DNA from: Solibacteraceae bacterium | GTDB taxonomy: Bacteria > Acidobacteriota > Terriglobia > Bryobacterales > Bryobacteraceae | DNA length: 64,000 nucleotides | Direction: 5' to 3' | Assembly (NCBI GenBank): GCA_021324015.1 | Contig: JAJPJX010000116.1 | Coordinates: forward strand, 1-64,000 | Part shown: piece after piece, positions 1-64,000 of the stretch | Position numbering within the stretch: the first letter of the stretch is position 1 | Layout of the letters: every line of letters starts with the position of its first letter | Program-made: the position numbers and the translations under genes | Notes under the pieces: model-generated | What the model was told of the DNA's origin: nothing | The model's database searches: none | What the model saw: only the letters and a program-made list of their open reading frames with translations

Positions 1-191
1 AGCACGAAGCGGCTTTCGATGGGCTTTTCGGCGATCCTGGCGGCCGGCTCCGCCGCGTAGGCCGTGCCGTGCGAATTCATCATCGAAACCAGGGGCGGCA
101 GGCCAACCACGATCCGAGAGCCGGCGGCCGTTATCCCTTTCAATAGGGCCCGGCGTGACAGCCTAGCGCGCCTGGTAATTACTTGCGACAT
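1..191 (-). CDS. DUF1552-type Tat-exported protein, N-terminal part (partial)
   Basis: The reading frame begins at the ATG at 191 and runs off the left edge, leaving 63 residues. A strong purine-rich ribosome binding site (GGGAGGGGG) lies six bases before the ATG. The N-terminus carries a twin-arginine type leader (LSRRALLKG, then a hydrophobic stretch), so the protein is probably Tat-exported. The assignment to DUF1552 rests on this leader and on position: DUF1552 genes commonly follow DUF1592 (Planctomycete-type cytochrome c) genes in Acidobacteria and Planctomycetes. Its start overlaps the end of the upstream DUF1592 gene by 29 bases in another frame, which suggests translational coupling. 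No catalytic role is known to me for this family, and the diagnostic part lies outside the window. Confidence 0.7.
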
Positions 192-2169
192 AATTGCCCC
201 CTCCCGAGTTGGGAAATTCCCTCAAGCGAACGGTCGAGACGATCAACTCCCTAAAGTGAAACTGCGAGTTCCGAAAGGCATCCAATATCAGGCGGATCGC
301 CGGGCGATCCGCGGGCGTTTCCATTCTGCCGGCAGTATATCGAAAATACTCCTTCACCACGCATTCCTGGCATTGAGGGCTCTTCGCCAGCAGCCCGCCA
401 AGCTGCACGGGAGAGGAAAATTCCGAGTTGGGGATCCCGGCCACATACCCTTTCGCATCTATGTCCAGGTCGATGTTCCGCGCCGGCGCCCGCCGAGGGC
501 CGTCGTCTTCATGATGCCCGGTCCGAAACTGCAACCGGTACTTTTCGCGCCGGGCGCCGATGCCGTCGAATCTCTCGAGGCCGAATCCGATCGGGTCTAT
601 CAGCTTGTGACAAGTGGCGCAACTCGGGTTGGTGGCGTGCTCGGACATGCGATCCCGATTGGTCTGCGGCCTTGCCTCGGTCACCGGCGGGAGATTCGTG
701 TTCACGCCGGGCGGCGGATCCGGCACGTGCTGGCAAAGAAACTGCTCCCGGACAAACAGGCCGCGCGCGGTGGGAGACGAGTCGTCGGGTTTGGCCGTGA
801 TCGTGAGGAACAAGCCCTGACCGAGTAGACCGGCGCGCTCCGTCGACGCCGGAAACAGCACGCGATCGAACTCCTTGGCCGGAGCCGGAACTCCATAGAT
901 CGCCGCCAGCCCGGCGTCCGGATAGCCGTAATTGGCCGTAAACAGATCCATGAAGTTGCGATCGTTCCACACCAGGTCGCTGACAAATGCGCGCGCCTCT
1001 TCGGTCATCGCCGTGGCAGTCTCATGGGTAAACTGCGCATACTTGCGCTTGTCCTTGTTGGCGGTCAGGACCCGATCGAAACGCAGCCACTGGCTCACGA
1101 ATTCGTTGAGCGCCTCACGCGCCCGCGGATGATCGAGCATGCGCCGCGCCATAGCCTCGACCCCCTTCGGGGTGGAGAGATCGCCACGCGCCGCCGCGGC
1201 GAACAACTCCGCATCCGGCATGGTGTCCCAGAGTGCGTAAGACAGCCGGCTGGCGGTTACGTACGGCCGCCATTTAGGATCGGAGGTTTCGTCCAGACGG
1301 AATAGAAAATTCGACGACTGGAGCATCGCCTCGACGACCAACTGAGCACCCTTGAGGAAGTCTTTCTCCGAACTCAACAGAGCTTCGTATCGCCTTTGTT
1401 CGCTGACTTCCAGCGGACGGCGAAAAGCTTTCAGGCCGAACTCGCGGACAAACCGGGCGGCACAGGCGGGCGATGGCTGGCAGGGAATGAGGTTGCCTGT
1501 ATCTCCGCTACGGAAGGCATTGCGAGCCAGGCGCTCGGCAGCGGCGCTATAGGCCTCGATGAGAAGTGGTGACAGATTCTGCCCCTGCGATTGATTGCGG
1601 AAGCCATTGACGAAATCTTCGGGCGGAAACTGGTTTGCGGGTGAAGTTTGATCGCCGAGCAAGTCGCGGACCGTGTGATTGTATTGGCTGTGCGTCAGCC
1701 GGCGGAGAGCGGCTTGGTGCGCCGCCGGTCCGCCCCCGGAGGCTTCTTCCTCGCGGTACTTCAACGCCTGGTCCAGTTCGGCGCCCGACAGCCGGGCCAG
1801 TCTCTCAATCCAAGCCTTGAGGATGGCTTCGTCGCCGCTTCCCGGCTTGATTCGCTGGCCCCCGGCATGAGGAATGCGGTTGGTTGGTTTGTTCAGCAGC
1901 AATGACTTGTCGGGCTGTTCGCGGTCAACCAGGATCACTAACGACTTTCCGAAGGCCTCAATCCTACCGGGTGGGGCGTCGATCTCCGGAAAATGAAGCC
2001 GCGTGGGCGAAGCCACTCCGTTCGGATTGTGGCAGGCACGGCATCCGGCCCTCGCCATTACCTGGTAAAGGCCCGAGCCAAAGGGCCTCTCCTGAGCGCA
2101 CACGAGAGCGCCGTTCAATACCAGAGCCAGCACCCAGACACGTCCCCTCACAGAATCCTCTCGGATCAT
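163..2169 (-). CDS. DUF1592/DUF1588/DUF1585 (Planctomycete-type cytochrome c) domain protein
   Basis: A 668-residue secreted protein. The start at 2169 was preferred over an in-frame upstream ATG because it places a Sec signal peptide ([16 protein letters not shown]) at the N-terminus. A heme-type CRACH motif follows about 40 residues in, as in the cytochrome-like N-terminal domain of this family. The middle matches DUF1587/DUF1592 architecture ([14 protein letters not shown], then [17 protein letters not shown]). The C-terminal third has [20 protein letters not shown], characteristic of DUF1588, and ends with a CQEC-containing DUF1585-like segment. The family is thought to be periplasmic or cell-surface redox proteins and is often paired with DUF1552, which is what follows here. 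The exact substrate is unknown. Length is a little shorter than many family members. Confidence 0.88.
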
Positions 2170-2295
2170 GGTATGCGTTTTTCGACAGCCGGGCAAGGGG
2201 AGGCTGACCCCGGCGGCTAAGTATGCCGAATAGAACCGCAAAAAGGTCTGTAACATCACCACTGGAGCGAGCGAAACCGGTCTGAAGCAAGCCGG

Positions 2296-2304
2296 TGATA
2301 TACT
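2296..2304 (+). promoter_or_regulatory. Extended -10 promoter for the LRR operon
   Basis: TGATATACT is an extended -10 element (TGn plus TATACT). No good -35 was found at 16-18 bases upstream, as is usual for extended -10 promoters. Transcription would begin near 2311, giving a leader of about 27 bases before the ATG at 2338. Confidence 0.45.
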
Positions 2305-2337
2305 GTCTGTCGCGATTCAGAGGCCTGCGGGGAAATC

Positions 2338-4320
2338 ATGTTCCGACTCTTGCTTTTGTTGTCTCTCGCTTCTGCTTTAGCTCACGCGGCATCGCCGCGG
2401 GAGATTGCAGAATGGGTAATCCGTTGGGAGGGCCGCGTATTCGTAGAGGGGGCCCGGCAGCCGATCACCAAAGTCGCGCAGATTCCCCAAGGCGACTTCA
2501 AGATCGTCGGCATCGATCTTACGGGCGCCGTTATGGTTCCAGCCGAACTCGAGCAGCTCACGGGCCTCACCACTCTGCGCGAGCTCTACCTTCCCGGCCC
2601 CATCTGGAATCCCGGGGGAGGCAGGGAGGACGCCAACGAGGTTCTCAAATCGATCGCGACTCTGAGAAATCTTGAGAGGTTATATTTTGGATGGCATTTC
2701 AGCGCGCAGATCAATATTCGGGACACGGGAGTCAAGTATCTGCTTGCCCTGACGGAATTGAGGGATTTCCGCTGCGCGCAGTGCCGCCTCACCGACATCA
2801 GCCTGGCGCCGCTCACCAACTTGCGCAATCTTGATCTGGGCTTCACTCCTTTTACGGACACGGGCCTCGCAGGAGTGGCTTCGCTGAAGGGGCTGCGCAG
2901 GCTGATCCTGCGCGACACCATGGTAACCGACGAAGGCCTGAAGCGGATCGCCGGTCTGACGCAACTGGAAGAGCTGGATCTCTCCGGAACCCGCGTGTCT
3001 GATCAAGGCATCGAATCCCTGCGAAAGATGACCGGCATGCGCAGGTTGAACCTGCTGGGCGCCCGCGCGACCGACGCCAGTATGGACGTGCTGGCCGGGA
3101 TGAATCGGCTCGAGAGCGTGAATCTTTACCGCACGCAAATCACCAATTCCGGCGTGGCGCGCTTGCAGGTACTGAAAGAGCTGACAGACGTCGATCTGCG
3201 CTATACCCGCGTTACCTCCAACGGCGTGGAAGGCTTGCGGGCGGCCTTGCCGCATTTGAAAGTGCAGTTCGTCGGGGCGCCGGCGACCCGGGCGAAAAAC
3301 CCGGGAGCCGCCCGTCCGGCGGGCAACACCGAACAGGCGATCGCTGCCTGGGTGAAGTCCATGGGCGGCAAAGCGGAGTTCGCGGACGCGCATCTGCGGG
3401 TGATTGACCTCTCGACGACGCCCATCAGCGACGCGCAGCTCTCGTATCTGTCCGGTTTGTCCGGTCTCGAGTCGCTGAACCTCGAGATCACGCAGGTAGG
3501 CGATCTGGGGGTCGCATCGCTCGCAGGACTCACCCACCTTAAGGCGCTCAATCTCAGCCAGACGACGGTTTCGGACGCCGGCGTGGCCAAGTTGGGGGGA
3601 TTGACCCAGCTCGAGAGCCTCAAACTTGCCGGAACTCTGGTCGAGGGCCGTAAGTCGGCTGCGCTGGGCGGCCTCACGAGGTTGCGCGAACTGGATCTGG
3701 ATGGCTCGCGCGTGTCTGACGAAATCCTGGAGCAAGTCGGCAGGGTATCCGCCCTGGAGCGTCTCAAGCTCGGCCACACGGACGTGACGGACAAGGGGAT
3801 GAAGCAACTCACCGGACTCGCGCAGCTTCAGGTCCTGGACCTGACGGGGTCCGATATTGGGGACGCCGGGCTGGAGCAGATCGCGGCACTGACGAAACTG
3901 CGCGAGCTGTACCTGAACTTCACCCGGTTCACCGACAAAGGACTCGCAGCCTTGAAGCCGCTCGTGAACCTGGAACGGATCGAGATGTTTCGGACTCGGG
4001 CGACCGACACCGGCATCCAGGCGATCGCGACGTTGCCCAAGCTGGCTGTGATCAAGCTGGACTACACCGCCGTCGACGACAAAGCCCTGGAGGCTCTCCG
4101 CGGCCTTCCGCAAGTGCGGGAGTTGAGCTTGGATTCCACCGGCATCACGGATAAGGGGGTCCCGCAGTTGAAATTGATGGCCGGGCTGAAATCCTTGAAC
4201 TTGTACCACACTCTGGTCACGGAGAAGGGAATGCAAGAGCTGAAAAGCGCGCTGCCCTCCTGCCAGATTGTTTTCGACCGCGATTCGGCGCTGCCGAATC
4301 GAAGGAGCGCCCTCAGATGA
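2338..4320 (+). CDS. Secreted leucine-rich-repeat protein (two-half architecture)
   Basis: A 660-residue protein starting with a clear Sec signal peptide ([18 protein letters not shown]). The rest is almost entirely leucine-rich repeats of about 23-24 residues of the type L..L..L.L..T.ITD.G...L, the cysteine-free bacterial LRR style common in Planctomycetes and Acidobacteria. Repeats stop near residues 315-345, where a Pro/Ala-rich linker is followed by a second copy of the capping motif ([14 protein letters not shown], compare [13 protein letters not shown] near residue 24) and a new run of repeats, so the protein looks like an internal duplication. LRR solenoids bind proteins or ligands; no catalytic domain is visible. 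Its TGA overlaps the ATG of the next LRR gene (ATGA), so the two are translated as a pair. The partner is unknown. Confidence 0.85.
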
Positions 4321-5315
4321 ATCGCGTCATGCTGAGTCTTGCGGTGTGGCTAGGCGCATCGCTCCAGGCGGCGGAAGTCAAGCCTGCGGAAGACATCCGG
4401 TGGATCGAAGATGCCGGCGGATCGGTCATCCGAGACGCCGCTGGCAGAATCACCGGCGTGGACCTGCGCGCCAGTTGGGTGACCGATAGCGACTTGGGAA
4501 AGCTTCTGCTTCTGCCGGATCTGAGCTATCTGGATTTGTCGTTGACCCGGATCACCGATCAGGGAATGTACGAGATCAAGAACCTTCCCGGAATCGTGGA
4601 GTTGAGTCTGTATTATGCCGAGTACGTGACCGATGAAGGACTGGCAGCCATCAAAGGCTGGAAACGGCTGAGGCGCTTGAATCTTCACGGAGCCAAAATC
4701 AGCGACACCACGCTCGAGCATATTTCCGGCATCAGCACGCTCGAATCCCTAAACATCGGTTCCGCCATGATTACCGACGTTGGTTTGGAGCGCCTCATAT
4801 CCCTCACGAACCTGAAGGAGCTGACGATTGGCGGCAACAAATTGGGGGACGCCGGGTTGCAGGCGTTGCGGCAGATGCCGGGTCTCACCTATCTGGACCT
4901 GAACGGGAGACAAGGCACCGATGCAAACGTCTGGACCATCGGCATGTCAGACACGGGGCTCAGTGCGGTCCTCACGCTGAAACAGCTTCGCGAACTGCGT
5001 CTCGGCTGCGCTTCCATCGGGGCCGGCGTGGAGGGGAACAGGTTCGCGACGATCACCCCTGTGAACGTCACCACGCGCTGGCTGGAAGAGATGAAAACCC
5101 TGAGCAAGCTCGAAAGTCTGCAACTCCAGGGCTGCAGCCGGGTTGACGACGATTCCCTGGCGGTGCTGGCGACGTTCCCGGCGCTGCGTGAATTGGACCT
5201 GAAGGGCACGGCGGTCACGGACAAAGGCATCGCGATGTTCCGGAGGGCCAAACCTAAAGCCGTGGTTTATTCCGGTCCATGGAACCCGAGAATAGCCGCC
5301 TTCCGAAATAACTGA
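4317..5315 (+). CDS. Secreted leucine-rich-repeat protein
   Basis: A 332-residue LRR protein with an N-terminal signal peptide ([18 protein letters not shown]). It opens with the same cap ([15 protein letters not shown]) seen twice in the preceding protein, then about nine LRRs of the ITD.G...L type, of which several around residues 195-255 are irregular and longer. It starts inside the stop codon of the upstream gene, so co-translation is expected, and it may have arisen from the same duplication series. No enzyme motif is visible. It is presumably exported and acts in protein or ligand binding, but the target cannot be read from the sequence. Confidence 0.83.
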
Positions 5316-5382
5316 AACTCGAGTTCCTGGCAGCTTCACGGGCTTCGCAGGCCGTCCGGCCGTGGTGCCCGCGCCGCGGGAT

Positions 5383-5388
5383 TATACT
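5383..5388 (+). promoter_or_regulatory. -10 element close to the start of the beta-propeller gene
   Basis: TATACT (within ATTATACTCG) ends 12 bases before the ATG at 5401. Transcription would start near 5395, giving a leader of only about six bases and no room for a Shine-Dalgarno sequence; none is visible. No convincing -35 is present. Confidence 0.35.
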
Positions 5389-5400
5389 CGTGGTCTTGCC

Positions 5401-6972
5401 ATGAATCATCTTTCAAGAACTTGGTGCGCCTTGACCGTCCTGGCGCTGCTTCCCGCTCGCGCAGCCATGGCCGGGGACTGGCTCACGTTCGCCCACGATC
5501 CGCAGCGCACCGGCTGGGCGTTCGAGGAGAACACGCTGGCGCCCGGCAACGTGCGGAATCTCGGCTTGAAATGGAAAGCCAAGCTCAACAACGAACCCTA
5601 TAGCCTTTCGGCGCTGACCGCCCCGGTGGTCGCCAGCGACATCTCGACCAAGCGGGGATCGCGGCCCGTGGTCTACGTGGCCGGCATCGGCGGGACCGTG
5701 TTTGCCCTGGATGCGGAAACCGGTGAGGAGCTGTGGACCCACGTGTTCAAGTACGTCGTGCTGCCCGGGAAGGGCGGATACCAGGGCACCTTTCTGTGTC
5801 CCAACGGCATCACCGCGACACCGGTCATTGACAGGGGCACTAACCGGCTGTACGTGATCGCGGGCGATGGTGCGCTTTACGGCCTCGACCTGGGCAGCGG
5901 GCGCGTGCGCTACGGGCCGGTGCAGTTCGTGGCGCCCTACTCAAAAAACTGGAGCCTCAACCTGGTGGACGGAACCATCTACACCGTCCTGGCGCAGGGC
6001 TGCGGGAACGGCACATCCGGCTTCTACGCCGTGGACGCCAAAGATGCACACCATCCGGTGATGCGGCAGATGCTGCTTTCGAATACCAACACAGCCGGGA
6101 TTTGGGGTAGAGGCGGCCCGGTCATCGGCACGAACGGACGGATCTATGGCGGGACCGCCGACGGCTACTTCGATCCGATTGCCGGAGACTACTCCAACGC
6201 CGTGGTGGCCGCGTCGCTTCCGAATTTGGAGCTCGTGGATTACTTCCTACCTCCCAATTGGCCGTATCTGCGCAAGAAAGACTTCGACCTGGGATCGGCA
6301 AGCCCCGTGTACTTCGGCTGGCGGAATCGCGACCTGCTGGCGCACGGGGCCAAGGAGAGCGTCGTCTACCTGATGGACGCGGACAAACTGGGTGGCAAGG
6401 ATCACCAGACGACGCTCTATACATCGCCCCGGCTGGGCAACGACCGGGCGGTGTGCTGCGAAGGCCTGGGCATTTGGGGCGGCCTGTCGACGGCCCGCGA
6501 CAGCAGTGGCCAGACGTGGCTGTACGTGCCCGTGGGAGGGCCGCCCGCGGCCGGTGGGCCGAAATTTCCTATCACCAACGGGGAGAATCCGCACGGCAGC
6601 GTGATGGCGTTCAAAATAGTGGCGGACCCGAACGACAACCCGGTCCTCGAGCCGGCGTGGATATCGGGCGATTTCGATCTCCCGGACGCGGTGGTAATCG
6701 CCAACGGAGTCCTGTTCGCGCTGTCCACCGGCGAGAACGCCGTGCAGAAAGGAGGCGAAAAGGGCCGTCTGCTAAACACGCATCCGGCCGCGCTGAAAGC
6801 GCTGGATGCCTGGACCGGCAAGGAACTGTACAACAGCGGCGATGCCATGACCGGGTGGGTACATTTCACCGGATTGGCGGTGTCCGACGGGAGAGTCTTT
6901 GCCGTGGACCATGACTCGAACGTGTACTGCTTCGGACTGCCGGCTCATCCGCAGTCCGATCACCAACCGTGA
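5401..6972 (+). CDS. PQQ-type beta-propeller secreted protein
   Basis: A 523-residue protein. The ATG at 5401 was chosen over an in-frame upstream ATG because it begins a typical signal peptide (WCALTVLALLPARAAMAG). The mature part contains repeats typical of PQQ-like and BamB-like seven/eight-bladed propellers: a first blade with WLTFAHDPQRTGWA, then VYVAGIGGTVFALDAETGEELW, LYVIAGDGALYGLDLGSGRV and a last blade ending VYCFGL. It lacks a heme-binding motif and I could not identify the full set of PQQ/Ca ligands of methanol-dehydrogenase type enzymes, so it may be a non-enzymatic propeller. It is probably periplasmic or extracellular. It is the last plus-strand gene before a convergent gene seven bases away. 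Confidence 0.8.
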   Translation: MNHLSRTWCALTVLALLPARAAMAGDWLTFAHDPQRTGWAFEENTLAPGNVRNLGLKWKAKLNNEPYSLSALTAPVVASDISTKRGSRPVVYVAGIGGTVFALDAETGEELWTHVFKYVVLPGKGGYQGTFLCPNGITATPVIDRGTNRLYVIAGDGALYGLDLGSGRVRYGPVQFVAPYSKNWSLNLVDGTIYTVLAQGCGNGTSGFYAVDAKDAHHPVMRQMLLSNTNTAGIWGRGGPVIGTNGRIYGGTADGYFDPIAGDYSNAVVAASLPNLELVDYFLPPNWPYLRKKDFDLGSASPVYFGWRNRDLLAHGAKESVVYLMDADKLGGKDHQTTLYTSPRLGNDRAVCCEGLGIWGGLSTARDSSGQTWLYVPVGGPPAAGGPKFPITNGENPHGSVMAFKIVADPNDNPVLEPAWISGDFDLPDAVVIANGVLFALSTGENAVQKGGEKGRLLNTHPAALKALDAWTGKELYNSGDAMTGWVHFTGLAVSDGRVFAVDHDSNVYCFGLPAHPQSDHQP

Positions 6973-6979
6973 ATCCCTC

Positions 6980-7918
6980 TTAGAGCCTGGTCTCCCCGAT
7001 TTCCTGGATCCACCGGCGGGCCCACTCCACGGAGTCCCAGCCCAGATCCATCGCCGTGCCGTAAATGATAATGCCTTCGATCCGGCCCTGCCGGAGCCAC
7101 CGCAAGCCGGTCTCGCACTGGTGTTGCATCGTCGCGACCGGCATGGCGGTCCACCACGGAGTCCGGTTTCGGTCGTAATCCGCCGTGTAACAGCCCAGCA
7201 GCTTGCGGGATTTGGGCGCCAGTTTCTCCAGCTTGGCCAGATTGGCCTCCAGATTCGCCAGTTCCGCGGTCTCCCACGTCCAGAGCGTGATGACATCAAT
7301 CAACTTCAAGTAATCCACGATCTCGGGACCCAACTGGCGGGTGTAGAGCGTGACGTAGAGATCCAGTTTCTTGCCCTCCCCCTTGAGCTGCGCCTGCACA
7401 TCGTGGATTTGATCCAGCGTCAGGCTGGCCCTCTTTCCCGGCTGGTTGTCCGTGAAGAAATCATCCATGAAGACGCCGACGATATTGGGAATCCGGTGCG
7501 CCATGGCCAGGACCTGCTGCCTTTCCTCGGCCCGCGTAACGCCGCTGGCGCCCACAATCGACCACACCACGCGCTTCAACACCTTCAGCGGGTAAGCGTA
7601 CTGTTCATACGGCGGCGCCCATGCCTGATAGATTCCCTCCTGGCCCCGGCGGGGATACTGATTCACCATCAGAAGATTCGGCGCGCCCATATACACCGCG
7701 GCTTCCAGCGGCGACATGACCGAACGCTTTCGGACAAAGTTGAAGTCCGCATTGACCGGATTGGCAAAAATCCAGATCCTGTCGCGAACTGTTCCCTCCT
7801 TTGCCGGACAAACCTGGCCCCACGCGGCGGACGGCAGCGCGCCGCCCGCCGTGGCCGCCGCCGCGGCCTCCAGGAATCCCCGCCGGCTCACCTCTGGGAC
7901 CGGCTGATCCATTGTCAT
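6980..7918 (-). CDS. Tat-exported protein of unknown function (possible TIM-barrel fold)
   Basis: A 312-residue protein with a twin-arginine leader (EVSRRGFLEAAAAATAGG, cleavage probably after AAWG). The ATG at 7918 is favoured by a perfect GGAGGT ribosome binding site six bases upstream; a second ATG lies two codons later. The mature protein has alternating hydrophobic strands and helices with motifs such as VFMDDFF, LDLYVTLYTRQLG, DVITLWTWET and GIIIYGTAMDLGWD near the C-terminus, a pattern that recalls glycoside-hydrolase-like TIM barrels. I cannot place it in a named family with confidence, and no substrate is implied. It sits alone, convergent with the propeller gene and divergent from the heptaheme cytochrome gene. 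Confidence 0.6.
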   Translation of the reverse strand: MTMDQPVPEVSRRGFLEAAAAATAGGALPSAAWGQVCPAKEGTVRDRIWIFANPVNADFNFVRKRSVMSPLEAAVYMGAPNLLMVNQYPRRGQEGIYQAWAPPYEQYAYPLKVLKRVVWSIVGASGVTRAEERQQVLAMAHRIPNIVGVFMDDFFTDNQPGKRASLTLDQIHDVQAQLKGEGKKLDLYVTLYTRQLGPEIVDYLKLIDVITLWTWETAELANLEANLAKLEKLAPKSRKLLGCYTADYDRNRTPWWTAMPVATMQHQCETGLRWLRQGRIEGIIIYGTAMDLGWDSVEWARRWIQEIGETRL

Positions 7919-7970
7919 TGGAACACCTCCTTGGTCTATTGTGTGACACTCGGGGCCGCGATCCGGCTTG

Positions 7971-7979
7971 TGCTAGATT
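7971..7979 (+). promoter_or_regulatory. Extended -10 element next to the heptaheme cytochrome start
   Basis: TGCTAGATT is an extended -10 (TGn plus TAGATT) ending nine bases before the ATG at 7989, so the transcript would start about three bases before or at the start codon. No Shine-Dalgarno is visible; leaderless translation is possible. Confidence 0.3.
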
Positions 7980-7988
7980 TTAGTTCTG

Positions 7989-9020
7989 ATGAGGATGAGG
8001 GCCGGCTGGGTGGTGCTTTGCATGCTGCTACTGGCCGCAACAACCGCCCTGCCATCTTCCGGCGATCTGGTTTGCGCGCAGTGCCATCGGGCCGAGACGG
8101 CGCGCGCGCGCGAAAGCCCCATGGCGCGAGCCCTGGTTCCCGCCACGCAATGCAACATCTTGCGAGCCCACCCCGAACTCAATTTCACTGAAGGAATCTA
8201 TCGATCCTCGATCCGGTGGGAAGGCGACCGCAGTATTCTTTCCGTCACCGACGGCCGGCAGACCCTCACGGTGCCGCTTCTGTGGGCCTTTGGCAACGGG
8301 AAAGCCGGCCAGACCTACGTTTTCGAGCATGATGGCGCGCTTTACGAAAGCCGCGTGAGCTTCTATAGTGCGCTCAACGGGCTCGACCTGACGATGGGCG
8401 CCCGGGGTACCGCGCCGCGAACCATCGAGGTAGCTGCCGGTCGGCGGATGGACGCCATCGGCGCTCGAGAGTGCTTTGGCTGCCATTCCACCGGCGCCGT
8501 GGCGCACCGTGCCCTGCAGCTCGAAAGCCTCGTGCCAGGGGTGGGTTGCGAAAGCTGCCACGGCCCCGGAGAGAAGCACGCCGCGGCTGTGCGCGCCGGA
8601 GACGCCGCGCACGCGGGGCTGCCGAAACTGGGCGCTCTTGACGCGGAAGAAATGAACGAACTGTGTGGCCGGTGCCATCGGACGTGGCAGCAGATCGCAC
8701 TCCAGGGGCCCCTTGGCGTCAACAACGTCCGGTTTCAGCCGTACCGGCTGACTAACAGCAAGTGCTACGATCCGGCCGATGTGCGCATACGCTGTACCGC
8801 CTGCCACGATCCGCACGGGCCGCTGGAAACCAATCCGGCGGCCTACGACCGCAAATGCGCCGCCTGCCACTCCAGCGGCGCGCAGGGCAAGACCTGCGCG
8901 GTCGCCAAGGCCGGCTGCGTAAGTTGCCACATGCCGAAGGTGGAATTACCCGGCGCTCACGCCCGCTTTACCGACCATCAGATTCGCATCGCGCGTGCCG
9001 GCGAGCAATACCCGAACTAA
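7989..9020 (+). CDS. Secreted heptaheme c-type cytochrome
   Basis: A 343-residue protein with a signal peptide (WVVLCMLLLAATTALPSSG) and seven CxxCH heme c sites in order: CAQCH, CFGCH, CESCH, CGRCH, CTACH, CAACH and CVSCH. The first heme is separated from the others by about 120 residues with beta-strand character; the other six are clustered in the C-terminal half. Spacing and motifs such as GCESCHGPGEKH and CTACHDPHGPLETN resemble multiheme cytochromes of the NrfB/OTR/doubled-CXXCH type. It should carry electrons in the periplasm or at the surface. It lies upstream of an Oar-like TonB receptor, and a shorter paralog with the same heme order lies directly downstream of that receptor. The terminal reductase or oxidant cannot be read here. 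Confidence 0.87.
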   Translation: MRMRAGWVVLCMLLLAATTALPSSGDLVCAQCHRAETARARESPMARALVPATQCNILRAHPELNFTEGIYRSSIRWEGDRSILSVTDGRQTLTVPLLWAFGNGKAGQTYVFEHDGALYESRVSFYSALNGLDLTMGARGTAPRTIEVAAGRRMDAIGARECFGCHSTGAVAHRALQLESLVPGVGCESCHGPGEKHAAAVRAGDAAHAGLPKLGALDAEEMNELCGRCHRTWQQIALQGPLGVNNVRFQPYRLTNSKCYDPADVRIRCTACHDPHGPLETNPAAYDRKCAACHSSGAQGKTCAVAKAGCVSCHMPKVELPGAHARFTDHQIRIARAGEQYPN

Positions 9021-9062
9021 GTTGGGCTCCACGACCCGGTTTTCACCCTTCCCAGATCACGC

Positions 9063-9090
9063 TTGACTTTGCCCCCGGTTTCGATATTCT
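9063..9090 (+). promoter_or_regulatory. Sigma70-type promoter of the TonB receptor gene
   Basis: A TTGACT -35 (9063-9068) and a TATTCT -10 (9085-9090) are separated by 16 bases. Transcription would start near 9097, upstream of a CRP-like palindrome and the ATG at 9136. Confidence 0.55.
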
Positions 9091-9104
9091 ATCTGCAACT
9101 GTTT

Positions 9105-9120
9105 TGTGAGTCATCTCACA
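9105..9120 (+). promoter_or_regulatory. Perfect CRP/FNR-superfamily type palindrome (TGTGA-N6-TCACA)
   Basis: TGTGAGTCATCTCACA matches both half-sites of the classical CRP consensus exactly, with the expected six-base spacer. It lies at about +8 to +23 relative to the predicted start of transcription, where a bound regulator would most simply repress. No regulator gene is present in the window, so the binding protein is unknown. Confidence 0.5.
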
Positions 9121-9135
9121 GCAGAGGGGGTGGAG

Positions 9136-12100
9136 ATGTCTGTTTCCCGGCGTGCGTTTACTTTCGGGCTTTTCCTCGCGGCTTCTCTGGCCGCGCAGGA
9201 TACCAGAGGCAAGGTCCAGGGCATCGTCAGCGATTCTTCTGGCGCCGTGGTCGTGGGGGCGTCGGTTACCCTCATCAATAACGGCACTGGGGTCCGCAAC
9301 GCTCAACTGACCAACAGCAACGGACAATATCTGTTCGACTTCGTCATCCCGGGAAATTACACCGTCACGGTGGAACTCACCGGCTTCCGAAGCTTCGTGC
9401 AGAAGAATGTACTGGTGGAGGCGCGCGGCGATGTTACCGTGAACGCCGCTCTCCAGGTGGGCAATACGCAGGAGCAAGTCACGGTGGAATCAGCCCCGGT
9501 GGCGGTCGAATTCAATACTTCGACCATGTCCGCCACCGTGGACACGAAGATGGCCAACACCCTGCCGCTCATCAGTCGCAACCCATTCCTGTTCGTGGAA
9601 CTGGACCCGGCCGTGGTCATCCATTCCACCACGCAGCAGGAGCCGTTTCATCACTGGGCGGCCTCCCAGTTCGACGTCGGAGGGAACACCAACACCAAGA
9701 ACGATATCCTGCTGGACGGTTCGCCCTCCATGGTGACCCAGAAGTCCAGCTACACGCCCCCCGTGGATGCGGTCGAGCAGGTGAACCTGCAGCAGAACGC
9801 AGTGGACGCGGAGTTCGGACACAGCGCCGGCGGCGTGGTGGCCATGCAGATGAAGTCCGGTACCAACGACTTTCACGGAACGGCCTACTACCTGGGCCGC
9901 AACCCGGCGCTGAACGCCCTGGCGGACCGCGTCACGCGCGCCTCGAACCTGACGCGGCAGAACACCTGGGGCGCCACGCTGGGCAACCCCATCAAGAAGA
10001 ACAAGCTGTTCAACTTTTTCGCATACGAGGGCATCACCATCAGCAGTCCGCTGTCGGTGATCGACACGCTGCCCACTGCCGCCGAGCGTACCGGCGATTT
10101 CTCCCAGGCTTTGAATACCCAGGGCGCGCTGCGCACCATTTACGACCCCTGGACCACCCAGGTCAGCGGCAACACGGTGACGCGCCAGCCCTTCGCGGGC
10201 AACGTCATTCCGGCATCTCGTATCGATCCCACCTCACAGAAGATCATGGGGGGCTTGTGGCAGCCTAATAACCCGGGCGCGGGCCCTACGCAGACAAATA
10301 ACTTCATCGCAGTCTATGCGGACCCGTACCGCTATTGGAACATCATGGACCGCGTCGATTACAACATCTCGGAGAAGTGGAAGGTCTTCGGACGATACAA
10401 CCAGTTCCACACCACCGAGGCGGCGCAGGACTACACCAACGGCTCGCCGGACACTCCGGTCAGCGGCTCCTTCCGTGACGCCCTGAGCATCTCCGCGGAT
10501 GCTGTGTGGACCATCAACCCCACCACGGTTTTCAATATCCGCGGGGCCTACAACTCCATCGACGATTCCTTCGGCTACGCCAAGGGCGAGTTGAAACCCG
10601 CCGATCTGGCAAAGCTCTGGCCGGGCAATTCCTGGTATCAGCCCTACCTCGCCAACCTGCCGCAGATCTACTTCCCCGGCATCAACGTGCAGCAAGGTTC
10701 GGGCACGGCGCTGGGCACGAACACTTACTGGTACCAGACACCCAACTCGTACAACCTGGAATCCAAGATCGCCAAGAATATCGGGCGGCACTACATCAAG
10801 GTGGGCGGGGAATACCGGCGGGACAACACCACGGCGGCGCGCCCGCAGTTCATGAACTTCATTTTCAATCCGTCCACCACGGCCAACACCTTCAACAGTC
10901 CCAACACAGCCCTCAACGGGGATGGCTGGGCCACCTTTCTACTAGGGGCGCTCGATAGCACCTCTACGGTGGCCACGATCCCCTTGCAGATGCCGCGCAA
11001 CAACTTCATTGGCGCGTTCGTGCAGGACGATTTCAAGCTGACCTCCCGCCTGACCCTGAATCTGGGGTTGCGCTACGAATATTACTCGCCGATGAAGGAT
11101 CCCACGCATCGCCTCAGCCGCTACCTCGACCTGACCGCTCCAATTCCTGAGTTTTCCGGCTCCAATGCGCCGGTGCTGCCGCCGGCTGCGCAAGCCCTGC
11201 GCACGTCGGCTCCCAGTTACAACGGCTCCTGGATCTTCACCGACTCCGCGCATCCCGGCTCCTGGGATTCGCCGAAGCTCCTGCTCGAGCCGCGCCTCGG
11301 TATGGCCTGGCGGCTCAACGACCAGACCGCGCTGCGCGCGGGTTGGGCCCGCTACATCATTCCGGCCACGCTCACCGACGGCCTCAACATCCTGGGAAGC
11401 GTTCCGTATCCCGGCTTTGACGCCACCTCGACGGCGGTTGGCCTGCTGCAAGGGGTTCCGCAGGAGACGCTGTCGAATCCCTTCCCCGGCGGCCTGGTGC
11501 TGCCGGTGGGCAAGTCCAACGGCGCGTATACCAATCTCGGAAACAACGCCACTTGGTTCGCCCAGGACTTCCGGCCGGGCGTAAATGACCGCATCAACGT
11601 CAGCCTCCAGCGCCAGTTGCCGGCTCGGATTCTGGCGGACGTAACCTTCTTCACGAACCTCAGCCGAAACCTGCCGTACACCCAGAACCTGAACCTGATG
11701 GATCCGAGGATTGCCTACCAGAACGGCAACGCGGTCAACCAGTCGGTCCCCAACCCGTTCTACAACCTGCTCCCTGCAAACCAAATGCCGGGGCAGTTGC
11801 GCACGCAGAAAAACGTCTCGGTCAGCCAGTTGCTGACGCCCTATCCACAATACGGTGCGCTGAACGAAGCGCTGATCGGCGGCCGCGGCGACCATTACCG
11901 CTCGCTGCAAATCTCCGTCCGCCGCCCCTTCACCAACGGGTTCAACCTCATGCTGGGCTACAACTACAATCACGAGGAGGACCAGGAGTATTACGACAAC
12001 CTGGCCCAATTCCTGCACCAGTTCACGTGGGTGCCTACGCAGACCGCGCATCAACGCCTGGTGGGCGCGGCGGTTTACGAACTGCCTTTCGGCAAAGGCC

Positions 12101-12555
12101 GCCGCTTTATGAGCAGCGTGAACCCGTGGATCGACGGGGTATTGGGGGGCTGGTCCCTCAGCGGACTGTTTACTTACAACTCCGGTATTCCGCTGCGTCT
12201 CGGCCCGGCCCTGGTGTCCGGCGATCCGGCCATCTCCAACCCCACGCGCAACCGCTGGTTCGATACCAGCAAGGTGCAGGTGCTGCCGCCTTTCACGGAA
12301 TCCGTGAACCCGGTGCAGTACAGCGACTTGGTCGGACCGCGCTTCGTCAATCTCGATATGACGTTGGCAAAGGAGTTCGCCATTAAGGAGCGATTGAAGT
12401 TCGAATTGCGCTTCGAGGGCTACAACGTCCTGAACGCCTTTACGGACGCCACGCCGATCCTGACCATCACCTCCCCGAACTTCGGCAAAGTGATCGACGA
12501 AGCACCGGGCACCTACGGCCGGCAGATTCAATTTTCCGGCCGCTTCATTTTCTAG
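9136..12555 (+). CDS. Oar-like TonB-dependent receptor with carboxypeptidase-regulatory-like domain
   Basis: An 1139-residue outer-membrane protein. The ATG at 9136 was chosen because a purine-rich site (GAGGGGGTGGAG) precedes it and a signal peptide follows at once (SRRAFTFGLFLAASLAAQ). Residues of about 20-110 form a carboxypeptidase-D regulatory-like domain (GIVSDSSGAVVVGASV, then GNYTVTVELTGF), followed by a plug domain and a long beta-barrel with many aromatic strands. The C-terminus ends in FSGRFIF, the terminal aromatic pattern used in outer-membrane assembly. This size and order are typical of the large OmpA-related/Oar receptors of Solibacter and Acidobacteriota, thought to import large substrates such as oligosaccharides or peptides. 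Its TAG overlaps the GTG of the following cytochrome gene. A CRP-type palindrome sits between promoter and start. The ligand is unknown. Confidence 0.92.
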   Translation: MSVSRRAFTFGLFLAASLAAQDTRGKVQGIVSDSSGAVVVGASVTLINNGTGVRNAQLTNSNGQYLFDFVIPGNYTVTVELTGFRSFVQKNVLVEARGDVTVNAALQVGNTQEQVTVESAPVAVEFNTSTMSATVDTKMANTLPLISRNPFLFVELDPAVVIHSTTQQEPFHHWAASQFDVGGNTNTKNDILLDGSPSMVTQKSSYTPPVDAVEQVNLQQNAVDAEFGHSAGGVVAMQMKSGTNDFHGTAYYLGRNPALNALADRVTRASNLTRQNTWGATLGNPIKKNKLFNFFAYEGITISSPLSVIDTLPTAAERTGDFSQALNTQGALRTIYDPWTTQVSGNTVTRQPFAGNVIPASRIDPTSQKIMGGLWQPNNPGAGPTQTNNFIAVYADPYRYWNIMDRVDYNISEKWKVFGRYNQFHTTEAAQDYTNGSPDTPVSGSFRDALSISADAVWTINPTTVFNIRGAYNSIDDSFGYAKGELKPADLAKLWPGNSWYQPYLANLPQIYFPGINVQQGSGTALGTNTYWYQTPNSYNLESKIAKNIGRHYIKVGGEYRRDNTTAARPQFMNFIFNPSTTANTFNSPNTALNGDGWATFLLGALDSTSTVATIPLQMPRNNFIGAFVQDDFKLTSRLTLNLGLRYEYYSPMKDPTHRLSRYLDLTAPIPEFSGSNAPVLPPAAQALRTSAPSYNGSWIFTDSAHPGSWDSPKLLLEPRLGMAWRLNDQTALRAGWARYIIPATLTDGLNILGSVPYPGFDATSTAVGLLQGVPQETLSNPFPGGLVLPVGKSNGAYTNLGNNATWFAQDFRPGVNDRINVSLQRQLPARILADVTFFTNLSRNLPYTQNLNLMDPRIAYQNGNAVNQSVPNPFYNLLPANQMPGQLRTQKNVSVSQLLTPYPQYGALNEALIGGRGDHYRSLQISVRRPFTNGFNLMLGYNYNHEEDQEYYDNLAQFLHQFTWVPTQTAHQRLVGAAVYELPFGKGRRFMSSVNPWIDGVLGGWSLSGLFTYNSGIPLRLGPALVSGDPAISNPTRNRWFDTSKVQVLPPFTESVNPVQYSDLVGPRFVNLDMTLAKEFAIKERLKFELRFEGYNVLNAFTDATPILTITSPNFGKVIDEAPGTYGRQIQFSGRFIF

Positions 12556-13436
12556 TGTTGCTGCCCGCGGCCCTGGCATGGGCGGTGACTGCGTCGGGGT
12601 ACGCGGGCGCAGCGGCCTGCCGTCCGTGCCACGCGGCCACCTTCGCCGCACAGTCCGCCAGCGCTCACGCCGGCGCGCTGGCCCGCTCGAAACCTCCGCA
12701 GCCGGGCCAATGGGCCTTCGGGGCAGGGTCGCAGGCCATCACCTTCGTGAGCCGCCTGGATGCGGAAAACTACCTCGAGCACGGAGAATCCTGGTACCGT
12801 TCCGCGCGCAGTCTAGCCTTGACGCCGGGACATCGGAACGCCGCCGGCGTGCGCTATCGCCTGTTCGACCCCTCCGCCGCCATCCTGCGCTGCTTCGCCT
12901 GCCACTCCACCGGGCCACTGAGCTTCGACGCCGGCGAGGAGATCGTGCCAAACGAATTAGGGGTGCGCTGCGAGGCCTGCCACGGTCCCGCCGCCGCGCA
13001 CGTGCGCGACCCGGCGCGGGTGCGACCCGCCAACCCGGGCCGTCTCTCCGCCGATGCGCTGAATGCCCTGTGCGGCGCCTGCCACCGCATGCCGGCGGCC
13101 ACCGGGGACGCTACGGATCTGCACAACCCCTGGAACGCGCGCCATCAGCCGCTGCTGCTGGCCGCCAGCGCTTGTTTCCGCAAGAGCGGCGGGCGGCTCA
13201 GTTGCCTGACCTGCCACTCGCCGCATGCCGCGCTCGAAACCAACCTCGCCGCCTATGATGCGGCCTGCCGCCGCTGCCATGCCGCGCCGCGCCACGCACG
13301 CTCCGTGGGCCGCCAGGCCTGCGCGGCGTGCCACATGCCCGCTGTGCACCCCCAGCCCAATCTGGCCTTCGCCAACCACCGCATCGCCGTATATGCGCCC
13401 TCCGATCCGCTGTCGCCTATCGCGGCGCGGCGGTGA
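12555..13436 (+). CDS. Secreted heptaheme c-type cytochrome (paralog of 7989-9020)
   Basis: A 293-residue protein starting at a GTG that overlaps the receptor stop codon by one base (TAGTG), so translation is probably coupled. A short signal peptide (LLPAALAWAVTASGYAGA) precedes seven heme sites: CRPCH, CFACH, CEACH, CGACH, CLTCH, CRRCH and CAACH. Heme order and flanking motifs align with the cytochrome upstream of the receptor (CFxCHSTG, CExCHGP, LCGxCHR, ETNxAAYDxxCxxCH, CxxCHMP), so the two are paralogs; this one is about 50 residues shorter. It should act in electron transfer outside the cytoplasm. Its 3' end overlaps the convergent TPR gene by 20 bases. Confidence 0.87.
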   Translation: MLLPAALAWAVTASGYAGAAACRPCHAATFAAQSASAHAGALARSKPPQPGQWAFGAGSQAITFVSRLDAENYLEHGESWYRSARSLALTPGHRNAAGVRYRLFDPSAAILRCFACHSTGPLSFDAGEEIVPNELGVRCEACHGPAAAHVRDPARVRPANPGRLSADALNALCGACHRMPAATGDATDLHNPWNARHQPLLLAASACFRKSGGRLSCLTCHSPHAALETNLAAYDAACRRCHAAPRHARSVGRQACAACHMPAVHPQPNLAFANHRIAVYAPSDPLSPIAARR

Positions 13437-14376
13437 CCGGCAGGCGCCGCTCGAGTGCCTGCGCCTCTTCGGCGCGGCCCGTCTCGCGCAGAAATCCCGC
13501 CAGGTTGCGCACGTCGCTCAGGGTCTCCGGGTGATCCGGTCCGTAAGCCTGCTCGTCGATGGCCAGCGCGCGGCGATAGCACTGCTCCGCGCCCTTGAGG
13601 TCCCCGCCGGCGCGCAGCGCATCTCCCAGGTTGCTGGCGGCCGCCGCGGTGCGGGGATGATCGAGCCCCAGCGTCGCCTCGAAGCCGGCTAGCGCTGCTC
13701 GCCCGGTGAGGATCGCTTCGGCCGTACGGCCGGCGGCCAGCAGCAAGCCCGAAAGATTGGCCTCCACGGTGGCGGTCTCCGGATGCCGCTCTCCCCAGAC
13801 GCGGCGGTCGACCGCCAGCGCGCGCTCCAGCAGCGGAATGCCCTCGCGCGGCTCTGCCACCAGCGCCAGGGCGTTCAACCGGACTGCCACGCCGGCGCTC
13901 TGCTTTCCAGTGGCTGCCTCTTCCCTGGCGAGGGCGCGCCGATAGAAGGCCGCGGCTCCCGCGCGGTCGCCCGCCGCTTCCCGTAACTCGCCCAGCGCGG
14001 CCAGGGCTCGCGCCGCCGCGGCGGCGTCCGAGCTTTCCGCCGCCCTGGTCCACAACGGCTCGGCCTCCCGGGGCGAGGAGACGCTCGCCAGGTCCGCGGC
14101 GTCCTCCAGCGTCCGTGGTGCGGACGGACCGAGGACCTTCTGGTCGATGGCGAGCGCCTCGGCTAGCGCCGGCCGGGCGGCCGCGGCATCGCCCTGGCCG
14201 CGCAGGAATAGCCCCAGGTCGCTCGCGGCCCGTGCGGTGCGGGCGTCCGATGCGCCGTACTGCTGCCGCCGCCGCGCCAGTCCCTCTTCGAACAGGCGGC
14301 GCAGCATGGCCGGATCCGGCTGCCCGGCACACAACACCCCCGCCAGCACCACGAGGGTCGCGCCTTTGCGCCGCAT
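13417..14376 (-). CDS. Secreted tetratricopeptide-repeat protein
   Basis: A 319-residue protein; the ATG at 14376 gives a short signal peptide (GATLVVLAGVLCAGQ). The rest is TPR of the Kinesin-light-chain/NB-ARC-associated style, with repeats of about 42 residues carrying the pattern YxRALAIDExxxGxxHPETxxxxxNLAxxL (for example RALAVDRRVWGERHPETATV and RALAIDEQAYGPDHPETLSD). TPRs mediate protein-protein contacts; no catalytic domain is visible. It lies 31 bases after a small unknown gene and, through it, follows hpnH on the same strand, so it may belong to the hpnH transcript. No Shine-Dalgarno is obvious, so the start is less certain. It overlaps the convergent cytochrome gene by 20 bases. 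Confidence 0.75.
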   Translation of the reverse strand: MRRKGATLVVLAGVLCAGQPDPAMLRRLFEEGLARRRQQYGASDARTARAASDLGLFLRGQGDAAAARPALAEALAIDQKVLGPSAPRTLEDAADLASVSSPREAEPLWTRAAESSDAAAAARALAALGELREAAGDRAGAAAFYRRALAREEAATGKQSAGVAVRLNALALVAEPREGIPLLERALAVDRRVWGERHPETATVEANLSGLLLAAGRTAEAILTGRAALAGFEATLGLDHPRTAAAASNLGDALRAGGDLKGAEQCYRRALAIDEQAYGPDHPETLSDVRNLAGFLRETGRAEEAQALERRLPVTAAPR

Positions 14377-14407
14377 CAGGATAAGGTGATTGTACTGCCG
14401 GGGGCCG

Positions 14408-14833
14408 TCAGTCGAGGCTTTCAGGCCGCAGTTCGATGTTCTTCTCCCCCGCCGCCTTCTTTTCAAGATACTTCTTCACCCAGGCCTGCCAGCTCTTGCC
14501 TGCGGCCGTGTCGCGGCCGGTGAATTCCAGGCCCGCAATCTCGGCGTAGGAAATCGAGACCTTGCGGTTCCCGTCCTTGGGGTACACCTTCACGTACGAA
14601 TCGGCCAACGTGCGGCCGCTTTGCCGGTCGAACACATAGCCCTCGATGCGGGTTCCGTCGTTGCGTGTGATGGTCACGTCTCCGCGGTAGTTGAAAGCCT
14701 TTTCCAGGCCCAGACGAAGGTCCTCCTCCGTGGCGGCCTGCCAGATCGTGCCCTCGAGCTGATCGTGCGCCGCTCCCGGCGCTACCTCGAACTCCTCCGG
14801 GTTCACGGGCCGGGCCTCGCGTGGCTCGCTCAT
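14408..14833 (-). CDS. Small conserved-looking protein of unknown function next to hpnH
   Basis: A 141-residue cytoplasmic-type protein without signal peptide or membrane segment. The ATG at 14833 was chosen; an upstream TTG at 14854 would overlap the hpnH stop and extend it by seven residues. The central part (GDVTITRNDGTRIEGYVFDR, then ISYAEIAGLEFTGRD) has the short strand pattern of an Sm-like or small beta-barrel fold. The C-terminal 40 residues are helical and lysine-rich (WQAWVKKYLEKKAAGEKN). I do not recognise the family. Placement immediately after hpnH suggests a role connected with hopanoid modification, but this is inference from position only. Confidence 0.6.
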   Translation of the reverse strand: MSEPREARPVNPEEFEVAPGAAHDQLEGTIWQAATEEDLRLGLEKAFNYRGDVTITRNDGTRIEGYVFDRQSGRTLADSYVKVYPKDGNRKVSISYAEIAGLEFTGRDTAAGKSWQAWVKKYLEKKAAGEKNIELRPESLD

Positions 14834-14850
14834 GGCGGACGGGATGCCGG

Positions 14851-15975
14851 TCAAGCCCGGACTTCTTCCGCCGCTTCCCGGCCGGCATCCAACTGCACCA
14901 GCCCGGGTGCCTGAATCGGGCGCACCGGCTCGTCCAGAGCGGCCAACGCTTGCGGATCGCGATAGCGTGAAAACAAGGTGGCTTTGGCGGTAGCCAGCAG
15001 GCCCCCCAGCGAGTTGAACGTGTGGTCGACCGCCGAGGCTTCGTACCCACTATGCACCATGCAGTTGGCGCACTTCGGATTTTCCGACTCGGTCCCGTAA
15101 CGCTCCCAGGCCGTCGTCTCCATCAGCTCCGCGAAGGTCTCGGCGTAGCCGTCTTGCAGCAGGTAGCAGGGCTTCTGCCAGCCGAACAGGTTGTACGTCG
15201 GCATGCCCCACGGGGTGCAGCGGTACTGCCGCCGGCCCATGAGGAATTCCAGAAATAGCGGGGACATGTTGAAATGCCACCGCGGCTTGCGGTTCGACAG
15301 GATGGCCCGGAACAGGCGCCGTGTGCGCGCCCGGCCTAGAAAGTGCTGCTGATCGGGCGCCTTGTCGTAAGAGTAGCCCGGCGAAAGCATCATGCCTTCC
15401 ACACCCAGGTCCATCATTTCGTCGAAGAAGGCCCGCACGCTCTTGGGATCGGCGCCGTCGAACAGCGTGGTGTTGGTGGTTACCCGAAAACCTCGCTTCA
15501 CGGCTTCCCGGATCGCTTCCACCGCCAGGTCATAGCCGCCTTCCTTGCACACGGAGAAGTCGTGGTGCTCCTTCTGCCCGTCCATGTGTACGGAAAAGCT
15601 CAGATATTTGCTGGGCTGGAACTGATCGATTTTCTGCTTCAGCAGCAACGCGTTCGTGCAGAGATAGACGTACTTTTTGCGCGCCACCAGCCCGGCCACG
15701 ATCTCCCCGATCTGCGGATGCATCAGCGGCTCGCCCCCGGGAATGCTGACCACGGGCACGCCGCATTCCTCCACAGCGCGGAAACACTCCTCCGGGGAAA
15801 GGTTCATTTTCAAGATGTGTGCCGGATACTGAATTTTGCCGCAGCCCGCGCAGGCCAGATTGCAGCGAAACAAGGGCTCCAGCATGAGCACGAGCGGATA
15901 TTGCTTCCGGCCCTTCAGCTTCTGTTTGAGGACGTAAGTGGCCACGGTCCACATTTGGGAAACCGGCACGGGCAT
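14851..15975 (-). CDS. hpnH: Adenosyl-hopene transferase (radical SAM)
   Basis: A 374-residue protein. HpnH adds the 5'-deoxyadenosyl group of SAM to diploptene, the first step in making the C35 bacteriohopanetetrol side chain of hopanoids. The radical-SAM motif is visible near residue 37 (FRCNLACAGCGKIQYP, CxxxCxxC), followed by VSIPGGEPLMH, KYVYLCTNALLL and SVHMDG, all conserved in this family, and a C-terminal cysteine cluster (NPKCANCMVHSGYEASAV). The start at 15975 (PVPVSQMW) matches the usual N-terminus; a GGAG ribosome site lies eight bases upstream. Squalene-hopene cyclase is not in the window. A sigma70-type promoter and a perfect 8-base-arm palindrome lie just upstream. Confidence 0.92.
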   Translation of the reverse strand: MPVPVSQMWTVATYVLKQKLKGRKQYPLVLMLEPLFRCNLACAGCGKIQYPAHILKMNLSPEECFRAVEECGVPVVSIPGGEPLMHPQIGEIVAGLVARKKYVYLCTNALLLKQKIDQFQPSKYLSFSVHMDGQKEHHDFSVCKEGGYDLAVEAIREAVKRGFRVTTNTTLFDGADPKSVRAFFDEMMDLGVEGMMLSPGYSYDKAPDQQHFLGRARTRRLFRAILSNRKPRWHFNMSPLFLEFLMGRRQYRCTPWGMPTYNLFGWQKPCYLLQDGYAETFAELMETTAWERYGTESENPKCANCMVHSGYEASAVDHTFNSLGGLLATAKATLFSRYRDPQALAALDEPVRPIQAPGLVQLDAGREAAEEVRA

Positions 15976-15997
15976 GGCTATTCTCCGAAAAAGGGCG

Positions 15998-16019
15998 AAA
16001 GCGAAGTCTCTTTCGCTTT
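15998..16019. promoter_or_regulatory. Perfect palindrome AAAGCGAA-N6-TTCGCTTT upstream of hpnH
   Basis: Two exact eight-base arms separated by six bases overlap the -10 and start region of the predicted hpnH promoter on the minus strand. It could be an operator for a dimeric repressor or, if transcribed, a hairpin in the leader. It also lies about 80 bases upstream of the divergent gene at 16097. Confidence 0.5.
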
Positions 16020-16046
16020 GTAACACCCGCGGCGCCGGAATGTCAA
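16017..16046 (-). promoter_or_regulatory. Sigma70-type promoter of hpnH
   Basis: On the minus strand a perfect TTGACA -35 (16041-16046) and a TACAAA -10 (16017-16022) are 18 bases apart. Transcription would begin near 16010, inside the palindrome at 15998-16019. Confidence 0.5.
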
Positions 16047-16096
16047 AAAGGCCGTCCCGGAAGGAGTGATAGCCTAAACCCAAGGAGCCTCACTTC

Positions 16097-17203
16097 ATGG
16101 ATGCTGATTTGTCTCGCAGAGCCGTCATGCAGGCGATTGGCGCCGCGGCTGTAGCCGCCCCTACGAGTCCGGCGGCCATTCCGGGATTGCGCGGCGAAGG
16201 AAAGGACACCCCCAAAATCTGCCTGGAAATGGGGCGCGGCGCCCTCGCTGCCGGCACGCTGGACGAAACCGGGATGCGCCGCGTCAAGCAGCTTGGCGTG
16301 GATCATGTGCTCATGGGAGGACCGCGCATCCCCTGGGAGGAAAGCCGGATCCGGTCCATCATGGATCTCCTGAAGACCGGCGGGCTGAGCCTCGGAAACA
16401 TGATGATCGGCGGATTCCCCAAGACCATCTATGGCAAGCCCGGGAGGGATGAAGAAATCGAGCAGGTCCGCCAGTCGATCCGCGCCGCCGGCCGGGCGGG
16501 TCTGCCGGTGATCGAATACAACTTTTACGCCCATCGCATCGTCGAGGGGTATTACGAGGAAATCGGCCGCGCCGGCGCTGGACTCACTGCCTTCGACTAT
16601 GACCGGGTGAAGGACTTGCCGCCGCTTCCCGAAGAGGGCGCACACACGCTGGAGGAAATGTGGGCGAACATCACCTATTTCCTCAAGGCGGTGATTCCGG
16701 TCGCCGAAGAATCCGGCGTGCGCATGGCGCTGCATCCCAACGACCCGCCGGCTCCGCTGAGCCGTGGCTCGGGACAGATCATGGGCGCCGTCGAAGGATG
16801 GAAGCGCCTCATCGAGATCGTTCCCAGCAAGTCCAACGGCATCACGTTCGACTGCGGCGTGACCCGGGAAATGGGGCACGATCCGGTGGAGGTGTGCCGC
16901 TACTTCGGTTCACGCGACCGCATCAACCATGTGCATTTCCGCAACGTGCGCGTGCGCAAGCCGTACGAGAAATACACGGAGGTCTTCATCGACGAAGGCG
17001 AAGTCAACATGTTCGCCGTGATGAAGGAACTGGCGCGGCAGAAGTACCCGCGGCTGCTGTATCCGGAGCACCCCCGCGCGCTCGATGCGGATCGCGAGCG
17101 GCCCGGCTTCAAGCCTTACTACCCGGGTGGCGGCTCTTATACCGGGTTTGCCTACAACGTGGGCTACGCCCGCGCCATGTTGCAGGCTGCCCTCGCCTCA
17201 TAG
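16097..17203 (+). CDS. Mannonate dehydratase-like enzyme with Tat-like leader
   Basis: A 368-residue TIM-barrel protein. The body shows motifs of the UxuA family, which converts D-mannonate to 2-keto-3-deoxygluconate in hexuronate catabolism: EYNFYAHR, RMALHPNDPP, GITFDCGVTREMG, INHVHFRNV and YPEHPRALDADRERPGF, which include the metal-binding and catalytic positions. The N-terminus is unusual for UxuA: LSRRAVMQAIGAAAVAAPTS looks like a twin-arginine leader, so the enzyme may be exported or membrane-attached. The ATG is supported by AAGGAG nine bases upstream. No other uronate genes are beside it. A role as a related sugar-acid dehydratase or isomerase-like TIM-barrel protein remains possible. 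Its last 40 bases overlap the convergent glycosyltransferase gene. Confidence 0.78.
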   Translation: MDADLSRRAVMQAIGAAAVAAPTSPAAIPGLRGEGKDTPKICLEMGRGALAAGTLDETGMRRVKQLGVDHVLMGGPRIPWEESRIRSIMDLLKTGGLSLGNMMIGGFPKTIYGKPGRDEEIEQVRQSIRAAGRAGLPVIEYNFYAHRIVEGYYEEIGRAGAGLTAFDYDRVKDLPPLPEEGAHTLEEMWANITYFLKAVIPVAEESGVRMALHPNDPPAPLSRGSGQIMGAVEGWKRLIEIVPSKSNGITFDCGVTREMGHDPVEVCRYFGSRDRINHVHFRNVRVRKPYEKYTEVFIDEGEVNMFAVMKELARQKYPRLLYPEHPRALDADRERPGFKPYYPGGGSYTGFAYNVGYARAMLQAALAS

Positions 17204-18426
17204 CGCTTTTCCCCCGGGCGAATCTCGCGGATCAAGGCAAGGAACCGGCTCGGAGCATCATAGCGGCTGAGTGCCGCTGACAGCCGCCGCGCCGCCTGCG
17301 CATAGGAGACTCTGGAAAGCATGCTCCGCACCGTCTGTGCGATAGCCGGGGCCTCCGCCCGGGCGGCGCTCAGAACCTCCCCGGCGCCGGCCGCCCGCAC
17401 CGCCTTAGCGAAAGCCAGTTGATCGGCGTGCGTGACCAACCCCAACACCGGAACCCCCGCACAGAGACTCTGCTGGCCCGACATGGTCCCCCCGTTGGAG
17501 ACGAACAACTGCGCACGGCGGACCGCCTGCTCTCCCGGCAGGTAATCCGCCAGGAACGCGTTCTTCGGCGGGTTGGCGATCCGGCAGCGCGCGGCGCTGG
17601 CCGCTATCACGAACACGGGGAGATCCGCCAGGGCGCGGAGCACCGTCGCCAGCAGGCCCTCCTGACCGGAGCTGCCCAGGTTGATATACACGACGGGTTT
17701 GTCGCGCGGAACCGCATCCCACCAGGGCGGCGGCGCCCCCTGCGGCGACCACAGCACCGGCCCTAGGTAGCGGTGCCGCGGCGGCAGCGCCCGTGCGGGA
17801 ACCAGCTCCGGCACGTCCGGATGCACGACATAGTCTCCGTCGCACATCTGCTCTTTGATGTCGTGGCTCACGGGCGGCAGCCCATACCTCATCCGCACGG
17901 CGTTCAGCGGGAAACAGTACAGCGCGGAACCCAGCGGGCGGGCCAGATCCATTAGCAAATCCGCTGCCGGACCGGGCAGGAAGTCGCGCAGCGGATTCTC
18001 GGGAAACTCGACCGCGCAGCCGCAGTAGGGACTCCATTGCGCGTTGATGATATTGATGTAAGGGACCCCCGACAGCCGGCAGCTCACGGAAAGCGACATC
18101 CGCAGATCACCGGCCACCACGTCCGGCGAGAATTCCCGGATGAGCCGCAAATCCTCTTGCACATAGCGGTCCAGAGTGGCCAGGTCGAACAGCGAGCGGC
18201 CCTGGCGAGCGTTCGCGAGAACCGCTTCCGAGGCGGCCGAATCCAGCGGCGTCCACGAGAACGGGAATGCGGAGAAGAGGTGCCCAAAGCGGGGGTGGCA
18301 GGCCAACCGCACTTCATACTCCGCCGCCGGCAGCGAGGCCGCCAGAACAGCCGGCCGGGCAACGTGGGAGAGTGTGGCTGCCTCGCCGAAAAACAATACG
18401 CGTGCTCTTTGCGCCGGCTCAGGCAT
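17164..18426 (-). CDS. GT1-family glycosyltransferase (MGT/UGT type)
   Basis: A 420-residue cytoplasmic enzyme. GT1 enzymes transfer a sugar from a nucleotide donor to small-molecule acceptors, often macrolides, peptides or sterols. The N-terminal half has the acceptor-side Rossmann pattern (RVLFFGEAATLSHVARP, then DVVAGDLRMSL). The C-terminal half has the donor-binding motif: VYINLGSSGQEG, then FVSNGGTMSGQQSLCAGVP and THADQLAFA, in place of the usual HGG..S..E...GVP...P...DQ. The usual His of that signature appears as Asn here (SNGG). The ATG at 18426 overlaps the end of the UbiB-like gene. As the last gene of the cluster operon it is a candidate for glycosylating the product, but a lipid-glycosylating role is also possible. 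The 3' end overlaps the convergent gene by 40 bases. Confidence 0.8.
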   Translation of the reverse strand: MPEPAQRARVLFFGEAATLSHVARPAVLAASLPAAEYEVRLACHPRFGHLFSAFPFSWTPLDSAASEAVLANARQGRSLFDLATLDRYVQEDLRLIREFSPDVVAGDLRMSLSVSCRLSGVPYINIINAQWSPYCGCAVEFPENPLRDFLPGPAADLLMDLARPLGSALYCFPLNAVRMRYGLPPVSHDIKEQMCDGDYVVHPDVPELVPARALPPRHRYLGPVLWSPQGAPPPWWDAVPRDKPVVYINLGSSGQEGLLATVLRALADLPVFVIAASAARCRIANPPKNAFLADYLPGEQAVRRAQLFVSNGGTMSGQQSLCAGVPVLGLVTHADQLAFAKAVRAAGAGEVLSAARAEAPAIAQTVRSMLSRVSYAQAARRLSAALSRYDAPSRFLALIREIRPGEKRYEARAACNMARA

Positions 18427-20230
18427 CGCCGCCCCTCCAGGCTCCCCAAAGCGCCGCGGCAACGCCAGCGGCCATCAGAACGAACCCGGCCAGTCCCGCG
18501 GCGGACCGGAATCGTATCTCGGGGCTGCCGCTCAGCCACACACTCCCCGCCAGCAGCAACCCCACGCCGGTCACCAGCCAGGCGAGGCGGGTGACGGACC
18601 GCGCCAGCGTTTCGATCTTCTTCAGCGAGGCCGGCGTCAGGTCCGTCTGGCTCACGTAATTGCCTCGCTGGATGCGCACCAGCAGGTCCATCAGGCCCGA
18701 AGGCAGGCGCAGCAGATCCACGGTGTTCTTCAGCAGCGATTCCGCCGAGGGCTGATAGTCTTTTTGGATCAGCCGCAGCGCCAGCGGCGTAGCTCGCGCC
18801 AGCGGGCTGAGCTGCGGATCGAGCCGCGAAACCATGCCGGAAAGTATTCCCAGGGCGCGAAATACGAACAGCAGGTCGGCCTGAAACTGGAAAGGCGCTT
18901 CGTACAGGAGTTCCTCGTATTCCGCCAGCAGGGTGGCGTAATCCACCAGGTCCACGTCCTTCATTTGCGCCAGGAAGCTGCCCGCGAAACGCTCGAGCAG
19001 GGCTGCGGTCATGTCCTCCACCAGCCGCACATCGGCGTCCGGCAGAAGCACCCCTGCCTCCAGATAGGACTGCACGATCATCTGCGCATCGCGGGTCACC
19101 ACGCCGATCACGTAGTCCCGCAAGGCGGCCCGCAGCCGCTTCGGAATCTGCAGCGCCATTCCGAAATCCACGAAAACGAGTTGAAACCCGCGGTCCGGAT
19201 GGTAGGGTACCTGCTCTCCGGGACGAAACTCGCCACGCTTCTCGCCAGGATGCGGCAGCGGTTTCACGAAGAGGTTGCCTGCGTGCGGATCGGCGTGCAC
19301 GAAATGTTTCAGCAGGATCTGCTCCAGGTAGCAGTCGAAAAGCTTCCCCGCCACCTGCTCAATGGGGATACCGGCGTCGCGGATTCCATGGAAATCGTCG
19401 ATGGGAATGTACGCCACGTTCTCCATCGTGAGCTCGCGCACGGTGGTGAAATTCCAATAGATCTTGGGCACGCGGATCTGGGGGTCGTCGGCGAAGTCGC
19501 GGGCGAAGCGCTCCGCGTTGCGGCCTTCCGCCTGGCAGTCCAGTTCTCTGCGGGTCACCGTGTTCAGTTCCCGCAGCAGCCACTCCACGTCCATTTGCCG
19601 GCGAACCGCCTTGAAGCGTTTGAGCCGGCGCAGAAACTTGCCGATCACCGCCAGGTCAGTCTCCACGATCTCGGAGATACCCGGGCGAAGCACTTTCACC
19701 ACCACTTTTTCGCCGTGCGGCAGTTCGGCGGCGTGGGCCTGTGCCAGCGAGGCGGCGCCCATGGGGACCGGATCGAAGATCGGGAACACCTCTTGGATGG
19801 GGCGGCCGAAGTCCTCCTCGATTTGCGCGATCACCGCTTCGGTGGGTGCGGGCGGCACTGCGTCCTGCAGGCCGCTGAGTTCTCCAGTAATCTCCGGGGG
19901 GAGCAGGTCCACGCGCGCCGCCAGGAATTGTCCCAGCTTGATCATCACGCCGCCCATCTCCACCGCGAAGGTCCGGAATCTCCGCGCCAGAAGACCCCAG
20001 CGGGGCAGGGGCGGGGTTCGGAAGCGCCGCAGGCCCGCACGATTGAGAACGATGTCCCACCAGATGATCTCCGCCCCGGCCCTCGCGAAGAAGCGCCACA
20101 CACGCCGCGAGCGTTCGCGGTTCATGCGGGCCGCCCGCGCGGCGCCGAGCCGCGAGTTGGTGCGGGGCCGCGGCGCCGGTTCGGCGTTTCGGGTGGCTGT
20201 CTCCACGCCGGACGTGCTGATCGGAGGCAT
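18419..20230 (-). CDS. ABC1/UbiB-family atypical kinase-like protein
   Basis: A 603-residue protein. Family hallmarks are visible: the KxGQ motif (VMIKLGQFLAARVDLLP, about residue 95), the Ala-rich nucleotide loop (MGAASLAQAH), the Lys of VVVKVLRPG, the catalytic loop HADPHAGN, and the metal-binding VFVDFGM. Two hydrophobic segments near the C-terminus (about residues 545-595) probably anchor it in the membrane, as in UbiB proteins. UbiB/COQ8 members support ubiquinone biosynthesis through ATPase activity on lipid-associated complexes. Here the gene lies ten bases after a patatin gene at the tail of the NRPS-PKS operon, not with quinone genes. Its role may be housekeeping, lipid-related, or in handling a hydrophobic product; the sequence does not decide. 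Confidence 0.88.
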   Translation of the reverse strand: MPPISTSGVETATRNAEPAPRPRTNSRLGAARAARMNRERSRRVWRFFARAGAEIIWWDIVLNRAGLRRFRTPPLPRWGLLARRFRTFAVEMGGVMIKLGQFLAARVDLLPPEITGELSGLQDAVPPAPTEAVIAQIEEDFGRPIQEVFPIFDPVPMGAASLAQAHAAELPHGEKVVVKVLRPGISEIVETDLAVIGKFLRRLKRFKAVRRQMDVEWLLRELNTVTRRELDCQAEGRNAERFARDFADDPQIRVPKIYWNFTTVRELTMENVAYIPIDDFHGIRDAGIPIEQVAGKLFDCYLEQILLKHFVHADPHAGNLFVKPLPHPGEKRGEFRPGEQVPYHPDRGFQLVFVDFGMALQIPKRLRAALRDYVIGVVTRDAQMIVQSYLEAGVLLPDADVRLVEDMTAALLERFAGSFLAQMKDVDLVDYATLLAEYEELLYEAPFQFQADLLFVFRALGILSGMVSRLDPQLSPLARATPLALRLIQKDYQPSAESLLKNTVDLLRLPSGLMDLLVRIQRGNYVSQTDLTPASLKKIETLARSVTRLAWLVTGVGLLLAGSVWLSGSPEIRFRSAAGLAGFVLMAAGVAAALWGAWRGGDA

Positions 20231-20240
20231 CGGATTCCCG

Positions 20241-21215
20241 TTACGCCGCCAGAGCGGGATCGTACCAGCCGGAAGCCTTCAGCCAGTCGGCCGTCTCCTG
20301 CAGCAGCCGCTTGGTCTCCGCATCGTCGGGCACCAGTTCGTTCACCAGCGGCGGGTTCAGCACGTGATAGCGGTCCCCCAGCAGCTTCCGGCTCTGATAG
20401 CTCACCGTCTCTCCGTTGGCCTGTGACATCAGGTCCAGCAGTAGCAGCGGGCGGCTCGGATCGAGCATCCACTGACGGTAGCCCCACGCCGCCAGGCCGT
20501 CGGAAAACTGCGGGTCCAGGTACATGGTTTTGCCGATGATGTTGGCGCCCGTGGTGATTGCCAGCAGCAGCATGTTGTCCAGCGGCACCTGGTCCATCAT
20601 CTGTGTGATCGCGATCATGGACGGGTTGTTCGCCACCACGAAGCCATCCACGTAGCCCGGACCTGTTCCCGCCAGGGACTGGTACAGCGGATAGCCGATC
20701 GGCAGAGCGCTGGTGCGCAGCGCCACGTCCACCACCAGTTGGTCGTTGTCCGCCTCTCCGTCGAAATTGGTGAAGACCTTCGGCTGCCAGCGCCGGGCAT
20801 TACCCGGCAGGCCGCTATCCAACTGGAAGCTGACGATCAGGACTTTCTTCTTGAGTTCGCCCAGTCTCAGATCCTTCCCGAAATAGCGGATCAGAAATTC
20901 TCTCAGTTGTTGCACGTTGAATATCGAGTTGAAGCCCAGGAACGCGCCCACCAGCGAGGGCAGATTTTCCGCCTTCATCACGTCCTGGAAGGCTTGCTGC
21001 GTGAAGTTGTCCCAATCGTTCAGCGCTTCGCTCGGGTCCTCGTGGTTGGCGAAAAACAGGGCCGTCATCGCGCCGACTGACGTGCCCGCAAACAGGTCCA
21101 CGTGGTTCATGTAGTCCTTCAACGTGCCGTGCAGCGTGTTGTTCAGCCCGTGCAACATGCTGGAGAGGGTGGTCCCCAGTCCGCCGGCCATCGCCATGAT
21201 CTTGAATTTAGCCAT
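20241..21215 (-). CDS. Patatin-like phospholipase/acyl hydrolase
   Basis: A 324-residue protein. Patatins hydrolyse acyl esters of lipids with a Ser-Asp dyad. The nucleophile elbow is GTSVG (in DLFAGTSVGAMTALFF, about residue 47), and the catalytic Asp is in YVDGFVVANNP (DG[G/A]-like motif, about residue 190). The oxyanion loop near the N-terminus reads AMAGGLGTTL and departs from the usual DGGGxxG, so activity may be altered. No signal peptide or membrane segment is seen. It starts 15 bases after the terminal NRPS stop codon, so it is probably co-transcribed with the cluster. It could deacylate or edit an intermediate or product, or act on lipids; neither is proven. Confidence 0.82.
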   Translation of the reverse strand: MAKFKIMAMAGGLGTTLSSMLHGLNNTLHGTLKDYMNHVDLFAGTSVGAMTALFFANHEDPSEALNDWDNFTQQAFQDVMKAENLPSLVGAFLGFNSIFNVQQLREFLIRYFGKDLRLGELKKKVLIVSFQLDSGLPGNARRWQPKVFTNFDGEADNDQLVVDVALRTSALPIGYPLYQSLAGTGPGYVDGFVVANNPSMIAITQMMDQVPLDNMLLLAITTGANIIGKTMYLDPQFSDGLAAWGYRQWMLDPSRPLLLLDLMSQANGETVSYQSRKLLGDRYHVLNPPLVNELVPDDAETKRLLQETADWLKASGWYDPALAA

Positions 21216-21230
21216 GCTCTTTGTCCTTTC

Positions 21231-24200
21231 TTAGTTGTCTGCTTCGTTTGCTGCCCCTGGTTTGCGGCCCCTTGCCGCGAAAGTGTCTTCGAGAGCCCTG
21301 CGAAGCTCAGCCGCCGTGCCGGCGGCCACCTGCTCGTCCATCACGATAGACATGTGGTCGCCGCTCAACCGCCGCACCTCCACACCTGCCGCGCACACCC
21401 GGCCGGTTCCCCGAATCAGGGAGTCTTCCCCATCCACGGCCGCCCGCGGCACGGCACGGAACAGCGTGGCGCGGCCCTCGAAGGGAGCGGGCGCGTAATT
21501 CGCCCCGGCACGATAACTGGCCAGAATTACGCGGCCCGCCCGCCGGAAACTCGAGAACAATTCCCGCCACGCGCCGCGTCGAAACAGGGCCCGCGGAGCC
21601 TCCGGCAACGGCAGGCCCAGGCTCAACGCTAGGAAGCGGAACTCCCGGTAGGAGGTGGGGAACCTTGTGTGCGTGACAATCGCCGCCAGTCCCCGGGCCA
21701 TCTCCCAGACGTCGCGCGGGCGGATTTTCCGCTCCGGCGCGGCCGAATCGAACACACCGCTGTCCAGGAGCCCCAGAAACGCCACCTCCTCGCTCTGGGC
21801 GCGAAGCTGGCGAGCCATCTCCATCGCCACCAGCCCGCCAAAAGACCATCCGCTGATCCAATACGGCCCATGCGGCTGTATGCCGCGCAGCGCGCGCAGA
21901 TACTCGCCCGCCATCGCCTCCACGGTGGTCGGCGGCTTTCCGCCCTCCAGCAGACCGGGCGACTGGAGGCCGTAGACCGGCCAGCCGTCTCCCAGGCGCC
22001 GCACCACGTGCAAGTAGCAAAGCGGGCTTCCCGCCGCCGGCGGCAGACAAAACAAAATCGGGCGGCCTCCCGCGCGCGCCAGCGGCACCACGCACTCCGG
22101 GAGCGCCTGCGCTGCGGCGGCGTCGGCCGGTAATTGCCTGATGCGTTCCGCCAGCCCCGCCACTGTTGGCGCTTCGAATAGCGCCGCCAGCGGCAGATCC
22201 ACACCGAGCTCTTTGCGGATGCGAGCCACCAGACGGGTGGCTAACAGGGAATGGCCCCCTTTCTCGAAGAAGTTGTCGCGTATGCCCGCCTCGGCTAAGC
22301 CTAGCGACTCCGCGAACAGTACCGCGAGTTGGCCCTCCAGGGCCGTGCGCGGCCGGGCCGCATCGGGGTGCGGCTGCGAATCGCCGCTCTTCGGTTGGGG
22401 AAGGCTTAGGTAGTCGATCTTCCCGTTCGGCGTCAGCGGCAGCGCATCGAGATACAGAAAATGAGCGGGCACCATGAACGCCGGCAGCCGGCTTTCGAGA
22501 TGGCTGCGAAGCTGCCTGGTCATACCGCCGATATCGCCATCCGCCGAGGGCGCCTTAAGAACCACGCAAGCCACCAGCCGCTTGTCTCCCTCTTCGTCGG
22601 CCCAGGCGAAGACCGCCGCCTCGCTCACGCCATCGTGCGCGGCGAGCGCGGCCTCGATCTCCCCCGGCTCGATCCGGAATCCACGAATCTTGACCTGCTT
22701 GTCCAGCCGTCCCAGGTAGCGGATTTGGCCATCCGGCAGATGCGCGGCCTGGTCGCCGGTGCGATACAGCCGGCCTGCCGGCGCGACTCCGTGCGGGCCG
22801 GCCACGAATCGCTCGCGCGTCTTCCCCGCGTCGCCCAGGTACCCGCGGGCCAGGCCGGCGCCCCCCAGGCAGAGTTCGCCCGGAGTCCCCATGGGCACCG
22901 GCAGCAGGTTCCGATCGAGAATGTAAGCCTGCGTATTGGCGATTGGACGCCCGATCGCCGGCGGTTCCCCGGAATCCCGCGGCACCAGCGCGAAGGTCGA
23001 ATAGGTGGTGTCCTCCGTCGGCCCGTACAAGTTGTACATGCGCTCCACGGTTCCGGTCTCGTATACCATCCGCACGAGTGGCAGCGGCAACGGTTCCCCC
23101 GCCAGGTTCACCGTCTTCACCGAAGGCGGCAGCCCGTGGTTCCGCAGCAGAGCGGCCATCGCGGAAGGCACGGTGTTCACCAGCGTGACGCCAGCGCCTG
23201 CGGGCAGATCGGCAAGCCGCAGCACGTTCTCCACCAGCACTACGGCGCCGCCCCAACTGAGGGGCACAAACAACTCGAACACCGATAAATCGAAGCAGAT
23301 CGATGTCGCCGCCAGCACACGGTGCAGTTCCGCGTCGGAGTAGATCTCGCGCGCCCAGTGCAGAAGCGCGACGGCGCTGCGATGCTCGATCGCCACCCCC
23401 TTGGGCCTGCCCGTGGATCCCGACGTGTAAAGCACGTACGCCAGATTCGTGGATGACGCCTCGGCCGGCTGCGCCTCAGGCGTTGCGCCGGACCACGGTT
23501 CATCCAGGCAGACCACGCGGCCGCGATAAGCGGGGAACAAGCCCGCGAATCGTTTCTGGGTAAGCAGCACCCGTGGCCCGGCGTCTTCGAGCATCAGGGC
23601 GAGCCGCTGCTCGGGGTAGGCCGGGTCCAGCGGAACGTACACGCCACCCGCCTTGAGGATCGCCAGGAGCGCCGTCACCATCTGCTCAGACCGCGCCAGG
23701 CAAACCCCCACCAGCGCCTCCGGCCCCACACCCAGGCCGCGCAGCCGGGCGGCCAGCACGTCGGCGCCTGCATTCAGCTCGGCGTAGGTAGACTCCCGCC
23801 CTTCCGAGATCACCGCCGGCGCGTCTGGTGTGCGCCGCGCCTGTGCTTCGAAAAGGTCGTGGATCCGCAGCCCCGCCGGGAATTCCCGCGTGGTTTCGTT
23901 CCACTCACACAGGATGCGATGGCGCTCCGCGGCCGAAAGCAGGTCCCGCGTGTCATACCGCGCCTCCGCGTCCCTCGCAATCTGCTCCAGCGCGTTCCCA
24001 TAATATTCGCCGATCCGCGCCACCTGCTCGCGCCCCAGTGCGGCCGCGTCGTAGTTCAGCGACAGCCGCACTCCGGAGGTGTCCAGGTCGAGGCTGAACG
24101 TCGTCATGAGGGTGAAGTTGGTCCTTTCGAAGAACCGCGCTCCCAGGACTTCGAGCCCTTCCGGCCCTTCCCGCCGGTAGGCGTGAAAGTGCACGAAGTT

Positions 24201-27200
24201 GAACAGCGTCTCAAACAGCGGGCCGCCCGCCCGGCGTTGCATCGCGGCCAGCGGATAGCGCCGGTACGGCAGGTTCTCGAGTTCCTCGCGGAACGCGGCG
24301 CGAGCCAGGTCGCTCCAGGCGCCGCTCTCCACGTGTATGCGGCAGGGCAGCGCGTTCAGGAATAGCCCAAGCGTGCGCTCGGCCTCCGGCCGCTCCGGCC
24401 TGCCGCTGGAGACCACGCCGGTGACGACGTCCTGCTGGTTTGCCAGGAAAGCCAGCACGCGCAGATGCACCGCCAGGAGCACGCTTTTGAGCGGCACTCC
24501 AATGGTCCGCGCCGCTTGCTTCAAGCCGTCGGAAACGGCTTCGGGCACCGGCACCTCGTGCACTCCGGCGCCGCCGTCCGCTTCCTTGTCCGGCCACCGC
24601 GGCAGCACCGTCATCGCGGCGCCGTGCAGCTTGTGCTCCCAATACGCGCGCTGCTCCGGCGAGGCCGCCGCGGTGCGCTCCAGCGCGATACCGTCGCGAA
24701 ACCGCGTCCTCGGCGGCGCAATGCCGCTCGGTAGACCCGCCACCCGCCCGGCGTAGCCGCTCAGCAATTCTTCCATCAGCGATGCCACGCTCCAGCCGTC
24801 CACGATGGCATGGTGGAAGCTGAGCGTAAGTTGGAAGCGTTCCTCCGTTCGGCGGTGTACCTGGAGGCGGAGCAGCGGCGGGCGCGTCCAGTCGAACGGC
24901 CTGCGTTTTTCCTGCTCGATCCATGTCTGGATCGCTTCGTCTTGCGCCTCATCCGCCATCCCGCGCAGGTCTTCCACGGAGAGCGGCGCCACGGCGTCGC
25001 GGTAGACGATCTGGAGCGGCACGGAATACCCGGTCAGAGCGAAGCCGGTGCGCAGCGCCTCGTGCGCCCGAAGCAGCGCCTGGATGGTCTCCCGCAGCCG
25101 ATCTTCGGCAAATGCGGCGCGCATGTGAAAGCTAAAGACGTCGTGGTACACGGCGCTTTGCGGCTGGTATTCGCTATGAAACAGCATGCCCTCCTGCAAA
25201 GCCGCCAGCGGATAGGCATCCTCGGCATCCTCTGGCAAGCCGGGACGGTCCTGCGGAGGAACCAGAGCAAAGGGCCCGGCCGCGGGCGGCGCGTCCGGGT
25301 GATCCTCCTTTAGAGAGGCGGCCGCCGCCAGTTCGCGAATGCTCTGCGTCTGGAAGAGCTGCTGCACGGAGATCGCCAGGCCCGCCTGGCGCGCCTGCCC
25401 CACTACCTGCACTGCGCGGATCGAATCGCCGCCCAGCTCGAAAAAATTGTCGCGCGCCCCGACCGCGGGTACTCCCAGCACCCTCTCCCAGATGTGGGCC
25501 AGCAGCTCTTCCACCGGCGTGGCGGGGGGAGTGCCGCGCTCCTCACCCTCGCCGGGGCGGTCCGGCGGAGCGGGCAAAGCGCGCCGGTCCAGCTTTCCGT
25601 TGTGGCTGAGCGGTAGCGACGGCAGGAAGACGAATGCAGCCGGAACCATGTACTCCGGCAGGGTGTCCCGCAGAAAGCCGCGTAGCTCCGCCACGCTGGG
25701 GGCTGCTTCGGGCGGCGCTACCACGTGCGCGGCCAGGCGCCGGCTGTGCGCGTCCTCCCAAACCGTAACCGCCGCTGCGCGCACCAGCGGATGCCGCGTG
25801 AGCGCCGCCTCAATCTCCGCGAGTTCGATCCGGTGCCCGCGGATCTTCACCTGTGAATCCAGCCGCCCCAGGTATTCGATCTCCCCGCTGGGCAGATAGC
25901 GCGCACGATCGCCGGTTTTGTACATGCGCGCGCCCGGAGTGGAGTCGAAAGGATCCGGCACGAATCGCTCCGCGGTCAACTCGGGCCGGTTGAGATAGCC
26001 GCGCGCAACGCCCACTCCGGCAATGTGCAGTTCGCCCGGCACCCCGACCGGCGCCGGCTCTCCTTCGCCATCCAGAATGTGAATACGCAGATTGGCGATC
26101 GGGCGCCCGATGGGCACAACCGGGCGGCGGTCGTCGCGCCGGCAAGGAAACGCCGTCACGTCGATCGAAGCCTCGGTCGGCCCGTACAGGTTGTGCAGTT
26201 CGGCGCCCAACCGTTTGAAGAACAGGTCGCGGATGTCTGCGGTGAGTGTCTCGCCGCTCGCCAGCACGCGGCGTAGCGAACTGCACTCCCGGCAATCCGG
26301 CTCCTCCAGAAACACCCGCAGCATCGAGGGCACGAAATGGATCGTGGTAATGTGTTGCCGCCGGATCAATCCGGCCAGGTAGACGGCGTCCTGATGGCCG
26401 CCCGGTTCTGCCACCGCCAGCCGGGCTCCCACCAGCAATGGCCAGAAAAACTCCCACACCGAAACATCGAAGCTGAACGGAGTCTTCTGCACTACGGCGT
26501 CCGTGGCGTCCAGCAGGTACTCGTCCTGCATCCATAGCAGCCGGTTAGCGAGACCTGCGTGCGTGTTGATCACGCCCTTGGGCTGGCCGGTCGATCCCGA
26601 CGTATAGATCACGTACGCCGCGTCCTCGCCGCGCACCGGCATATCCGGGTTCTCCGCGCTCTCCCGCCGGATCGCGTCCCATTCCGCGTCCAGCGCCACC
26701 ACGGGCCAGCCGCCGTGCACCTCGCCTGCGAACCGGGCCTGCGTCAGCACCGCCACGGGGCGGGCGTCCTCGAGCACAAAGGCCTTGCGCGCGGCCGGAT
26801 AAGAAGGCTCCAGCGGCAGATACGCCGCGCCGGCCTTCAGAACGCCGAGTAGGGCGGCCACCATCTCCAGGGATCGCTCCATGTAGACGCACACGATGGC
26901 GTCGCGTGCCGCGCCCAGTGCCGCCAGCCTGTGGGCTACCTGGTTCGCCCGCGCATTCAGCTCGTGGTAGGTCCAGGTGAGGTCCCGGAAGACCACCGCC
27001 CGCGCTTCGGGCGTCCGCGCGGCTTGCGCTTCAATCATGCGGTGGATCGGGGCTGCGCCGGGCCACTCCCGGCGGGTCTGGTTCCCCTCTGCGAGCACGC
27101 GCGAGCGCTCCGCCGCACTCATCAGCGGCGCGCACGAGACGCGCAGCTCGGGGTGCGAGATCAGGCCGTCCAACAGACACAAGTAGTGGTCTCGCATGCG

Positions 27201-28634
27201 CTCTACGGTCTCCCGATCAAAGAGCGCCGAGCTGTATTCAAACTCTGCTTCGATGCCGTCGCCGTCTTCCTCCGCAACGAGCGTCAAATCGAACTTTGCT
27301 TTTCGCTTGGCGGTCTTCAGCGGCTCGATCGTTAACCCCGGCAGTTCCTCGCGCCCGGCGGGTGCGTTCTGCAGGACGCACATCACTTGGAAGATGGGGT
27401 TGTAACTCGTGTCCCGGTCCGGCTGTGTCTCTTCCACAAGCTGCTCGAACGGGAATTCCTGGTGCTCCCAGGCATCCAGCACGATCCGCCGCACGCGGCC
27501 CAGCAATTCCTGGAAGGAGGGGGCCCCCTCCAGCCGGATGCGCAAGGCGAGCGTGTTGGCGAAGAATCCGATAAGCCGCTCGAACTCCGGCCGCGGACGG
27601 TTCGCGATCGGCGTCCCGATCACCAGGTCGTCCCCCGCCCCGTAGCGGCTGAGCAGCGTCGCGAAGGAGGCCGCCAGCGCCATGAACAACGTCGAGTTCG
27701 TCTCGCGGCAGAGCGCGCGTGCCCGCCTCGCCAGGCCGCCGGGAATGCGGAAGCGGACTTGGCCGCCCGCGAAGCTCTGCGCAATCGGCCTCGGCCGGTC
27801 GAACGGCAGATCTATGAGCGGTGGCGCTCCCTCCAGTTCCCTCTTCCAAAACGCCAGCAGCCGCGCCCGGCTCTCGCCCCTGATCCGGCGCCGTTGCCAC
27901 CAGGCAAAATCGACGTATTGCGCCGTCAGCGGCTCCAAGTCCGGCTCGGCGCCGCGTGCGTACGCCGCGTAGAGCGCCGCCAGTTCCCGCGTGAACACGC
28001 CAATCGACCAGCCGTCCGAGATGATATGGTGCGCCGTCATCAGCAGGACGTGCACCTCCGGCTGCGTGCGCAGCAGGCGGACGCGCAGAAGCGGCCCGCG
28101 CGCCAGGTCGAATGGCTGCTCCAGTTCCACCGCCGCGGCCTGCTCCACGGACTCCTCCGCCGCCAGGTCCCGCGCCTCGAAGCACAGCTCTCCCGCGGGT
28201 TCCACGCTCTGGATCACCGAGCCGTCCACGAACGGAAACGTGGTGCGCAAAGCCTCGTGCCGGGCCACGATCTGCGCCAGCGCGCGCCGCAGCGCGGCCG
28301 CGTCCAGGCGTCCCGAAATCCGGAGAGCCCCCTGTTCGTGATACGGCGAGGCGCCGCCTTCGAGTTGCGAGAGAAACCAGATCCTCTGCTGCGCGAACGA
28401 AAGCGGCAGCGGACCCGAGCGCGGCGCCGGTTCGATCGGCTCCCCGTCCCCGCCCGCGGCCGGGCGCGCTTCGAGCAGCACCCGCAGGATTTCCGATTTG
28501 CGCTCCTGCACGCTGGCGCGCAGTTCCGGCGTGAGCGCGCCTTTGGGCGCCCGGTAACGCAGCCGCTCTCCCTCCGCCCACACCTGTACCCCGCGGGCGT
28601 GAAGAGAAAGCAGAAATTGCCGGGTGCTGGTCAG
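21231..28634 (-). CDS. NRPS, docking-C-A(Ser)-T-C-A(Ala)-T-TE, terminal module protein
   Basis: About 2467 residues if translation starts at the CTG at 28634; a GTG at 28583 is the first standard start but would cut a TubC-type docking domain in half. GGAGGG lies six bases before the CTG, which overlaps the upstream stop as CTGA. Domains, numbered from the CTG: docking 1-60; C1 with HHIISDG (about 202); A1 with YTSGSTG (about 677); T1 with GGDS (about 1068); C2 with HHAIVDG (about 1274); A2 (YTSGSTG about 1736); T2 with GGHS (about 2126); thioesterase with GWSFGG (nucleophile about 2264) and GDH near the end. My reading of the A1 specificity positions gives DVWHLSLIDK, the classical serine code; A2 gives DLFNNALTYK, which I recall for alanine. 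There is no epimerase. It adds Ser and Ala and releases the product. Confidence 0.9.
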   Translation of the reverse strand: MTSTRQFLLSLHARGVQVWAEGERLRYRAPKGALTPELRASVQERKSEILRVLLEARPAAGGDGEPIEPAPRSGPLPLSFAQQRIWFLSQLEGGASPYHEQGALRISGRLDAAALRRALAQIVARHEALRTTFPFVDGSVIQSVEPAGELCFEARDLAAEESVEQAAAVELEQPFDLARGPLLRVRLLRTQPEVHVLLMTAHHIISDGWSIGVFTRELAALYAAYARGAEPDLEPLTAQYVDFAWWQRRRIRGESRARLLAFWKRELEGAPPLIDLPFDRPRPIAQSFAGGQVRFRIPGGLARRARALCRETNSTLFMALAASFATLLSRYGAGDDLVIGTPIANRPRPEFERLIGFFANTLALRIRLEGAPSFQELLGRVRRIVLDAWEHQEFPFEQLVEETQPDRDTSYNPIFQVMCVLQNAPAGREELPGLTIEPLKTAKRKAKFDLTLVAEEDGDGIEAEFEYSSALFDRETVERMRDHYLCLLDGLISHPELRVSCAPLMSAAERSRVLAEGNQTRREWPGAAPIHRMIEAQAARTPEARAVVFRDLTWTYHELNARANQVAHRLAALGAARDAIVCVYMERSLEMVAALLGVLKAGAAYLPLEPSYPAARKAFVLEDARPVAVLTQARFAGEVHGGWPVVALDAEWDAIRRESAENPDMPVRGEDAAYVIYTSGSTGQPKGVINTHAGLANRLLWMQDEYLLDATDAVVQKTPFSFDVSVWEFFWPLLVGARLAVAEPGGHQDAVYLAGLIRRQHITTIHFVPSMLRVFLEEPDCRECSSLRRVLASGETLTADIRDLFFKRLGAELHNLYGPTEASIDVTAFPCRRDDRRPVVPIGRPIANLRIHILDGEGEPAPVGVPGELHIAGVGVARGYLNRPELTAERFVPDPFDSTPGARMYKTGDRARYLPSGEIEYLGRLDSQVKIRGHRIELAEIEAALTRHPLVRAAAVTVWEDAHSRRLAAHVVAPPEAAPSVAELRGFLRDTLPEYMVPAAFVFLPSLPLSHNGKLDRRALPAPPDRPGEGEERGTPPATPVEELLAHIWERVLGVPAVGARDNFFELGGDSIRAVQVVGQARQAGLAISVQQLFQTQSIRELAAAASLKEDHPDAPPAAGPFALVPPQDRPGLPEDAEDAYPLAALQEGMLFHSEYQPQSAVYHDVFSFHMRAAFAEDRLRETIQALLRAHEALRTGFALTGYSVPLQIVYRDAVAPLSVEDLRGMADEAQDEAIQTWIEQEKRRPFDWTRPPLLRLQVHRRTEERFQLTLSFHHAIVDGWSVASLMEELLSGYAGRVAGLPSGIAPPRTRFRDGIALERTAAASPEQRAYWEHKLHGAAMTVLPRWPDKEADGGAGVHEVPVPEAVSDGLKQAARTIGVPLKSVLLAVHLRVLAFLANQQDVVTGVVSSGRPERPEAERTLGLFLNALPCRIHVESGAWSDLARAAFREELENLPYRRYPLAAMQRRAGGPLFETLFNFVHFHAYRREGPEGLEVLGARFFERTNFTLMTTFSLDLDTSGVRLSLNYDAAALGREQVARIGEYYGNALEQIARDAEARYDTRDLLSAAERHRILCEWNETTREFPAGLRIHDLFEAQARRTPDAPAVISEGRESTYAELNAGADVLAARLRGLGVGPEALVGVCLARSEQMVTALLAILKAGGVYVPLDPAYPEQRLALMLEDAGPRVLLTQKRFAGLFPAYRGRVVCLDEPWSGATPEAQPAEASSTNLAYVLYTSGSTGRPKGVAIEHRSAVALLHWAREIYSDAELHRVLAATSICFDLSVFELFVPLSWGGAVVLVENVLRLADLPAGAGVTLVNTVPSAMAALLRNHGLPPSVKTVNLAGEPLPLPLVRMVYETGTVERMYNLYGPTEDTTYSTFALVPRDSGEPPAIGRPIANTQAYILDRNLLPVPMGTPGELCLGGAGLARGYLGDAGKTRERFVAGPHGVAPAGRLYRTGDQAAHLPDGQIRYLGRLDKQVKIRGFRIEPGEIEAALAAHDGVSEAAVFAWADEEGDKRLVACVVLKAPSADGDIGGMTRQLRSHLESRLPAFMVPAHFLYLDALPLTPNGKIDYLSLPQPKSGDSQPHPDAARPRTALEGQLAVLFAESLGLAEAGIRDNFFEKGGHSLLATRLVARIRKELGVDLPLAALFEAPTVAGLAERIRQLPADAAAAQALPECVVPLARAGGRPILFCLPPAAGSPLCYLHVVRRLGDGWPVYGLQSPGLLEGGKPPTTVEAMAGEYLRALRGIQPHGPYWISGWSFGGLVAMEMARQLRAQSEEVAFLGLLDSGVFDSAAPERKIRPRDVWEMARGLAAIVTHTRFPTSYREFRFLALSLGLPLPEAPRALFRRGAWRELFSSFRRAGRVILASYRAGANYAPAPFEGRATLFRAVPRAAVDGEDSLIRGTGRVCAAGVEVRRLSGDHMSIVMDEQVAAGTAAELRRALEDTFAARGRKPGAANEADN

Positions 28635-31600
28635 AACTCTCCCTCCTCTTCGCCCTCACCCAAGCCGCCGGCCGGCGCGGCAATAGCTTGCGCCGCCTGG
28701 TGCGTCTCGATCCGCTCCGCCAGTTCTGCCACCGTGGGCCGCTCGAACAGCCACCGCAGAGGCAGTTCCAGGCGCAGCGCCTGGCGCAAGCGGGTCATCA
28801 CCTGACTGGCCAGCAGGGAGTCCCCGCCGATGGCAAAAAAGTTGTCATGCGCGCCGGGCGCGGCCGCCAGGTTCAGCACCTGCCGCCACACTTCCGCGAG
28901 TTGCCGCTCGAGCGGCGTTCGCGGAGCCACACTCTCGCGCGCCGCCCCGGACTCGGTTCTCAGCGGCGCCGGCAGGGCCCGGCGATCCAGCTTGCCGTTC
29001 CCGGAAAGCGGAATGGCCTCCAGCGGCAGGTAGTAGGAAGGCCGCATGTACTCGGGCAGCCGCGCCTCCAGGAACTCCCGCAGTCCCGCCCGATCAAAGC
29101 GGCGCACGCTCAAAGGCCCGCGCGCGAGGATCACGCTCTGCCCTGTGACCGCGTCCGGGAATCCTTCCGCCGGAAACGCCGCGCAGGCCTCGAACCCCGC
29201 CGCCGTCAGTTCTTCCCGCCACGCCTCCACACTCAGCAGCGGCTCGTTGGTCTCCAGCCGTCGATCCTCGAAATGACTGAAGCCTTCGATGAAACGCACG
29301 GTTGCCAGTTGCAGCAACGTGTTCCGCGTGGCTTCGAGCAGCATCAGCAGGCCCCCCGGAACCAGCAGACGGCGCAAATAGCCCAGCGCCGTGCCGAGAT
29401 GGCGCGCGTCGTGCAGCACGTTGGCGCCCAGGATTACATCAAAGCTGTGGGCCTCGAAACCTTGCGCGAGCGGATCGCGGTCGATGTCGAAAAGGCCGTA
29501 GCGCACGAACGGGAAGTCGCGGAAGCGGCTCCTGGCCTGGTTCAGAAAAAAGCTCGAGACATCCGTGAAATAGTAGACCGTGTCTTCCGCGGGGAGCCGC
29601 GGCAGCACCGCCGTGGTGGTCGCTCCCGTGCCCGCGCCGGCTTCGAGCACCCGGAGTGAAGGACCGGCTGCCGCCGAAACGGCTTCCGAAACCAGGCGAT
29701 TGAAGTAGCGCGCCAGCGGATTTCTGCGATATACGGCTTCCGCGGTTTCGAAGTCGCCTTGAGGGAAAAACAGTTCCAGCGCATCCGCTTCGCCCCGCAG
29801 CATGGGCACATGATGCTCGATGCTTCTCCGCAGATACCACCGGGCCTCGTCCCCCCACCCCGCCAGGCGCGCTGCGCGTTCTACCTGCGTCCAAAGCACC
29901 CCGTCGACCTCCGCCGCGAGCGGGCTTCGCGACGTATAGGCATCCCCCGCGCCGCGCTCCAACAGGCCGTTCCGCCACAGAGCCCGCAGCCACTGCGAGA
30001 TCAGTTTTTCATACAGTGGCCGCACGCGCGCTCGTTCCAGCACGCTCTGCGCCATGTGCGTCTCGCCCGCTCGCGCAAACACGCCCAGTTGCCGCAGCGT
30101 CGCGCAGATCGCCGCCAGGCTCAGGCACTCGGCAGTCTCGTGAAAGGCGGTCATGTGCGCCAGTTCCTCCGCCCTCGGGAGACTCTCCACCGAGCAGCGG
30201 TGTACAGCGCGTGTCAAGTTGCCCCACCGCGCCTCGGCCCCGGCCCGGTCGGCGCTCTCGGTCCGGTAGAGCCCGGCCTCGTCCTCTCCGGCCACTACGT
30301 AAGCCGCCAGCCTCCTGTGGCCGGCCTCCGTTTCTACCGCCGCCACCACCGCCTCGCGCACTCCAGGGTGACGCTGGATCACGGCCTCCACTTCTCCCAG
30401 CTCGATGCGGTACCCGTTCACCTTCACCTGCGAATCCTGCCGGCCCAGAAACTCGATATTGCCGTCCGGCAGGTAGCGTCCCAGATCACCCGTGCGATAC
30501 AGACGCTCACCCGTGTCCGGATGACGAATGAAACTCGCGGCCGTCTTCTCGGCATCGCGCCAGTAGCCTTTTGCCAGTCCGGCGCCGCCGATATATAGAT
30601 TGCCCGGCGTCCAGACCGGGCAAGTCTCCAGGCGCTCGTTCAGCACGTGCCAGGTCTGGTTGGCGAGTGGCTTGCCATAGGGGATGCTTTTCCAGACCGG
30701 CTCCACCTCCTCCACCGGAAAGAAAATCGACCAGATGGATGCCTCCGTGGCGCCCCCCAGGCTGATCACCCGCGCCTCGGAAAACACCTGCCGGATGCGG
30801 TCCGGAAGCGGCAGGGGAATCCAGTCGCCGCTGAGCATGGCCACGCGCAGTGGGGAGGGCGCGGCGGAGTTGCGGACGCCGGCATCGTCCACCAGCATCT
30901 GCATGAGCGCCGGCACGGAATTCCAGACGGTCACGCCGTGTTCCCGCATCAGCGCCTGCCAGTGCGCCGGGTCGTGACCGGCCTCCGCGTCCGGCAGAAC
31001 CAGCGTACCGCCGGCCGCCAGGGTCCCGAAGATGTCGTAGACCGAAAGGTCGAAACTGAGCGACGAGACGCCCAGCACCACGTCCCGCTCCCCGATGCCC
31101 AAGCGCCGGTTCACGTCCAGAATCGTGTTCACCGCGCCGCGATGGTCGATCATGACTCCCTTCGGCGTCCCGGTCGAGCCGGAGGTGAAGATGACGTACG
31201 CCAGGTCCTCGGACGTCTGTGCGGAATCCAGCCAGTCCTCCGGCGATGCGCAGGCGGCTGCTTTTTCCACCGCGATTCTTCGAATGCCGCGCGGCCACTC
31301 GACGCGCGGTTCGTGCTCGCCTTGCGTGAGCGCCAGAACGCACTCGCCCTGCTCCAGCAGGGTGCGGATGCGCTCGGCAGGCTGCGCGGGGTCCACGGGT
31401 AGATAGGCGGCGCCCGCCATCAGAATGCCCAGGCAGGCCGCCACTTGTTCCCAGCCCTTCTCCATCACCACCGCCACCAGCGTGTTTCGCGCCGCGCCTG
31501 CCGCGCGCAAGGTTCGGGCGACCCCTGCCGCGGCAGCCTGCAACTCGCCGTAGGTCATGTGCCGGCGGGATGTCAGGACGGCCGGATGGTCGCGGCGCCT

Positions 31601-33229
31601 GTGCGCCTGGGCCGCGAACAACTCGTGCAGCAGCGCTTCGCTCAGCGGCCGGCAGGTCGCGTTGGCGGCCGCCCGCGTGGCCGTCTGCCAGGCAGGTAGC
31701 GCCGGCCCCGCGTGCTCCTCCCAACTCGATCCCGGCGCCGCCAACCCCTCCAGAAAAGCGCTGTAGCTCGCGAACATGTCGTCGAGCATGCCGGTGGGAA
31801 ACAGTTCGTCCACCGAGTCCCAGGTGATCGCCAAACGCCCGTCCTGCTCCACCACTTGGTGATCCAACCACACCTGCGAAGTCTGGCTCAGGCTGTAGAT
31901 CACTTCGCCGCGGCGCAGAAGGTCGAATTCGGAGCGGTCGAACGAGCCCAGCGCCAGCGCGCTGGTGAAGACCACCGGCATGGCCGCGCGTAGCGAACCA
32001 CCCTGGCGGCGCGCCTGTTCGCGCAGTACCTGCACACCCCCCACATGGAGATGGTCCAGGTCCAGCCACAATTGCTTCTGCAAGCGCACGGCCCGCGCCG
32101 CGAAAGACTCGCGCGCCGTGTGATCCGCCGCCAGCAGCGTCAGTGATGTGAAATCCCCCACCACCTCGTTGACCTGCGGATGAAAGGGCGGGCGGTTGAA
32201 CAGCGTGAGATTCAGCGTGAACTTCGCCGTTTTGGACCACTTCGCCAGCACCTCCGCGAAGGCCGCGAGCAGCGCGCCGGAGGGCGTGACCCCGGCCCGC
32301 CGCGCGCGCCGCTCGAATTCCCGCCAGCGCTCCTCGGCAAGCTCGAACCGGCGCCGCTCGAAGCGCGGCCGCTTGATCGCCCCCGGATGGTCTGCCAGCG
32401 GCAGATCCGGCGCGGGCGGCAGCGTGTCGAGCCGCTCCAGCCAGTACCGTCGCGAACCCTCGTACTCCGCTGTCCGCCGCATGGCCCGCTCGTATTCCAC
32501 GCAGTCGCGGAACGAAATCTCGAGCGGCGCGAACACGTACTCCGGTTCCTGATAGAGCTGCGCCCATTCGCGCACCAGGCGGAGGATGCTCCAGGAATCC
32601 GCGATCAGCACGTCGATGCTGAAGTACAGCCGGGCCGCCCCGTCCTCGAGCAGGGCCACGCGCAGATCAAACAACGGCCATCCTCCGGTGGGAAACACCT
32701 GGTGCGACATTTCGCTCCGGATGGCGGCCAGCCGTTCCTTCGCCTCGACCGGCGCGAGGCCGCGCAGGTCCACCACCGGGATGCGATACTCCGGGACCGT
32801 ACCCAGGATCTGCTGCGCGCCGTCCTCGTGAATCACGGCCCGCAGCATCCCGTGCCTCGCGATCAGCCGCCCCCACGCCGCCTCCAGCCGCCCCACCGAG
32901 ACGCCGCGTACATCCACCTCCACGTAGGCGTGCGTGGCCACGTTGCCCAACTCGAACGCCTCGCTGCGGCCGACCAGGTACGCCTGCTGGACGTCGGTGA
33001 GGGAAAACGGCAGGCCCCAGCTTTCCGGCGATGGGGCAAACACGGGCCGCCCGTTGGCGGCGCGCAGAAACGCCAGCACCTCGCTCTTACGTTCGGCGAT
33101 CTGCTTTCGCAAATCTCCGGTCAGCACCCCCTCCGGAGCGCGGCAGCGCAGGCTCTCACCTTCGGCAAACACCTGTACGCCCAGGCGCCGCAGTTGCGAA
33201 AGAAAAGGAGCTGTGCCGGCGCCTTTCAA
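28631..33229 (-). CDS. NRPS, docking-Cy-A(Cys, with inserted methyltransferase)-T
   Basis: A 1532-residue single module. It starts at a TTG (33229) overlapping the upstream stop as TTGA. Domains: TubC-type docking 1-58; heterocyclization domain from about 72 (FSLTDVQQAYLVGR), with DVLIADSWS at 206-214 in place of HHxxxDG; A domain with FTSGSTG (about 681). My reading of the specificity code is DLYNMSLIWK, a known cysteine signature. A SAM methyltransferase of about 390 residues interrupts the A domain between A8 and A9-A10 (about 990-1380; motif I LEAGAGTG at 1195). A10 (SGNGKLDR) follows, then a carrier with GGDS at 1468. The expected result is a thiazoline or thiazolidine methylated on carbon or nitrogen, as with comparable Cy-A-MT modules in pyochelin and yersiniabactin enzymes. 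The C-terminus is short and acidic (GEGEEEGEF), fitting a TubC-type docking partner. Confidence 0.9.
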   Translation of the reverse strand: MKGAGTAPFLSQLRRLGVQVFAEGESLRCRAPEGVLTGDLRKQIAERKSEVLAFLRAANGRPVFAPSPESWGLPFSLTDVQQAYLVGRSEAFELGNVATHAYVEVDVRGVSVGRLEAAWGRLIARHGMLRAVIHEDGAQQILGTVPEYRIPVVDLRGLAPVEAKERLAAIRSEMSHQVFPTGGWPLFDLRVALLEDGAARLYFSIDVLIADSWSILRLVREWAQLYQEPEYVFAPLEISFRDCVEYERAMRRTAEYEGSRRYWLERLDTLPPAPDLPLADHPGAIKRPRFERRRFELAEERWREFERRARRAGVTPSGALLAAFAEVLAKWSKTAKFTLNLTLFNRPPFHPQVNEVVGDFTSLTLLAADHTARESFAARAVRLQKQLWLDLDHLHVGGVQVLREQARRQGGSLRAAMPVVFTSALALGSFDRSEFDLLRRGEVIYSLSQTSQVWLDHQVVEQDGRLAITWDSVDELFPTGMLDDMFASYSAFLEGLAAPGSSWEEHAGPALPAWQTATRAAANATCRPLSEALLHELFAAQAHRRRDHPAVLTSRRHMTYGELQAAAAGVARTLRAAGAARNTLVAVVMEKGWEQVAACLGILMAGAAYLPVDPAQPAERIRTLLEQGECVLALTQGEHEPRVEWPRGIRRIAVEKAAACASPEDWLDSAQTSEDLAYVIFTSGSTGTPKGVMIDHRGAVNTILDVNRRLGIGERDVVLGVSSLSFDLSVYDIFGTLAAGGTLVLPDAEAGHDPAHWQALMREHGVTVWNSVPALMQMLVDDAGVRNSAAPSPLRVAMLSGDWIPLPLPDRIRQVFSEARVISLGGATEASIWSIFFPVEEVEPVWKSIPYGKPLANQTWHVLNERLETCPVWTPGNLYIGGAGLAKGYWRDAEKTAASFIRHPDTGERLYRTGDLGRYLPDGNIEFLGRQDSQVKVNGYRIELGEVEAVIQRHPGVREAVVAAVETEAGHRRLAAYVVAGEDEAGLYRTESADRAGAEARWGNLTRAVHRCSVESLPRAEELAHMTAFHETAECLSLAAICATLRQLGVFARAGETHMAQSVLERARVRPLYEKLISQWLRALWRNGLLERGAGDAYTSRSPLAAEVDGVLWTQVERAARLAGWGDEARWYLRRSIEHHVPMLRGEADALELFFPQGDFETAEAVYRRNPLARYFNRLVSEAVSAAAGPSLRVLEAGAGTGATTTAVLPRLPAEDTVYYFTDVSSFFLNQARSRFRDFPFVRYGLFDIDRDPLAQGFEAHSFDVILGANVLHDARHLGTALGYLRRLLVPGGLLMLLEATRNTLLQLATVRFIEGFSHFEDRRLETNEPLLSVEAWREELTAAGFEACAAFPAEGFPDAVTGQSVILARGPLSVRRFDRAGLREFLEARLPEYMRPSYYLPLEAIPLSGNGKLDRRALPAPLRTESGAARESVAPRTPLERQLAEVWRQVLNLAAAPGAHDNFFAIGGDSLLASQVMTRLRQALRLELPLRWLFERPTVAELAERIETHQAAQAIAAPAGGLGEGEEEGEF

Positions 33230-36200
33230 AAGACCGCTTCCTCCACCCCTCCAGGCAGGGCTTTGCTCTCCTGGGCTTCACCGGCAGCCCACCGGCAGGT
33301 CTCGATATGCTCGGCCAGGTCCGCCACCGTGGGCGACTCGAAAAATTCGCGCAGCGGGATCTCCGCGCGGAAATGCGCGCGCAGGCGATTCACCAATTGC
33401 GTGGCCACCAGCGAATCCCCGCCGCTTTCGAAGAAGTTGTCGTGGATGCCTACGCGCCCGGCCTTCAGCAACTCCCGCCAGATCTCCGCGACCTGCTCCT
33501 CCACGTCGTTGCGCGGCGCCACGAACGCCCGCCCGCCGGCCTCCGCGTCGGAGGGCGCCGGCAGCGCGCACCGGTCTACCTTTCCCGTGGCGGTCATGGG
33601 CAACATGTCAAGAAACACGTACGCGGCGGGCAGCATGTACTCGGGCAGCTTCCCGCGCAAATGCGCTTTCAGTTCTTCCGCCGCATACTGCCGGTAATCG
33701 AATCCGCTTCCCTCGTCCAGCCAGTGCTCCATCTGCTCGGCCGCGATGGCCCCGCCGGCAAAGCTGTGCAGCAGCATCTGGCTTGACCCAAGGCCGAACA
33801 GCGCCCGCAGCGGCTCGAACTGCACATACCCCATGGGACACAATCCCAAGCCCTGCTCCGGCGCTTCCGACATCAGTAACTGGCCGATGTATCCGGCTTC
33901 GATGAGGCAGTAGTCTCTGGATGCCTCCCCGTACATCGGCTCGATTGCTTCCATCTCCGCGATGAGAAAAACGCAGAAGGCCGCGCGCTCGAAAATGGCG
34001 CGGTTCGGACCCAGATAGGCGGAGGTGTCCACGCCCTCGGCGTCTCCGACCCGGTCCAGCCGGTGACGCTCGGGATGGTAGTAATAGATGCCGCCCTGCA
34101 ATCCCTCCACCCGCCCGGGCTTCACCAGGAGGTACGTTTGCACCGGGTAGAGGCCCCCGGCCGAGGGGTAGCGATACTTCGCCACCGGATACCCGTCGAG
34201 CGGCAGCGGCATCAGCGCGCTCAGAAGCGCAGCCAGCCGGGCGAGCGGCATCTCCTCGTCCAGAAACTTCCGGAAGCTCTGCCGCCGGAGATACGATCTG
34301 CGCAGCGCGGCGCTGGACCCCGGGCGCTCCAGCACAGTCCCGGTCTCCCCGGGCTTCGGGCTGCGGATGCCGCGGTGCTCCATCTTGAACTCGATGCGCT
34401 CCACCGGATCCAGGTGCGCCCGGCGCATGCCCGGCGGCGTGTACGCGTCCATCAGCACCTGCTGGTTCAGCGTCACATACGCCACCAGTCGCTTGTTCTG
34501 GCCTTGGCCGGCGGCCGTCACGACGCACGCGCGCACGGCCGCATGTTCCCGCAGTGCGGCTTCGATCTCGCCCGGCTCGATGCGGTGCCCGCGGATTTTG
34601 ACCTGGTAATCCGCGCGTCCCAGAAACTCGATGTTCCCGTCCGCCCGGTAGCAGCCGAGGTCGCCCGTGCGGTACAGGCGCTCGCCGGTCAGCGGGTTGT
34701 GGACGAATCTGGCCGCGGTCATGGCCTCGTCCCGCCAATACCCTCTCGCCAGCCCCGCGCCGGCGCAGTACATTTCTCCCGGCACCCAGTCGGGACGGTC
34801 TTCATACTGGTCGTTGAGGATGTAGTAGCGGTTGTTCGCCACCGGCTGGCCGTACGGGACGCTTTTCCAGCTCCGGTCCAGCACATCCACGGAGAACCAG
34901 ATGTTCCAGAGCGTGGTTTCGGTCGGACCGCCTACGCTCACCAGCGTGGCCTCCGGAGCCAGGGCCCGCAGGCGTTCGGGGGTGGACAGCGGAATCCAGT
35001 CGCCGCCCGTGAAAACCAGGCGCAGCCTCTCCGGCCGCCTCCCGCACGCGCCCGATTCGTAGCCATCCAGCAGCATCTCGAGCATGGCCGGCACAGAGTT
35101 CCAGATCGTGACCCCGCGCTCCTCGAGCAGTTGCGTCCAATGCGCCGGATCGTAGGCCCGATCCGCCGCCGGGATCACCAGCGCGCCGCCCGCCGCGGGC
35201 ACGCCGAACAGATCGTAGACGGACATGTCGTGGTGCATCGCGGTCACCGCCAGCACGCGGTCCCGCGGCCCCACGCCGAACCGCCGGTTGGTCTCGAGCA
35301 CCGCGTTCACCGCCCCCCGGTGCGCGATCGTGACGCCCTTGGGAGCGCCCGTCGAGCCGGAGGTGTAAATCACGTACGCCAGGTCATCCGGGCCGGCCGC
35401 CGGCGCGAGCGGCTCGCCGCTCTCTCCCTCAATCTCGGAGTCCTCGATGCATAAAATTGCCAGACCCGCCGGCCACTCTTCCTTCTCCCTCAGGTGCGGC
35501 TGAGTAAGCACCACGCGCGCTTCCGCCTGCGCCAGCATCTTCCACAAGCGTTCCCGCGGAGAGCGAATATCCAACGGCACGTAAGCCGCGCCCGCCGCCA
35601 GAATTCCGTACGCCGCCACGGCTTGTTGCCAGCCCTTCTCCATGGCCACGGCCACCAGTTCGTTCCGGCCCACGCCCAGTCCGCGCAGCCGCCGGGCGGT
35701 CTGGTTCGCCTTGCGGCCCAGTTCCCTGAAGCTCAGCGTCCGCTCCGGTGAAATCACCGCCGGCGCCTCGGGGCGCTCGCGCGCCTGCGCCGCAAGCAGC
35801 CCGTCCAGCGTAACCTCGGGAATCGGCGTGCTGCGCGCCTGCGCCTTCCGGCGGTCCAGGTGCGCCGCCGGGATCAGCGGCAGGCTGCGCGCTCCCCAGG
35901 TCGCCTCGTCCCTCGCCAGCCGCTCCAGCAGCCCCTTATAGGCCCCGAACATGTCGTCCACCATCCCGGGTGGGAAAAGATCTTCCACCGCGTCCCAGTA
36001 ACAGGTGACTGCGCCGCTCTGCTCGTAGATCACCTGGTTGTCGAGCCACACCTGCGGCGTCTGGCCAATGGAGTGCACGATTTTCCCGATCTTGCGCTCC
36101 ACCACGTCCAGCGGCACTGCCGAGTCCGCGTCTACCCCGTACGGCAGGCTCGTGAACACAATTGGCATGCGCGCGCCCGCGATTCGGCCCTCGGCCTGCG

Positions 36201-38883
36201 AGATCTCGCGAAGAATGCGCACGCCATTCACGTACTGGTGCTCCAGCCCCTTCCACAACCGTTCCTGCACCCGCCGCGCGCGCTCCTCGAAGCAGGCGCC
36301 CCCGCCCTCCGCGGCCACCAGCGTGAACGACGTAAAGGTGCCCACGAGGCTGTTCACCTGCGGGTGGAGTGGCTGCCGGTTGAACAGCGGCACGTTGATC
36401 GTAAACTGCGGGCTCTTGCTCCAGGCCGCCAGCACCTCGGCATAGGCCGCCAGAAGCAGTCCGGGCGGCGTCAGCCCGGCGCGCCTGGCCCGGACTTTCA
36501 GCTTTTCCCAAAGATCCGGCTCTAACCGCGCTGTGCGGCGGCGGAAGCGCGGAGCGCTCAGTCCCGCCGGATGCCTGGTCATGGGTAGTTCCGGCGCTGG
36601 AGGCAGCGCGCCCACCTGCTCCCGCCAGTACTCCAGCGACTTCCGGTAAAGTTCCGAACTCTCCAGTTCCGCCAGCGCCGCCACGTAATCCCGGAAGGAG
36701 AACTCCAGCCGCTCCGGCTCCAGGCGGCAGTTCGGATCTTCGTAAAGCCGGCCGAGTTCGGACATCAGCAGGATGTAGCTCCAACCATCCACGAACAACC
36801 CGTCGATGCTCATGTGCAGCCGGACCCGGCGCTCATTCAGCCGCGTGGCGCGCAGTTCAAACAAGGGCCACTGGTCCGCCGGACGCACCTGGTGGGACAT
36901 GCGCTGGCGGATCGCCTCCAACCGCGCCGTCTGCGCCTCGGGCGGTTGCGCGCTCAGGTCCGTGAGCTCGATCCGGTACTCCGGAACGTCTTTCAGAACC
37001 CGCTGCTGCCCGTCCCCGGTGGCCACGGCGCGCAGCATGTCGTGTCGCTTGATTAGCCTCTGCCAGCCGAGCTCCAGCCGCCCCAGGTCCAGCGTTTCGC
37101 TCTCGATCTCCGTGTAGGCGTGCGTGGCCACGTTGCCCATGTCCACCGCGTCTCCGCGCCCCACCCAGTAGGCCTGTTGCAGGTCGGTCAGCGGGAAAGG
37201 CTCGTGCCAGCGTGCCGGATCGGCCGTAGCCGGGGGAAGGCCGGCCGCCTGAGGCTCCGCAGTCCCCGCCCCCCGGTCGATCACACCCGCGAGGCTGGCG
37301 ATGGTCGGGTTCTCGAACAAGACGTGCAGCGGCAGGTCCGCGCCGAACGCTTCGCGTAGCCGGAACATCAACTGTGTGGCCAGCAGCGAATGCCCGCCGA
37401 GCTCGAAAAACCGGGCATGCACATCCAGTGGCGCCACTCCCAGTACGGCGCTCCAGATCTGCGCCGTGATCCTCTCGGTGGCCGTGCGCGGCGCGGTGAC
37501 TGCCGCCGTACGCGCGAGCCGGCGGATGCGCGGCGTCTCACCGGGTGCCGCCACCGCCGCGAGGGACGCCACCCGCGGCTCCGCGTCTAGCGCAACCGCC
37601 CGCAGCAGCGCCACAAGATGACGGCGAATCTTGCGCGCCTCGGGCTCCCACGTGCGCGCGCGGTCGTAGGTAATGCGGAGGCGCAGTTCCTCGTCCGGCA
37701 CGGCCAGGATGGTCAGTGGGTACGCCGTGTGCGCGCCGTGGAATCGGCCCTCGCGTAGTGCCAGTCCGGGAGCTCCGCCATACCCATCCCCCGCCGCCGA
37801 AGGATAGTTCTCCACTACCACCAGGCTTTCGAACAGAGGCATCGCCGCGGGCAGCCCGATCCATTGCTGGATCTGCGCCGCCGTGGCGAATTCGTGCGGA
37901 GCCTGGTCCAATTGGCACGCCTGGAGTTCCCGCAGCCAGTGCCACAACCGCTGCTCCTCCTCCACGGCGACGCGCACCGGCGCCGTGCGGAGGAACAGCC
38001 CCACCATGCGCTCCACGCCCGGCAAGTCGGCCGGGCGGCCGGAGACGGTCCTGCCGAACACCACGTCCCGCTCGCCGCTGTACCGGCTGAGCAGCACCGC
38101 CCACAGGCCTTCGAGGAGCGTACTCCAGGTGATCCCGTTCCGCCGGAGAGCCGCCCGCACCGCGGAGGTTTCCTCGCGGGAAAGCGCCCCCTCGACCGCG
38201 GCCCAGCCGCGCCCCGCGCCGTCCTCGCTCGCTTCCTCCACCTCGCCCAGCGCCGTGAAGTGCGAAAAGCCCGCCAGTCGCTCGCGCCAGAATCGCTCCG
38301 CGGCGCCGTGGTCGCGACGCCCCAGCCAGGCGATGTACTCCGCGTAGGGGCGCGCCGGTGGGAGCCGCGGCTCGCGCCCCTGGCGCACAGCCTCGTGGCA
38401 CTCCGCCAGTTCCCCTAGAATCAGCGGCAGGCACCAGCCGTCCATCAGCAAGTGGTGCGCCGTCCACAGGAAGATGTGCTCGTCTTCTCTTGTGCGGAAC
38501 AGCGCCGCCCGCATGAGCGGCGCGCGGTCCAGCCGGATCCCCCGCCGGCGTTCCGCTTCCATGCGGGCCGCCAGGGCCTCCCGCCGCGCGGCCGCCGGCT
38601 TCTCCCGCCAGTCTTCCACCTCGATCGGAAGCTCCACCTCCCGCAGCACCACCTGCATGGGCTCTTCCTGCTTCTTCCAGAGGAAGCGAGTTCGCAAGGC
38701 GGTGTGGCGTTCCAGCACCCTGCGCCAGGCTGCCTGGAACGCGCCGTAATCCAGCGCGCCTTGCCAGTTCCAATAAGCCTGCTCCAGGTGCAGGCCCGGT
38801 TCAGCGGCAGCCAGGCTCTGGAAGAGCATGCCCTGCTGCGAGGGCGAGAGCGGATAGATGTCCTCGATCTCTCTCTGGCTCAA
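33226..38883 (-). CDS. NRPS, C-T(no A)-Cy-A(with inserted oxidase)-T
   Basis: A 1885-residue protein from a TTG at 38883 with GGAGG six bases upstream. Domains: condensation 8-440 with an intact HHLLMDG at 143; a carrier with GGHSL at 496-500 and no adenylation domain before it; heterocyclization from about 562 (FPLTDLQQAYWVGR) with DGLFVDGWS at 694-702; A domain with YTSGSTG at 1173; an FMN oxidase domain inserted after A8 (about 1490-1715, with YRYPSAGGLYP at 1580); A10 (TATGKVDR); and a final carrier with GGDS at 1821. Cy plus Ox normally makes a thiazole from cysteine. The specificity code I read is DMYNFGVLWK, which shares the Y/N/W/K frame of cysteine codes but is not one I know. The A-less carrier must be loaded by another A domain or act as a relay. 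N-terminus (communication type) and acidic C-terminus (VEEAVF) fit the neighbours. Confidence 0.9.
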   Translation of the reverse strand: MSQREIEDIYPLSPSQQGMLFQSLAAAEPGLHLEQAYWNWQGALDYGAFQAAWRRVLERHTALRTRFLWKKQEEPMQVVLREVELPIEVEDWREKPAAARREALAARMEAERRRGIRLDRAPLMRAALFRTREDEHIFLWTAHHLLMDGWCLPLILGELAECHEAVRQGREPRLPPARPYAEYIAWLGRRDHGAAERFWRERLAGFSHFTALGEVEEASEDGAGRGWAAVEGALSREETSAVRAALRRNGITWSTLLEGLWAVLLSRYSGERDVVFGRTVSGRPADLPGVERMVGLFLRTAPVRVAVEEEQRLWHWLRELQACQLDQAPHEFATAAQIQQWIGLPAAMPLFESLVVVENYPSAAGDGYGGAPGLALREGRFHGAHTAYPLTILAVPDEELRLRITYDRARTWEPEARKIRRHLVALLRAVALDAEPRVASLAAVAAPGETPRIRRLARTAAVTAPRTATERITAQIWSAVLGVAPLDVHARFFELGGHSLLATQLMFRLREAFGADLPLHVLFENPTIASLAGVIDRGAGTAEPQAAGLPPATADPARWHEPFPLTDLQQAYWVGRGDAVDMGNVATHAYTEIESETLDLGRLELGWQRLIKRHDMLRAVATGDGQQRVLKDVPEYRIELTDLSAQPPEAQTARLEAIRQRMSHQVRPADQWPLFELRATRLNERRVRLHMSIDGLFVDGWSYILLMSELGRLYEDPNCRLEPERLEFSFRDYVAALAELESSELYRKSLEYWREQVGALPPAPELPMTRHPAGLSAPRFRRRTARLEPDLWEKLKVRARRAGLTPPGLLLAAYAEVLAAWSKSPQFTINVPLFNRQPLHPQVNSLVGTFTSFTLVAAEGGGACFEERARRVQERLWKGLEHQYVNGVRILREISQAEGRIAGARMPIVFTSLPYGVDADSAVPLDVVERKIGKIVHSIGQTPQVWLDNQVIYEQSGAVTCYWDAVEDLFPPGMVDDMFGAYKGLLERLARDEATWGARSLPLIPAAHLDRRKAQARSTPIPEVTLDGLLAAQARERPEAPAVISPERTLSFRELGRKANQTARRLRGLGVGRNELVAVAMEKGWQQAVAAYGILAAGAAYVPLDIRSPRERLWKMLAQAEARVVLTQPHLREKEEWPAGLAILCIEDSEIEGESGEPLAPAAGPDDLAYVIYTSGSTGAPKGVTIAHRGAVNAVLETNRRFGVGPRDRVLAVTAMHHDMSVYDLFGVPAAGGALVIPAADRAYDPAHWTQLLEERGVTIWNSVPAMLEMLLDGYESGACGRRPERLRLVFTGGDWIPLSTPERLRALAPEATLVSVGGPTETTLWNIWFSVDVLDRSWKSVPYGQPVANNRYYILNDQYEDRPDWVPGEMYCAGAGLARGYWRDEAMTAARFVHNPLTGERLYRTGDLGCYRADGNIEFLGRADYQVKIRGHRIEPGEIEAALREHAAVRACVVTAAGQGQNKRLVAYVTLNQQVLMDAYTPPGMRRAHLDPVERIEFKMEHRGIRSPKPGETGTVLERPGSSAALRRSYLRRQSFRKFLDEEMPLARLAALLSALMPLPLDGYPVAKYRYPSAGGLYPVQTYLLVKPGRVEGLQGGIYYYHPERHRLDRVGDAEGVDTSAYLGPNRAIFERAAFCVFLIAEMEAIEPMYGEASRDYCLIEAGYIGQLLMSEAPEQGLGLCPMGYVQFEPLRALFGLGSSQMLLHSFAGGAIAAEQMEHWLDEGSGFDYRQYAAEELKAHLRGKLPEYMLPAAYVFLDMLPMTATGKVDRCALPAPSDAEAGGRAFVAPRNDVEEQVAEIWRELLKAGRVGIHDNFFESGGDSLVATQLVNRLRAHFRAEIPLREFFESPTVADLAEHIETCRWAAGEAQESKALPGGVEEAVF

Positions 38884-38884
38884 T

Positions 38885-41800
38885 TCAATCCTCCGACTCC
38901 AGGTCCGCCAGCACCCGTGCGAGCTTCGCGCGGCTCAATTGCGCCGCCGGAAAGTCCGCGGGCGTGTACAGCGCCGCCCCCGCCGAAACCCAGCGCGGCA
39001 GCAGTTCCCGTAGGGAACACGCCAGCCGATCCGCCAGCAGGTTCCCCTCGCTTGGCGAAAACGCGCCGGCCGCCGCCGTGAGCCGGCACTCCAGCCGGCC
39101 CCCCGCCACCCAGGCATCCACTTGCAGGCCGTGGCTTGCGGGCAGGCGCGCATCCCGGCTCAGCCCGCCCGCCGCCGGCCCGTCCATCTGGCCGAGATAA
39201 TTGAACAGTAGATCCGATCGAGGCGCCTCCCTCAGTTGCGGCGCCGTGTCTTCCCGCAGGTAGCGCAGAATCCCGTACCCGAACCCGCGCTGGGGGACGG
39301 CGCGCCGCTGCTCCTTGACCGCCAACAGCAGTTCTGCGGGCGAGTCGGCTCCCCGGAGGTCGAGCAGCAGAGGAAAAATCGCCGTGAACCAGCCCACCGT
39401 GCGCGAGATGTCCACGCGTTCCAGCGGATGCTCCCGGCCTTGCGACTCTAACTCGATCCACAGCCGCGGATTTCCGATCCATTCCGCCAGCGTCTGCGCC
39501 AGGGCCGCGAGCAGGAGTTCCTCCACCGTGGCATGGCAGGCGCGCGGAGCCGAGCGCAGAAGCAACTCGGTCTGCCTCTCATCCAGCGAAATGCGGGCCT
39601 CGTGCGTACCGGCCCCGTACTCCCGCCGCCCCGCAAACGCCGCGCCTCGCCAATCTCGCGAAAGCCAGGACGGCATCTCCGCCAGCACGGCCTCCCCCGC
39701 AGCATATTCCTGCAACCGCCGCGCCCACGCGGGGAACCCGCAGGTCTCCGGGGGCAGCGGCATTCCCCGGCAAAGCAGGCTGAACTCTTCCAGGAGTATG
39801 TGCCACGATGCGCTGTCCACGACCATGTGGTGCGCCACCCACAGCACTCTCGCCGGCCGCCCGGAACCAGCGCGAACCAGAGCCGCGCGAAACACCGGGC
39901 CGCGCGCCAGGTCCAGTGCCGCGTGCAGCCGCGCAGCAGCCGCGTTACATTGCTCTTCGCTTTCGGAATCCACTACGCTCAGCAAGTCTGCTGTTTCGCG
40001 CGGCGCGGCCGCCTGCCGCCACCCCTCCGCCGTGCGCTCGAAGCGCAAACGCAGCGCCGCGTGCCGCTCCGTCAGGCGGGCCAGCGCGGCGCGCACGGCT
40101 TCCAGTTCCAGATCTTGCGGGACCTCGAGCAGCATCCACTGGTTGAAGTGATTGCGCCCCGATGCGTCCGCGAATTCCTCCAGAAACCGCCTCTGCATGG
40201 GGGCCAGCGGCGCCGGACCGTCGTCTTCTTCCTGGCCCTCGGCGCGCGCGGGGGCTGTGCCGATCTCCGCGCACAGCCCGGCAATGGTCTTGTGCTGAAA
40301 GATGTCTTTCGTGGTCAGACGCAGGCCGGCCAGCGCCGCCTTGGCGGCGATCTGGATGCTCAAGATAGAGTCGCCGCCCAGTTCGAAGAAGTCGTCGTGG
40401 ACGCCGATGCGCTCCGCTCCCAGCACCTCGGCCCACACCCCGGCCAGGGTCTTCTCCGCGGGCGTGCGGGGCGCCACGTATCCCGCCGCCGGCTCGGCTC
40501 TGCCGCAACTCTCGCGCGCCAGCGCCGCCCGGTCGATCTTGCCGTTGGGGGTCACCGGCAGCGCCTCGCGAATTACGATGGAGGACGGCAGCATGTAGGC
40601 TGGCAGCCGCTCGGCCAGCGCCCGCCGCACCTCCTCCGCTGTGAGAAACGGCTCGGGAAGCTGCGCCGGCTGGGCGTAGCTCCCCGCCGGCGAGGTCCGC
40701 CGCGCGCCCTCTCTCGCCGCGTAGACGTAGTAGTTCGTACACGTGCCGGCTTCGAGTTGCCAGTCCTGTTCCACCGCCACCTGGTAGCCGCGCTCCGCCA
40801 GCAGCGCCCGCACCGTTCCCAGCCGCCCACCCAGATCGTGCACCTCCATGGCGATCTGCCGGATCTTGGGCCAATCCCCAGCGTCGATTCCCTCGAGTAC
40901 ATCCAGCTCGCTTTTTTCCACGTTGATCTTGAGCAAGTCGATGCGCCCGATCCCGCGCTCCGCGATCAGGCGCGAAAGCGTGGTGACCTCGATCTCCAGT
41001 TCCTCGCTGCGAAAGCGGCTGTCCAGGAGTTCTTCGAACGCTGCCGTGCCGCCCCTTTCCAGCGCGTCCTCGCGCCCGCGAGCGCTCTCCTGCCGGCGCA
41101 CGAAAGAGCGCACCACCTGTTTTTCGGCCTCCACATCCGCGTAGACGCCGGAAAGCGACGTGAAGCCCGGATAATGCGTGTACCGGCGCCGCCCCGCTTG
41201 GTTCGAGAGCCCGGTTTCGAGCACACACACCTGCGCGCCGTACAACTCGGCGTTGAGCCGCAATGCCTCGCAAGCCGCTAGGTTGGGCTCCGCGGCATAG
41301 ATGCGCACCCCCGGCGCGCACAGGTGCGCGAACAGCGTGAACAGCCCTATGTTCGCGCCCGCGTCGAAGACGCAGTCCCCCGGCCCAATGCTGATGCCGT
41401 GCCGCAGATACGCGCGATTCTCGAACAGGTCGCGATACAGGAAGTCCGTCTCGTTGGCGTTGATCTCCACCACCGCCAGTCCGTTTGGCAGCCGGCGGCG
41501 GGGTCTTCCGCCGGCCGAAGCGCGTCGCGCCGGGTCCGGCGCCACGTGGGCAGCGAGCCTGGCGTGTCCCGAGCCCGCATCCGCCAGCACCGCCGCGGCC
41601 TCCCGCACACCTGGCACGCCCCTCAGCGCGCTCTCGATCTCCTCCAGTGCGATGCGGAATCCCCGCCACTTGATCTGGCCGTCTGCCCGCCCGCGGAACT
41701 CGATGCTGCCGTCTGGCAGGTAGCGGCCAAAATCGCCCGTGCGATACATCCGGGCTCCGGGATCGTCCGCGAACGGGTCCGCCACGAATCGCGCGGCAGT

Positions 41801-44362
41801 GAGTTTGGGCCGCTTCCAATAGCCGCGCGCCACGCCTGCGCCCGCAATCGCCAGCTCACCGTACACGCCTTGTGGCACGGGCTGCTGGAACCGGTCCAGA
41901 ATGTAGACCCGCACGTTCGCGAGGGGCCTACCGATGGTCGCTCCCGGGCAATCGGCTCCCACTCGCGCGCAGGTCGCATCCACGGTGCACTCGGTGGGCC
42001 CGTAGAGGTTGTAGAAGCGCATGTGCCGCGCGCGGCTGAGCCGCCCCCAGAGAGCCTCGGAAACCGGCTCGCCGCCCAGCAGCACGATCCGCGGACCGCC
42101 GCGTGTCTCCTCTAGCAGCCCGGCGTCCATCAGCCCCATCCATTGAGTTGGGGTGCAGTCCAGCACGTCCACCCGCCGCTCGCACAGATACTGTGCCATC
42201 TGCTGCGGATCGATCCGCGCCTCCTCGGGAATCAGTTCCAGAGCGTGGCCGTCAAGCAACTGGATGACCTGTTTGATCGACGTGTCGAAAGCCAGCGAGC
42301 CGTTCACGCTAACCCGCAGCGGACCTCGGGCGTCTCCGTAGACTTTCGCCCGTAGCGCGCCCAGCAGGTTCACCACGGAGCGATGCTCCACCATCACGCC
42401 CTTGGGCTCGCCTGTCGACCCGGAGGTGTAGAGCACGTACGCCAGGCTCCCGGGCGTGGCCCGCTGCGCCGGATCTGCGCCACTTTCGTCGGCCGGCCCC
42501 GGATCGGCGGGATCGACGCACACCACTGCATCCCCGAACCCGTGCCGCCCCGCGGCCACCAGAATCCGTATGCCGGCATCCGCGGCCACGAATTCCAGCC
42601 GTGCCCGCGGATAGGCCGGGTCCAGCGGCACATACGCCGCGCCGGCCTTCCAGATGCCCCACAGGCCGGCCATCGTCGCCAGCGACCGGTCGGCCCACAG
42701 GCCCACCGGTTCCTCCCCGCGGACCCCCAGCCGACGCAGCCGCGCGGCCACCGCGCCGGCGCGCGCGTCCAGTTCGCGGAACGTCCACACTTCCTCCCCG
42801 CACCGCACGGCCGGCGCGTCCGGTGTGCGCACCGCCTGTGCTTCGAACAACTCCGCGAGAGTCTTCTCCGGCAGATCCGCAACCGTGTCGTTCCACTCCC
42901 GCAGCAGTTTGTGGTGTTCCTCGGGGGCAAGCAGCGGCAGCCGGCTCACCCGCCCCTGCGGCTCGGCCAGAACCGAGCGCAGCAGCGTCTGGTAATGCCG
43001 CGCCAGCCGTTCCATGGCGGCGCGGTCGAACAACGCCGTGTTATATTCCAACTGGCCCAGCAGGCCGTCCCCGCTGTCGCGGATCGAAAGCCCCAGGTCG
43101 AACTTGCAGGTTCCGTTCTCCACCTCCTGGTAGGTCACGCGGAGTCCTGATGGAGTTTCGGGCCTCGGCAGCTTCTGGTAATCGAACGCCGCTTGAAACA
43201 GTGGCGTGCGGCTGGCGTCCCGCGGCAACGGCAGCTCGTCCAGCAATCGCTCGAAAGGCAGATGCTTGTTCGCGTGCGCCTCCACCGAGAAGCGCCGCGT
43301 GCGCTCCACCAGCTCCACGAACGTCGGGTCATCCGCCAGGTCCGCGCGATACACCAGCGTGTTCACAAAATTGCCGATGAGCGGCTCCAGCTCCGTCCGG
43401 TCCCGGTTGGTGACCGGCACGCCGGTTAGCAGATCATCCTGGCCGGTCCAGCGGGATAGCAGCGCCTGGAAAGCCGCCAGCAGGACCATCATCGGCGTCG
43501 CGCCTTGCCGCCGGCCCAGTTCCTCGATCCCGGCGGCGATGGTCCGCGGAACGGCGAAGTGCAGACGCGCGCCCGCGGAAGTGCGCAGCGCGGGGCGGGC
43601 GCGGTCGGTCGGCAGATCCAGCACGGGCAAGGGCGGCCGCAGAACCTGCTTCCAAAAAGCCAGTTCGCGCGCCATCTGTTCGTTTCCCAGCGAGGCCCGT
43701 TGCCAGGCCGCATAATCGGCGTACTGCACCGTCAGCGGAGGCAGCGCCGCCGGCGGTCCCGTCTGGAAACCGGCGTAGAGTGCGAACAGCTCCCGGAAAA
43801 AGATCCCCGCCGACCAGCCATCGAAAATGATGTGATGCGCCGTGAGCACCACCAGTTGATTCTCGGCGTCCGTGCGGATGGAGGCCAGCCGCGCCAGCGG
43901 CAGCCGGTCGGGTGCGAACACGCGCCGGGCTTCGGTTTCCGCCAACCGCTGCGCCTCCGCTTCGCGCTCCTCCGGCGTCGCGCCCGCGGCCTCCAGGCAC
44001 GCAACGCGCGTCTCCATCCTCGCGGCGATTTTCTGCCGCAGTTCTCCGCCTTCGCTTACGAAACACGTCCGCAGGATTTCGTGCCGGTGAACGACTTCTT
44101 GGAAGGCTCTCCCCAGCAGATCCGTCCGCAGCGGACCGCGCACGCGCAGTACCACCGCTTCGGTGTACACCGGAGTCTCCGGGTCCCAGTGATGGTTGAA
44201 CCACATGCGCTCCTGCGCCGGCGCCGCCGCGCACGTGTCCGTGTTCTCCGGCCGGAGCGGAATCGACGGCTCCCGGTTTTTCCGCAGGGCCAGCAGTTGC
44301 TGTTCGAGCAGGGCCCGCTTCTCGGGAGACAATGCCGCGATGCGCTGGGTCAGGTGGCTCAT
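38885..44362 (-). CDS. NRPS, C-A(Glu-like, with inserted FkbM methyltransferase)-T-E
   Basis: An 1825-residue module. The ATG at 44362 lies 11 bases after the PKS stop. Domains: a helical N-terminal segment (LSPEKRALLEQQLLALRK) suited to accepting from a PKS; condensation with HHIIFDG at 176; A domain with YTSGSTG at 645; an FkbM-family methyltransferase inserted after A8 (about 955-1215; VFDAGANIG at 998 and LLKINVEKSELDVLEG near 1143); A10 (TPNGKIDR); carrier with GGDS at 1329; epimerization domain (about 1380-1790) with HHMVVDSASW at 1511 and FNYLGQMD. My code reading is DTKDLGLVDK, close to the glutamate code DAKDLGVVDK. FkbM enzymes are O-methyltransferases, so a methyl ester or ether on a D-configured acidic residue is plausible. 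The C-terminus resembles a donor communication helix for the next protein. Confidence 0.9.
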   Translation of the reverse strand: MSHLTQRIAALSPEKRALLEQQLLALRKNREPSIPLRPENTDTCAAAPAQERMWFNHHWDPETPVYTEAVVLRVRGPLRTDLLGRAFQEVVHRHEILRTCFVSEGGELRQKIAARMETRVACLEAAGATPEEREAEAQRLAETEARRVFAPDRLPLARLASIRTDAENQLVVLTAHHIIFDGWSAGIFFRELFALYAGFQTGPPAALPPLTVQYADYAAWQRASLGNEQMARELAFWKQVLRPPLPVLDLPTDRARPALRTSAGARLHFAVPRTIAAGIEELGRRQGATPMMVLLAAFQALLSRWTGQDDLLTGVPVTNRDRTELEPLIGNFVNTLVYRADLADDPTFVELVERTRRFSVEAHANKHLPFERLLDELPLPRDASRTPLFQAAFDYQKLPRPETPSGLRVTYQEVENGTCKFDLGLSIRDSGDGLLGQLEYNTALFDRAAMERLARHYQTLLRSVLAEPQGRVSRLPLLAPEEHHKLLREWNDTVADLPEKTLAELFEAQAVRTPDAPAVRCGEEVWTFRELDARAGAVAARLRRLGVRGEEPVGLWADRSLATMAGLWGIWKAGAAYVPLDPAYPRARLEFVAADAGIRILVAAGRHGFGDAVVCVDPADPGPADESGADPAQRATPGSLAYVLYTSGSTGEPKGVMVEHRSVVNLLGALRAKVYGDARGPLRVSVNGSLAFDTSIKQVIQLLDGHALELIPEEARIDPQQMAQYLCERRVDVLDCTPTQWMGLMDAGLLEETRGGPRIVLLGGEPVSEALWGRLSRARHMRFYNLYGPTECTVDATCARVGADCPGATIGRPLANVRVYILDRFQQPVPQGVYGELAIAGAGVARGYWKRPKLTAARFVADPFADDPGARMYRTGDFGRYLPDGSIEFRGRADGQIKWRGFRIALEEIESALRGVPGVREAAAVLADAGSGHARLAAHVAPDPARRASAGGRPRRRLPNGLAVVEINANETDFLYRDLFENRAYLRHGISIGPGDCVFDAGANIGLFTLFAHLCAPGVRIYAAEPNLAACEALRLNAELYGAQVCVLETGLSNQAGRRRYTHYPGFTSLSGVYADVEAEKQVVRSFVRRQESARGREDALERGGTAAFEELLDSRFRSEELEIEVTTLSRLIAERGIGRIDLLKINVEKSELDVLEGIDAGDWPKIRQIAMEVHDLGGRLGTVRALLAERGYQVAVEQDWQLEAGTCTNYYVYAAREGARRTSPAGSYAQPAQLPEPFLTAEEVRRALAERLPAYMLPSSIVIREALPVTPNGKIDRAALARESCGRAEPAAGYVAPRTPAEKTLAGVWAEVLGAERIGVHDDFFELGGDSILSIQIAAKAALAGLRLTTKDIFQHKTIAGLCAEIGTAPARAEGQEEDDGPAPLAPMQRRFLEEFADASGRNHFNQWMLLEVPQDLELEAVRAALARLTERHAALRLRFERTAEGWRQAAAPRETADLLSVVDSESEEQCNAAAARLHAALDLARGPVFRAALVRAGSGRPARVLWVAHHMVVDSASWHILLEEFSLLCRGMPLPPETCGFPAWARRLQEYAAGEAVLAEMPSWLSRDWRGAAFAGRREYGAGTHEARISLDERQTELLLRSAPRACHATVEELLLAALAQTLAEWIGNPRLWIELESQGREHPLERVDISRTVGWFTAIFPLLLDLRGADSPAELLLAVKEQRRAVPQRGFGYGILRYLREDTAPQLREAPRSDLLFNYLGQMDGPAAGGLSRDARLPASHGLQVDAWVAGGRLECRLTAAAGAFSPSEGNLLADRLACSLRELLPRWVSAGAALYTPADFPAAQLSRAKLARVLADLESED

Positions 44363-44373
44363 CCTGGGCTCCC

Positions 44374-47300
44374 TCAGTCGGCGCCTGCCGCTCTCGATGC
44401 CGCGGCCAGCAGCGCCTGCGCCTCTGCGTCGGAGAGCTGCTCCACCTTCGCTAGAGCCCCCTCCAGTTGTCCGGCCGGGGCCAGTTGCGCGGACAGCCTC
44501 GCCGCCAGTTGCGCCGGCGAACAGGTGAATAGATCGATCAACGAGACCTTGAGATGCAGCTTGGATTGAATCCGGTTGCGCAGTTCCACCGCCATCAGCG
44601 AATCCATGCCCATCGCGCTGAGGGTCTTGTTTGCGCTGAGGCGCGCGGGATCGTAGCGCAGCACGCGGGCAGCTTCCTCGCGCAGCCACTCCTCCGCCGC
44701 CGCCAGCCTCTCGCCGGCGTCCGCGAGCATTAGGCGCAACAGGGCCGCGTCCCCGGCTTCCCCGGAGGAAGACGTCTGCTGCGCCGGAGCGGTCAATTCG
44801 GAAAGAAGCGGCGTCGGCTGCATCGCTCCCCAATCGGCATCGAACACGGCCGCTTGCGTGTAGCCGCCCCGTAGCAGGTGCTCCAGGGCTTCCAGCCCCA
44901 GCGCCGGTTCGATGCGTCTCACCGCGCGCAGCGTGGCATCCGCTCCCGTGGTTTCCCGCGCCAGGATGCCCACCTGCGACCACGGCCCCCAGTTGATGAC
45001 CAGCGCCGGCAGCCCGCAGGCGCGGCGGTGGTGCGCCAGCGCGTCCGCAAACGTGTTGCCGCAGGCGTAGTTCGCCTGTCCGAAATGGCCGAGCAGGCCG
45101 GTCATCGAGGAGTACAGCACAAAGAAATCCAGCGGCAGATGCCGCGTCAGCGTGTGCAATGCCCACGACCCGAACACCTTCGGCCGCACCACCGCCTCGA
45201 ACGTCGCGCGGTCCATGCGCAGCAGCAACTGGTCGCGGATCAGCCCCGCCGAATGCACGATGCCCCGGATCTCCGGCCAGCCTTCGCTCTCGTACTGGGC
45301 CAGGAACTCGGCCAGTTGCCCTTCGTCGCCCACGTCCACTGCGGCCGCTTGCACGTGCGCGCCCAACCGCTCCAGCTCCCGGATTGCCGCCACACGGGAT
45401 GCCGCGGGATGTCCGGGAGGCATGTGCTTCCACGCGGCGCGCGGCGGCAGTGGGGTGCGCCCCAGCAGAATCAGCCGGCGCGCCCCGCGCTGCGCCATCC
45501 ATCTCGCCGTCTCCAGGCCCAGCCCGATCAGGCCGCCGGTAATGATATAGGAGGCCTCCGGCCGGAAGAGCAAGGGAACCTCGCCCGGCCCCGGATCCTC
45601 GGCCCGTGACAGCCGCAGGGCGTATCTGCGTCCTCCCCGATACGCGATCTCATCCGGATCGCCCGCCCGCAGAATCTCCGCGCATAGCAGTTCCGCGTCG
45701 CGCTCCGGATCCGCGCCCCCCAGGTCCACCAGGCCGCCCCAGAATTCCGCGTGCTCCAGCGCGACAACCCGGCCCAGCCCCCAATACGGCGCCGCGCTGA
45801 CTTGCAGCCGCTCGCCGGTTCGCTCCACGGCCTGAGCTTTGCGCGTCACCATCCACAGCCGCGGATAAACCCCAGCGACGGCCTCGGCCAGCCCGCGCAC
45901 CACTTGTGTCACGCTCTCCCAACCGCGCGACAACTCCGCCGCCAGGGATGCCGCAGACGTCTCCTCCGCGGGCGCGCTGTCCAGCGCCCGGAGATGCACA
46001 ATTCCCGCAACCGCCGGCATGTCCCCGTGCGCGGCTTCCCGCAACAGTCCCGCCACATTCGCGCTCTCGCGCGTTGCCAGTGTTCGATGCCCGAGCCTTT
46101 CCAGCCGCGCCGCCAGCCTCTCGCCTACCCCCTGCGAATCCGCCAGCAAAATCCACGTTCGCGGTTCCCCCTCCGGTGCGCCATCCCTATCGAGCGGCTG
46201 CTCCCGCCATCTCGGCTCGTACAAAATCGCGCGCGCCGTGCGGGACCCATCCGCTTGTGCGGCGTCAACGCGCTGCAACCGCAGCCCGGTGACGGCGGCC
46301 GCCACCTGGCCGGAACCGTTGATCATCTCCAGGTCGGCCTCCAGCGTGGCCTCTCCCGGCTGGCTTCCGCCCGTGAGCCGCGCGTGAACCGAAATACACG
46401 CTTCCGGCCGCGCGAAGATCTCCAGTCGTCCCACCGCGCGTGGCACGTACGTGCTGCTCTCGCCGGGCGGCAGCGTGGCGGCCACCACTTGAAAAGCTCC
46501 ATCCAGCAGCAGGGGATGCAGCTGGTAGGCCTTTACCTCGCTGGCGGCCGAAGCCGGCAGTTCGACTCTGCCCCATGCCTCGCCGTCCGTACGCCGGACC
46601 TCGCGCACCACCCGGAAGGCCGGTCCGTAACAGATGCCGCGCCGCTCCATGGCCTGGTAGTGCGCCTCCGCCTCTATCCGCTCGGCGCCGCCGCTCGCGC
46701 ATCCTGTCGCCCGCCGCTCCTCCCGCGCAGCCACGAAGACCACCGCGCCCGAAGCGTGCAGCACAGCCGCCTCGCTATTTGCCGGCCGGCTGTAGATCCG
46801 AATCGAAATCTCCCCGGCGGAGACTGGCGATGCCACCACCTGCACGCGATGCTGCTCTCCCGCGCCCAGCCCCAACGGCCGTATGAACTCCAGGCGTTCG
46901 AGGACGCATGCCCGGCCGCCGGCCACCTCGCCCGACGCTGCCAGCGCCATTTCCACGAAGGCGGCGCCCGGCAGCAGCACCGTCTCTCCCAGCCGGTGAT
47001 CCTCCAGGTAATGCACCGTTCTGGCGTTCAGGTCCAACTCCCAGAAGTGCTCTCCCGGGCGCGCCGCGGAGGCCAGGTGCTCGCCCAGCAGAGGCCGCAC
47101 GCCCTCCCGGGAACCTGCCGCGCTCCCCGGAAGCTGATCGAACCAGTAGCGCTCCCGCTGCCACGGATACGTGGGCAGCGGCACATGCGGCCCGCCTCGC
47201 GGATAGCGGCGCTTCCAATCCACCGGGTAGCCCAGCACATACAGGGCTCCCAGCGACCCGAGCAGGGTGGCCTGCTCATCCGCCTCGCGCTCGAGCGAGG

Positions 47301-49791
47301 GCAGCGCTTCCCCTGCCACTCCCAGGCTCGCCAGTCCCTGCCGGATAGCGCCCGCCAGCACCGCGTGAGGGCTAATCTCCAGGAACACGCTGTGCCCGCT
47401 CTCCGCCAGCCGCTCCACGCCCTGCGCGAAGCGGAAAGGCTCCCGCAGATTGCGCGCCCAGTACGCCGCATCCAGCGCCTCGCCCGCTGTCACCCGGCCG
47501 GCCACTGTCGAGAAGAACGGAATCGAAGTTCCCCGCGGCCGGATGTCCGCCAGGCGTCTGGCGAGTTCCTCCACCACCGCATCCATCTGCGGGCTGTGCG
47601 CGGCCACGTCCACGTTGCCGAGCAGCCGGCAAAACACGCCCCGCTGCTCCAGGCTCGCCAGCACTTCCTCAAGCGCATCGGGGTCCCCCGAAATCACGCT
47701 CGAGGCCGGCCCCGTACTCCCGGCCACCGCCAGCCGGCTCTCGTATCCCTGGATCGCCCTTTCCGCCGCCTCATGCGCCAGGCCGACTACCGCCGTCCGC
47801 CCGAGCCCTGCGCGCGTCTGCAAGAGGCGGCTGCGTTCGTAGACCACGCGGGCCGCGTCTTCCAGGTTCAGCGCCCCCGCCACGTAAGCGGCCGCCACCT
47901 CGCCCAGGCTCTGCCCGATAATCGCGTCCGGCGTTACGCCCCAGGAGCGCCACAACGCCGCCAGCCCTACTTGAAACGCGAAGATGATCGGCTGCGCCAC
48001 GTCCATGCGCTGCCAGAGCGCCTCGGAAGCCTGCGCGCCCAGCCGGTCCGTAAGCGGCCAACCGGTGTGCGCCGCGAGCCGCCGCGAGCAGTCTTCCAGT
48101 GCTTCGCGGAACACCGGCTCTGCGGAGCAAAGCTGGCTGCCCATCCCCAGCCAGTGCGCGCCCTGCCCGGAAAACACGAACACCAGCTTGGGCCGCTCCA
48201 CCGGCGCGGGTCCGCCCCAACGTGTGGTGGCCGCCACTTCTCCGGCGTCCGCGAACGCCGCGAGTTGTGCGCCGGCCTGCTCGGCCGTGCGCGCCGCCAC
48301 CGTCAGCCGGTAGTCGTGATGCGTGCGCTGCAAGCTGGCCGCCCGGCAGATCTCCGGAAAATGAAAGCCGCGCCCCTCCGCCCCTGCCAGGAACTCCCGG
48401 TAGCGCGCCGCGCACGCTCGCAGCGCTTCGGGACTGCGCGCCGAAATCGGCAGCACGCAGGACTCGCCGCCCGCGATGCGCGCCGTTTCCGCTGGCGGCG
48501 CCTCTTCGAGGACCACGTGCGCATTCGTCCCGCCGAAGCCGAATCCGCTGACCCCCGCCACGCGCCGCCGCCGCGCCGCCGGCCAAGGCCCCGGTTGCGT
48601 GTAGATCCGCAGCGGGAAGTCCAGATCCCGCAACATCGGATTCAGCTCGCGGAAGTGCAGGTTCGGCGGGATCACCCCGCGTTCCAGCGCCAGAGCCGTC
48701 TTGATCACTCCCGCAACCCCGGCGGCTGCCTCCGGATGCCCCAGGTTGGATTTCACGGATCCCAGCACGCAGGCGAAATCCCGCGGCCGTTCCTGCCCCA
48801 GCACAGCCGCGAGCGAACCAGCCTCGATCGGATCGCCCAGCGGCGTGCCCGTGCCGTGCGTCTCCACGTACTGCACTTCCGCCGGAGAAATGCCCGCTTT
48901 GGCGTATGCTTCGCGAAGCAGCGCCTCCTGCGCCGCGCCGTTCGGCGCCATGATCCCGTTGCTGCGCCCGTCCTGGTTCACCGCGCTCGCGCGAATCACG
49001 GCGTGGATGCGGTCGCCGTCGGTGAGCGCCCGCGAAAGCCGCTTCAGCGCCACCAGCCCCGCGCCTTCGCCGCGCACCATGCCGTTCGCCGAGGCATCGA
49101 ACGGCTTCGAGCGTCCGTCTGGCGCCAGGGATCCCGCGCGCGAAAAGAACACGTCCCCGGAAGGCAGCAGGTTGAGGCTCACCCCGCCCGCCAGCGCCAT
49201 CTCCGTCTCGCCCGCCCGCAGCCCCAGGCAGGCCAGGTGAATCGCCACCAGCGAACCCGAGCAGGCCGTGTCCACCGCCAGGCTCGGCCCGCGCAGATCG
49301 AAGAAGTACGAGACCCGGTTCGCCACGATGCTGTTCGCCGTCCCGATGCCCGTGTAGATCTGGAACCGCGTCAGGTCGCGAGAAATCAATTGGTCGTAGT
49401 CGTTTGTCAGCGTGGCGATGTACACGCCCGTGCGGCTGCCCGCCAGTTGCTCCGGAGGGATGCCCGCGTCCTCCAGCGTTTCCCAGGCCACTTCCAGCAT
49501 CAGCCGTTGCCGCGGATCCACGTGCGGCGCCTCCCGCGGCGAAATCCCGAAAAACGCGGCGTCAAAGCGATCCACTTCGTCCAGAAAGCCGCCGCAGCGC
49601 GCCTTGATCTTTCCCGCCGCGTTCTGGTCCGGGTGGTAATACGCGTTGACGTCCCAGCGCTCCGGCGGGACCTCCTTCACCGCGTCGCGCCCCTCGATCA
49701 GCAGATCCCAGAACTGCGCCAGGCCGGGCGCGCCGGGATACCGGCATCCCATGCCGATGATGGCGATCGGTTCGCGCTCGGGGCTGCTCAT
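44374..49791 (-). CDS. Type I polyketide synthase module, KS-AT-DH-KR-ACP
   Basis: An 1805-residue single module. Its ATG (49791) overlaps the ligase stop (ATGA). KS: DTACSGS with Cys 177, His 312 (THGTGTPLGD) and His 352 (SNLGH). AT: GQSLGE with Ser 628; the extender-selective motif is VAAHS (729-733), between the malonyl (HAFH) and methylmalonyl (YASH) patterns, so the extender is uncertain. DH: DHRLGETVLLPG near 931 and LLLDGAFQ with Asp 1097; the usual Gly of HxxxGxxxxP appears as Glu. KR: TGGLIGLG near 1420, LYSSMTG and QANYACGN, and an Asp in the loop after HSAG that suggests B-type (D-hydroxy) reduction. No enoylreductase. ACP: GMDS at 1728. It would extend the aryl starter by one unit to a dienoyl chain and pass it to the Glu-like module. 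Confidence 0.92.
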   Translation of the reverse strand: MSSPEREPIAIIGMGCRYPGAPGLAQFWDLLIEGRDAVKEVPPERWDVNAYYHPDQNAAGKIKARCGGFLDEVDRFDAAFFGISPREAPHVDPRQRLMLEVAWETLEDAGIPPEQLAGSRTGVYIATLTNDYDQLISRDLTRFQIYTGIGTANSIVANRVSYFFDLRGPSLAVDTACSGSLVAIHLACLGLRAGETEMALAGGVSLNLLPSGDVFFSRAGSLAPDGRSKPFDASANGMVRGEGAGLVALKRLSRALTDGDRIHAVIRASAVNQDGRSNGIMAPNGAAQEALLREAYAKAGISPAEVQYVETHGTGTPLGDPIEAGSLAAVLGQERPRDFACVLGSVKSNLGHPEAAAGVAGVIKTALALERGVIPPNLHFRELNPMLRDLDFPLRIYTQPGPWPAARRRRVAGVSGFGFGGTNAHVVLEEAPPAETARIAGGESCVLPISARSPEALRACAARYREFLAGAEGRGFHFPEICRAASLQRTHHDYRLTVAARTAEQAGAQLAAFADAGEVAATTRWGGPAPVERPKLVFVFSGQGAHWLGMGSQLCSAEPVFREALEDCSRRLAAHTGWPLTDRLGAQASEALWQRMDVAQPIIFAFQVGLAALWRSWGVTPDAIIGQSLGEVAAAYVAGALNLEDAARVVYERSRLLQTRAGLGRTAVVGLAHEAAERAIQGYESRLAVAGSTGPASSVISGDPDALEEVLASLEQRGVFCRLLGNVDVAAHSPQMDAVVEELARRLADIRPRGTSIPFFSTVAGRVTAGEALDAAYWARNLREPFRFAQGVERLAESGHSVFLEISPHAVLAGAIRQGLASLGVAGEALPSLEREADEQATLLGSLGALYVLGYPVDWKRRYPRGGPHVPLPTYPWQRERYWFDQLPGSAAGSREGVRPLLGEHLASAARPGEHFWELDLNARTVHYLEDHRLGETVLLPGAAFVEMALAASGEVAGGRACVLERLEFIRPLGLGAGEQHRVQVVASPVSAGEISIRIYSRPANSEAAVLHASGAVVFVAAREERRATGCASGGAERIEAEAHYQAMERRGICYGPAFRVVREVRRTDGEAWGRVELPASAASEVKAYQLHPLLLDGAFQVVAATLPPGESSTYVPRAVGRLEIFARPEACISVHARLTGGSQPGEATLEADLEMINGSGQVAAAVTGLRLQRVDAAQADGSRTARAILYEPRWREQPLDRDGAPEGEPRTWILLADSQGVGERLAARLERLGHRTLATRESANVAGLLREAAHGDMPAVAGIVHLRALDSAPAEETSAASLAAELSRGWESVTQVVRGLAEAVAGVYPRLWMVTRKAQAVERTGERLQVSAAPYWGLGRVVALEHAEFWGGLVDLGGADPERDAELLCAEILRAGDPDEIAYRGGRRYALRLSRAEDPGPGEVPLLFRPEASYIITGGLIGLGLETARWMAQRGARRLILLGRTPLPPRAAWKHMPPGHPAASRVAAIRELERLGAHVQAAAVDVGDEGQLAEFLAQYESEGWPEIRGIVHSAGLIRDQLLLRMDRATFEAVVRPKVFGSWALHTLTRHLPLDFFVLYSSMTGLLGHFGQANYACGNTFADALAHHRRACGLPALVINWGPWSQVGILARETTGADATLRAVRRIEPALGLEALEHLLRGGYTQAAVFDADWGAMQPTPLLSELTAPAQQTSSSGEAGDAALLRLMLADAGERLAAAEEWLREEAARVLRYDPARLSANKTLSAMGMDSLMAVELRNRIQSKLHLKVSLIDLFTCSPAQLAARLSAQLAPAGQLEGALAKVEQLSDAEAQALLAAASRAAGAD

Positions 49792-51581
49792 TCTCCGCTC
49801 CCGGCCGCCATGGCCCGTACCCTTCCGGCTTCCAGCCGCGCGATCGCCAACGCCAGCAACTCGATGGTTGGGTGTCGCCATAGCGCCGTGGCTTCGAGCC
49901 GCGTGCCGGATTCTTCGGCCGCCTCGCGGGCGAGCTGCACGGCCAAGATCGAGGAAACGCCCAGATCCGCGAACGCCATCCTCTGCCGCAGATGGCTCCG
50001 GGGTACGCCCAGCCGCGCCGCCAGCCAATCTGTGATCCACGCCTGCCAGGCCGCGGCGTCTCGGCTCTCGGCTCGCGCGCCTTTGACGGGCGCGGCAGCC
50101 TCGTCCCGCAGCACACGCTTCAGCACCTTCCCGCTCGGTGTCTTCGGCAGCGCGTCGCGGAACTCGATCGCCGCCGGGATCTTGTAGTCCGCCAGGCGCT
50201 CACGGCCGTAAGCCCGGATCTCCGCGGTGCTTGCCTGCGCGCCCGGCCGCCGCACGATGGCGGCGCGCACCTGTTCGCCCATGACCGCGTCGGCCGCCCC
50301 GTATACCGCGCACTCCAGCACCGCCGCGTGCCCGCTGAGTACGCCTTCCACCTCGGCCGGCCACACCTTCAGCCCGCCGCTGTTGATCATGTCTTTGAGC
50401 CGGTCCGTAATGTGCACATAGCCGTCACCGTCCAGCCATCCGATGTCCCCGCTGTGAAACCACCCGTCTCGAATCGCCTGCCCGGTCTCCTCCGGGCGTC
50501 CCCAATAACCGGCCATCACGTTCGGCCCGCGGATCACGATCTCGCCCTGCGCGCCCGGCGGCAGTTCCCGCCCGGTCTCCGGGTCCACCACCCGGATCGC
50601 CACGCCTTCGATCGGCGTCCCCACCGACCCGGGCTTGTGCCGCCGCTCGTGGTTGTAACTGGCAAACGGCGAGGTCTCCGTCAGCCCGTACCCCTGGTGG
50701 ATCACAGCGCCGAACTTCTCTTGCCACCGCCGCTCCACGTCTCCCGCGAGCGGCGCCGCGGCGGAAAAGAAATACCGCACGCCGCGCAAATCCTCGGGCT
50801 GCGCCTGGCCGTGCAGAATGGCGTACGTTGCGGGAATCCCGAAGAACATGGAAATCCCATCCGCGCGGATAGAATCCAGCACGCGCCCCGTCTCGAACTT
50901 GCGGTGCAACACCACGGTCGCTCCCGCCGCTAACCCTGCGTTGAGTACGGCGTTCTGCCCGAAGCAATGGTGCAGCGGCAAAAACAGCAGCAGGCGGTCC
51001 TCCGCGCGAATCCCCAGGTAGCGCACCTTCGACCGCGCGTTGAACACCAGGTTCCCGTGCGTCAGCACCGCGCCTTTCGGCGCGCCCGTGGTCCCGGAAG
51101 TGTACACGATCGCGGCTGGATCCTCCGCCCGCCGCTCGATTCCGGCGAACTCCCCCGCCTGCCGCCGCATCCGCCCACCGAGCGAAGCCTCTCCGTCCCC
51201 GTCCGCGATCAAGCGCCATTCCAGGCCGGGAAGCGCGCGGCGGGCCACGCGCTCCGCTAGCTCCCCGGTGGTGATCAGCCCCCTGGCCCCGCAGTCCGCT
51301 GCCAGCGTCCGCACCTCCGCGCTCGCCAGCGCCGGCGCCATCGACACGGCGACGGCGCCGCACTTCAGGATCGCCAGGTAGGCGTAAACCCACTCCGGCG
51401 TGTTCGGCAGATGCAGCGCCACCCGGTCTCCCGGTTGGATTCCCAGCCCGCGCAGCACTCCCGCCGCCTGCCCGGCCAGCGTGTCCAGCTCTTGGTAGCT
51501 GTACGCCGTGCCCTCGAACAGCAGCGCGGTTTGCCGCGGAGACCTTTCCCGCGCGTCCTCGATGTGGCGCACCACGTTCAT
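49788..51581 (-). CDS. Acyl-AMP/CoA ligase fused to a carrier protein (starter loading)
   Basis: A 597-residue two-domain protein. Residues 1-500 form an ANL-superfamily ligase: YTSGTTGAPKG at 160-170, YGLTETSP, GWFHSGDIGWLDGDGYV and the catalytic Lys region PKTPSGKVLKR. Residues of about 515-597 form a carrier protein with the phosphopantetheine site in ADLGVSSILAVQL (Ser 544; the usual Asp before it is Ser, as in many carriers). This architecture activates a carboxylic acid as its adenylate and loads it directly on the fused carrier. The upstream gene makes a cinnamate- or beta-Phe-type acid and the downstream gene is a KS-first PKS, so it very probably loads an aryl acid starter. It starts six bases after the ammonia-lyase stop and overlaps the PKS start. 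Confidence 0.87.
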   Translation of the reverse strand: MNVVRHIEDARERSPRQTALLFEGTAYSYQELDTLAGQAAGVLRGLGIQPGDRVALHLPNTPEWVYAYLAILKCGAVAVSMAPALASAEVRTLAADCGARGLITTGELAERVARRALPGLEWRLIADGDGEASLGGRMRRQAGEFAGIERRAEDPAAIVYTSGTTGAPKGAVLTHGNLVFNARSKVRYLGIRAEDRLLLFLPLHHCFGQNAVLNAGLAAGATVVLHRKFETGRVLDSIRADGISMFFGIPATYAILHGQAQPEDLRGVRYFFSAAAPLAGDVERRWQEKFGAVIHQGYGLTETSPFASYNHERRHKPGSVGTPIEGVAIRVVDPETGRELPPGAQGEIVIRGPNVMAGYWGRPEETGQAIRDGWFHSGDIGWLDGDGYVHITDRLKDMINSGGLKVWPAEVEGVLSGHAAVLECAVYGAADAVMGEQVRAAIVRRPGAQASTAEIRAYGRERLADYKIPAAIEFRDALPKTPSGKVLKRVLRDEAAAPVKGARAESRDAAAWQAWITDWLAARLGVPRSHLRQRMAFADLGVSSILAVQLAREAAEESGTRLEATALWRHPTIELLALAIARLEAGRVRAMAAGSGE

Positions 51582-51587
51582 GCCGGC

Positions 51588-53171
51588 CTAATCCGCTCCC
51601 GCCGTCGCCTGGCCCACCCCGGAGGCCATTTCCTGCGCCTCGGCCTCCCCCAGAGGCAGTTCCCCAGCCCGCATCATTTCCAGCACCGCGCGGATATCCC
51701 CGTCCTGCCGCCGGTCGAAATCGTTGAAGCGCACCCGCTGCCGCACCGTGTCGCGCATCCGCAGGGCGCGCCGGTGGCAGCCCTCCCCGCGGCGCAGGTC
51801 CACCGCCTGGCACAGGGCCAGCGTGTAGATGGCGGCCACCGTCTCGGTGAGTTCGATCACCCGCAGGCAATCCCGCGCCCCGATGGTGCCCATGCTCACC
51901 TTGTCCTGGTTGTGGCACTCCGTGCTGCGGCTGAACACGCTCGCGGGCACGGTCAGCTTCAGCGCCTCCGCCGTGAGGGCGGAAGCCGCAATCTGCATGG
52001 CTTTAAATCCGTGATGTGCCGTGCGGTCCGCGCCTCGGCGGCCTACCAGGTTCTCCGGCAGCCCTTCGCTGGTGGCCGGCGCGCATAGCAGGGCCATCTG
52101 GCGGTCCAGTAGGTCCGCCACATTCGCCACCGCGGCCTTCAGCGAATCCGCCACGAAGCCCACATGCCCGCCGTAAAAATTCCCGCCGGAAAGCACATCG
52201 CCGCTCTCCGGATCGATGAGCGGGTTGTCGTTCACGCCGTTCACTTCCGTTTCCGTCCACAGGCGCATCCACTCCATCCCGTCCACCAGCACACCGATCA
52301 CGTGGGGCGCGCAGCGGATCGAGTAGCGGTCCTGAATCCTCCCGTTCCGCCGCGGGCCGGGCTCGTATTCCAGGTCCTCCCGGATCCACCGCGCCGCCTC
52401 CTGCTGGCCGGGGTGCGGCTTGGCCGCGAAGATCCGCGCGTCGAAGTGCGCCGGGTTGCCCCGCATCACGTCGCTCGCCATGGCCGTCAGCGCCGCCGCC
52501 AGGCGGGCCAACCGCGCCGCACGCTCCAGCGCCAGGCACACCAGCGCCGCCATCACGCATGTCCCGTTCATGATGGCCAGGCTTTCCTTCGGCTGCAGCT
52601 CCAGCGGCTCCAGGCCCGCCTGCTGGAGGGCCGCAGCCGCGCTCATCACCCGCCCCCGGTAGCACACCTCGCGCTCGCCGATGAGCGCCGCCGCCACGTA
52701 GGAAAGCGGCGTCAGGTCGCCACTGGCTCCCACCGATCCCTCGCTGGGAATCACCGGAAGAATGCGCCGGTTCACCAGGGCGCAGAGCCTCTCCAGCACC
52801 GCGGGGCGCACCGCCGACCAGCCGCGCGCCAGACTCGCCAGCCGTACCGCCATCACCGCCGCGGAGACTTCTTCGCTGAATGTCTCTCCTGTGCCGCACC
52901 CGTGGAACCGCACCAGGTTTACCGCCATCGCCGGGCTCAGTGCGGCCGGCACGTCGCTCAGGCAGGATTCGCCAAAGCCCGTGGTCACGCCGTAAATCCG
53001 CTCGCCCGCAGCCAGCCACTCCTGGAGCCGGCGCGCGCTGCGTTCGATCCTGTCCCGGACCTCCGGCCGCGGGTCCACCTGGACCTCCACGTCCCCCCGG
53101 GCCGCGGCGGCGATGTCCGCGCACGTGACATGCGATTCTCCCAACAATAGGACCGGTTTTTCGTGGCGCAT
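51588..53171 (-). CDS. MIO-dependent aromatic amino acid ammonia-lyase or aminomutase
   Basis: A 527-residue member of the HAL/PAL/TAL family. The ASG triad that makes the MIO cofactor is at 149-151 (GSVGASGDLTPL); the catalytic Tyr loop is at about 60 (YGVTTGFGES). The motif after the active centre is HNQDKVSMG, as in Phe/Tyr enzymes, not the QEDHVS type of histidine ammonia-lyases. At the selectivity pair (NLVRFHGCG) residue 89 is Phe, where bacterial tyrosine lyases have His and phenylalanine lyases Phe, so Phe is the likelier substrate; the following His 90 is unusual. The product is trans-cinnamate if a lyase, or beta-Phe if an aminomutase. The gene sits between the type II thioesterase (12 bases) and the loading ligase (6 bases), so it supplies the starter. 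Confidence 0.88.
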   Translation of the reverse strand: MRHEKPVLLLGESHVTCADIAAAARGDVEVQVDPRPEVRDRIERSARRLQEWLAAGERIYGVTTGFGESCLSDVPAALSPAMAVNLVRFHGCGTGETFSEEVSAAVMAVRLASLARGWSAVRPAVLERLCALVNRRILPVIPSEGSVGASGDLTPLSYVAAALIGEREVCYRGRVMSAAAALQQAGLEPLELQPKESLAIMNGTCVMAALVCLALERAARLARLAAALTAMASDVMRGNPAHFDARIFAAKPHPGQQEAARWIREDLEYEPGPRRNGRIQDRYSIRCAPHVIGVLVDGMEWMRLWTETEVNGVNDNPLIDPESGDVLSGGNFYGGHVGFVADSLKAAVANVADLLDRQMALLCAPATSEGLPENLVGRRGADRTAHHGFKAMQIAASALTAEALKLTVPASVFSRSTECHNQDKVSMGTIGARDCLRVIELTETVAAIYTLALCQAVDLRRGEGCHRRALRMRDTVRQRVRFNDFDRRQDGDIRAVLEMMRAGELPLGEAEAQEMASGVGQATAGAD

Positions 53172-53183
53172 GGGGAAAATTTC

Positions 53184-53975
53184 CTACTGCCGTCCGCCGG
53201 CAAGTTCGGCGAAATCGAGCCTCTCTGGATGCAGTTCCTGGGCTACCAGGCGGCCAAATTCCGCGCCCATACGGTCCACGAAAAAGTGCCCGCCGGGCAG
53301 CATCTGCAGGCGAAAATCTGTGCGAGTGTGCCGTCGCCAAGCCTCCAGGTCCCCGCGGCTGATGCCGGAATCCTGCTCACCCCCGAAGGCCGAAATCGCG
53401 CAGTCCAGCGGTTCCTCTTCCTGGAAACGGTAGGAGTGGCAGAGCTCGAAATCGGCGCGCAGCGCCGGAAGCATCAGGTCCAAGAGCTCCGGATCAGTGA
53501 AAAATTGATCGGGCGTGCCTTCCAGGTCCCGCAGCTCTCTCAAAAACTCCGCCCGCGGCAGATCGTGAATCGCGGATTTCTGGTTCGGCAGGTGCGGAGC
53601 GCGTCGCCCGGAAACCAGCAGGCGTTCCGGCAGGCGCCCTCCCCTGCGGCGCAGCGCTCGGGCCACTTCGAAGGCCACCAGCGCGCCCATGCTGTGGCCG
53701 AACAGCGCATAGGGCCGCTCTGTGAACGGAGCCAGTGCCTCGGCCAGCGCCTCCGCGAGCGGGCCTATCCGCCGGTAGGCAGCCTCCCGGATCCGCCCGG
53801 CCCGTCCCGGCAGGTGCGCCGCCGCGGCGTGCACGCCGGGCATCGCTGCCGGTGTCCACTGCCGGTAGGTGCCGGCGTTTCCGCCCGCGTACGGAAAGCA
53901 GAACAGAAAAATCGCGGAAGGCGGGGCGCCCTGCAATCCTGGAAACCAAGGCTCGCCGAAAGCGCGATGTAGCAT
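53184..53975 (-). CDS. Type II thioesterase (GrsT-like)
   Basis: A 263-residue alpha/beta hydrolase. Type II thioesterases clear stalled or mis-primed acyl groups from carrier proteins of PKS and NRPS enzymes. Motifs are FCFPYAGGNAGTYRQW at the oxyanion region, GHSMGALVAFEVAR with the nucleophile Ser (about residue 94), Asp in FGGEQDSGIS, and the catalytic His in MLPGGHFF. Length and order are typical of GrsT/TycF/SrfAD proteins. The ATG at 53975 has GAGGG about nine bases upstream. It is the first gene of the cluster operon, about 100 bases downstream of the predicted promoter. No signal peptide. Confidence 0.9.
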   Translation of the reverse strand: MLHRAFGEPWFPGLQGAPPSAIFLFCFPYAGGNAGTYRQWTPAAMPGVHAAAAHLPGRAGRIREAAYRRIGPLAEALAEALAPFTERPYALFGHSMGALVAFEVARALRRRGGRLPERLLVSGRRAPHLPNQKSAIHDLPRAEFLRELRDLEGTPDQFFTDPELLDLMLPALRADFELCHSYRFQEEEPLDCAISAFGGEQDSGISRGDLEAWRRHTRTDFRLQMLPGGHFFVDRMGAEFGRLVAQELHPERLDFAELAGGRQ

Positions 53976-54079
53976 CCGGTATTTCCCTCGAGTCGCTGAT
54001 CGGCCACGTCCACAAACCTACCGCTGCAGCCTGGAACCTTGGTGGTTGGCGGCGCAATTTCCTGTGGCGGTCTGCGTCA

Positions 54080-54109
54080 ATTATGAATCGCGTATCCGGA
54101 AAACATCAA
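54080..54109 (-). promoter_or_regulatory. Predicted promoter of the PKS-NRPS operon
   Basis: In the 226-base gap 53976-54201, on the minus strand, TTGATG (54104-54109) and CATAAT (54080-54085) are 18 bases apart. Transcription would start near 54073 and leave a leader of about 98 bases before the thioesterase gene. The segment is visibly more AT-rich than its surroundings. The rest of the gap holds no recognisable gene. Confidence 0.5.
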
Positions 54110-54201
54110 GTGTTTTTTCCGAAATGGCCCGCTTATTCGGATGTGTTGGCACAACCCTTTGCCGCCTGCAACCATTCCGAAACACAAGCGCCGGCTGCAC
54201 C

Positions 54202-56367
54202 CTACTTCACGTTCAACACCAGTCCGCCCTGGCTGATCATCGCGGAATTGTCGGGGTTTGACGAATTCACCGGACCCATGACCAGCCTCACGCCGACCTG
54301 CGGGGGAAACTTGAAATTCAGAAGATTTGGATTCTTGTCCGCCAGCGTGGCCGGATCGGGAACATAAACGCCGAGCTGATATACATTGCCCGGAAATCCG
54401 GCGACCGGCCCGCTGACCGCCGCGATCCCGTTCGCGTAGAAGCCGTCCACAAAGACCGAGGGCGCGAGCGCTGTCACGGCGTACCCGTGATCCCGCGTGT
54501 ACTGGCCCACGCCGGCCGCGAAGATGGTGATCGCCGAGCCGGGCGCGGCCGGATGCTCCGGGGAATTCAGCGTCCCGTCGCTGTTCAGGATGTAGCCTTG
54601 TCCGTAGCCTGTGCCGTCGGTCGAGTAAATGCCGGGCGACGTGGCCGCGGCGGGAACAAAAACCGGATTGGAAAGCTGCCCGCCGGACGCCACCTGGATG
54701 ACATACGAGCCGGAGGTCTTGGCATCCTCCGGCATCTCCGCCACCAGGCTGCCGGAGGTTCCCGTGACTCCCGCCAGCGGCGCGCCGTCCACCAGCAGTT
54801 GCGCGTCCGGCCTAAAGCCGGACCCCGCCGCCATCACGGGCTCTCCTGGCGCAAGAGGCGCGGCCATCCGGCTCGCGAAATGCAGTACGGAATCCAGCCG
54901 CACCGGAGGCGCCGGCGGCAAGGCGATCTTGTTGGCCGCCACCAGGCCTCCCGTGACGAACGCTTGCCCGGGATCGCCCCCGATGAACAGGGAGCCGGCG
55001 CCCAGCGTCGCACCCGCCAGCAGCACGTTTCCCTTGCCGTCCGGTACCGCTGCGCGCGCGTCGAACGGCCGCTCATCCCCTAGGTACGTGGAGAAAAGAA
55101 GCTGCGTGAGATCCGCGCTCAGCCCCGCAACGAATCCCGAGCGGGCCGAAAACGAAGTTTGAAACGGAGCGCGCGTGGGAAAGGCCCGCGAATCGGTTTG
55201 GCCGCTCACCAGCACGTAGCCGGCGGGATCGATGTGGATGCTCTCTCCGGCATCGCCAAGTTCCCCGCCCAGTAGCGTCGCGGCCAGGATCTTCGAGAGG
55301 CCGGCGTCCCACTTGATCACGAACGCGTCTCCCAGTCCACCGGGAGGCATCTGCAGAGGCAGGACGGGTGCGGGCGGTTGCGGCGCTGATTGAAATGCGC
55401 CCGGCGTGGCTGGAAAGATTGATTTCGGAGACCCCGTGTTGTAGCTCAATTGCGCCGTTCCGGTGGCGTACACGTTCCCATCGGAATCCATGGCCAGCGC
55501 GGAGATCGCGATGCCGGGTTGCGCCGCGGATGTTAGCAGCGCCGAACCGTCCGCGCTCATCTCGACGACATTGCCCTGCCCGCCGAACCAGGCTCTCCCC
55601 TGCGAGTCCACCAGCAATGCCTGCGCCGCCTGCACGAGGTTCTTGCTGCCGTCCATCGGAACATAGGTCGAGTAGACGAGCCCGCTTCCTTGCGCGTTGA
55701 ACTCGGAGACAAACGCCGACGTCGGACCGGGAATGCAGCCAATGAACCCGGTGCAGATCTCCGACTGCTGGAACTGCGGCTGGTAGGCGCCCGGCGTTGT
55801 GGGCAAGCTCCCGGCGCTGGTGCCGCCGGCGTATACGTTGCCCGCTGCATCCACGGCGATACTCTCTACCGAACTGCGGAAATCCGTGAAATACGTCGAC
55901 CAGCCCAGCGACCCGTCCGGGTTCAGCTTCAACAGAAAGCTCGCCGCGGCACCGGGAGGCCCTGGTTTCGTTTTCAGGTACGCCACCGGCGTAACCGGAA
56001 GATCGGCCGACATCGTCGCCCCGGCGACGTACACGCTGCCGTCCTGTCCCACAGCCATGGCCGACGCGGTGTCGTCCCCGCTGCCTCCGAAACGGGTTGC
56101 GTACACAACGTTGCCGTCCGCATCCAGCTTCACCGCGAACACGTCGCTGCCGGGCGAAGCCGCTGCGGAAACGTGCACGGCCGAAGGAAAGTCGATCGAC
56201 GTGGTGTGCCCGGCGATGTAAAGATTTCCGCCCGCATCCACGGCCGCGCCGATGACCATGCTGGCGCCCGAGCCGCCCAGCGTCTTCACCCACTCCAGCG
56301 CGGGCGCCATCCCGGCGGCCCACGCCCCGGCGCAGAAGCAGACAAACGTCGCCGGCAGCTTTCGCAT
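54202..56367 (-). CDS. Secreted SBBP-type beta-propeller protein with TIGR03437-like C-terminal domain
   Basis: A 721-residue protein. The start at 56367 gives a signal peptide (KLPATFVCFCAGAWAAGM). The N-terminal 420 residues hold about seven repeats of the SBBP style (DADGNVVYATRFGGSGDD, AVDAAGNVYAGGTSAG, MDSDGNVYATGTAQ), predicting a propeller. An immunoglobulin-like segment (GSGFRPDAQLLVDGAPLAGV) follows. The last 150 residues (for example AITIFAAGVGQYT and VYQLGVYVPDP) match the pattern of the C-terminal domain family TIGR03437, abundant in Solibacter and its relatives. It is presumably exported; ligand and role are unknown. Its ATG overlaps the stop of the dehydratase gene (TGATG), so the two are translationally coupled although functionally unrelated on their face. 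Confidence 0.83.
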   Translation of the reverse strand: MRKLPATFVCFCAGAWAAGMAPALEWVKTLGGSGASMVIGAAVDAGGNLYIAGHTTSIDFPSAVHVSAAASPGSDVFAVKLDADGNVVYATRFGGSGDDTASAMAVGQDGSVYVAGATMSADLPVTPVAYLKTKPGPPGAAASFLLKLNPDGSLGWSTYFTDFRSSVESIAVDAAGNVYAGGTSAGSLPTTPGAYQPQFQQSEICTGFIGCIPGPTSAFVSEFNAQGSGLVYSTYVPMDGSKNLVQAAQALLVDSQGRAWFGGQGNVVEMSADGSALLTSAAQPGIAISALAMDSDGNVYATGTAQLSYNTGSPKSIFPATPGAFQSAPQPPAPVLPLQMPPGGLGDAFVIKWDAGLSKILAATLLGGELGDAGESIHIDPAGYVLVSGQTDSRAFPTRAPFQTSFSARSGFVAGLSADLTQLLFSTYLGDERPFDARAAVPDGKGNVLLAGATLGAGSLFIGGDPGQAFVTGGLVAANKIALPPAPPVRLDSVLHFASRMAAPLAPGEPVMAAGSGFRPDAQLLVDGAPLAGVTGTSGSLVAEMPEDAKTSGSYVIQVASGGQLSNPVFVPAAATSPGIYSTDGTGYGQGYILNSDGTLNSPEHPAAPGSAITIFAAGVGQYTRDHGYAVTALAPSVFVDGFYANGIAAVSGPVAGFPGNVYQLGVYVPDPATLADKNPNLLNFKFPPQVGVRLVMGPVNSSNPDNSAMISQGGLVLNVK

Positions 56368-58097
56368 CACAGTCCTCCATGATGAGCGCCGGCTTGTGGC
56401 AGCCGCGCTCGCAAAAAATCGAAGTCGCAACCCAGGTTCGCCTGGGTGACGTGCTCCAGAAACAGCCGCCCGTATCCCCGCTCGTACTTCGGCGGCGCTG
56501 GCTGGAATTCCGCGAGCCGCCGCTCGATTTCTCCGTCCGGAAGCCGCAGCTCGATCCCCCTTCCAGCCGCGTCCAGTTCGATGGGATCGCCCGTGCGCAC
56601 GATCGCCAGCGGCCCGCCCACCGCCGCCTCCGGCGCCACGTGCAGCACCACCGTCCCGAAACTCGTGCCGCTCATGCGCGCATCGCTGATCCGCACCATG
56701 TCGTTGACGTTTTGCTTCAGCAGCGCCCTGGGCATGGGAATGTGCCCCCACTCCGGAAAACCTGGCGCTCCCTTCGGCCCGCAGTTCTTCATCACCAGCA
56801 CCGTGTCGCGCGTCACCGGCAGATCCTCGCTGTCGATCTGCGCCCGCATCTGTTCATAGTTCTCAAACACGTACGCCGCGCCGGTGTGTTGCAGTAATTC
56901 CGGTGAAGCCGCGGTCTGCTTGATTACCGCCCCGTCCGGCGCCAGGTTACCGTACAGGATGACCGTCCCGCCCTCCCGGTAGAGCGGTTCGCCCGCTGTC
57001 CGGATCACCTCCCGGCGGTGGCACTCGGCCGTCTCCACGTTCTCCCGGACGGTCTTCCCCGTCACCGTCAAGGCATCGCCGTGCAACAGCGGTAAAATCT
57101 CCCGCATCACCGCGGGCAGCCCGCCGGCATAAAAGAAGTCCTCCATCAGGTACTCGCCGGACGGCTTCACGTTCGCGATATACGGCGTACGCCGCGAAAT
57201 CCGGTCGAAATCGTCCAGCGTCAGATCGATCCCCAGCCGCCCGGCGATCGCCAGCAGGTGCACCACCGCGTTGGTCGATCCGCCGATCGCCATGTCCACC
57301 GTGATGGCGTTCTCCAGCGCGTCCCGCGTCAGAATGCGCGAGGGCCGCACGTCCTCCCAGACCAGGTCCACGATCCGCCGCCCGCTCATCTCCGCCATGG
57401 CCAGGCGGCGCGAGTCCGGCGCCGGCACGTTGGCGCAGCCCGTCAGCGTCATGCCCATGGCTTCCGCCAGGCTGGTCATGGTCGAGGCCGTCCCCATCAC
57501 CGTGCAGTGCCCCGCGCTGCGCGAAATGCCGCCCTCGATTTCGCACCACTCCTCCTCGCTCAGCCGCCCCGTGCGGAACAGGTCGAACAGCTTGCGCCCG
57601 TCGGTCCCCGAGCCCAGCTTGCGATCCTTCCACTGCCCGCTCAGCATCGGCCCGCCCGGCACCATGATCGCCGGGATGTCCGCGCTCGCCGCTCCCATCA
57701 ACTGCGCCGGCGTAGTCTTGTCGCAGCCGCACAGCAACACCACTCCGTCCAGCGGATTCGCCCGGATGGATTCCTCCACGTCCATGGCCATCAGGTTCCG
57801 GTAGAGCATCGTGGTGGGGCGCATGAACACCTCGCCCAGCGAAATCGTCGGAAATTCCAGCGGGAATCCGCCCGCTGCCCACACTCCCCGCTTCACCGCC
57901 TCCGCCACCGTGCGCAGGTGCGCGTTACAGTTGTTTAACTCGCTCCACGAGTTGCAAATGCCGATCACCGGCCGGTTCTGAAACACCTCCGCGGTGAAGC
58001 CTTCCGCCCGCATCCACGCCCGCCGCGTGAAACTCTCGTAATTCGGTTGGGCCCACCATTCCTGGCTGCGCAATGCTTTCCTGCTGCTTTCTGCCAT
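56367..58097 (-). CDS. IlvD/Edd-family dehydratase (sugar-acid type)
   Basis: A 576-residue enzyme. The family removes water from dihydroxy acids or sugar acids using an Fe-S cluster. Three cysteines expected as cluster ligands are visible: CNSWSELNNCN near residue 50, CGCDKTTPAQLMG near 120 and SAGHCTVMGTASTM near 190. CNSWSEL and the strongly conserved GGPMLSGQWKDRKLGSGTDG resemble L-arabinonate/D-xylonate dehydratases more than IlvD itself, which has a WND motif there, so a pentonate or hexonate is the likelier substrate. Start at 58097 (AESSRKALRSQEWW) was chosen; an in-frame ATG three codons upstream at 58106 is possible. A promoter-like element ends about eight bases upstream, which would make the message leaderless. 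The next gene overlaps its stop codon. Confidence 0.87.
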   Translation of the reverse strand: MAESSRKALRSQEWWAQPNYESFTRRAWMRAEGFTAEVFQNRPVIGICNSWSELNNCNAHLRTVAEAVKRGVWAAGGFPLEFPTISLGEVFMRPTTMLYRNLMAMDVEESIRANPLDGVVLLCGCDKTTPAQLMGAASADIPAIMVPGGPMLSGQWKDRKLGSGTDGRKLFDLFRTGRLSEEEWCEIEGGISRSAGHCTVMGTASTMTSLAEAMGMTLTGCANVPAPDSRRLAMAEMSGRRIVDLVWEDVRPSRILTRDALENAITVDMAIGGSTNAVVHLLAIAGRLGIDLTLDDFDRISRRTPYIANVKPSGEYLMEDFFYAGGLPAVMREILPLLHGDALTVTGKTVRENVETAECHRREVIRTAGEPLYREGGTVILYGNLAPDGAVIKQTAASPELLQHTGAAYVFENYEQMRAQIDSEDLPVTRDTVLVMKNCGPKGAPGFPEWGHIPMPRALLKQNVNDMVRISDARMSGTSFGTVVLHVAPEAAVGGPLAIVRTGDPIELDAAGRGIELRLPDGEIERRLAEFQPAPPKYERGYGRLFLEHVTQANLGCDFDFLRARLPQAGAHHGGL

Positions 58098-58104
58098 GTC
58101 GCCC

Positions 58105-58134
58105 ATTACAACGCGAGTGGTAGGAAAACACCAA
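58105..58134 (-). promoter_or_regulatory. Possible promoter of the dehydratase gene
   Basis: On the minus strand TTGGTG (58129-58134) and TGTAAT (58105-58110) are 18 bases apart. The expected start of transcription falls at the ATG at 58097, suggesting a leaderless message. The -35 is poor. Confidence 0.3.
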
Positions 58135-58175
58135 CTTTTGCACATGGAACCGAGCCGCGGCCGCAAGGAGCGGTC

Positions 58176-58181
58176 TATAAT
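58176..58181 (+). promoter_or_regulatory. Consensus -10 element of the membrane-protein operon
   Basis: A perfect TATAAT ends 19 bases before the ATG at 58201, with AGAGGGG as ribosome site between them. No -35 is evident at 16-18 bases. Confidence 0.45.
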
Positions 58182-58200
58182 TTTGTTTGCAGAGGGGCAC

Positions 58201-59373
58201 ATGGCAGCGACTTCCACACTCACCTCTCCCGTGGCGTCTCCCCCGGCCGCGCCCCGGACGGTTCCCTGGTATATCTGGTGCGCCGTTCTGGCCGTAACTT
58301 CCGCCATGATCGGCGGCCACTGGGATATTTCCTGGCACCGCTCCATCGGACGCGATACGTTCTGGACTCCGGCGCACATCGCTATTTACCTGTGCGGCGT
58401 TTTGGCGGGTATCTCCTGCGGCTACCTGATCCTCTCCACCACCTTCCGCCAGGACTCCCCGCTGCGCCCGGCTTCCGTGAGCATCTGGGGCTTCTGCGGA
58501 CCGCTGGGCGCGTTCGTCGCCGCCTGGGGCGGCATTGCCATGCTCACCTCCGCCCCCTTTGACGACTGGTGGCACAATGCCTACGGCCTGGACGTCAAAA
58601 TCGTCAGCCCTCCGCACGTGCTGCTCATCACCGGCATCCTGGCGGTGGAAGTCGGCGCGCTCATCCTCATCCTGGGCGTCATGAATCGTGCCGAAGGCGC
58701 CTTCCGGCGCAAGCTCAACCGTCTGTTCCTGTACATCGGCGGCATGATCCTGGTCGTGCTCATGATCCTGGTCATGGAGTTCACCACCCGGGCCGCCATG
58801 CACAAGGCGTTCTTCTATCGCATCCTGTGCACCGCGGTTCCCGCTGTCCTGGCCGGCATCGGCGCCGCGTCCCCTCGGCGGTGGGCTTCCACCACCGTTG
58901 CCGGCATCTACACCGTGTTCCTGCTCGGCCTGGAATGGATTCTGCCTCTGTTTCCCGCCGAGCCCAAGCTCGGGCCGGTCTATCAGCACGTCACTCACTT
59001 CATCCCGCCCGAGTTCCCGATTTTGCTGATCGTCCCGGCCCTGCTGCTGGATCTCGCGCGTCCGGCTCTGTCCGGCTTGAATCGCGAGCTCCAGGCGCTG
59101 GCCGCGGGCGCGCTCTTCCTGGCCTCGCTCCTGGCGGTCCAGTGGCCCTTCGCCGATTTCCTCATGAGCCCGCTCGCGCGCAACCGGATCTTTGGCACCT
59201 TGTACCTGGACTACAACGCGAACCCCAACTGGTTCATCGTGCGCAACGTATTCATGCCTGCCGATGCGCCCGCACACTTCTGGAAGGAGATGGCGATCGC
59301 CCTCGCTGCCGCCGTCCTCACCAGCCGTCTGGGTTTGGCCTGGGGCGGCTGGATGCAGCGCATTCGCCGCTAG
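58201..59373 (+). CDS. Polytopic membrane protein of unknown function
   Basis: A 390-residue protein with roughly nine to ten hydrophobic segments (for example WYIWCAVLAVTSAMIGG near 25, IAIYLCGVLAGISCGYLIL near 62, VLLITGILAVEVGALILILG near 140 and LFLYIGGMILVVLMILVM near 178). Start at 58201 is supported by AGAGGGG seven bases upstream. The first loop contains GGHWDISWHRSIGRDTFW and PAHIA, with several His and Trp residues that could bind metal or a cofactor; similar loops with paired His occur at other membrane edges. I do not recognise a named family. The next gene, for a secreted or membrane-anchored His/Met-rich protein, begins four bases after the stop, so they form a two-gene unit. 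Confidence 0.65.
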   Translation: MAATSTLTSPVASPPAAPRTVPWYIWCAVLAVTSAMIGGHWDISWHRSIGRDTFWTPAHIAIYLCGVLAGISCGYLILSTTFRQDSPLRPASVSIWGFCGPLGAFVAAWGGIAMLTSAPFDDWWHNAYGLDVKIVSPPHVLLITGILAVEVGALILILGVMNRAEGAFRRKLNRLFLYIGGMILVVLMILVMEFTTRAAMHKAFFYRILCTAVPAVLAGIGAASPRRWASTTVAGIYTVFLLGLEWILPLFPAEPKLGPVYQHVTHFIPPEFPILLIVPALLLDLARPALSGLNRELQALAAGALFLASLLAVQWPFADFLMSPLARNRIFGTLYLDYNANPNWFIVRNVFMPADAPAHFWKEMAIALAAAVLTSRLGLAWGGWMQRIRR

Positions 59374-59377
59374 CCGC

Positions 59378-60826
59378 ATGCGGTTTCTTTTCCCGCTCCT
59401 GCTCTTCACCGCCTCCGCCGCCTTCGCACACGTAGGCAGCCCCGATGTTTTTTTCGATGGCAGCGCCGGGCCCTACCGGCTCCTGGTGACCATCCGCCCC
59501 CCGGTCGTGGTGCCCGGAGTGGCTGAAATTGAAATCCGTTCCTCCACCCCCGGCATCCGCCAGGTACACATTGTTCCCCTGCCGCTCACCGGCCCCGGCG
59601 CCCGCTTCGCGCCCACCCCGGACCTGGCCAAACCATCCAAAGACGATCCCCAGTTCTTCACCGGATCTCTCTGGATGATGGCCAGCGGCTCCTGGCAGGT
59701 GCGCATTCGTGCCAGCGGCGCCGAAGGCTCGGGCCAACTCTCCGTGCCTGTGCCCGCTCTGGCTTCCCGCACCATGACCATGCAGAAGGGCCTGGGCGCC
59801 CTGCTGCTCACGCTGCTGCTGGTCCTGGGTGTGGGCGCCGTCAGCATCGTAGGCGCCTCCGTTCGCGAAGGCCAGTTGGAACCCGGTCTGCTCCCCTCCG
59901 CCGAACGCATCCGCCGCTCCCGGGTCGTGATGGGCGCGGCCGCCCTGCTCGTGGTCCTGGCCGTCTGGCTGGGCAACGCATGGTGGAATTCCGAAGCCGG
60001 CAACTATGGGCGCATCATCTTCAAGCCCCTCCAGCTCACCGCCGCGCTCGAACCCGGCGGCGCCTTGCGCCTGCGCCTCTCCGACCCCGGCTGGCTGCGC
60101 TGGCGTCGCGTCGACGACCTGATCCCCGACCACAATCACCTGATGCACCTGTACGTCCTGCGCCTGCCCGCCATGGAGCGTGTCTGGCACCTGCATCCCG
60201 AACCTGCCGGCCCCGGAGAGCTCGTCCAGCAGTTGCCCCCCATGCCGGCTGGCGCCTATCAGCTCTATGGCGACATCGTCCATCAGAATGGCCTCCCGGA
60301 AACCGTCGTCGCCCAGGTCAACCTTCCCGAGATTCCCGGCCGCCCCCTCGCGGGCGATGACTCGGCCGGCGCCGCCCCCCCGCTCTCTCAGGCCGATCCC
60401 GCCCGCACCGTCACCCAGCTTCCCGATGGCTACCGCATGGTCTGGCTGCGCGATCCTGGCCCCCTCCGGGCCCGGCGCCCTGTCCTCTTCCGTTTCCGCC
60501 TCGAAGACTCCGCTGGCAAACCGGCGCCGGATATGGAACTCTATATGGGCATGCCGGGACACGCTGCCTTTATTCGCGACGATCTCACCGTCTTCGCTCA
60601 CGTGCACCCTTCCGGCTCCGTGCCCATGGCCGCGCTGTCCCTCCTCCAGCCGAGCGGCCCGCACGCCGCTCACCGCATGCAGATGTCCATGTCCGCCTCC
60701 GGGCTTCCGGCCGAAGTCTCCTTCCCCTACGGCTTCCCCAAGCCCGGCAACTACCGCATCATCATCCAGATGAAGCGCGGAGGAGTCGTCGAGACTGGCG
60801 TGTTCGACGCCAGGGTGGAGAACTGA
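59378..60826 (+). CDS. Membrane-anchored extracytoplasmic protein with His/Met-rich motifs
   Basis: A 483-residue protein with a signal peptide (FLFPLLLFTASAAFAHVG); the ATG at 59378 was chosen over a longer in-frame upstream start for this reason. Residues of about 15-130 look like a beta-sandwich (LLVTIRPPVVVPGVAEIEI). Two hydrophobic spans follow near 137-160 and 184-202. The C-terminal 280 residues again look beta-rich and carry DHNHLMHLYVLR, WHLHPEPAG, FAHVHPSG and HAAHRMQMSMSASG, clusters of His and Met that suggest metal (perhaps copper) binding. It follows the polytopic membrane protein by four bases and is followed after four bases by an SDR gene. The family is unknown to me; a role in metal or electron handling with its partner is inference. 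Confidence 0.65.
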   Translation: MRFLFPLLLFTASAAFAHVGSPDVFFDGSAGPYRLLVTIRPPVVVPGVAEIEIRSSTPGIRQVHIVPLPLTGPGARFAPTPDLAKPSKDDPQFFTGSLWMMASGSWQVRIRASGAEGSGQLSVPVPALASRTMTMQKGLGALLLTLLLVLGVGAVSIVGASVREGQLEPGLLPSAERIRRSRVVMGAAALLVVLAVWLGNAWWNSEAGNYGRIIFKPLQLTAALEPGGALRLRLSDPGWLRWRRVDDLIPDHNHLMHLYVLRLPAMERVWHLHPEPAGPGELVQQLPPMPAGAYQLYGDIVHQNGLPETVVAQVNLPEIPGRPLAGDDSAGAAPPLSQADPARTVTQLPDGYRMVWLRDPGPLRARRPVLFRFRLEDSAGKPAPDMELYMGMPGHAAFIRDDLTVFAHVHPSGSVPMAALSLLQPSGPHAAHRMQMSMSASGLPAEVSFPYGFPKPGNYRIIIQMKRGGVVETGVFDARVEN

Positions 60827-60830
60827 AGGC

Positions 60831-61652
60831 TTGCGCACCCCCAAAGAACAGTGTGTCCTCATCACCGGAGCCGGCCGCGGCATCGGAAAGCGCCTCGCCT
60901 TGGGCTTCGCCTCCGCCGGTTACCGTGTGGGCTTGCTGGCTCGCAGTCAGCCCGAACTGGACCTTGCCAGGTTGGAAATCGAGCACGGCGGCGGTACGGC
61001 TTTGGCCATCCGCGCCGACGTCCGCGATTACGAGCAGGTCTCCCGCGCCGTCGAGTGCCTCCGCCAGGCCTTCGGCGGCGTGGATGTGCTCATCGCCGCC
61101 GCCGCCGTCCAGGGTCCCATCGGCCCGCTTTGGGAGAACGATCCCCGGCTGTGGGCGGAAGCCATCCAAGCCAACCTCGTGGGCGTCATGCACGCCTGCC
61201 ACGCCGTGCTCCCCCAGATGATCGCCCGGCGCTCCGGCAAGATCGTGGTCCTCAGCGGCGGCGGTTCGGCCTACGCCCGCCCCAATTTCACGGCTTACGC
61301 CGCCTCCAAAACCGCCGTCGTGCGCCTCGCCGAAGTCCTGGCCGAGGAAGTGCGCGACCACAACGTGCAGGTCAACTGCATGGCCCCGGGCGGCACCTAC
61401 AGCCACATGACCGACGAGATCCTGCACGCCGGGGCCCTCGCCGGCGCCAAGGAGATCCAGGACGCCGAGCGTATCCGACTCACCGGCGGCACCCCGCCCG
61501 AAAAGCAGATCCAGCTCGCCCTCTTTCTGGCTTCCGAACGCTCCAATCACATCAGCGGAAAGTTCCTCCACGTCAACGACGATTGGAAGCGCCTCGAAAA
61601 CGAAAATATGCATCCCGAGGTCTTCACCCTGCGCCGCCTCCAGCGAGTCTGA
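60831..61652 (+). CDS. Short-chain dehydrogenase/reductase (SDR)
   Basis: A 273-residue NAD(P)-dependent oxidoreductase. The Rossmann motif is VLITGAGRGIGKRLA (residues 9-23), and the catalytic Ser-Tyr-Lys set is SGGGSAYARPNFTAYAASK. The stretch that is normally NNAG reads IAAAAV, a minor departure. The frame starts at a TTG four bases after the stop of the preceding gene; the first internal ATG would remove the cofactor site, so TTG is taken as the start. Substrate is unknown. Tight spacing suggests transcription with the two upstream membrane/secreted genes. Confidence 0.82.
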   Translation: MRTPKEQCVLITGAGRGIGKRLALGFASAGYRVGLLARSQPELDLARLEIEHGGGTALAIRADVRDYEQVSRAVECLRQAFGGVDVLIAAAAVQGPIGPLWENDPRLWAEAIQANLVGVMHACHAVLPQMIARRSGKIVVLSGGGSAYARPNFTAYAASKTAVVRLAEVLAEEVRDHNVQVNCMAPGGTYSHMTDEILHAGALAGAKEIQDAERIRLTGGTPPEKQIQLALFLASERSNHISGKFLHVNDDWKRLENENMHPEVFTLRRLQRV

Positions 61653-61699
61653 TTCCGGTATTTCATCCTTGAAACTCTGAATTATGCGATCATCGAGTC

Positions 61700-62509
61700 A
61701 TGCCTGCGCGCATTCGATTCGGACTCTTCCTGCTGCTCTGCGCCGCGGTGGCCTCTCCGCAAACGCATTCCGGCAAAAAACACCTGCTGGCCATCGGTGC
61801 CAGTAAAGGCTTCCAGCACGACTCCATCTCCCACGCCATGGCCACCTATGAAAGGCTCGGCCGCGAATCTGGCCTGTGGGATACCTTTATCCGCACCGAT
61901 ACGCAGCTCCTTACCAAAAAGAAGCTCGGCAACAACGCCAAAAACCTGGACTATTTTGACGCCGTGTATTTTTACACGACCGGCGAACTGGATATGGACG
62001 AAGAGCAAAAAGCCGCCCTGCTCTCCTTCGTGCGCGACGAGGGCAAAGGCTTTATCGGCGGCCACAGCGCGGCGGATACGTTCTACCAGTGGCACGAATA
62101 CGGCGACATGATCGGCGCCTATTTCGACCTGCATCCCTGGCACAAGCTGGTCCGGGTCAATGTCGAGGACCGCGCCTTTCCGGCCACCCGCCATCTGCCC
62201 GCTCAGATCGAAGTCACCGACGAAATCTACCAGTTCAAGGAGCCCTACTCCCGCGAGCACGTCCGCGTGCTGATGAGCATCGACCCCAGTTCCGTGGACC
62301 TGAATGCCAAAATGGTGCACCGTACCGACAGGGACTTCGCCCTCGTCTGGGTGAAGCGCTACGGCAAGGGCCGCGTCTTCTTCAACGCCCTCGGCCACGA
62401 GGACCAGATCTACGACCGCCCCGACATGCAGAAGCTCATGCTCGAAAGCGTGAAGTGGGTCATGGGGCTCAGCGAAGGCGACTCCACCCCGCGCCCCCGG
62501 ACCGACTGA
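61700..62509 (+). CDS. Secreted ThuA-domain protein
   Basis: A 269-residue protein with a signal peptide (RFGLFLLLCAAVASPQTH). The remainder matches the ThuA/trehalose-utilisation-like glutamine-amidotransferase-type fold: KKHLLAIGASKGFQHDSISHA, YFDAVYFYTTGELDM, GKGFIGGHSAADTFYQW and GRVFFNALGHED. ThuA-domain proteins are common in Acidobacteria and Planctomycetes, often as exported proteins of unclear biochemical function linked to sugar metabolism. A close paralog follows after 32 bases, so this is a tandem duplication. Confidence 0.85.
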   Translation: MPARIRFGLFLLLCAAVASPQTHSGKKHLLAIGASKGFQHDSISHAMATYERLGRESGLWDTFIRTDTQLLTKKKLGNNAKNLDYFDAVYFYTTGELDMDEEQKAALLSFVRDEGKGFIGGHSAADTFYQWHEYGDMIGAYFDLHPWHKLVRVNVEDRAFPATRHLPAQIEVTDEIYQFKEPYSREHVRVLMSIDPSSVDLNAKMVHRTDRDFALVWVKRYGKGRVFFNALGHEDQIYDRPDMQKLMLESVKWVMGLSEGDSTPRPRTD

Positions 62510-62541
62510 GCGCGGTATGATTTCCCGGAAGGCGCAATCTC

Positions 62542-63321
62542 ATGAAAAAAACCTGTCTTCTGGGAATCCTGTTGCTGTGCACGGTAGCCGCGGCGCCGGC
62601 CCAGCGCAAAAAACTCCTGGCCATCGGCGAAGTGAAGGGCTATCAGCACGACTCCGTCTCCCACGCCCTCGCCACGCTGGAAAAGCTGGGCCGGCAGACC
62701 GAACTTTGGGATACCTACATCCGCACAGACTCTCAGTTAATCACCAAGAAGAAGCTCGAAGCCAACGCCAAAAACCTGGACTACTTTGACGCCGTCTTCT
62801 TTTACACCACCGGCGAGCTCGATCTCGACGCGGAGCAGAAAGCCTCCCTGCTTTCCTTCGTCCGCGACGACGGCAAAGGCTTCCTCGGCGCCCACAGCGC
62901 CACCGATACGTTTTATCAGTGGCCCGAATATGGCGACCTGATCGGCGCGTATTTCGACCAGCACCCCTGGAACCAGGTCCACGTGGGCATTCGCGTCGAG
63001 GACCGCAACTTCCCCGCCACCGCGCACTTCTCCCCCTACTTCGCCATCTACGACGAAATCTACCAGTTCAAGGCGCCCTACTCCCGCGACAAGCTGCACA
63101 TCCTCATGAGCGTCGATCCCAAGACCGTGGACCTCAACAACCCGCGCGTCCACCGCACCGACCATGACTTCGCTGTCACCTGGACGCACAACTACGGCAA
63201 GGGCAGGGTCTTCTATTCCTCCCTCGGCCACCGCGAAGAAGTCTGGGACCGGTCTGATATTCAAACCATGTGGATCGAAGCCCTGAAGTGGGCCATGCGC
63301 ATCCCCGACTCGCGGCCGTAA
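62542..63321 (+). CDS. Secreted ThuA-domain protein (tandem paralog)
   Basis: A 259-residue paralog of the preceding gene, highly similar throughout (RKKLLAIGEVKGYQHDSVSHA, YFDAVFFYTTGELDLD, GKGFLGAHSATDTFYQW, GRVFYSSLGHREE). A signal peptide (CLLGILLLCTVAAAPAQ) is present, and GGAAGG lies about 11 bases before the ATG. The Gly-Gly-His of the first copy (GGHSAAD) is Gly-Ala-His here (GAHSATD). It is expected to be exported; activity is unknown. It converges with the rlmN gene, separated by three bases. Confidence 0.85.
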   Translation: MKKTCLLGILLLCTVAAAPAQRKKLLAIGEVKGYQHDSVSHALATLEKLGRQTELWDTYIRTDSQLITKKKLEANAKNLDYFDAVFFYTTGELDLDAEQKASLLSFVRDDGKGFLGAHSATDTFYQWPEYGDLIGAYFDQHPWNQVHVGIRVEDRNFPATAHFSPYFAIYDEIYQFKAPYSRDKLHILMSVDPKTVDLNNPRVHRTDHDFAVTWTHNYGKGRVFYSSLGHREEVWDRSDIQTMWIEALKWAMRIPDSRP

Positions 63322-63324
63322 CGC

Positions 63325-64000
63325 CTACCCGCTCCGCTTCAATTGCCCGCACGCCGCGAAAATGTCCAACCCCCGCGGCTTGCGCACGAAGCACGGCGTC
63401 GCCCGCCGCACAATCCGCTGGAAGCTGGCCACCCGCTCCGGCGCCGGCGTGTCGAAGGGAATCTCGGGCCCCGGATTTAGCGCGATCAGGTTCACCTTGG
63501 CGTTGAGGTTGGCCAGCAGCCGCACCACCCGCCGCGCGTCCGCGTCGCTGTCGTTCACGCCTTTCAGCAGCACATATTCGAAAGTCAGCTTCTCCCACGG
63601 CCGCAGCGGATAGGCCTTACACGCCGCCAGCAGGTCCTTCAGGTGATACTTCCGCGTGATGGGCATCAGCTCCTGCCGCATCTCCTCGGTGGAAGCGTTC
63701 AGGGAAATCGCCAGCTTCGGCCGCACCGCTTCGCGGCCCATCTCCTCGATCTTGGGAATGATGCCCGCCGTCGAAAGCGTGATCCTCCGCGGCGAAAGCC
63801 CGAACCCCGCCGGGTCGCTCAGCAGGCGGGTGGCCTTCAAAACGTTGGCCAGGTTCAGCAGCGGCTCGCCCTGGCCCATCATCACGATGTTCAGCCGCCC
63901 GCCCTCCTGCCGCAGTCCGTTGTCGCGGCACACCACCAGCACCTGGCCCACGATCTCGCCCGCCGTCAGGTTCCGTTCCAGCCCCAGCAGCGCCGTCATG
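63325..64000 (-). CDS. rlmN: Dual-specificity 23S rRNA/tRNA adenine-C2 methyltransferase, C-terminal part (partial)
   Basis: The last 224-225 residues of RlmN, running off the right edge. RlmN is a radical SAM enzyme that methylates C2 of A2503 in 23S rRNA and of A37 in some tRNAs. Visible family motifs are [53 protein letters not shown] and the C-terminal IFAACGQL, whose Cys is the methyl-carrying residue. The N-terminal CxxxC[x]C radical-SAM cluster lies outside the window. It is an ordinary housekeeping gene and is convergent with the ThuA pair. Confidence 0.93.

Follow-up and report, generated by a model that had tools for sequence, protein, structure and literature searches.

An FkbM-type methyltransferase inserted in a glutamate-type adenylation domain as a predicted side-chain carboxyl methyltransferase

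Which atom of its substrate does a methyltransferase methylate when it sits inside an adenylation (A) domain with a glutamate-type code? The question is raised by a hybrid PKS/NRPS cluster in the window, by which we mean the whole 64,000-nucleotide stretch of the Solibacteraceae contig JAJPJX010000116.1 that was analyzed. One open reading frame of this cluster, at 38885 to 45502 on the reverse strand and with its likely gene start at 44362 (MSHL...), encodes an 1,825-residue module that Pfam and NCBIfam profiles order as C-A(FkbM)-T-E (Table 1). All of the Pfam matches in the protein lie above the curated cut-offs, including two Condensation stretches that sum to 510.7 bits. A preliminary description of the DNA had placed an FkbM methyltransferase between motifs A8 and A10, called the A domain Glu-like, and seen an E domain in the same module, and all of this was borne out. 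The A core, A10, and the T domain are present, and the PF05050 match and the motif positions put the methyltransferase between a8 and a9/a10, making this an interrupted A domain of the A-M-A (a8/a9) type. The insert had been drawn at residues 955 to 1215, which fits the methyltransferase alignment (about 949 to 1228). The code, read on an alignment, is DTKDLGLVDK, a Glu-type code with two mismatches to the textbook Glu code, DAKDLGVVDK. The C-terminal part of the module scored 75.2 bits against TIGR01720 (cut-off, 74.2), a model that we take to be typical of E domains.

Table 1. Positions in the window of the module, its inserted methyltransferase, and the surrounding cluster
Feature	Position	Strand	Basis or remark
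Stand-alone thioesterase	53184..53975	-	PF00975
Aromatic amino acid ammonia-lyase family protein	51588..53171	-	PF00221, 544.1 bits
Acyl-adenylating enzyme with carrier domain (loading)	49788..51581	-	Profile matches
Upstream PKS module KS-AT-DH-KR-ACP	44374..50040	-	ORF as listed; true start may be further in
C domain	42902..44239	-	Residues 42-487; PF00668 Condensation, best stretch
A core	41816..42847	-	Residues 506-849; PF00501 AMP-binding, 262.9 bits; code DTKDLGLVDK
A8 motif IKWRGFRIALEEIE	41633..41674	-	Residues 897-910; final A-domain motif ahead of the insert
Inserted FkbM-type methyltransferase	40679..41518	-	About residues 949-1228, between A8 and A9/A10; PF05050, homologues, models
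SAM motif I, VFDAGANIG	41345..41371	-	Starts at residue 998; D1000, G1002, N1004, G1006
Asn1147 codon (LLKI[N/D]VEK, Asp/Asn position)	40922..40924	-	Alignment and model strand limits
A-domain C-terminal part, with A10 TPNGKIDR at 1271	40538..40654	-	PF13193 AMP-binding_C, residues 1237-1275
Carrier (T) domain	40265..40450	-	PF00550 PP-binding, residues 1305-1366
E-domain region, containing HHMVVDSASW	38885..40207	-	TIGR01720, 75.2 bits
Downstream C-T-Cy-A-Ox-T	33226..38883	-	Cys-like A by eye; nitroreductase-type oxidase: thiazole
Downstream Cy-A-MT-T	28631..33229	-	Cys-like A by eye; Methyltransf_12-type MT
Downstream C-A(Ser-like)-T-C-A(Ala-like)-T-TE	21231..28583	-	Profiles and codes

The insert matched Methyltransf_21/FkbM (PF05050) over residues 1000 to 1195 with 61.3 bits (cut-off, 22.7), spanning the full model from 1 to 173, and the score at the genome level was 67 bits. 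PF05050 was the only Pfam family for the insert, which gave none of the Methyltransf_12/11/25-type matches of an NRPS N-methyltransferase insert, and no N-methyltransferase-type family was listed for the 1,825-residue protein. The other methyltransferase of the cluster, at 28631 to 33229, matches Methyltransf_12/11/25/23/31. The family named in the preliminary description thus held up, and the SAM-binding residues, whose loss would have spoken against it, are kept. D1000, G1002, N1004, and G1006 form a DxGxNxG motif and are conserved in more than 95% of 89 aligned domains; 24 of the 25 positions with this degree of conservation are retained in the window insert, the exception being F1024, which is Ala.

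Structures were predicted without ligand, with a pLDDT of 86.6 and a pTM of 0.75 for the A-FkbM-A part and a pLDDT of 91.8 for the methyltransferase alone. The A-FkbM-A model found its best structural match in the A-M-A protein TioS (PDB 5wmm; E value, 1.1e-50; 937 columns; both parts aligned), at an overall rmsd of 17.1, so that agreement of the domain arrangement is not implied. The methyltransferase-only model matched class I methyltransferases. Among them was the FkbM structure 2py6 (Z score, 14.8; rmsd, 2.3 over 169 residues; 17% identity), and many class I enzymes tied with or ranked above it, so no single methyltransferase class is favored. By sequence, no solved relative of the insert fell below an E value of 0.1 (best, 0.13; best by profile, 0.15). 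Both models place Asn1147 directly after the predicted strand that we count as beta-4, at a position whose equivalent in class I O-methyltransferases such as COMT we take to be catalytic or metal binding.

To place the window insert among its relatives, we used the best 80 of 367 confirmed loci from a scan of genome contigs, plus plasmid loci and the window. Host codes were classed with a code table, allowing up to three mismatches. Among the loci listed, 69 FkbM domains had a readable upstream A core, and 66 of these hosts had Thr-, Ser-, Asp-, Asn-, or Glu-like codes, compared with 33 of the 95 other A cores at the same loci. The 69 host codes comprise 19 Glu-like, 19 Thr-like, 15 Asp-like, 8 Ser-like, 5 Asn-like, and 1 Cys-like code and 2 others, and they include many close relatives, hence not 69 independent events. 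In an A-core tree built without the code columns, the cores clustered by amino acid, with FkbM presence requiring 24 changes, which implies gain or loss of FkbM domains in several A lineages whose amino acids have a side-chain oxygen in common. The window A core grouped with DAKD cores and with two cores coded DAEDVGAVD and DAQDWGVVD (support, 98). Nine of 396 sampled genomes of the window's phylum, the window genome included, had a match at an E value of 1e-50. Of the 60 further genomes closest to that of the window, none had an insert match at 1e-20. Judged from these comparisons, FkbM inserts at the A8-A10 site are common across many phyla, many of them in Ser/Thr modules. The preliminary description had called a side-chain methyl ester on a D-residue an unusual prediction. 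The insertion itself is not unusual, and the predicted acid ester is the best reading of the comparative data. At two loci (L143 and L144), FkbM domains lie downstream of A cores coded GDQIISLCDK, beta-Ala-like by eye, and these are possibly corramycin-like (compare PMC10099666).

When acidic and hydroxyl hosts were compared, position 1147 was singled out among the 11 columns listed, with positions 1027 and 1212 changing alongside. For an enlarged set of 122 domains, genomes were added by six further searches that listed 51 places: 38 were fetched, 6 were already in the set, and 7 cyanobacterial ones (open frames of 268 to 291 aa) were left out. Fragments L027 and L071b were removed before alignment, and six duplicates (L122, L123, L133, L134, L165, and L175) do not enter the count. 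Across the 122 domains, residue 1147 was Asp in all 25 Thr-code and all 13 Ser-code hosts (38/38 together), as well as in 10/10 DAKD-Glu and 5/5 Asn-code hosts. It was Asn in every one of the 16 hosts with a DTKD-Glu code like that of the window and in 19 of 20 Asp-code hosts; Asn1147 is common to these 35 classed Glu/Asp hosts, which come from several phyla. Hosts with other codes gave four Asp and one Asn, and the 28 domains whose A core was not found by motif search, counted separately, gave 27 Asp and one Asn. This one Asn belongs to L066, whose A core escaped the script but has by eye the code DTKDLGLVDK.

A few loci depart from the pattern. The insert at L044 (7989-8819) has Asn1147 despite a non-acidic, Cys-like host code (DLYDFSLVWK) and represents a separate Asp-to-Asn change. 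L171, from the search around the class of Xanthobacter, has a Ser host and a methyltransferase inside the Glu/Asn1147 clade yet carries Asp, a possible natural reversal by its sequence; L174 of the same clade also has Asp, its A core not being found. The methyltransferase trees of 89 and of 122 rows both put the window in a clade of mostly DTKD hosts (support, 99). This Glu clade joined the Asp-code clade in the 89-row tree (support, 97), and the joint set had no printed support in the 122-row tree.

The DAKD-Glu hosts share an acidic substrate class with the window and keep Asp, and the genes around them include TauD-type hydroxylases. The hydroxylase search around the homologues was for TauD, using a profile seeded from four genes beside L048 and L049, which makes both loci positive by construction. 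On the fetched stretches, TauD accompanied 12 of the 16 Asp1147 hosts with acidic or amide codes and 0 of the 35 Asn1147 Glu/Asp hosts (Fisher test on 51 rows, p of about 1e-8, relatedness ignored). The positive hosts included 9 of 10 with DAKD-Glu codes (the contig of the tenth is 10 kb) and 2 of 5 with Asn codes, the other 3 having none. They also included L079, the sole Asp-code host with Asp1147, whose TauD gene lies about 9 kb upstream; it became positive after a stretch extension that was not applied to all Asn-type loci. Fetched flanks were often short: in the first set, 13 of 29 Asn-type loci and 5 of 9 Asp-type loci had at least 7 kb on both sides. To avoid this limit, we compared genome-wide TauD positions with insert positions in 28 genomes, some of them fragmented MAGs. 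Thirteen of 26 genomes with Asn-type inserts had no TauD at all, and in the remaining ones it lay on other contigs, except at L012, a locus of the DTKD set whose 348-kb contig carries three TauD genes at 16 to 27 kb from the insert. In the same check, the Asp1147 Glu inserts of L048, L049, and L072 had TauD within about 3 kb. The window genome has a single TauD match, on another contig, and no hydroxylase family was matched in the 24 window proteins scanned, a subset of the window ORFs. Residue 1147 changes just three times on the tree, and the pattern is clade bound; the independent tree contrasts number one for residue versus TauD and two for residue versus carboxyl host and are not significant.

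The DAKD-Glu FkbM modules of L048, L049, L136 to L140, and L173 adjoin TauD genes and keep Asp1147, and we predict that they make beta-methoxy-Glu. Two tandem FkbM domains lie in one ORF of L052, with two TauD genes nearby.

Taken together, these data lead us to assign carboxyl O-methylation of the side chain to Asn-type inserts and hydroxyl O-methylation to Asp-type inserts. On this simple reading, Asp1147 would mark inserts whose acceptor is a hydroxyl, whether native or added by TauD, and Asn1147 those whose acceptor is a carboxylate. Because methylation of a carboxylate does not call for a general base, the Asp of hydroxyl-methylating relatives could be lost. The window insert is of the Asn-type subclass, whose hosts have Glu (DTKD) or Asp codes and which has Asn instead of Asp at the end of beta-4. 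For the window module, we therefore favor, at a probability of roughly 0.68, an FkbM domain that methylates the side-chain carboxylate to give the gamma-methyl ester of Glu, epimerized to the D form. The preliminary description had arrived at a side-chain methyl ester as well, and the host codes, residue 1147, and the absence of TauD make it the best reading. It had leaned on the rule that FkbM enzymes are O-methyltransferases. That rule has backing in 29 natural-product FkbM proteins with O-methylation (4 shown and 25 proposed) and is unsafe all the same, given that EreM of the pythonamide pathway, a PF05050 member, N-methylates the backbone of a RiPP (PMC9259500). Our assignment of O-methylation here draws on what the hosts select and on the Asp/Asn position; the family name does not enter into it.

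The module would activate L-Glu as Glu-AMP and load it onto its own carrier domain (Glu-S-T), where the FkbM domain would use SAM to methylate the side-chain carboxylate and so yield gamma-methyl glutamate. We place methylation after loading because a review of interrupted A domains has that order (PMC11355689). The C domain would join the methylated Glu to the upstream aryl-polyketide chain, and the E domain would then convert the residue to the D form for passage to the C domain of the thiazole-forming protein.

Other outcomes have to be weighed against a gamma-methyl ester. Carrier-bound Glu could be hydroxylated and then O-methylated by the FkbM domain to beta-methoxy-Glu, in the manner proposed for the beta-alanine of corramycin, which would be hydroxylated and then methylated in cis by an O-methyltransferase domain (PMC10099666). 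The TauD genes beside nine of the ten DAKD modules, together with the three on the L012 contig within the window's own DTKD set, speak for such a route. For the window it is unlikely, since the module falls in the DTKD/Asn1147 set: no TauD gene occurs on any of the 35 Asn1147 Glu/Asp stretches, four Paenibacillus genomes of the DTKD set are without any TauD, and the scanned cluster proteins matched no hydroxylase family.

An insert that behaved like the usual N-methylating ones would yield N-methyl-Glu. This is the chemistry of 6 of 10 review rows of interrupted A domains that are N-methylating only, with the TioS row counted once (PMC11355689), and EreM demonstrates it for an FkbM member (PMC9259500). 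Backbone N-methylation, because it needs no side-chain oxygen, would not predict hosts that share one, but among the loci listed a code of this kind occurs in 66 of 69 hosts, compared with 33 of the 95 other cores. With no N-methyltransferase-type Pfam match in the protein, and with the FkbM-type domain of HtmB1 assigned to O-methylation (PMC10624959), we consider N-methylation distinctly unlikely. Could the domain instead be inactive or purely structural? Asn at the candidate catalytic Asp position and Ala at the near-invariant Phe 1024 would fit, and we still hold this to be very unlikely: 24 of the 25 most conserved positions are intact, including the four SAM-motif residues, the fold prediction is a confident one (pLDDT, 91.8), and Asn1147 recurs in 35 classed hosts of several phyla, unlike random decay.

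The surrounding genes suggest where the ester would end up. In gene direction, the cluster runs thioesterase, lyase, acyl-ligase with carrier, PKS, the FkbM module, C-T-Cy-A-Ox-T, Cy-A-MT-T, and C-A-T-C-A-T-TE. The lyase scored below the cut-off of all eight NCBIfam models listed and likely supplies a cinnamate-type starter. The C domain of the next NRPS begins IEDIYPLSPSQQGMLF, which we take to be the start of a D-accepting type of C domain. From this layout, the product could plausibly be a peptide of the aryl-dienoyl-D-Glu(OMe)-thiazole type. That next NRPS opens with C-T, lacking an A domain, ahead of Cy-A-Ox-T, and its A-less T might be passed over or receive its substrate in trans. Past the terminal NRPS, at 17164 to 21215 on the reverse strand, lie patatin-like phospholipase, ABC1 kinase-like, and glycosyltransferase-like genes.

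A related layout occurs in Xanthobacter autotrophicus AM5 (L009 and L177), with an opposite-strand lyase that scores 723 bits to the window lyase and ligase and PKS genes upstream. L009 continues with KS-AT-DH-KR, C-A(DTKD)-FkbM-T, and Cy-A-Ox, and by this gene content the cluster probably makes a product related to that of the window. Among the homologous loci whose domain order was read, those of Paenibacillus, Bradyrhizobium, Paraburkholderia, and Clostridium have a KS after Glu-FkbM-T. The window has an E domain directly after Glu-FkbM-T, which none of the 18 homologous loci read in this way has.

The wider proposal, to which we give even odds, is that Asn1147 FkbM inserts are a distinct and widespread group of on-line side-chain carboxyl O-methyltransferases, with methyl esters of Glu and Asp as their products on the assembly line. 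They would be set apart from hydroxyl-methylating inserts by one switch from Asp to Asn at the end of beta-4. This switch would allow the chemistry of products to be forecast, beta-methoxy acidic residues among them at loci that combine Asp1147 with TauD. The ester might also act as a mildly activated acyl group in a subsequent cyclization. If true, ester-forming and ether-forming methyltransferase domains of peptide assembly lines could be told apart by sequence, a distinction that PF05050 by itself does not provide. Methyl-ester Glu or Asp would be expected in cryptic clusters of organisms recorded as Xanthobacter, Paenibacillus, Parabeggiatoa, Blastocatellia, Terriglobia, Gemmatimonadetes, and others. 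Methyl esters alter charge, uptake, and reactivity and may be dismissed as extraction artefacts, so a prediction would help chemists to retain them.

Among the literature matches listed, in a body of papers that does not include the classification of interrupted A domains by Lundy et al. (2020), none describes an FkbM insert making Glu or Asp esters or an Asp/Asn rule. Two possible precedents were set aside. Miuraenamide, whose producer carries L049, has a stand-alone O-methyltransferase, MiuE, and Glu is unmentioned in the available part of its source paper; the methyl esters of lusichelin are terminal, and a separate LCM-type enzyme has been proposed as their source. O-methylating A-domain inserts are already known from KtzH and ColG (PMC11355689), as is an FkbM-type O-methyltransferase domain from HtmB1. 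KtzH of the kutznerides is an A-Ms-A protein giving O-methyl-Ser and, like the window module, has a side-chain O-methyltransferase at a8/a9 of the A domain. It differs in acting on a Ser hydroxyl rather than under an acidic code, and the likeness is one of description that does not imply FkbM membership of its M domain (PMC11355689). TioS, the best structural match to the A-FkbM-A model, is a backbone N-methyltransferase (PMC11355689). EreM shares the FkbM family with the window insert and differs in methylating the backbone nitrogen of a RiPP (PMC9259500), while 2py6 matches the inserted domain in structure and is a 375-residue chain with 17% identity to it. The FkbM/FKMT-type domain of HtmB1 module 16 in hangtaimycin resembles the window insert in carrying DxGxNxG within an NRPS module and in being assigned to O-methylation by its authors, a likeness drawn from the description and not from sequence or place relative to the A domain. 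Its assigned target is O-21 of hangtaimycin, reached by elimination because deletion of the domain abolished the product (PMC10624959), whereas the window insert is predicted to act on the side-chain carboxylate of Glu.
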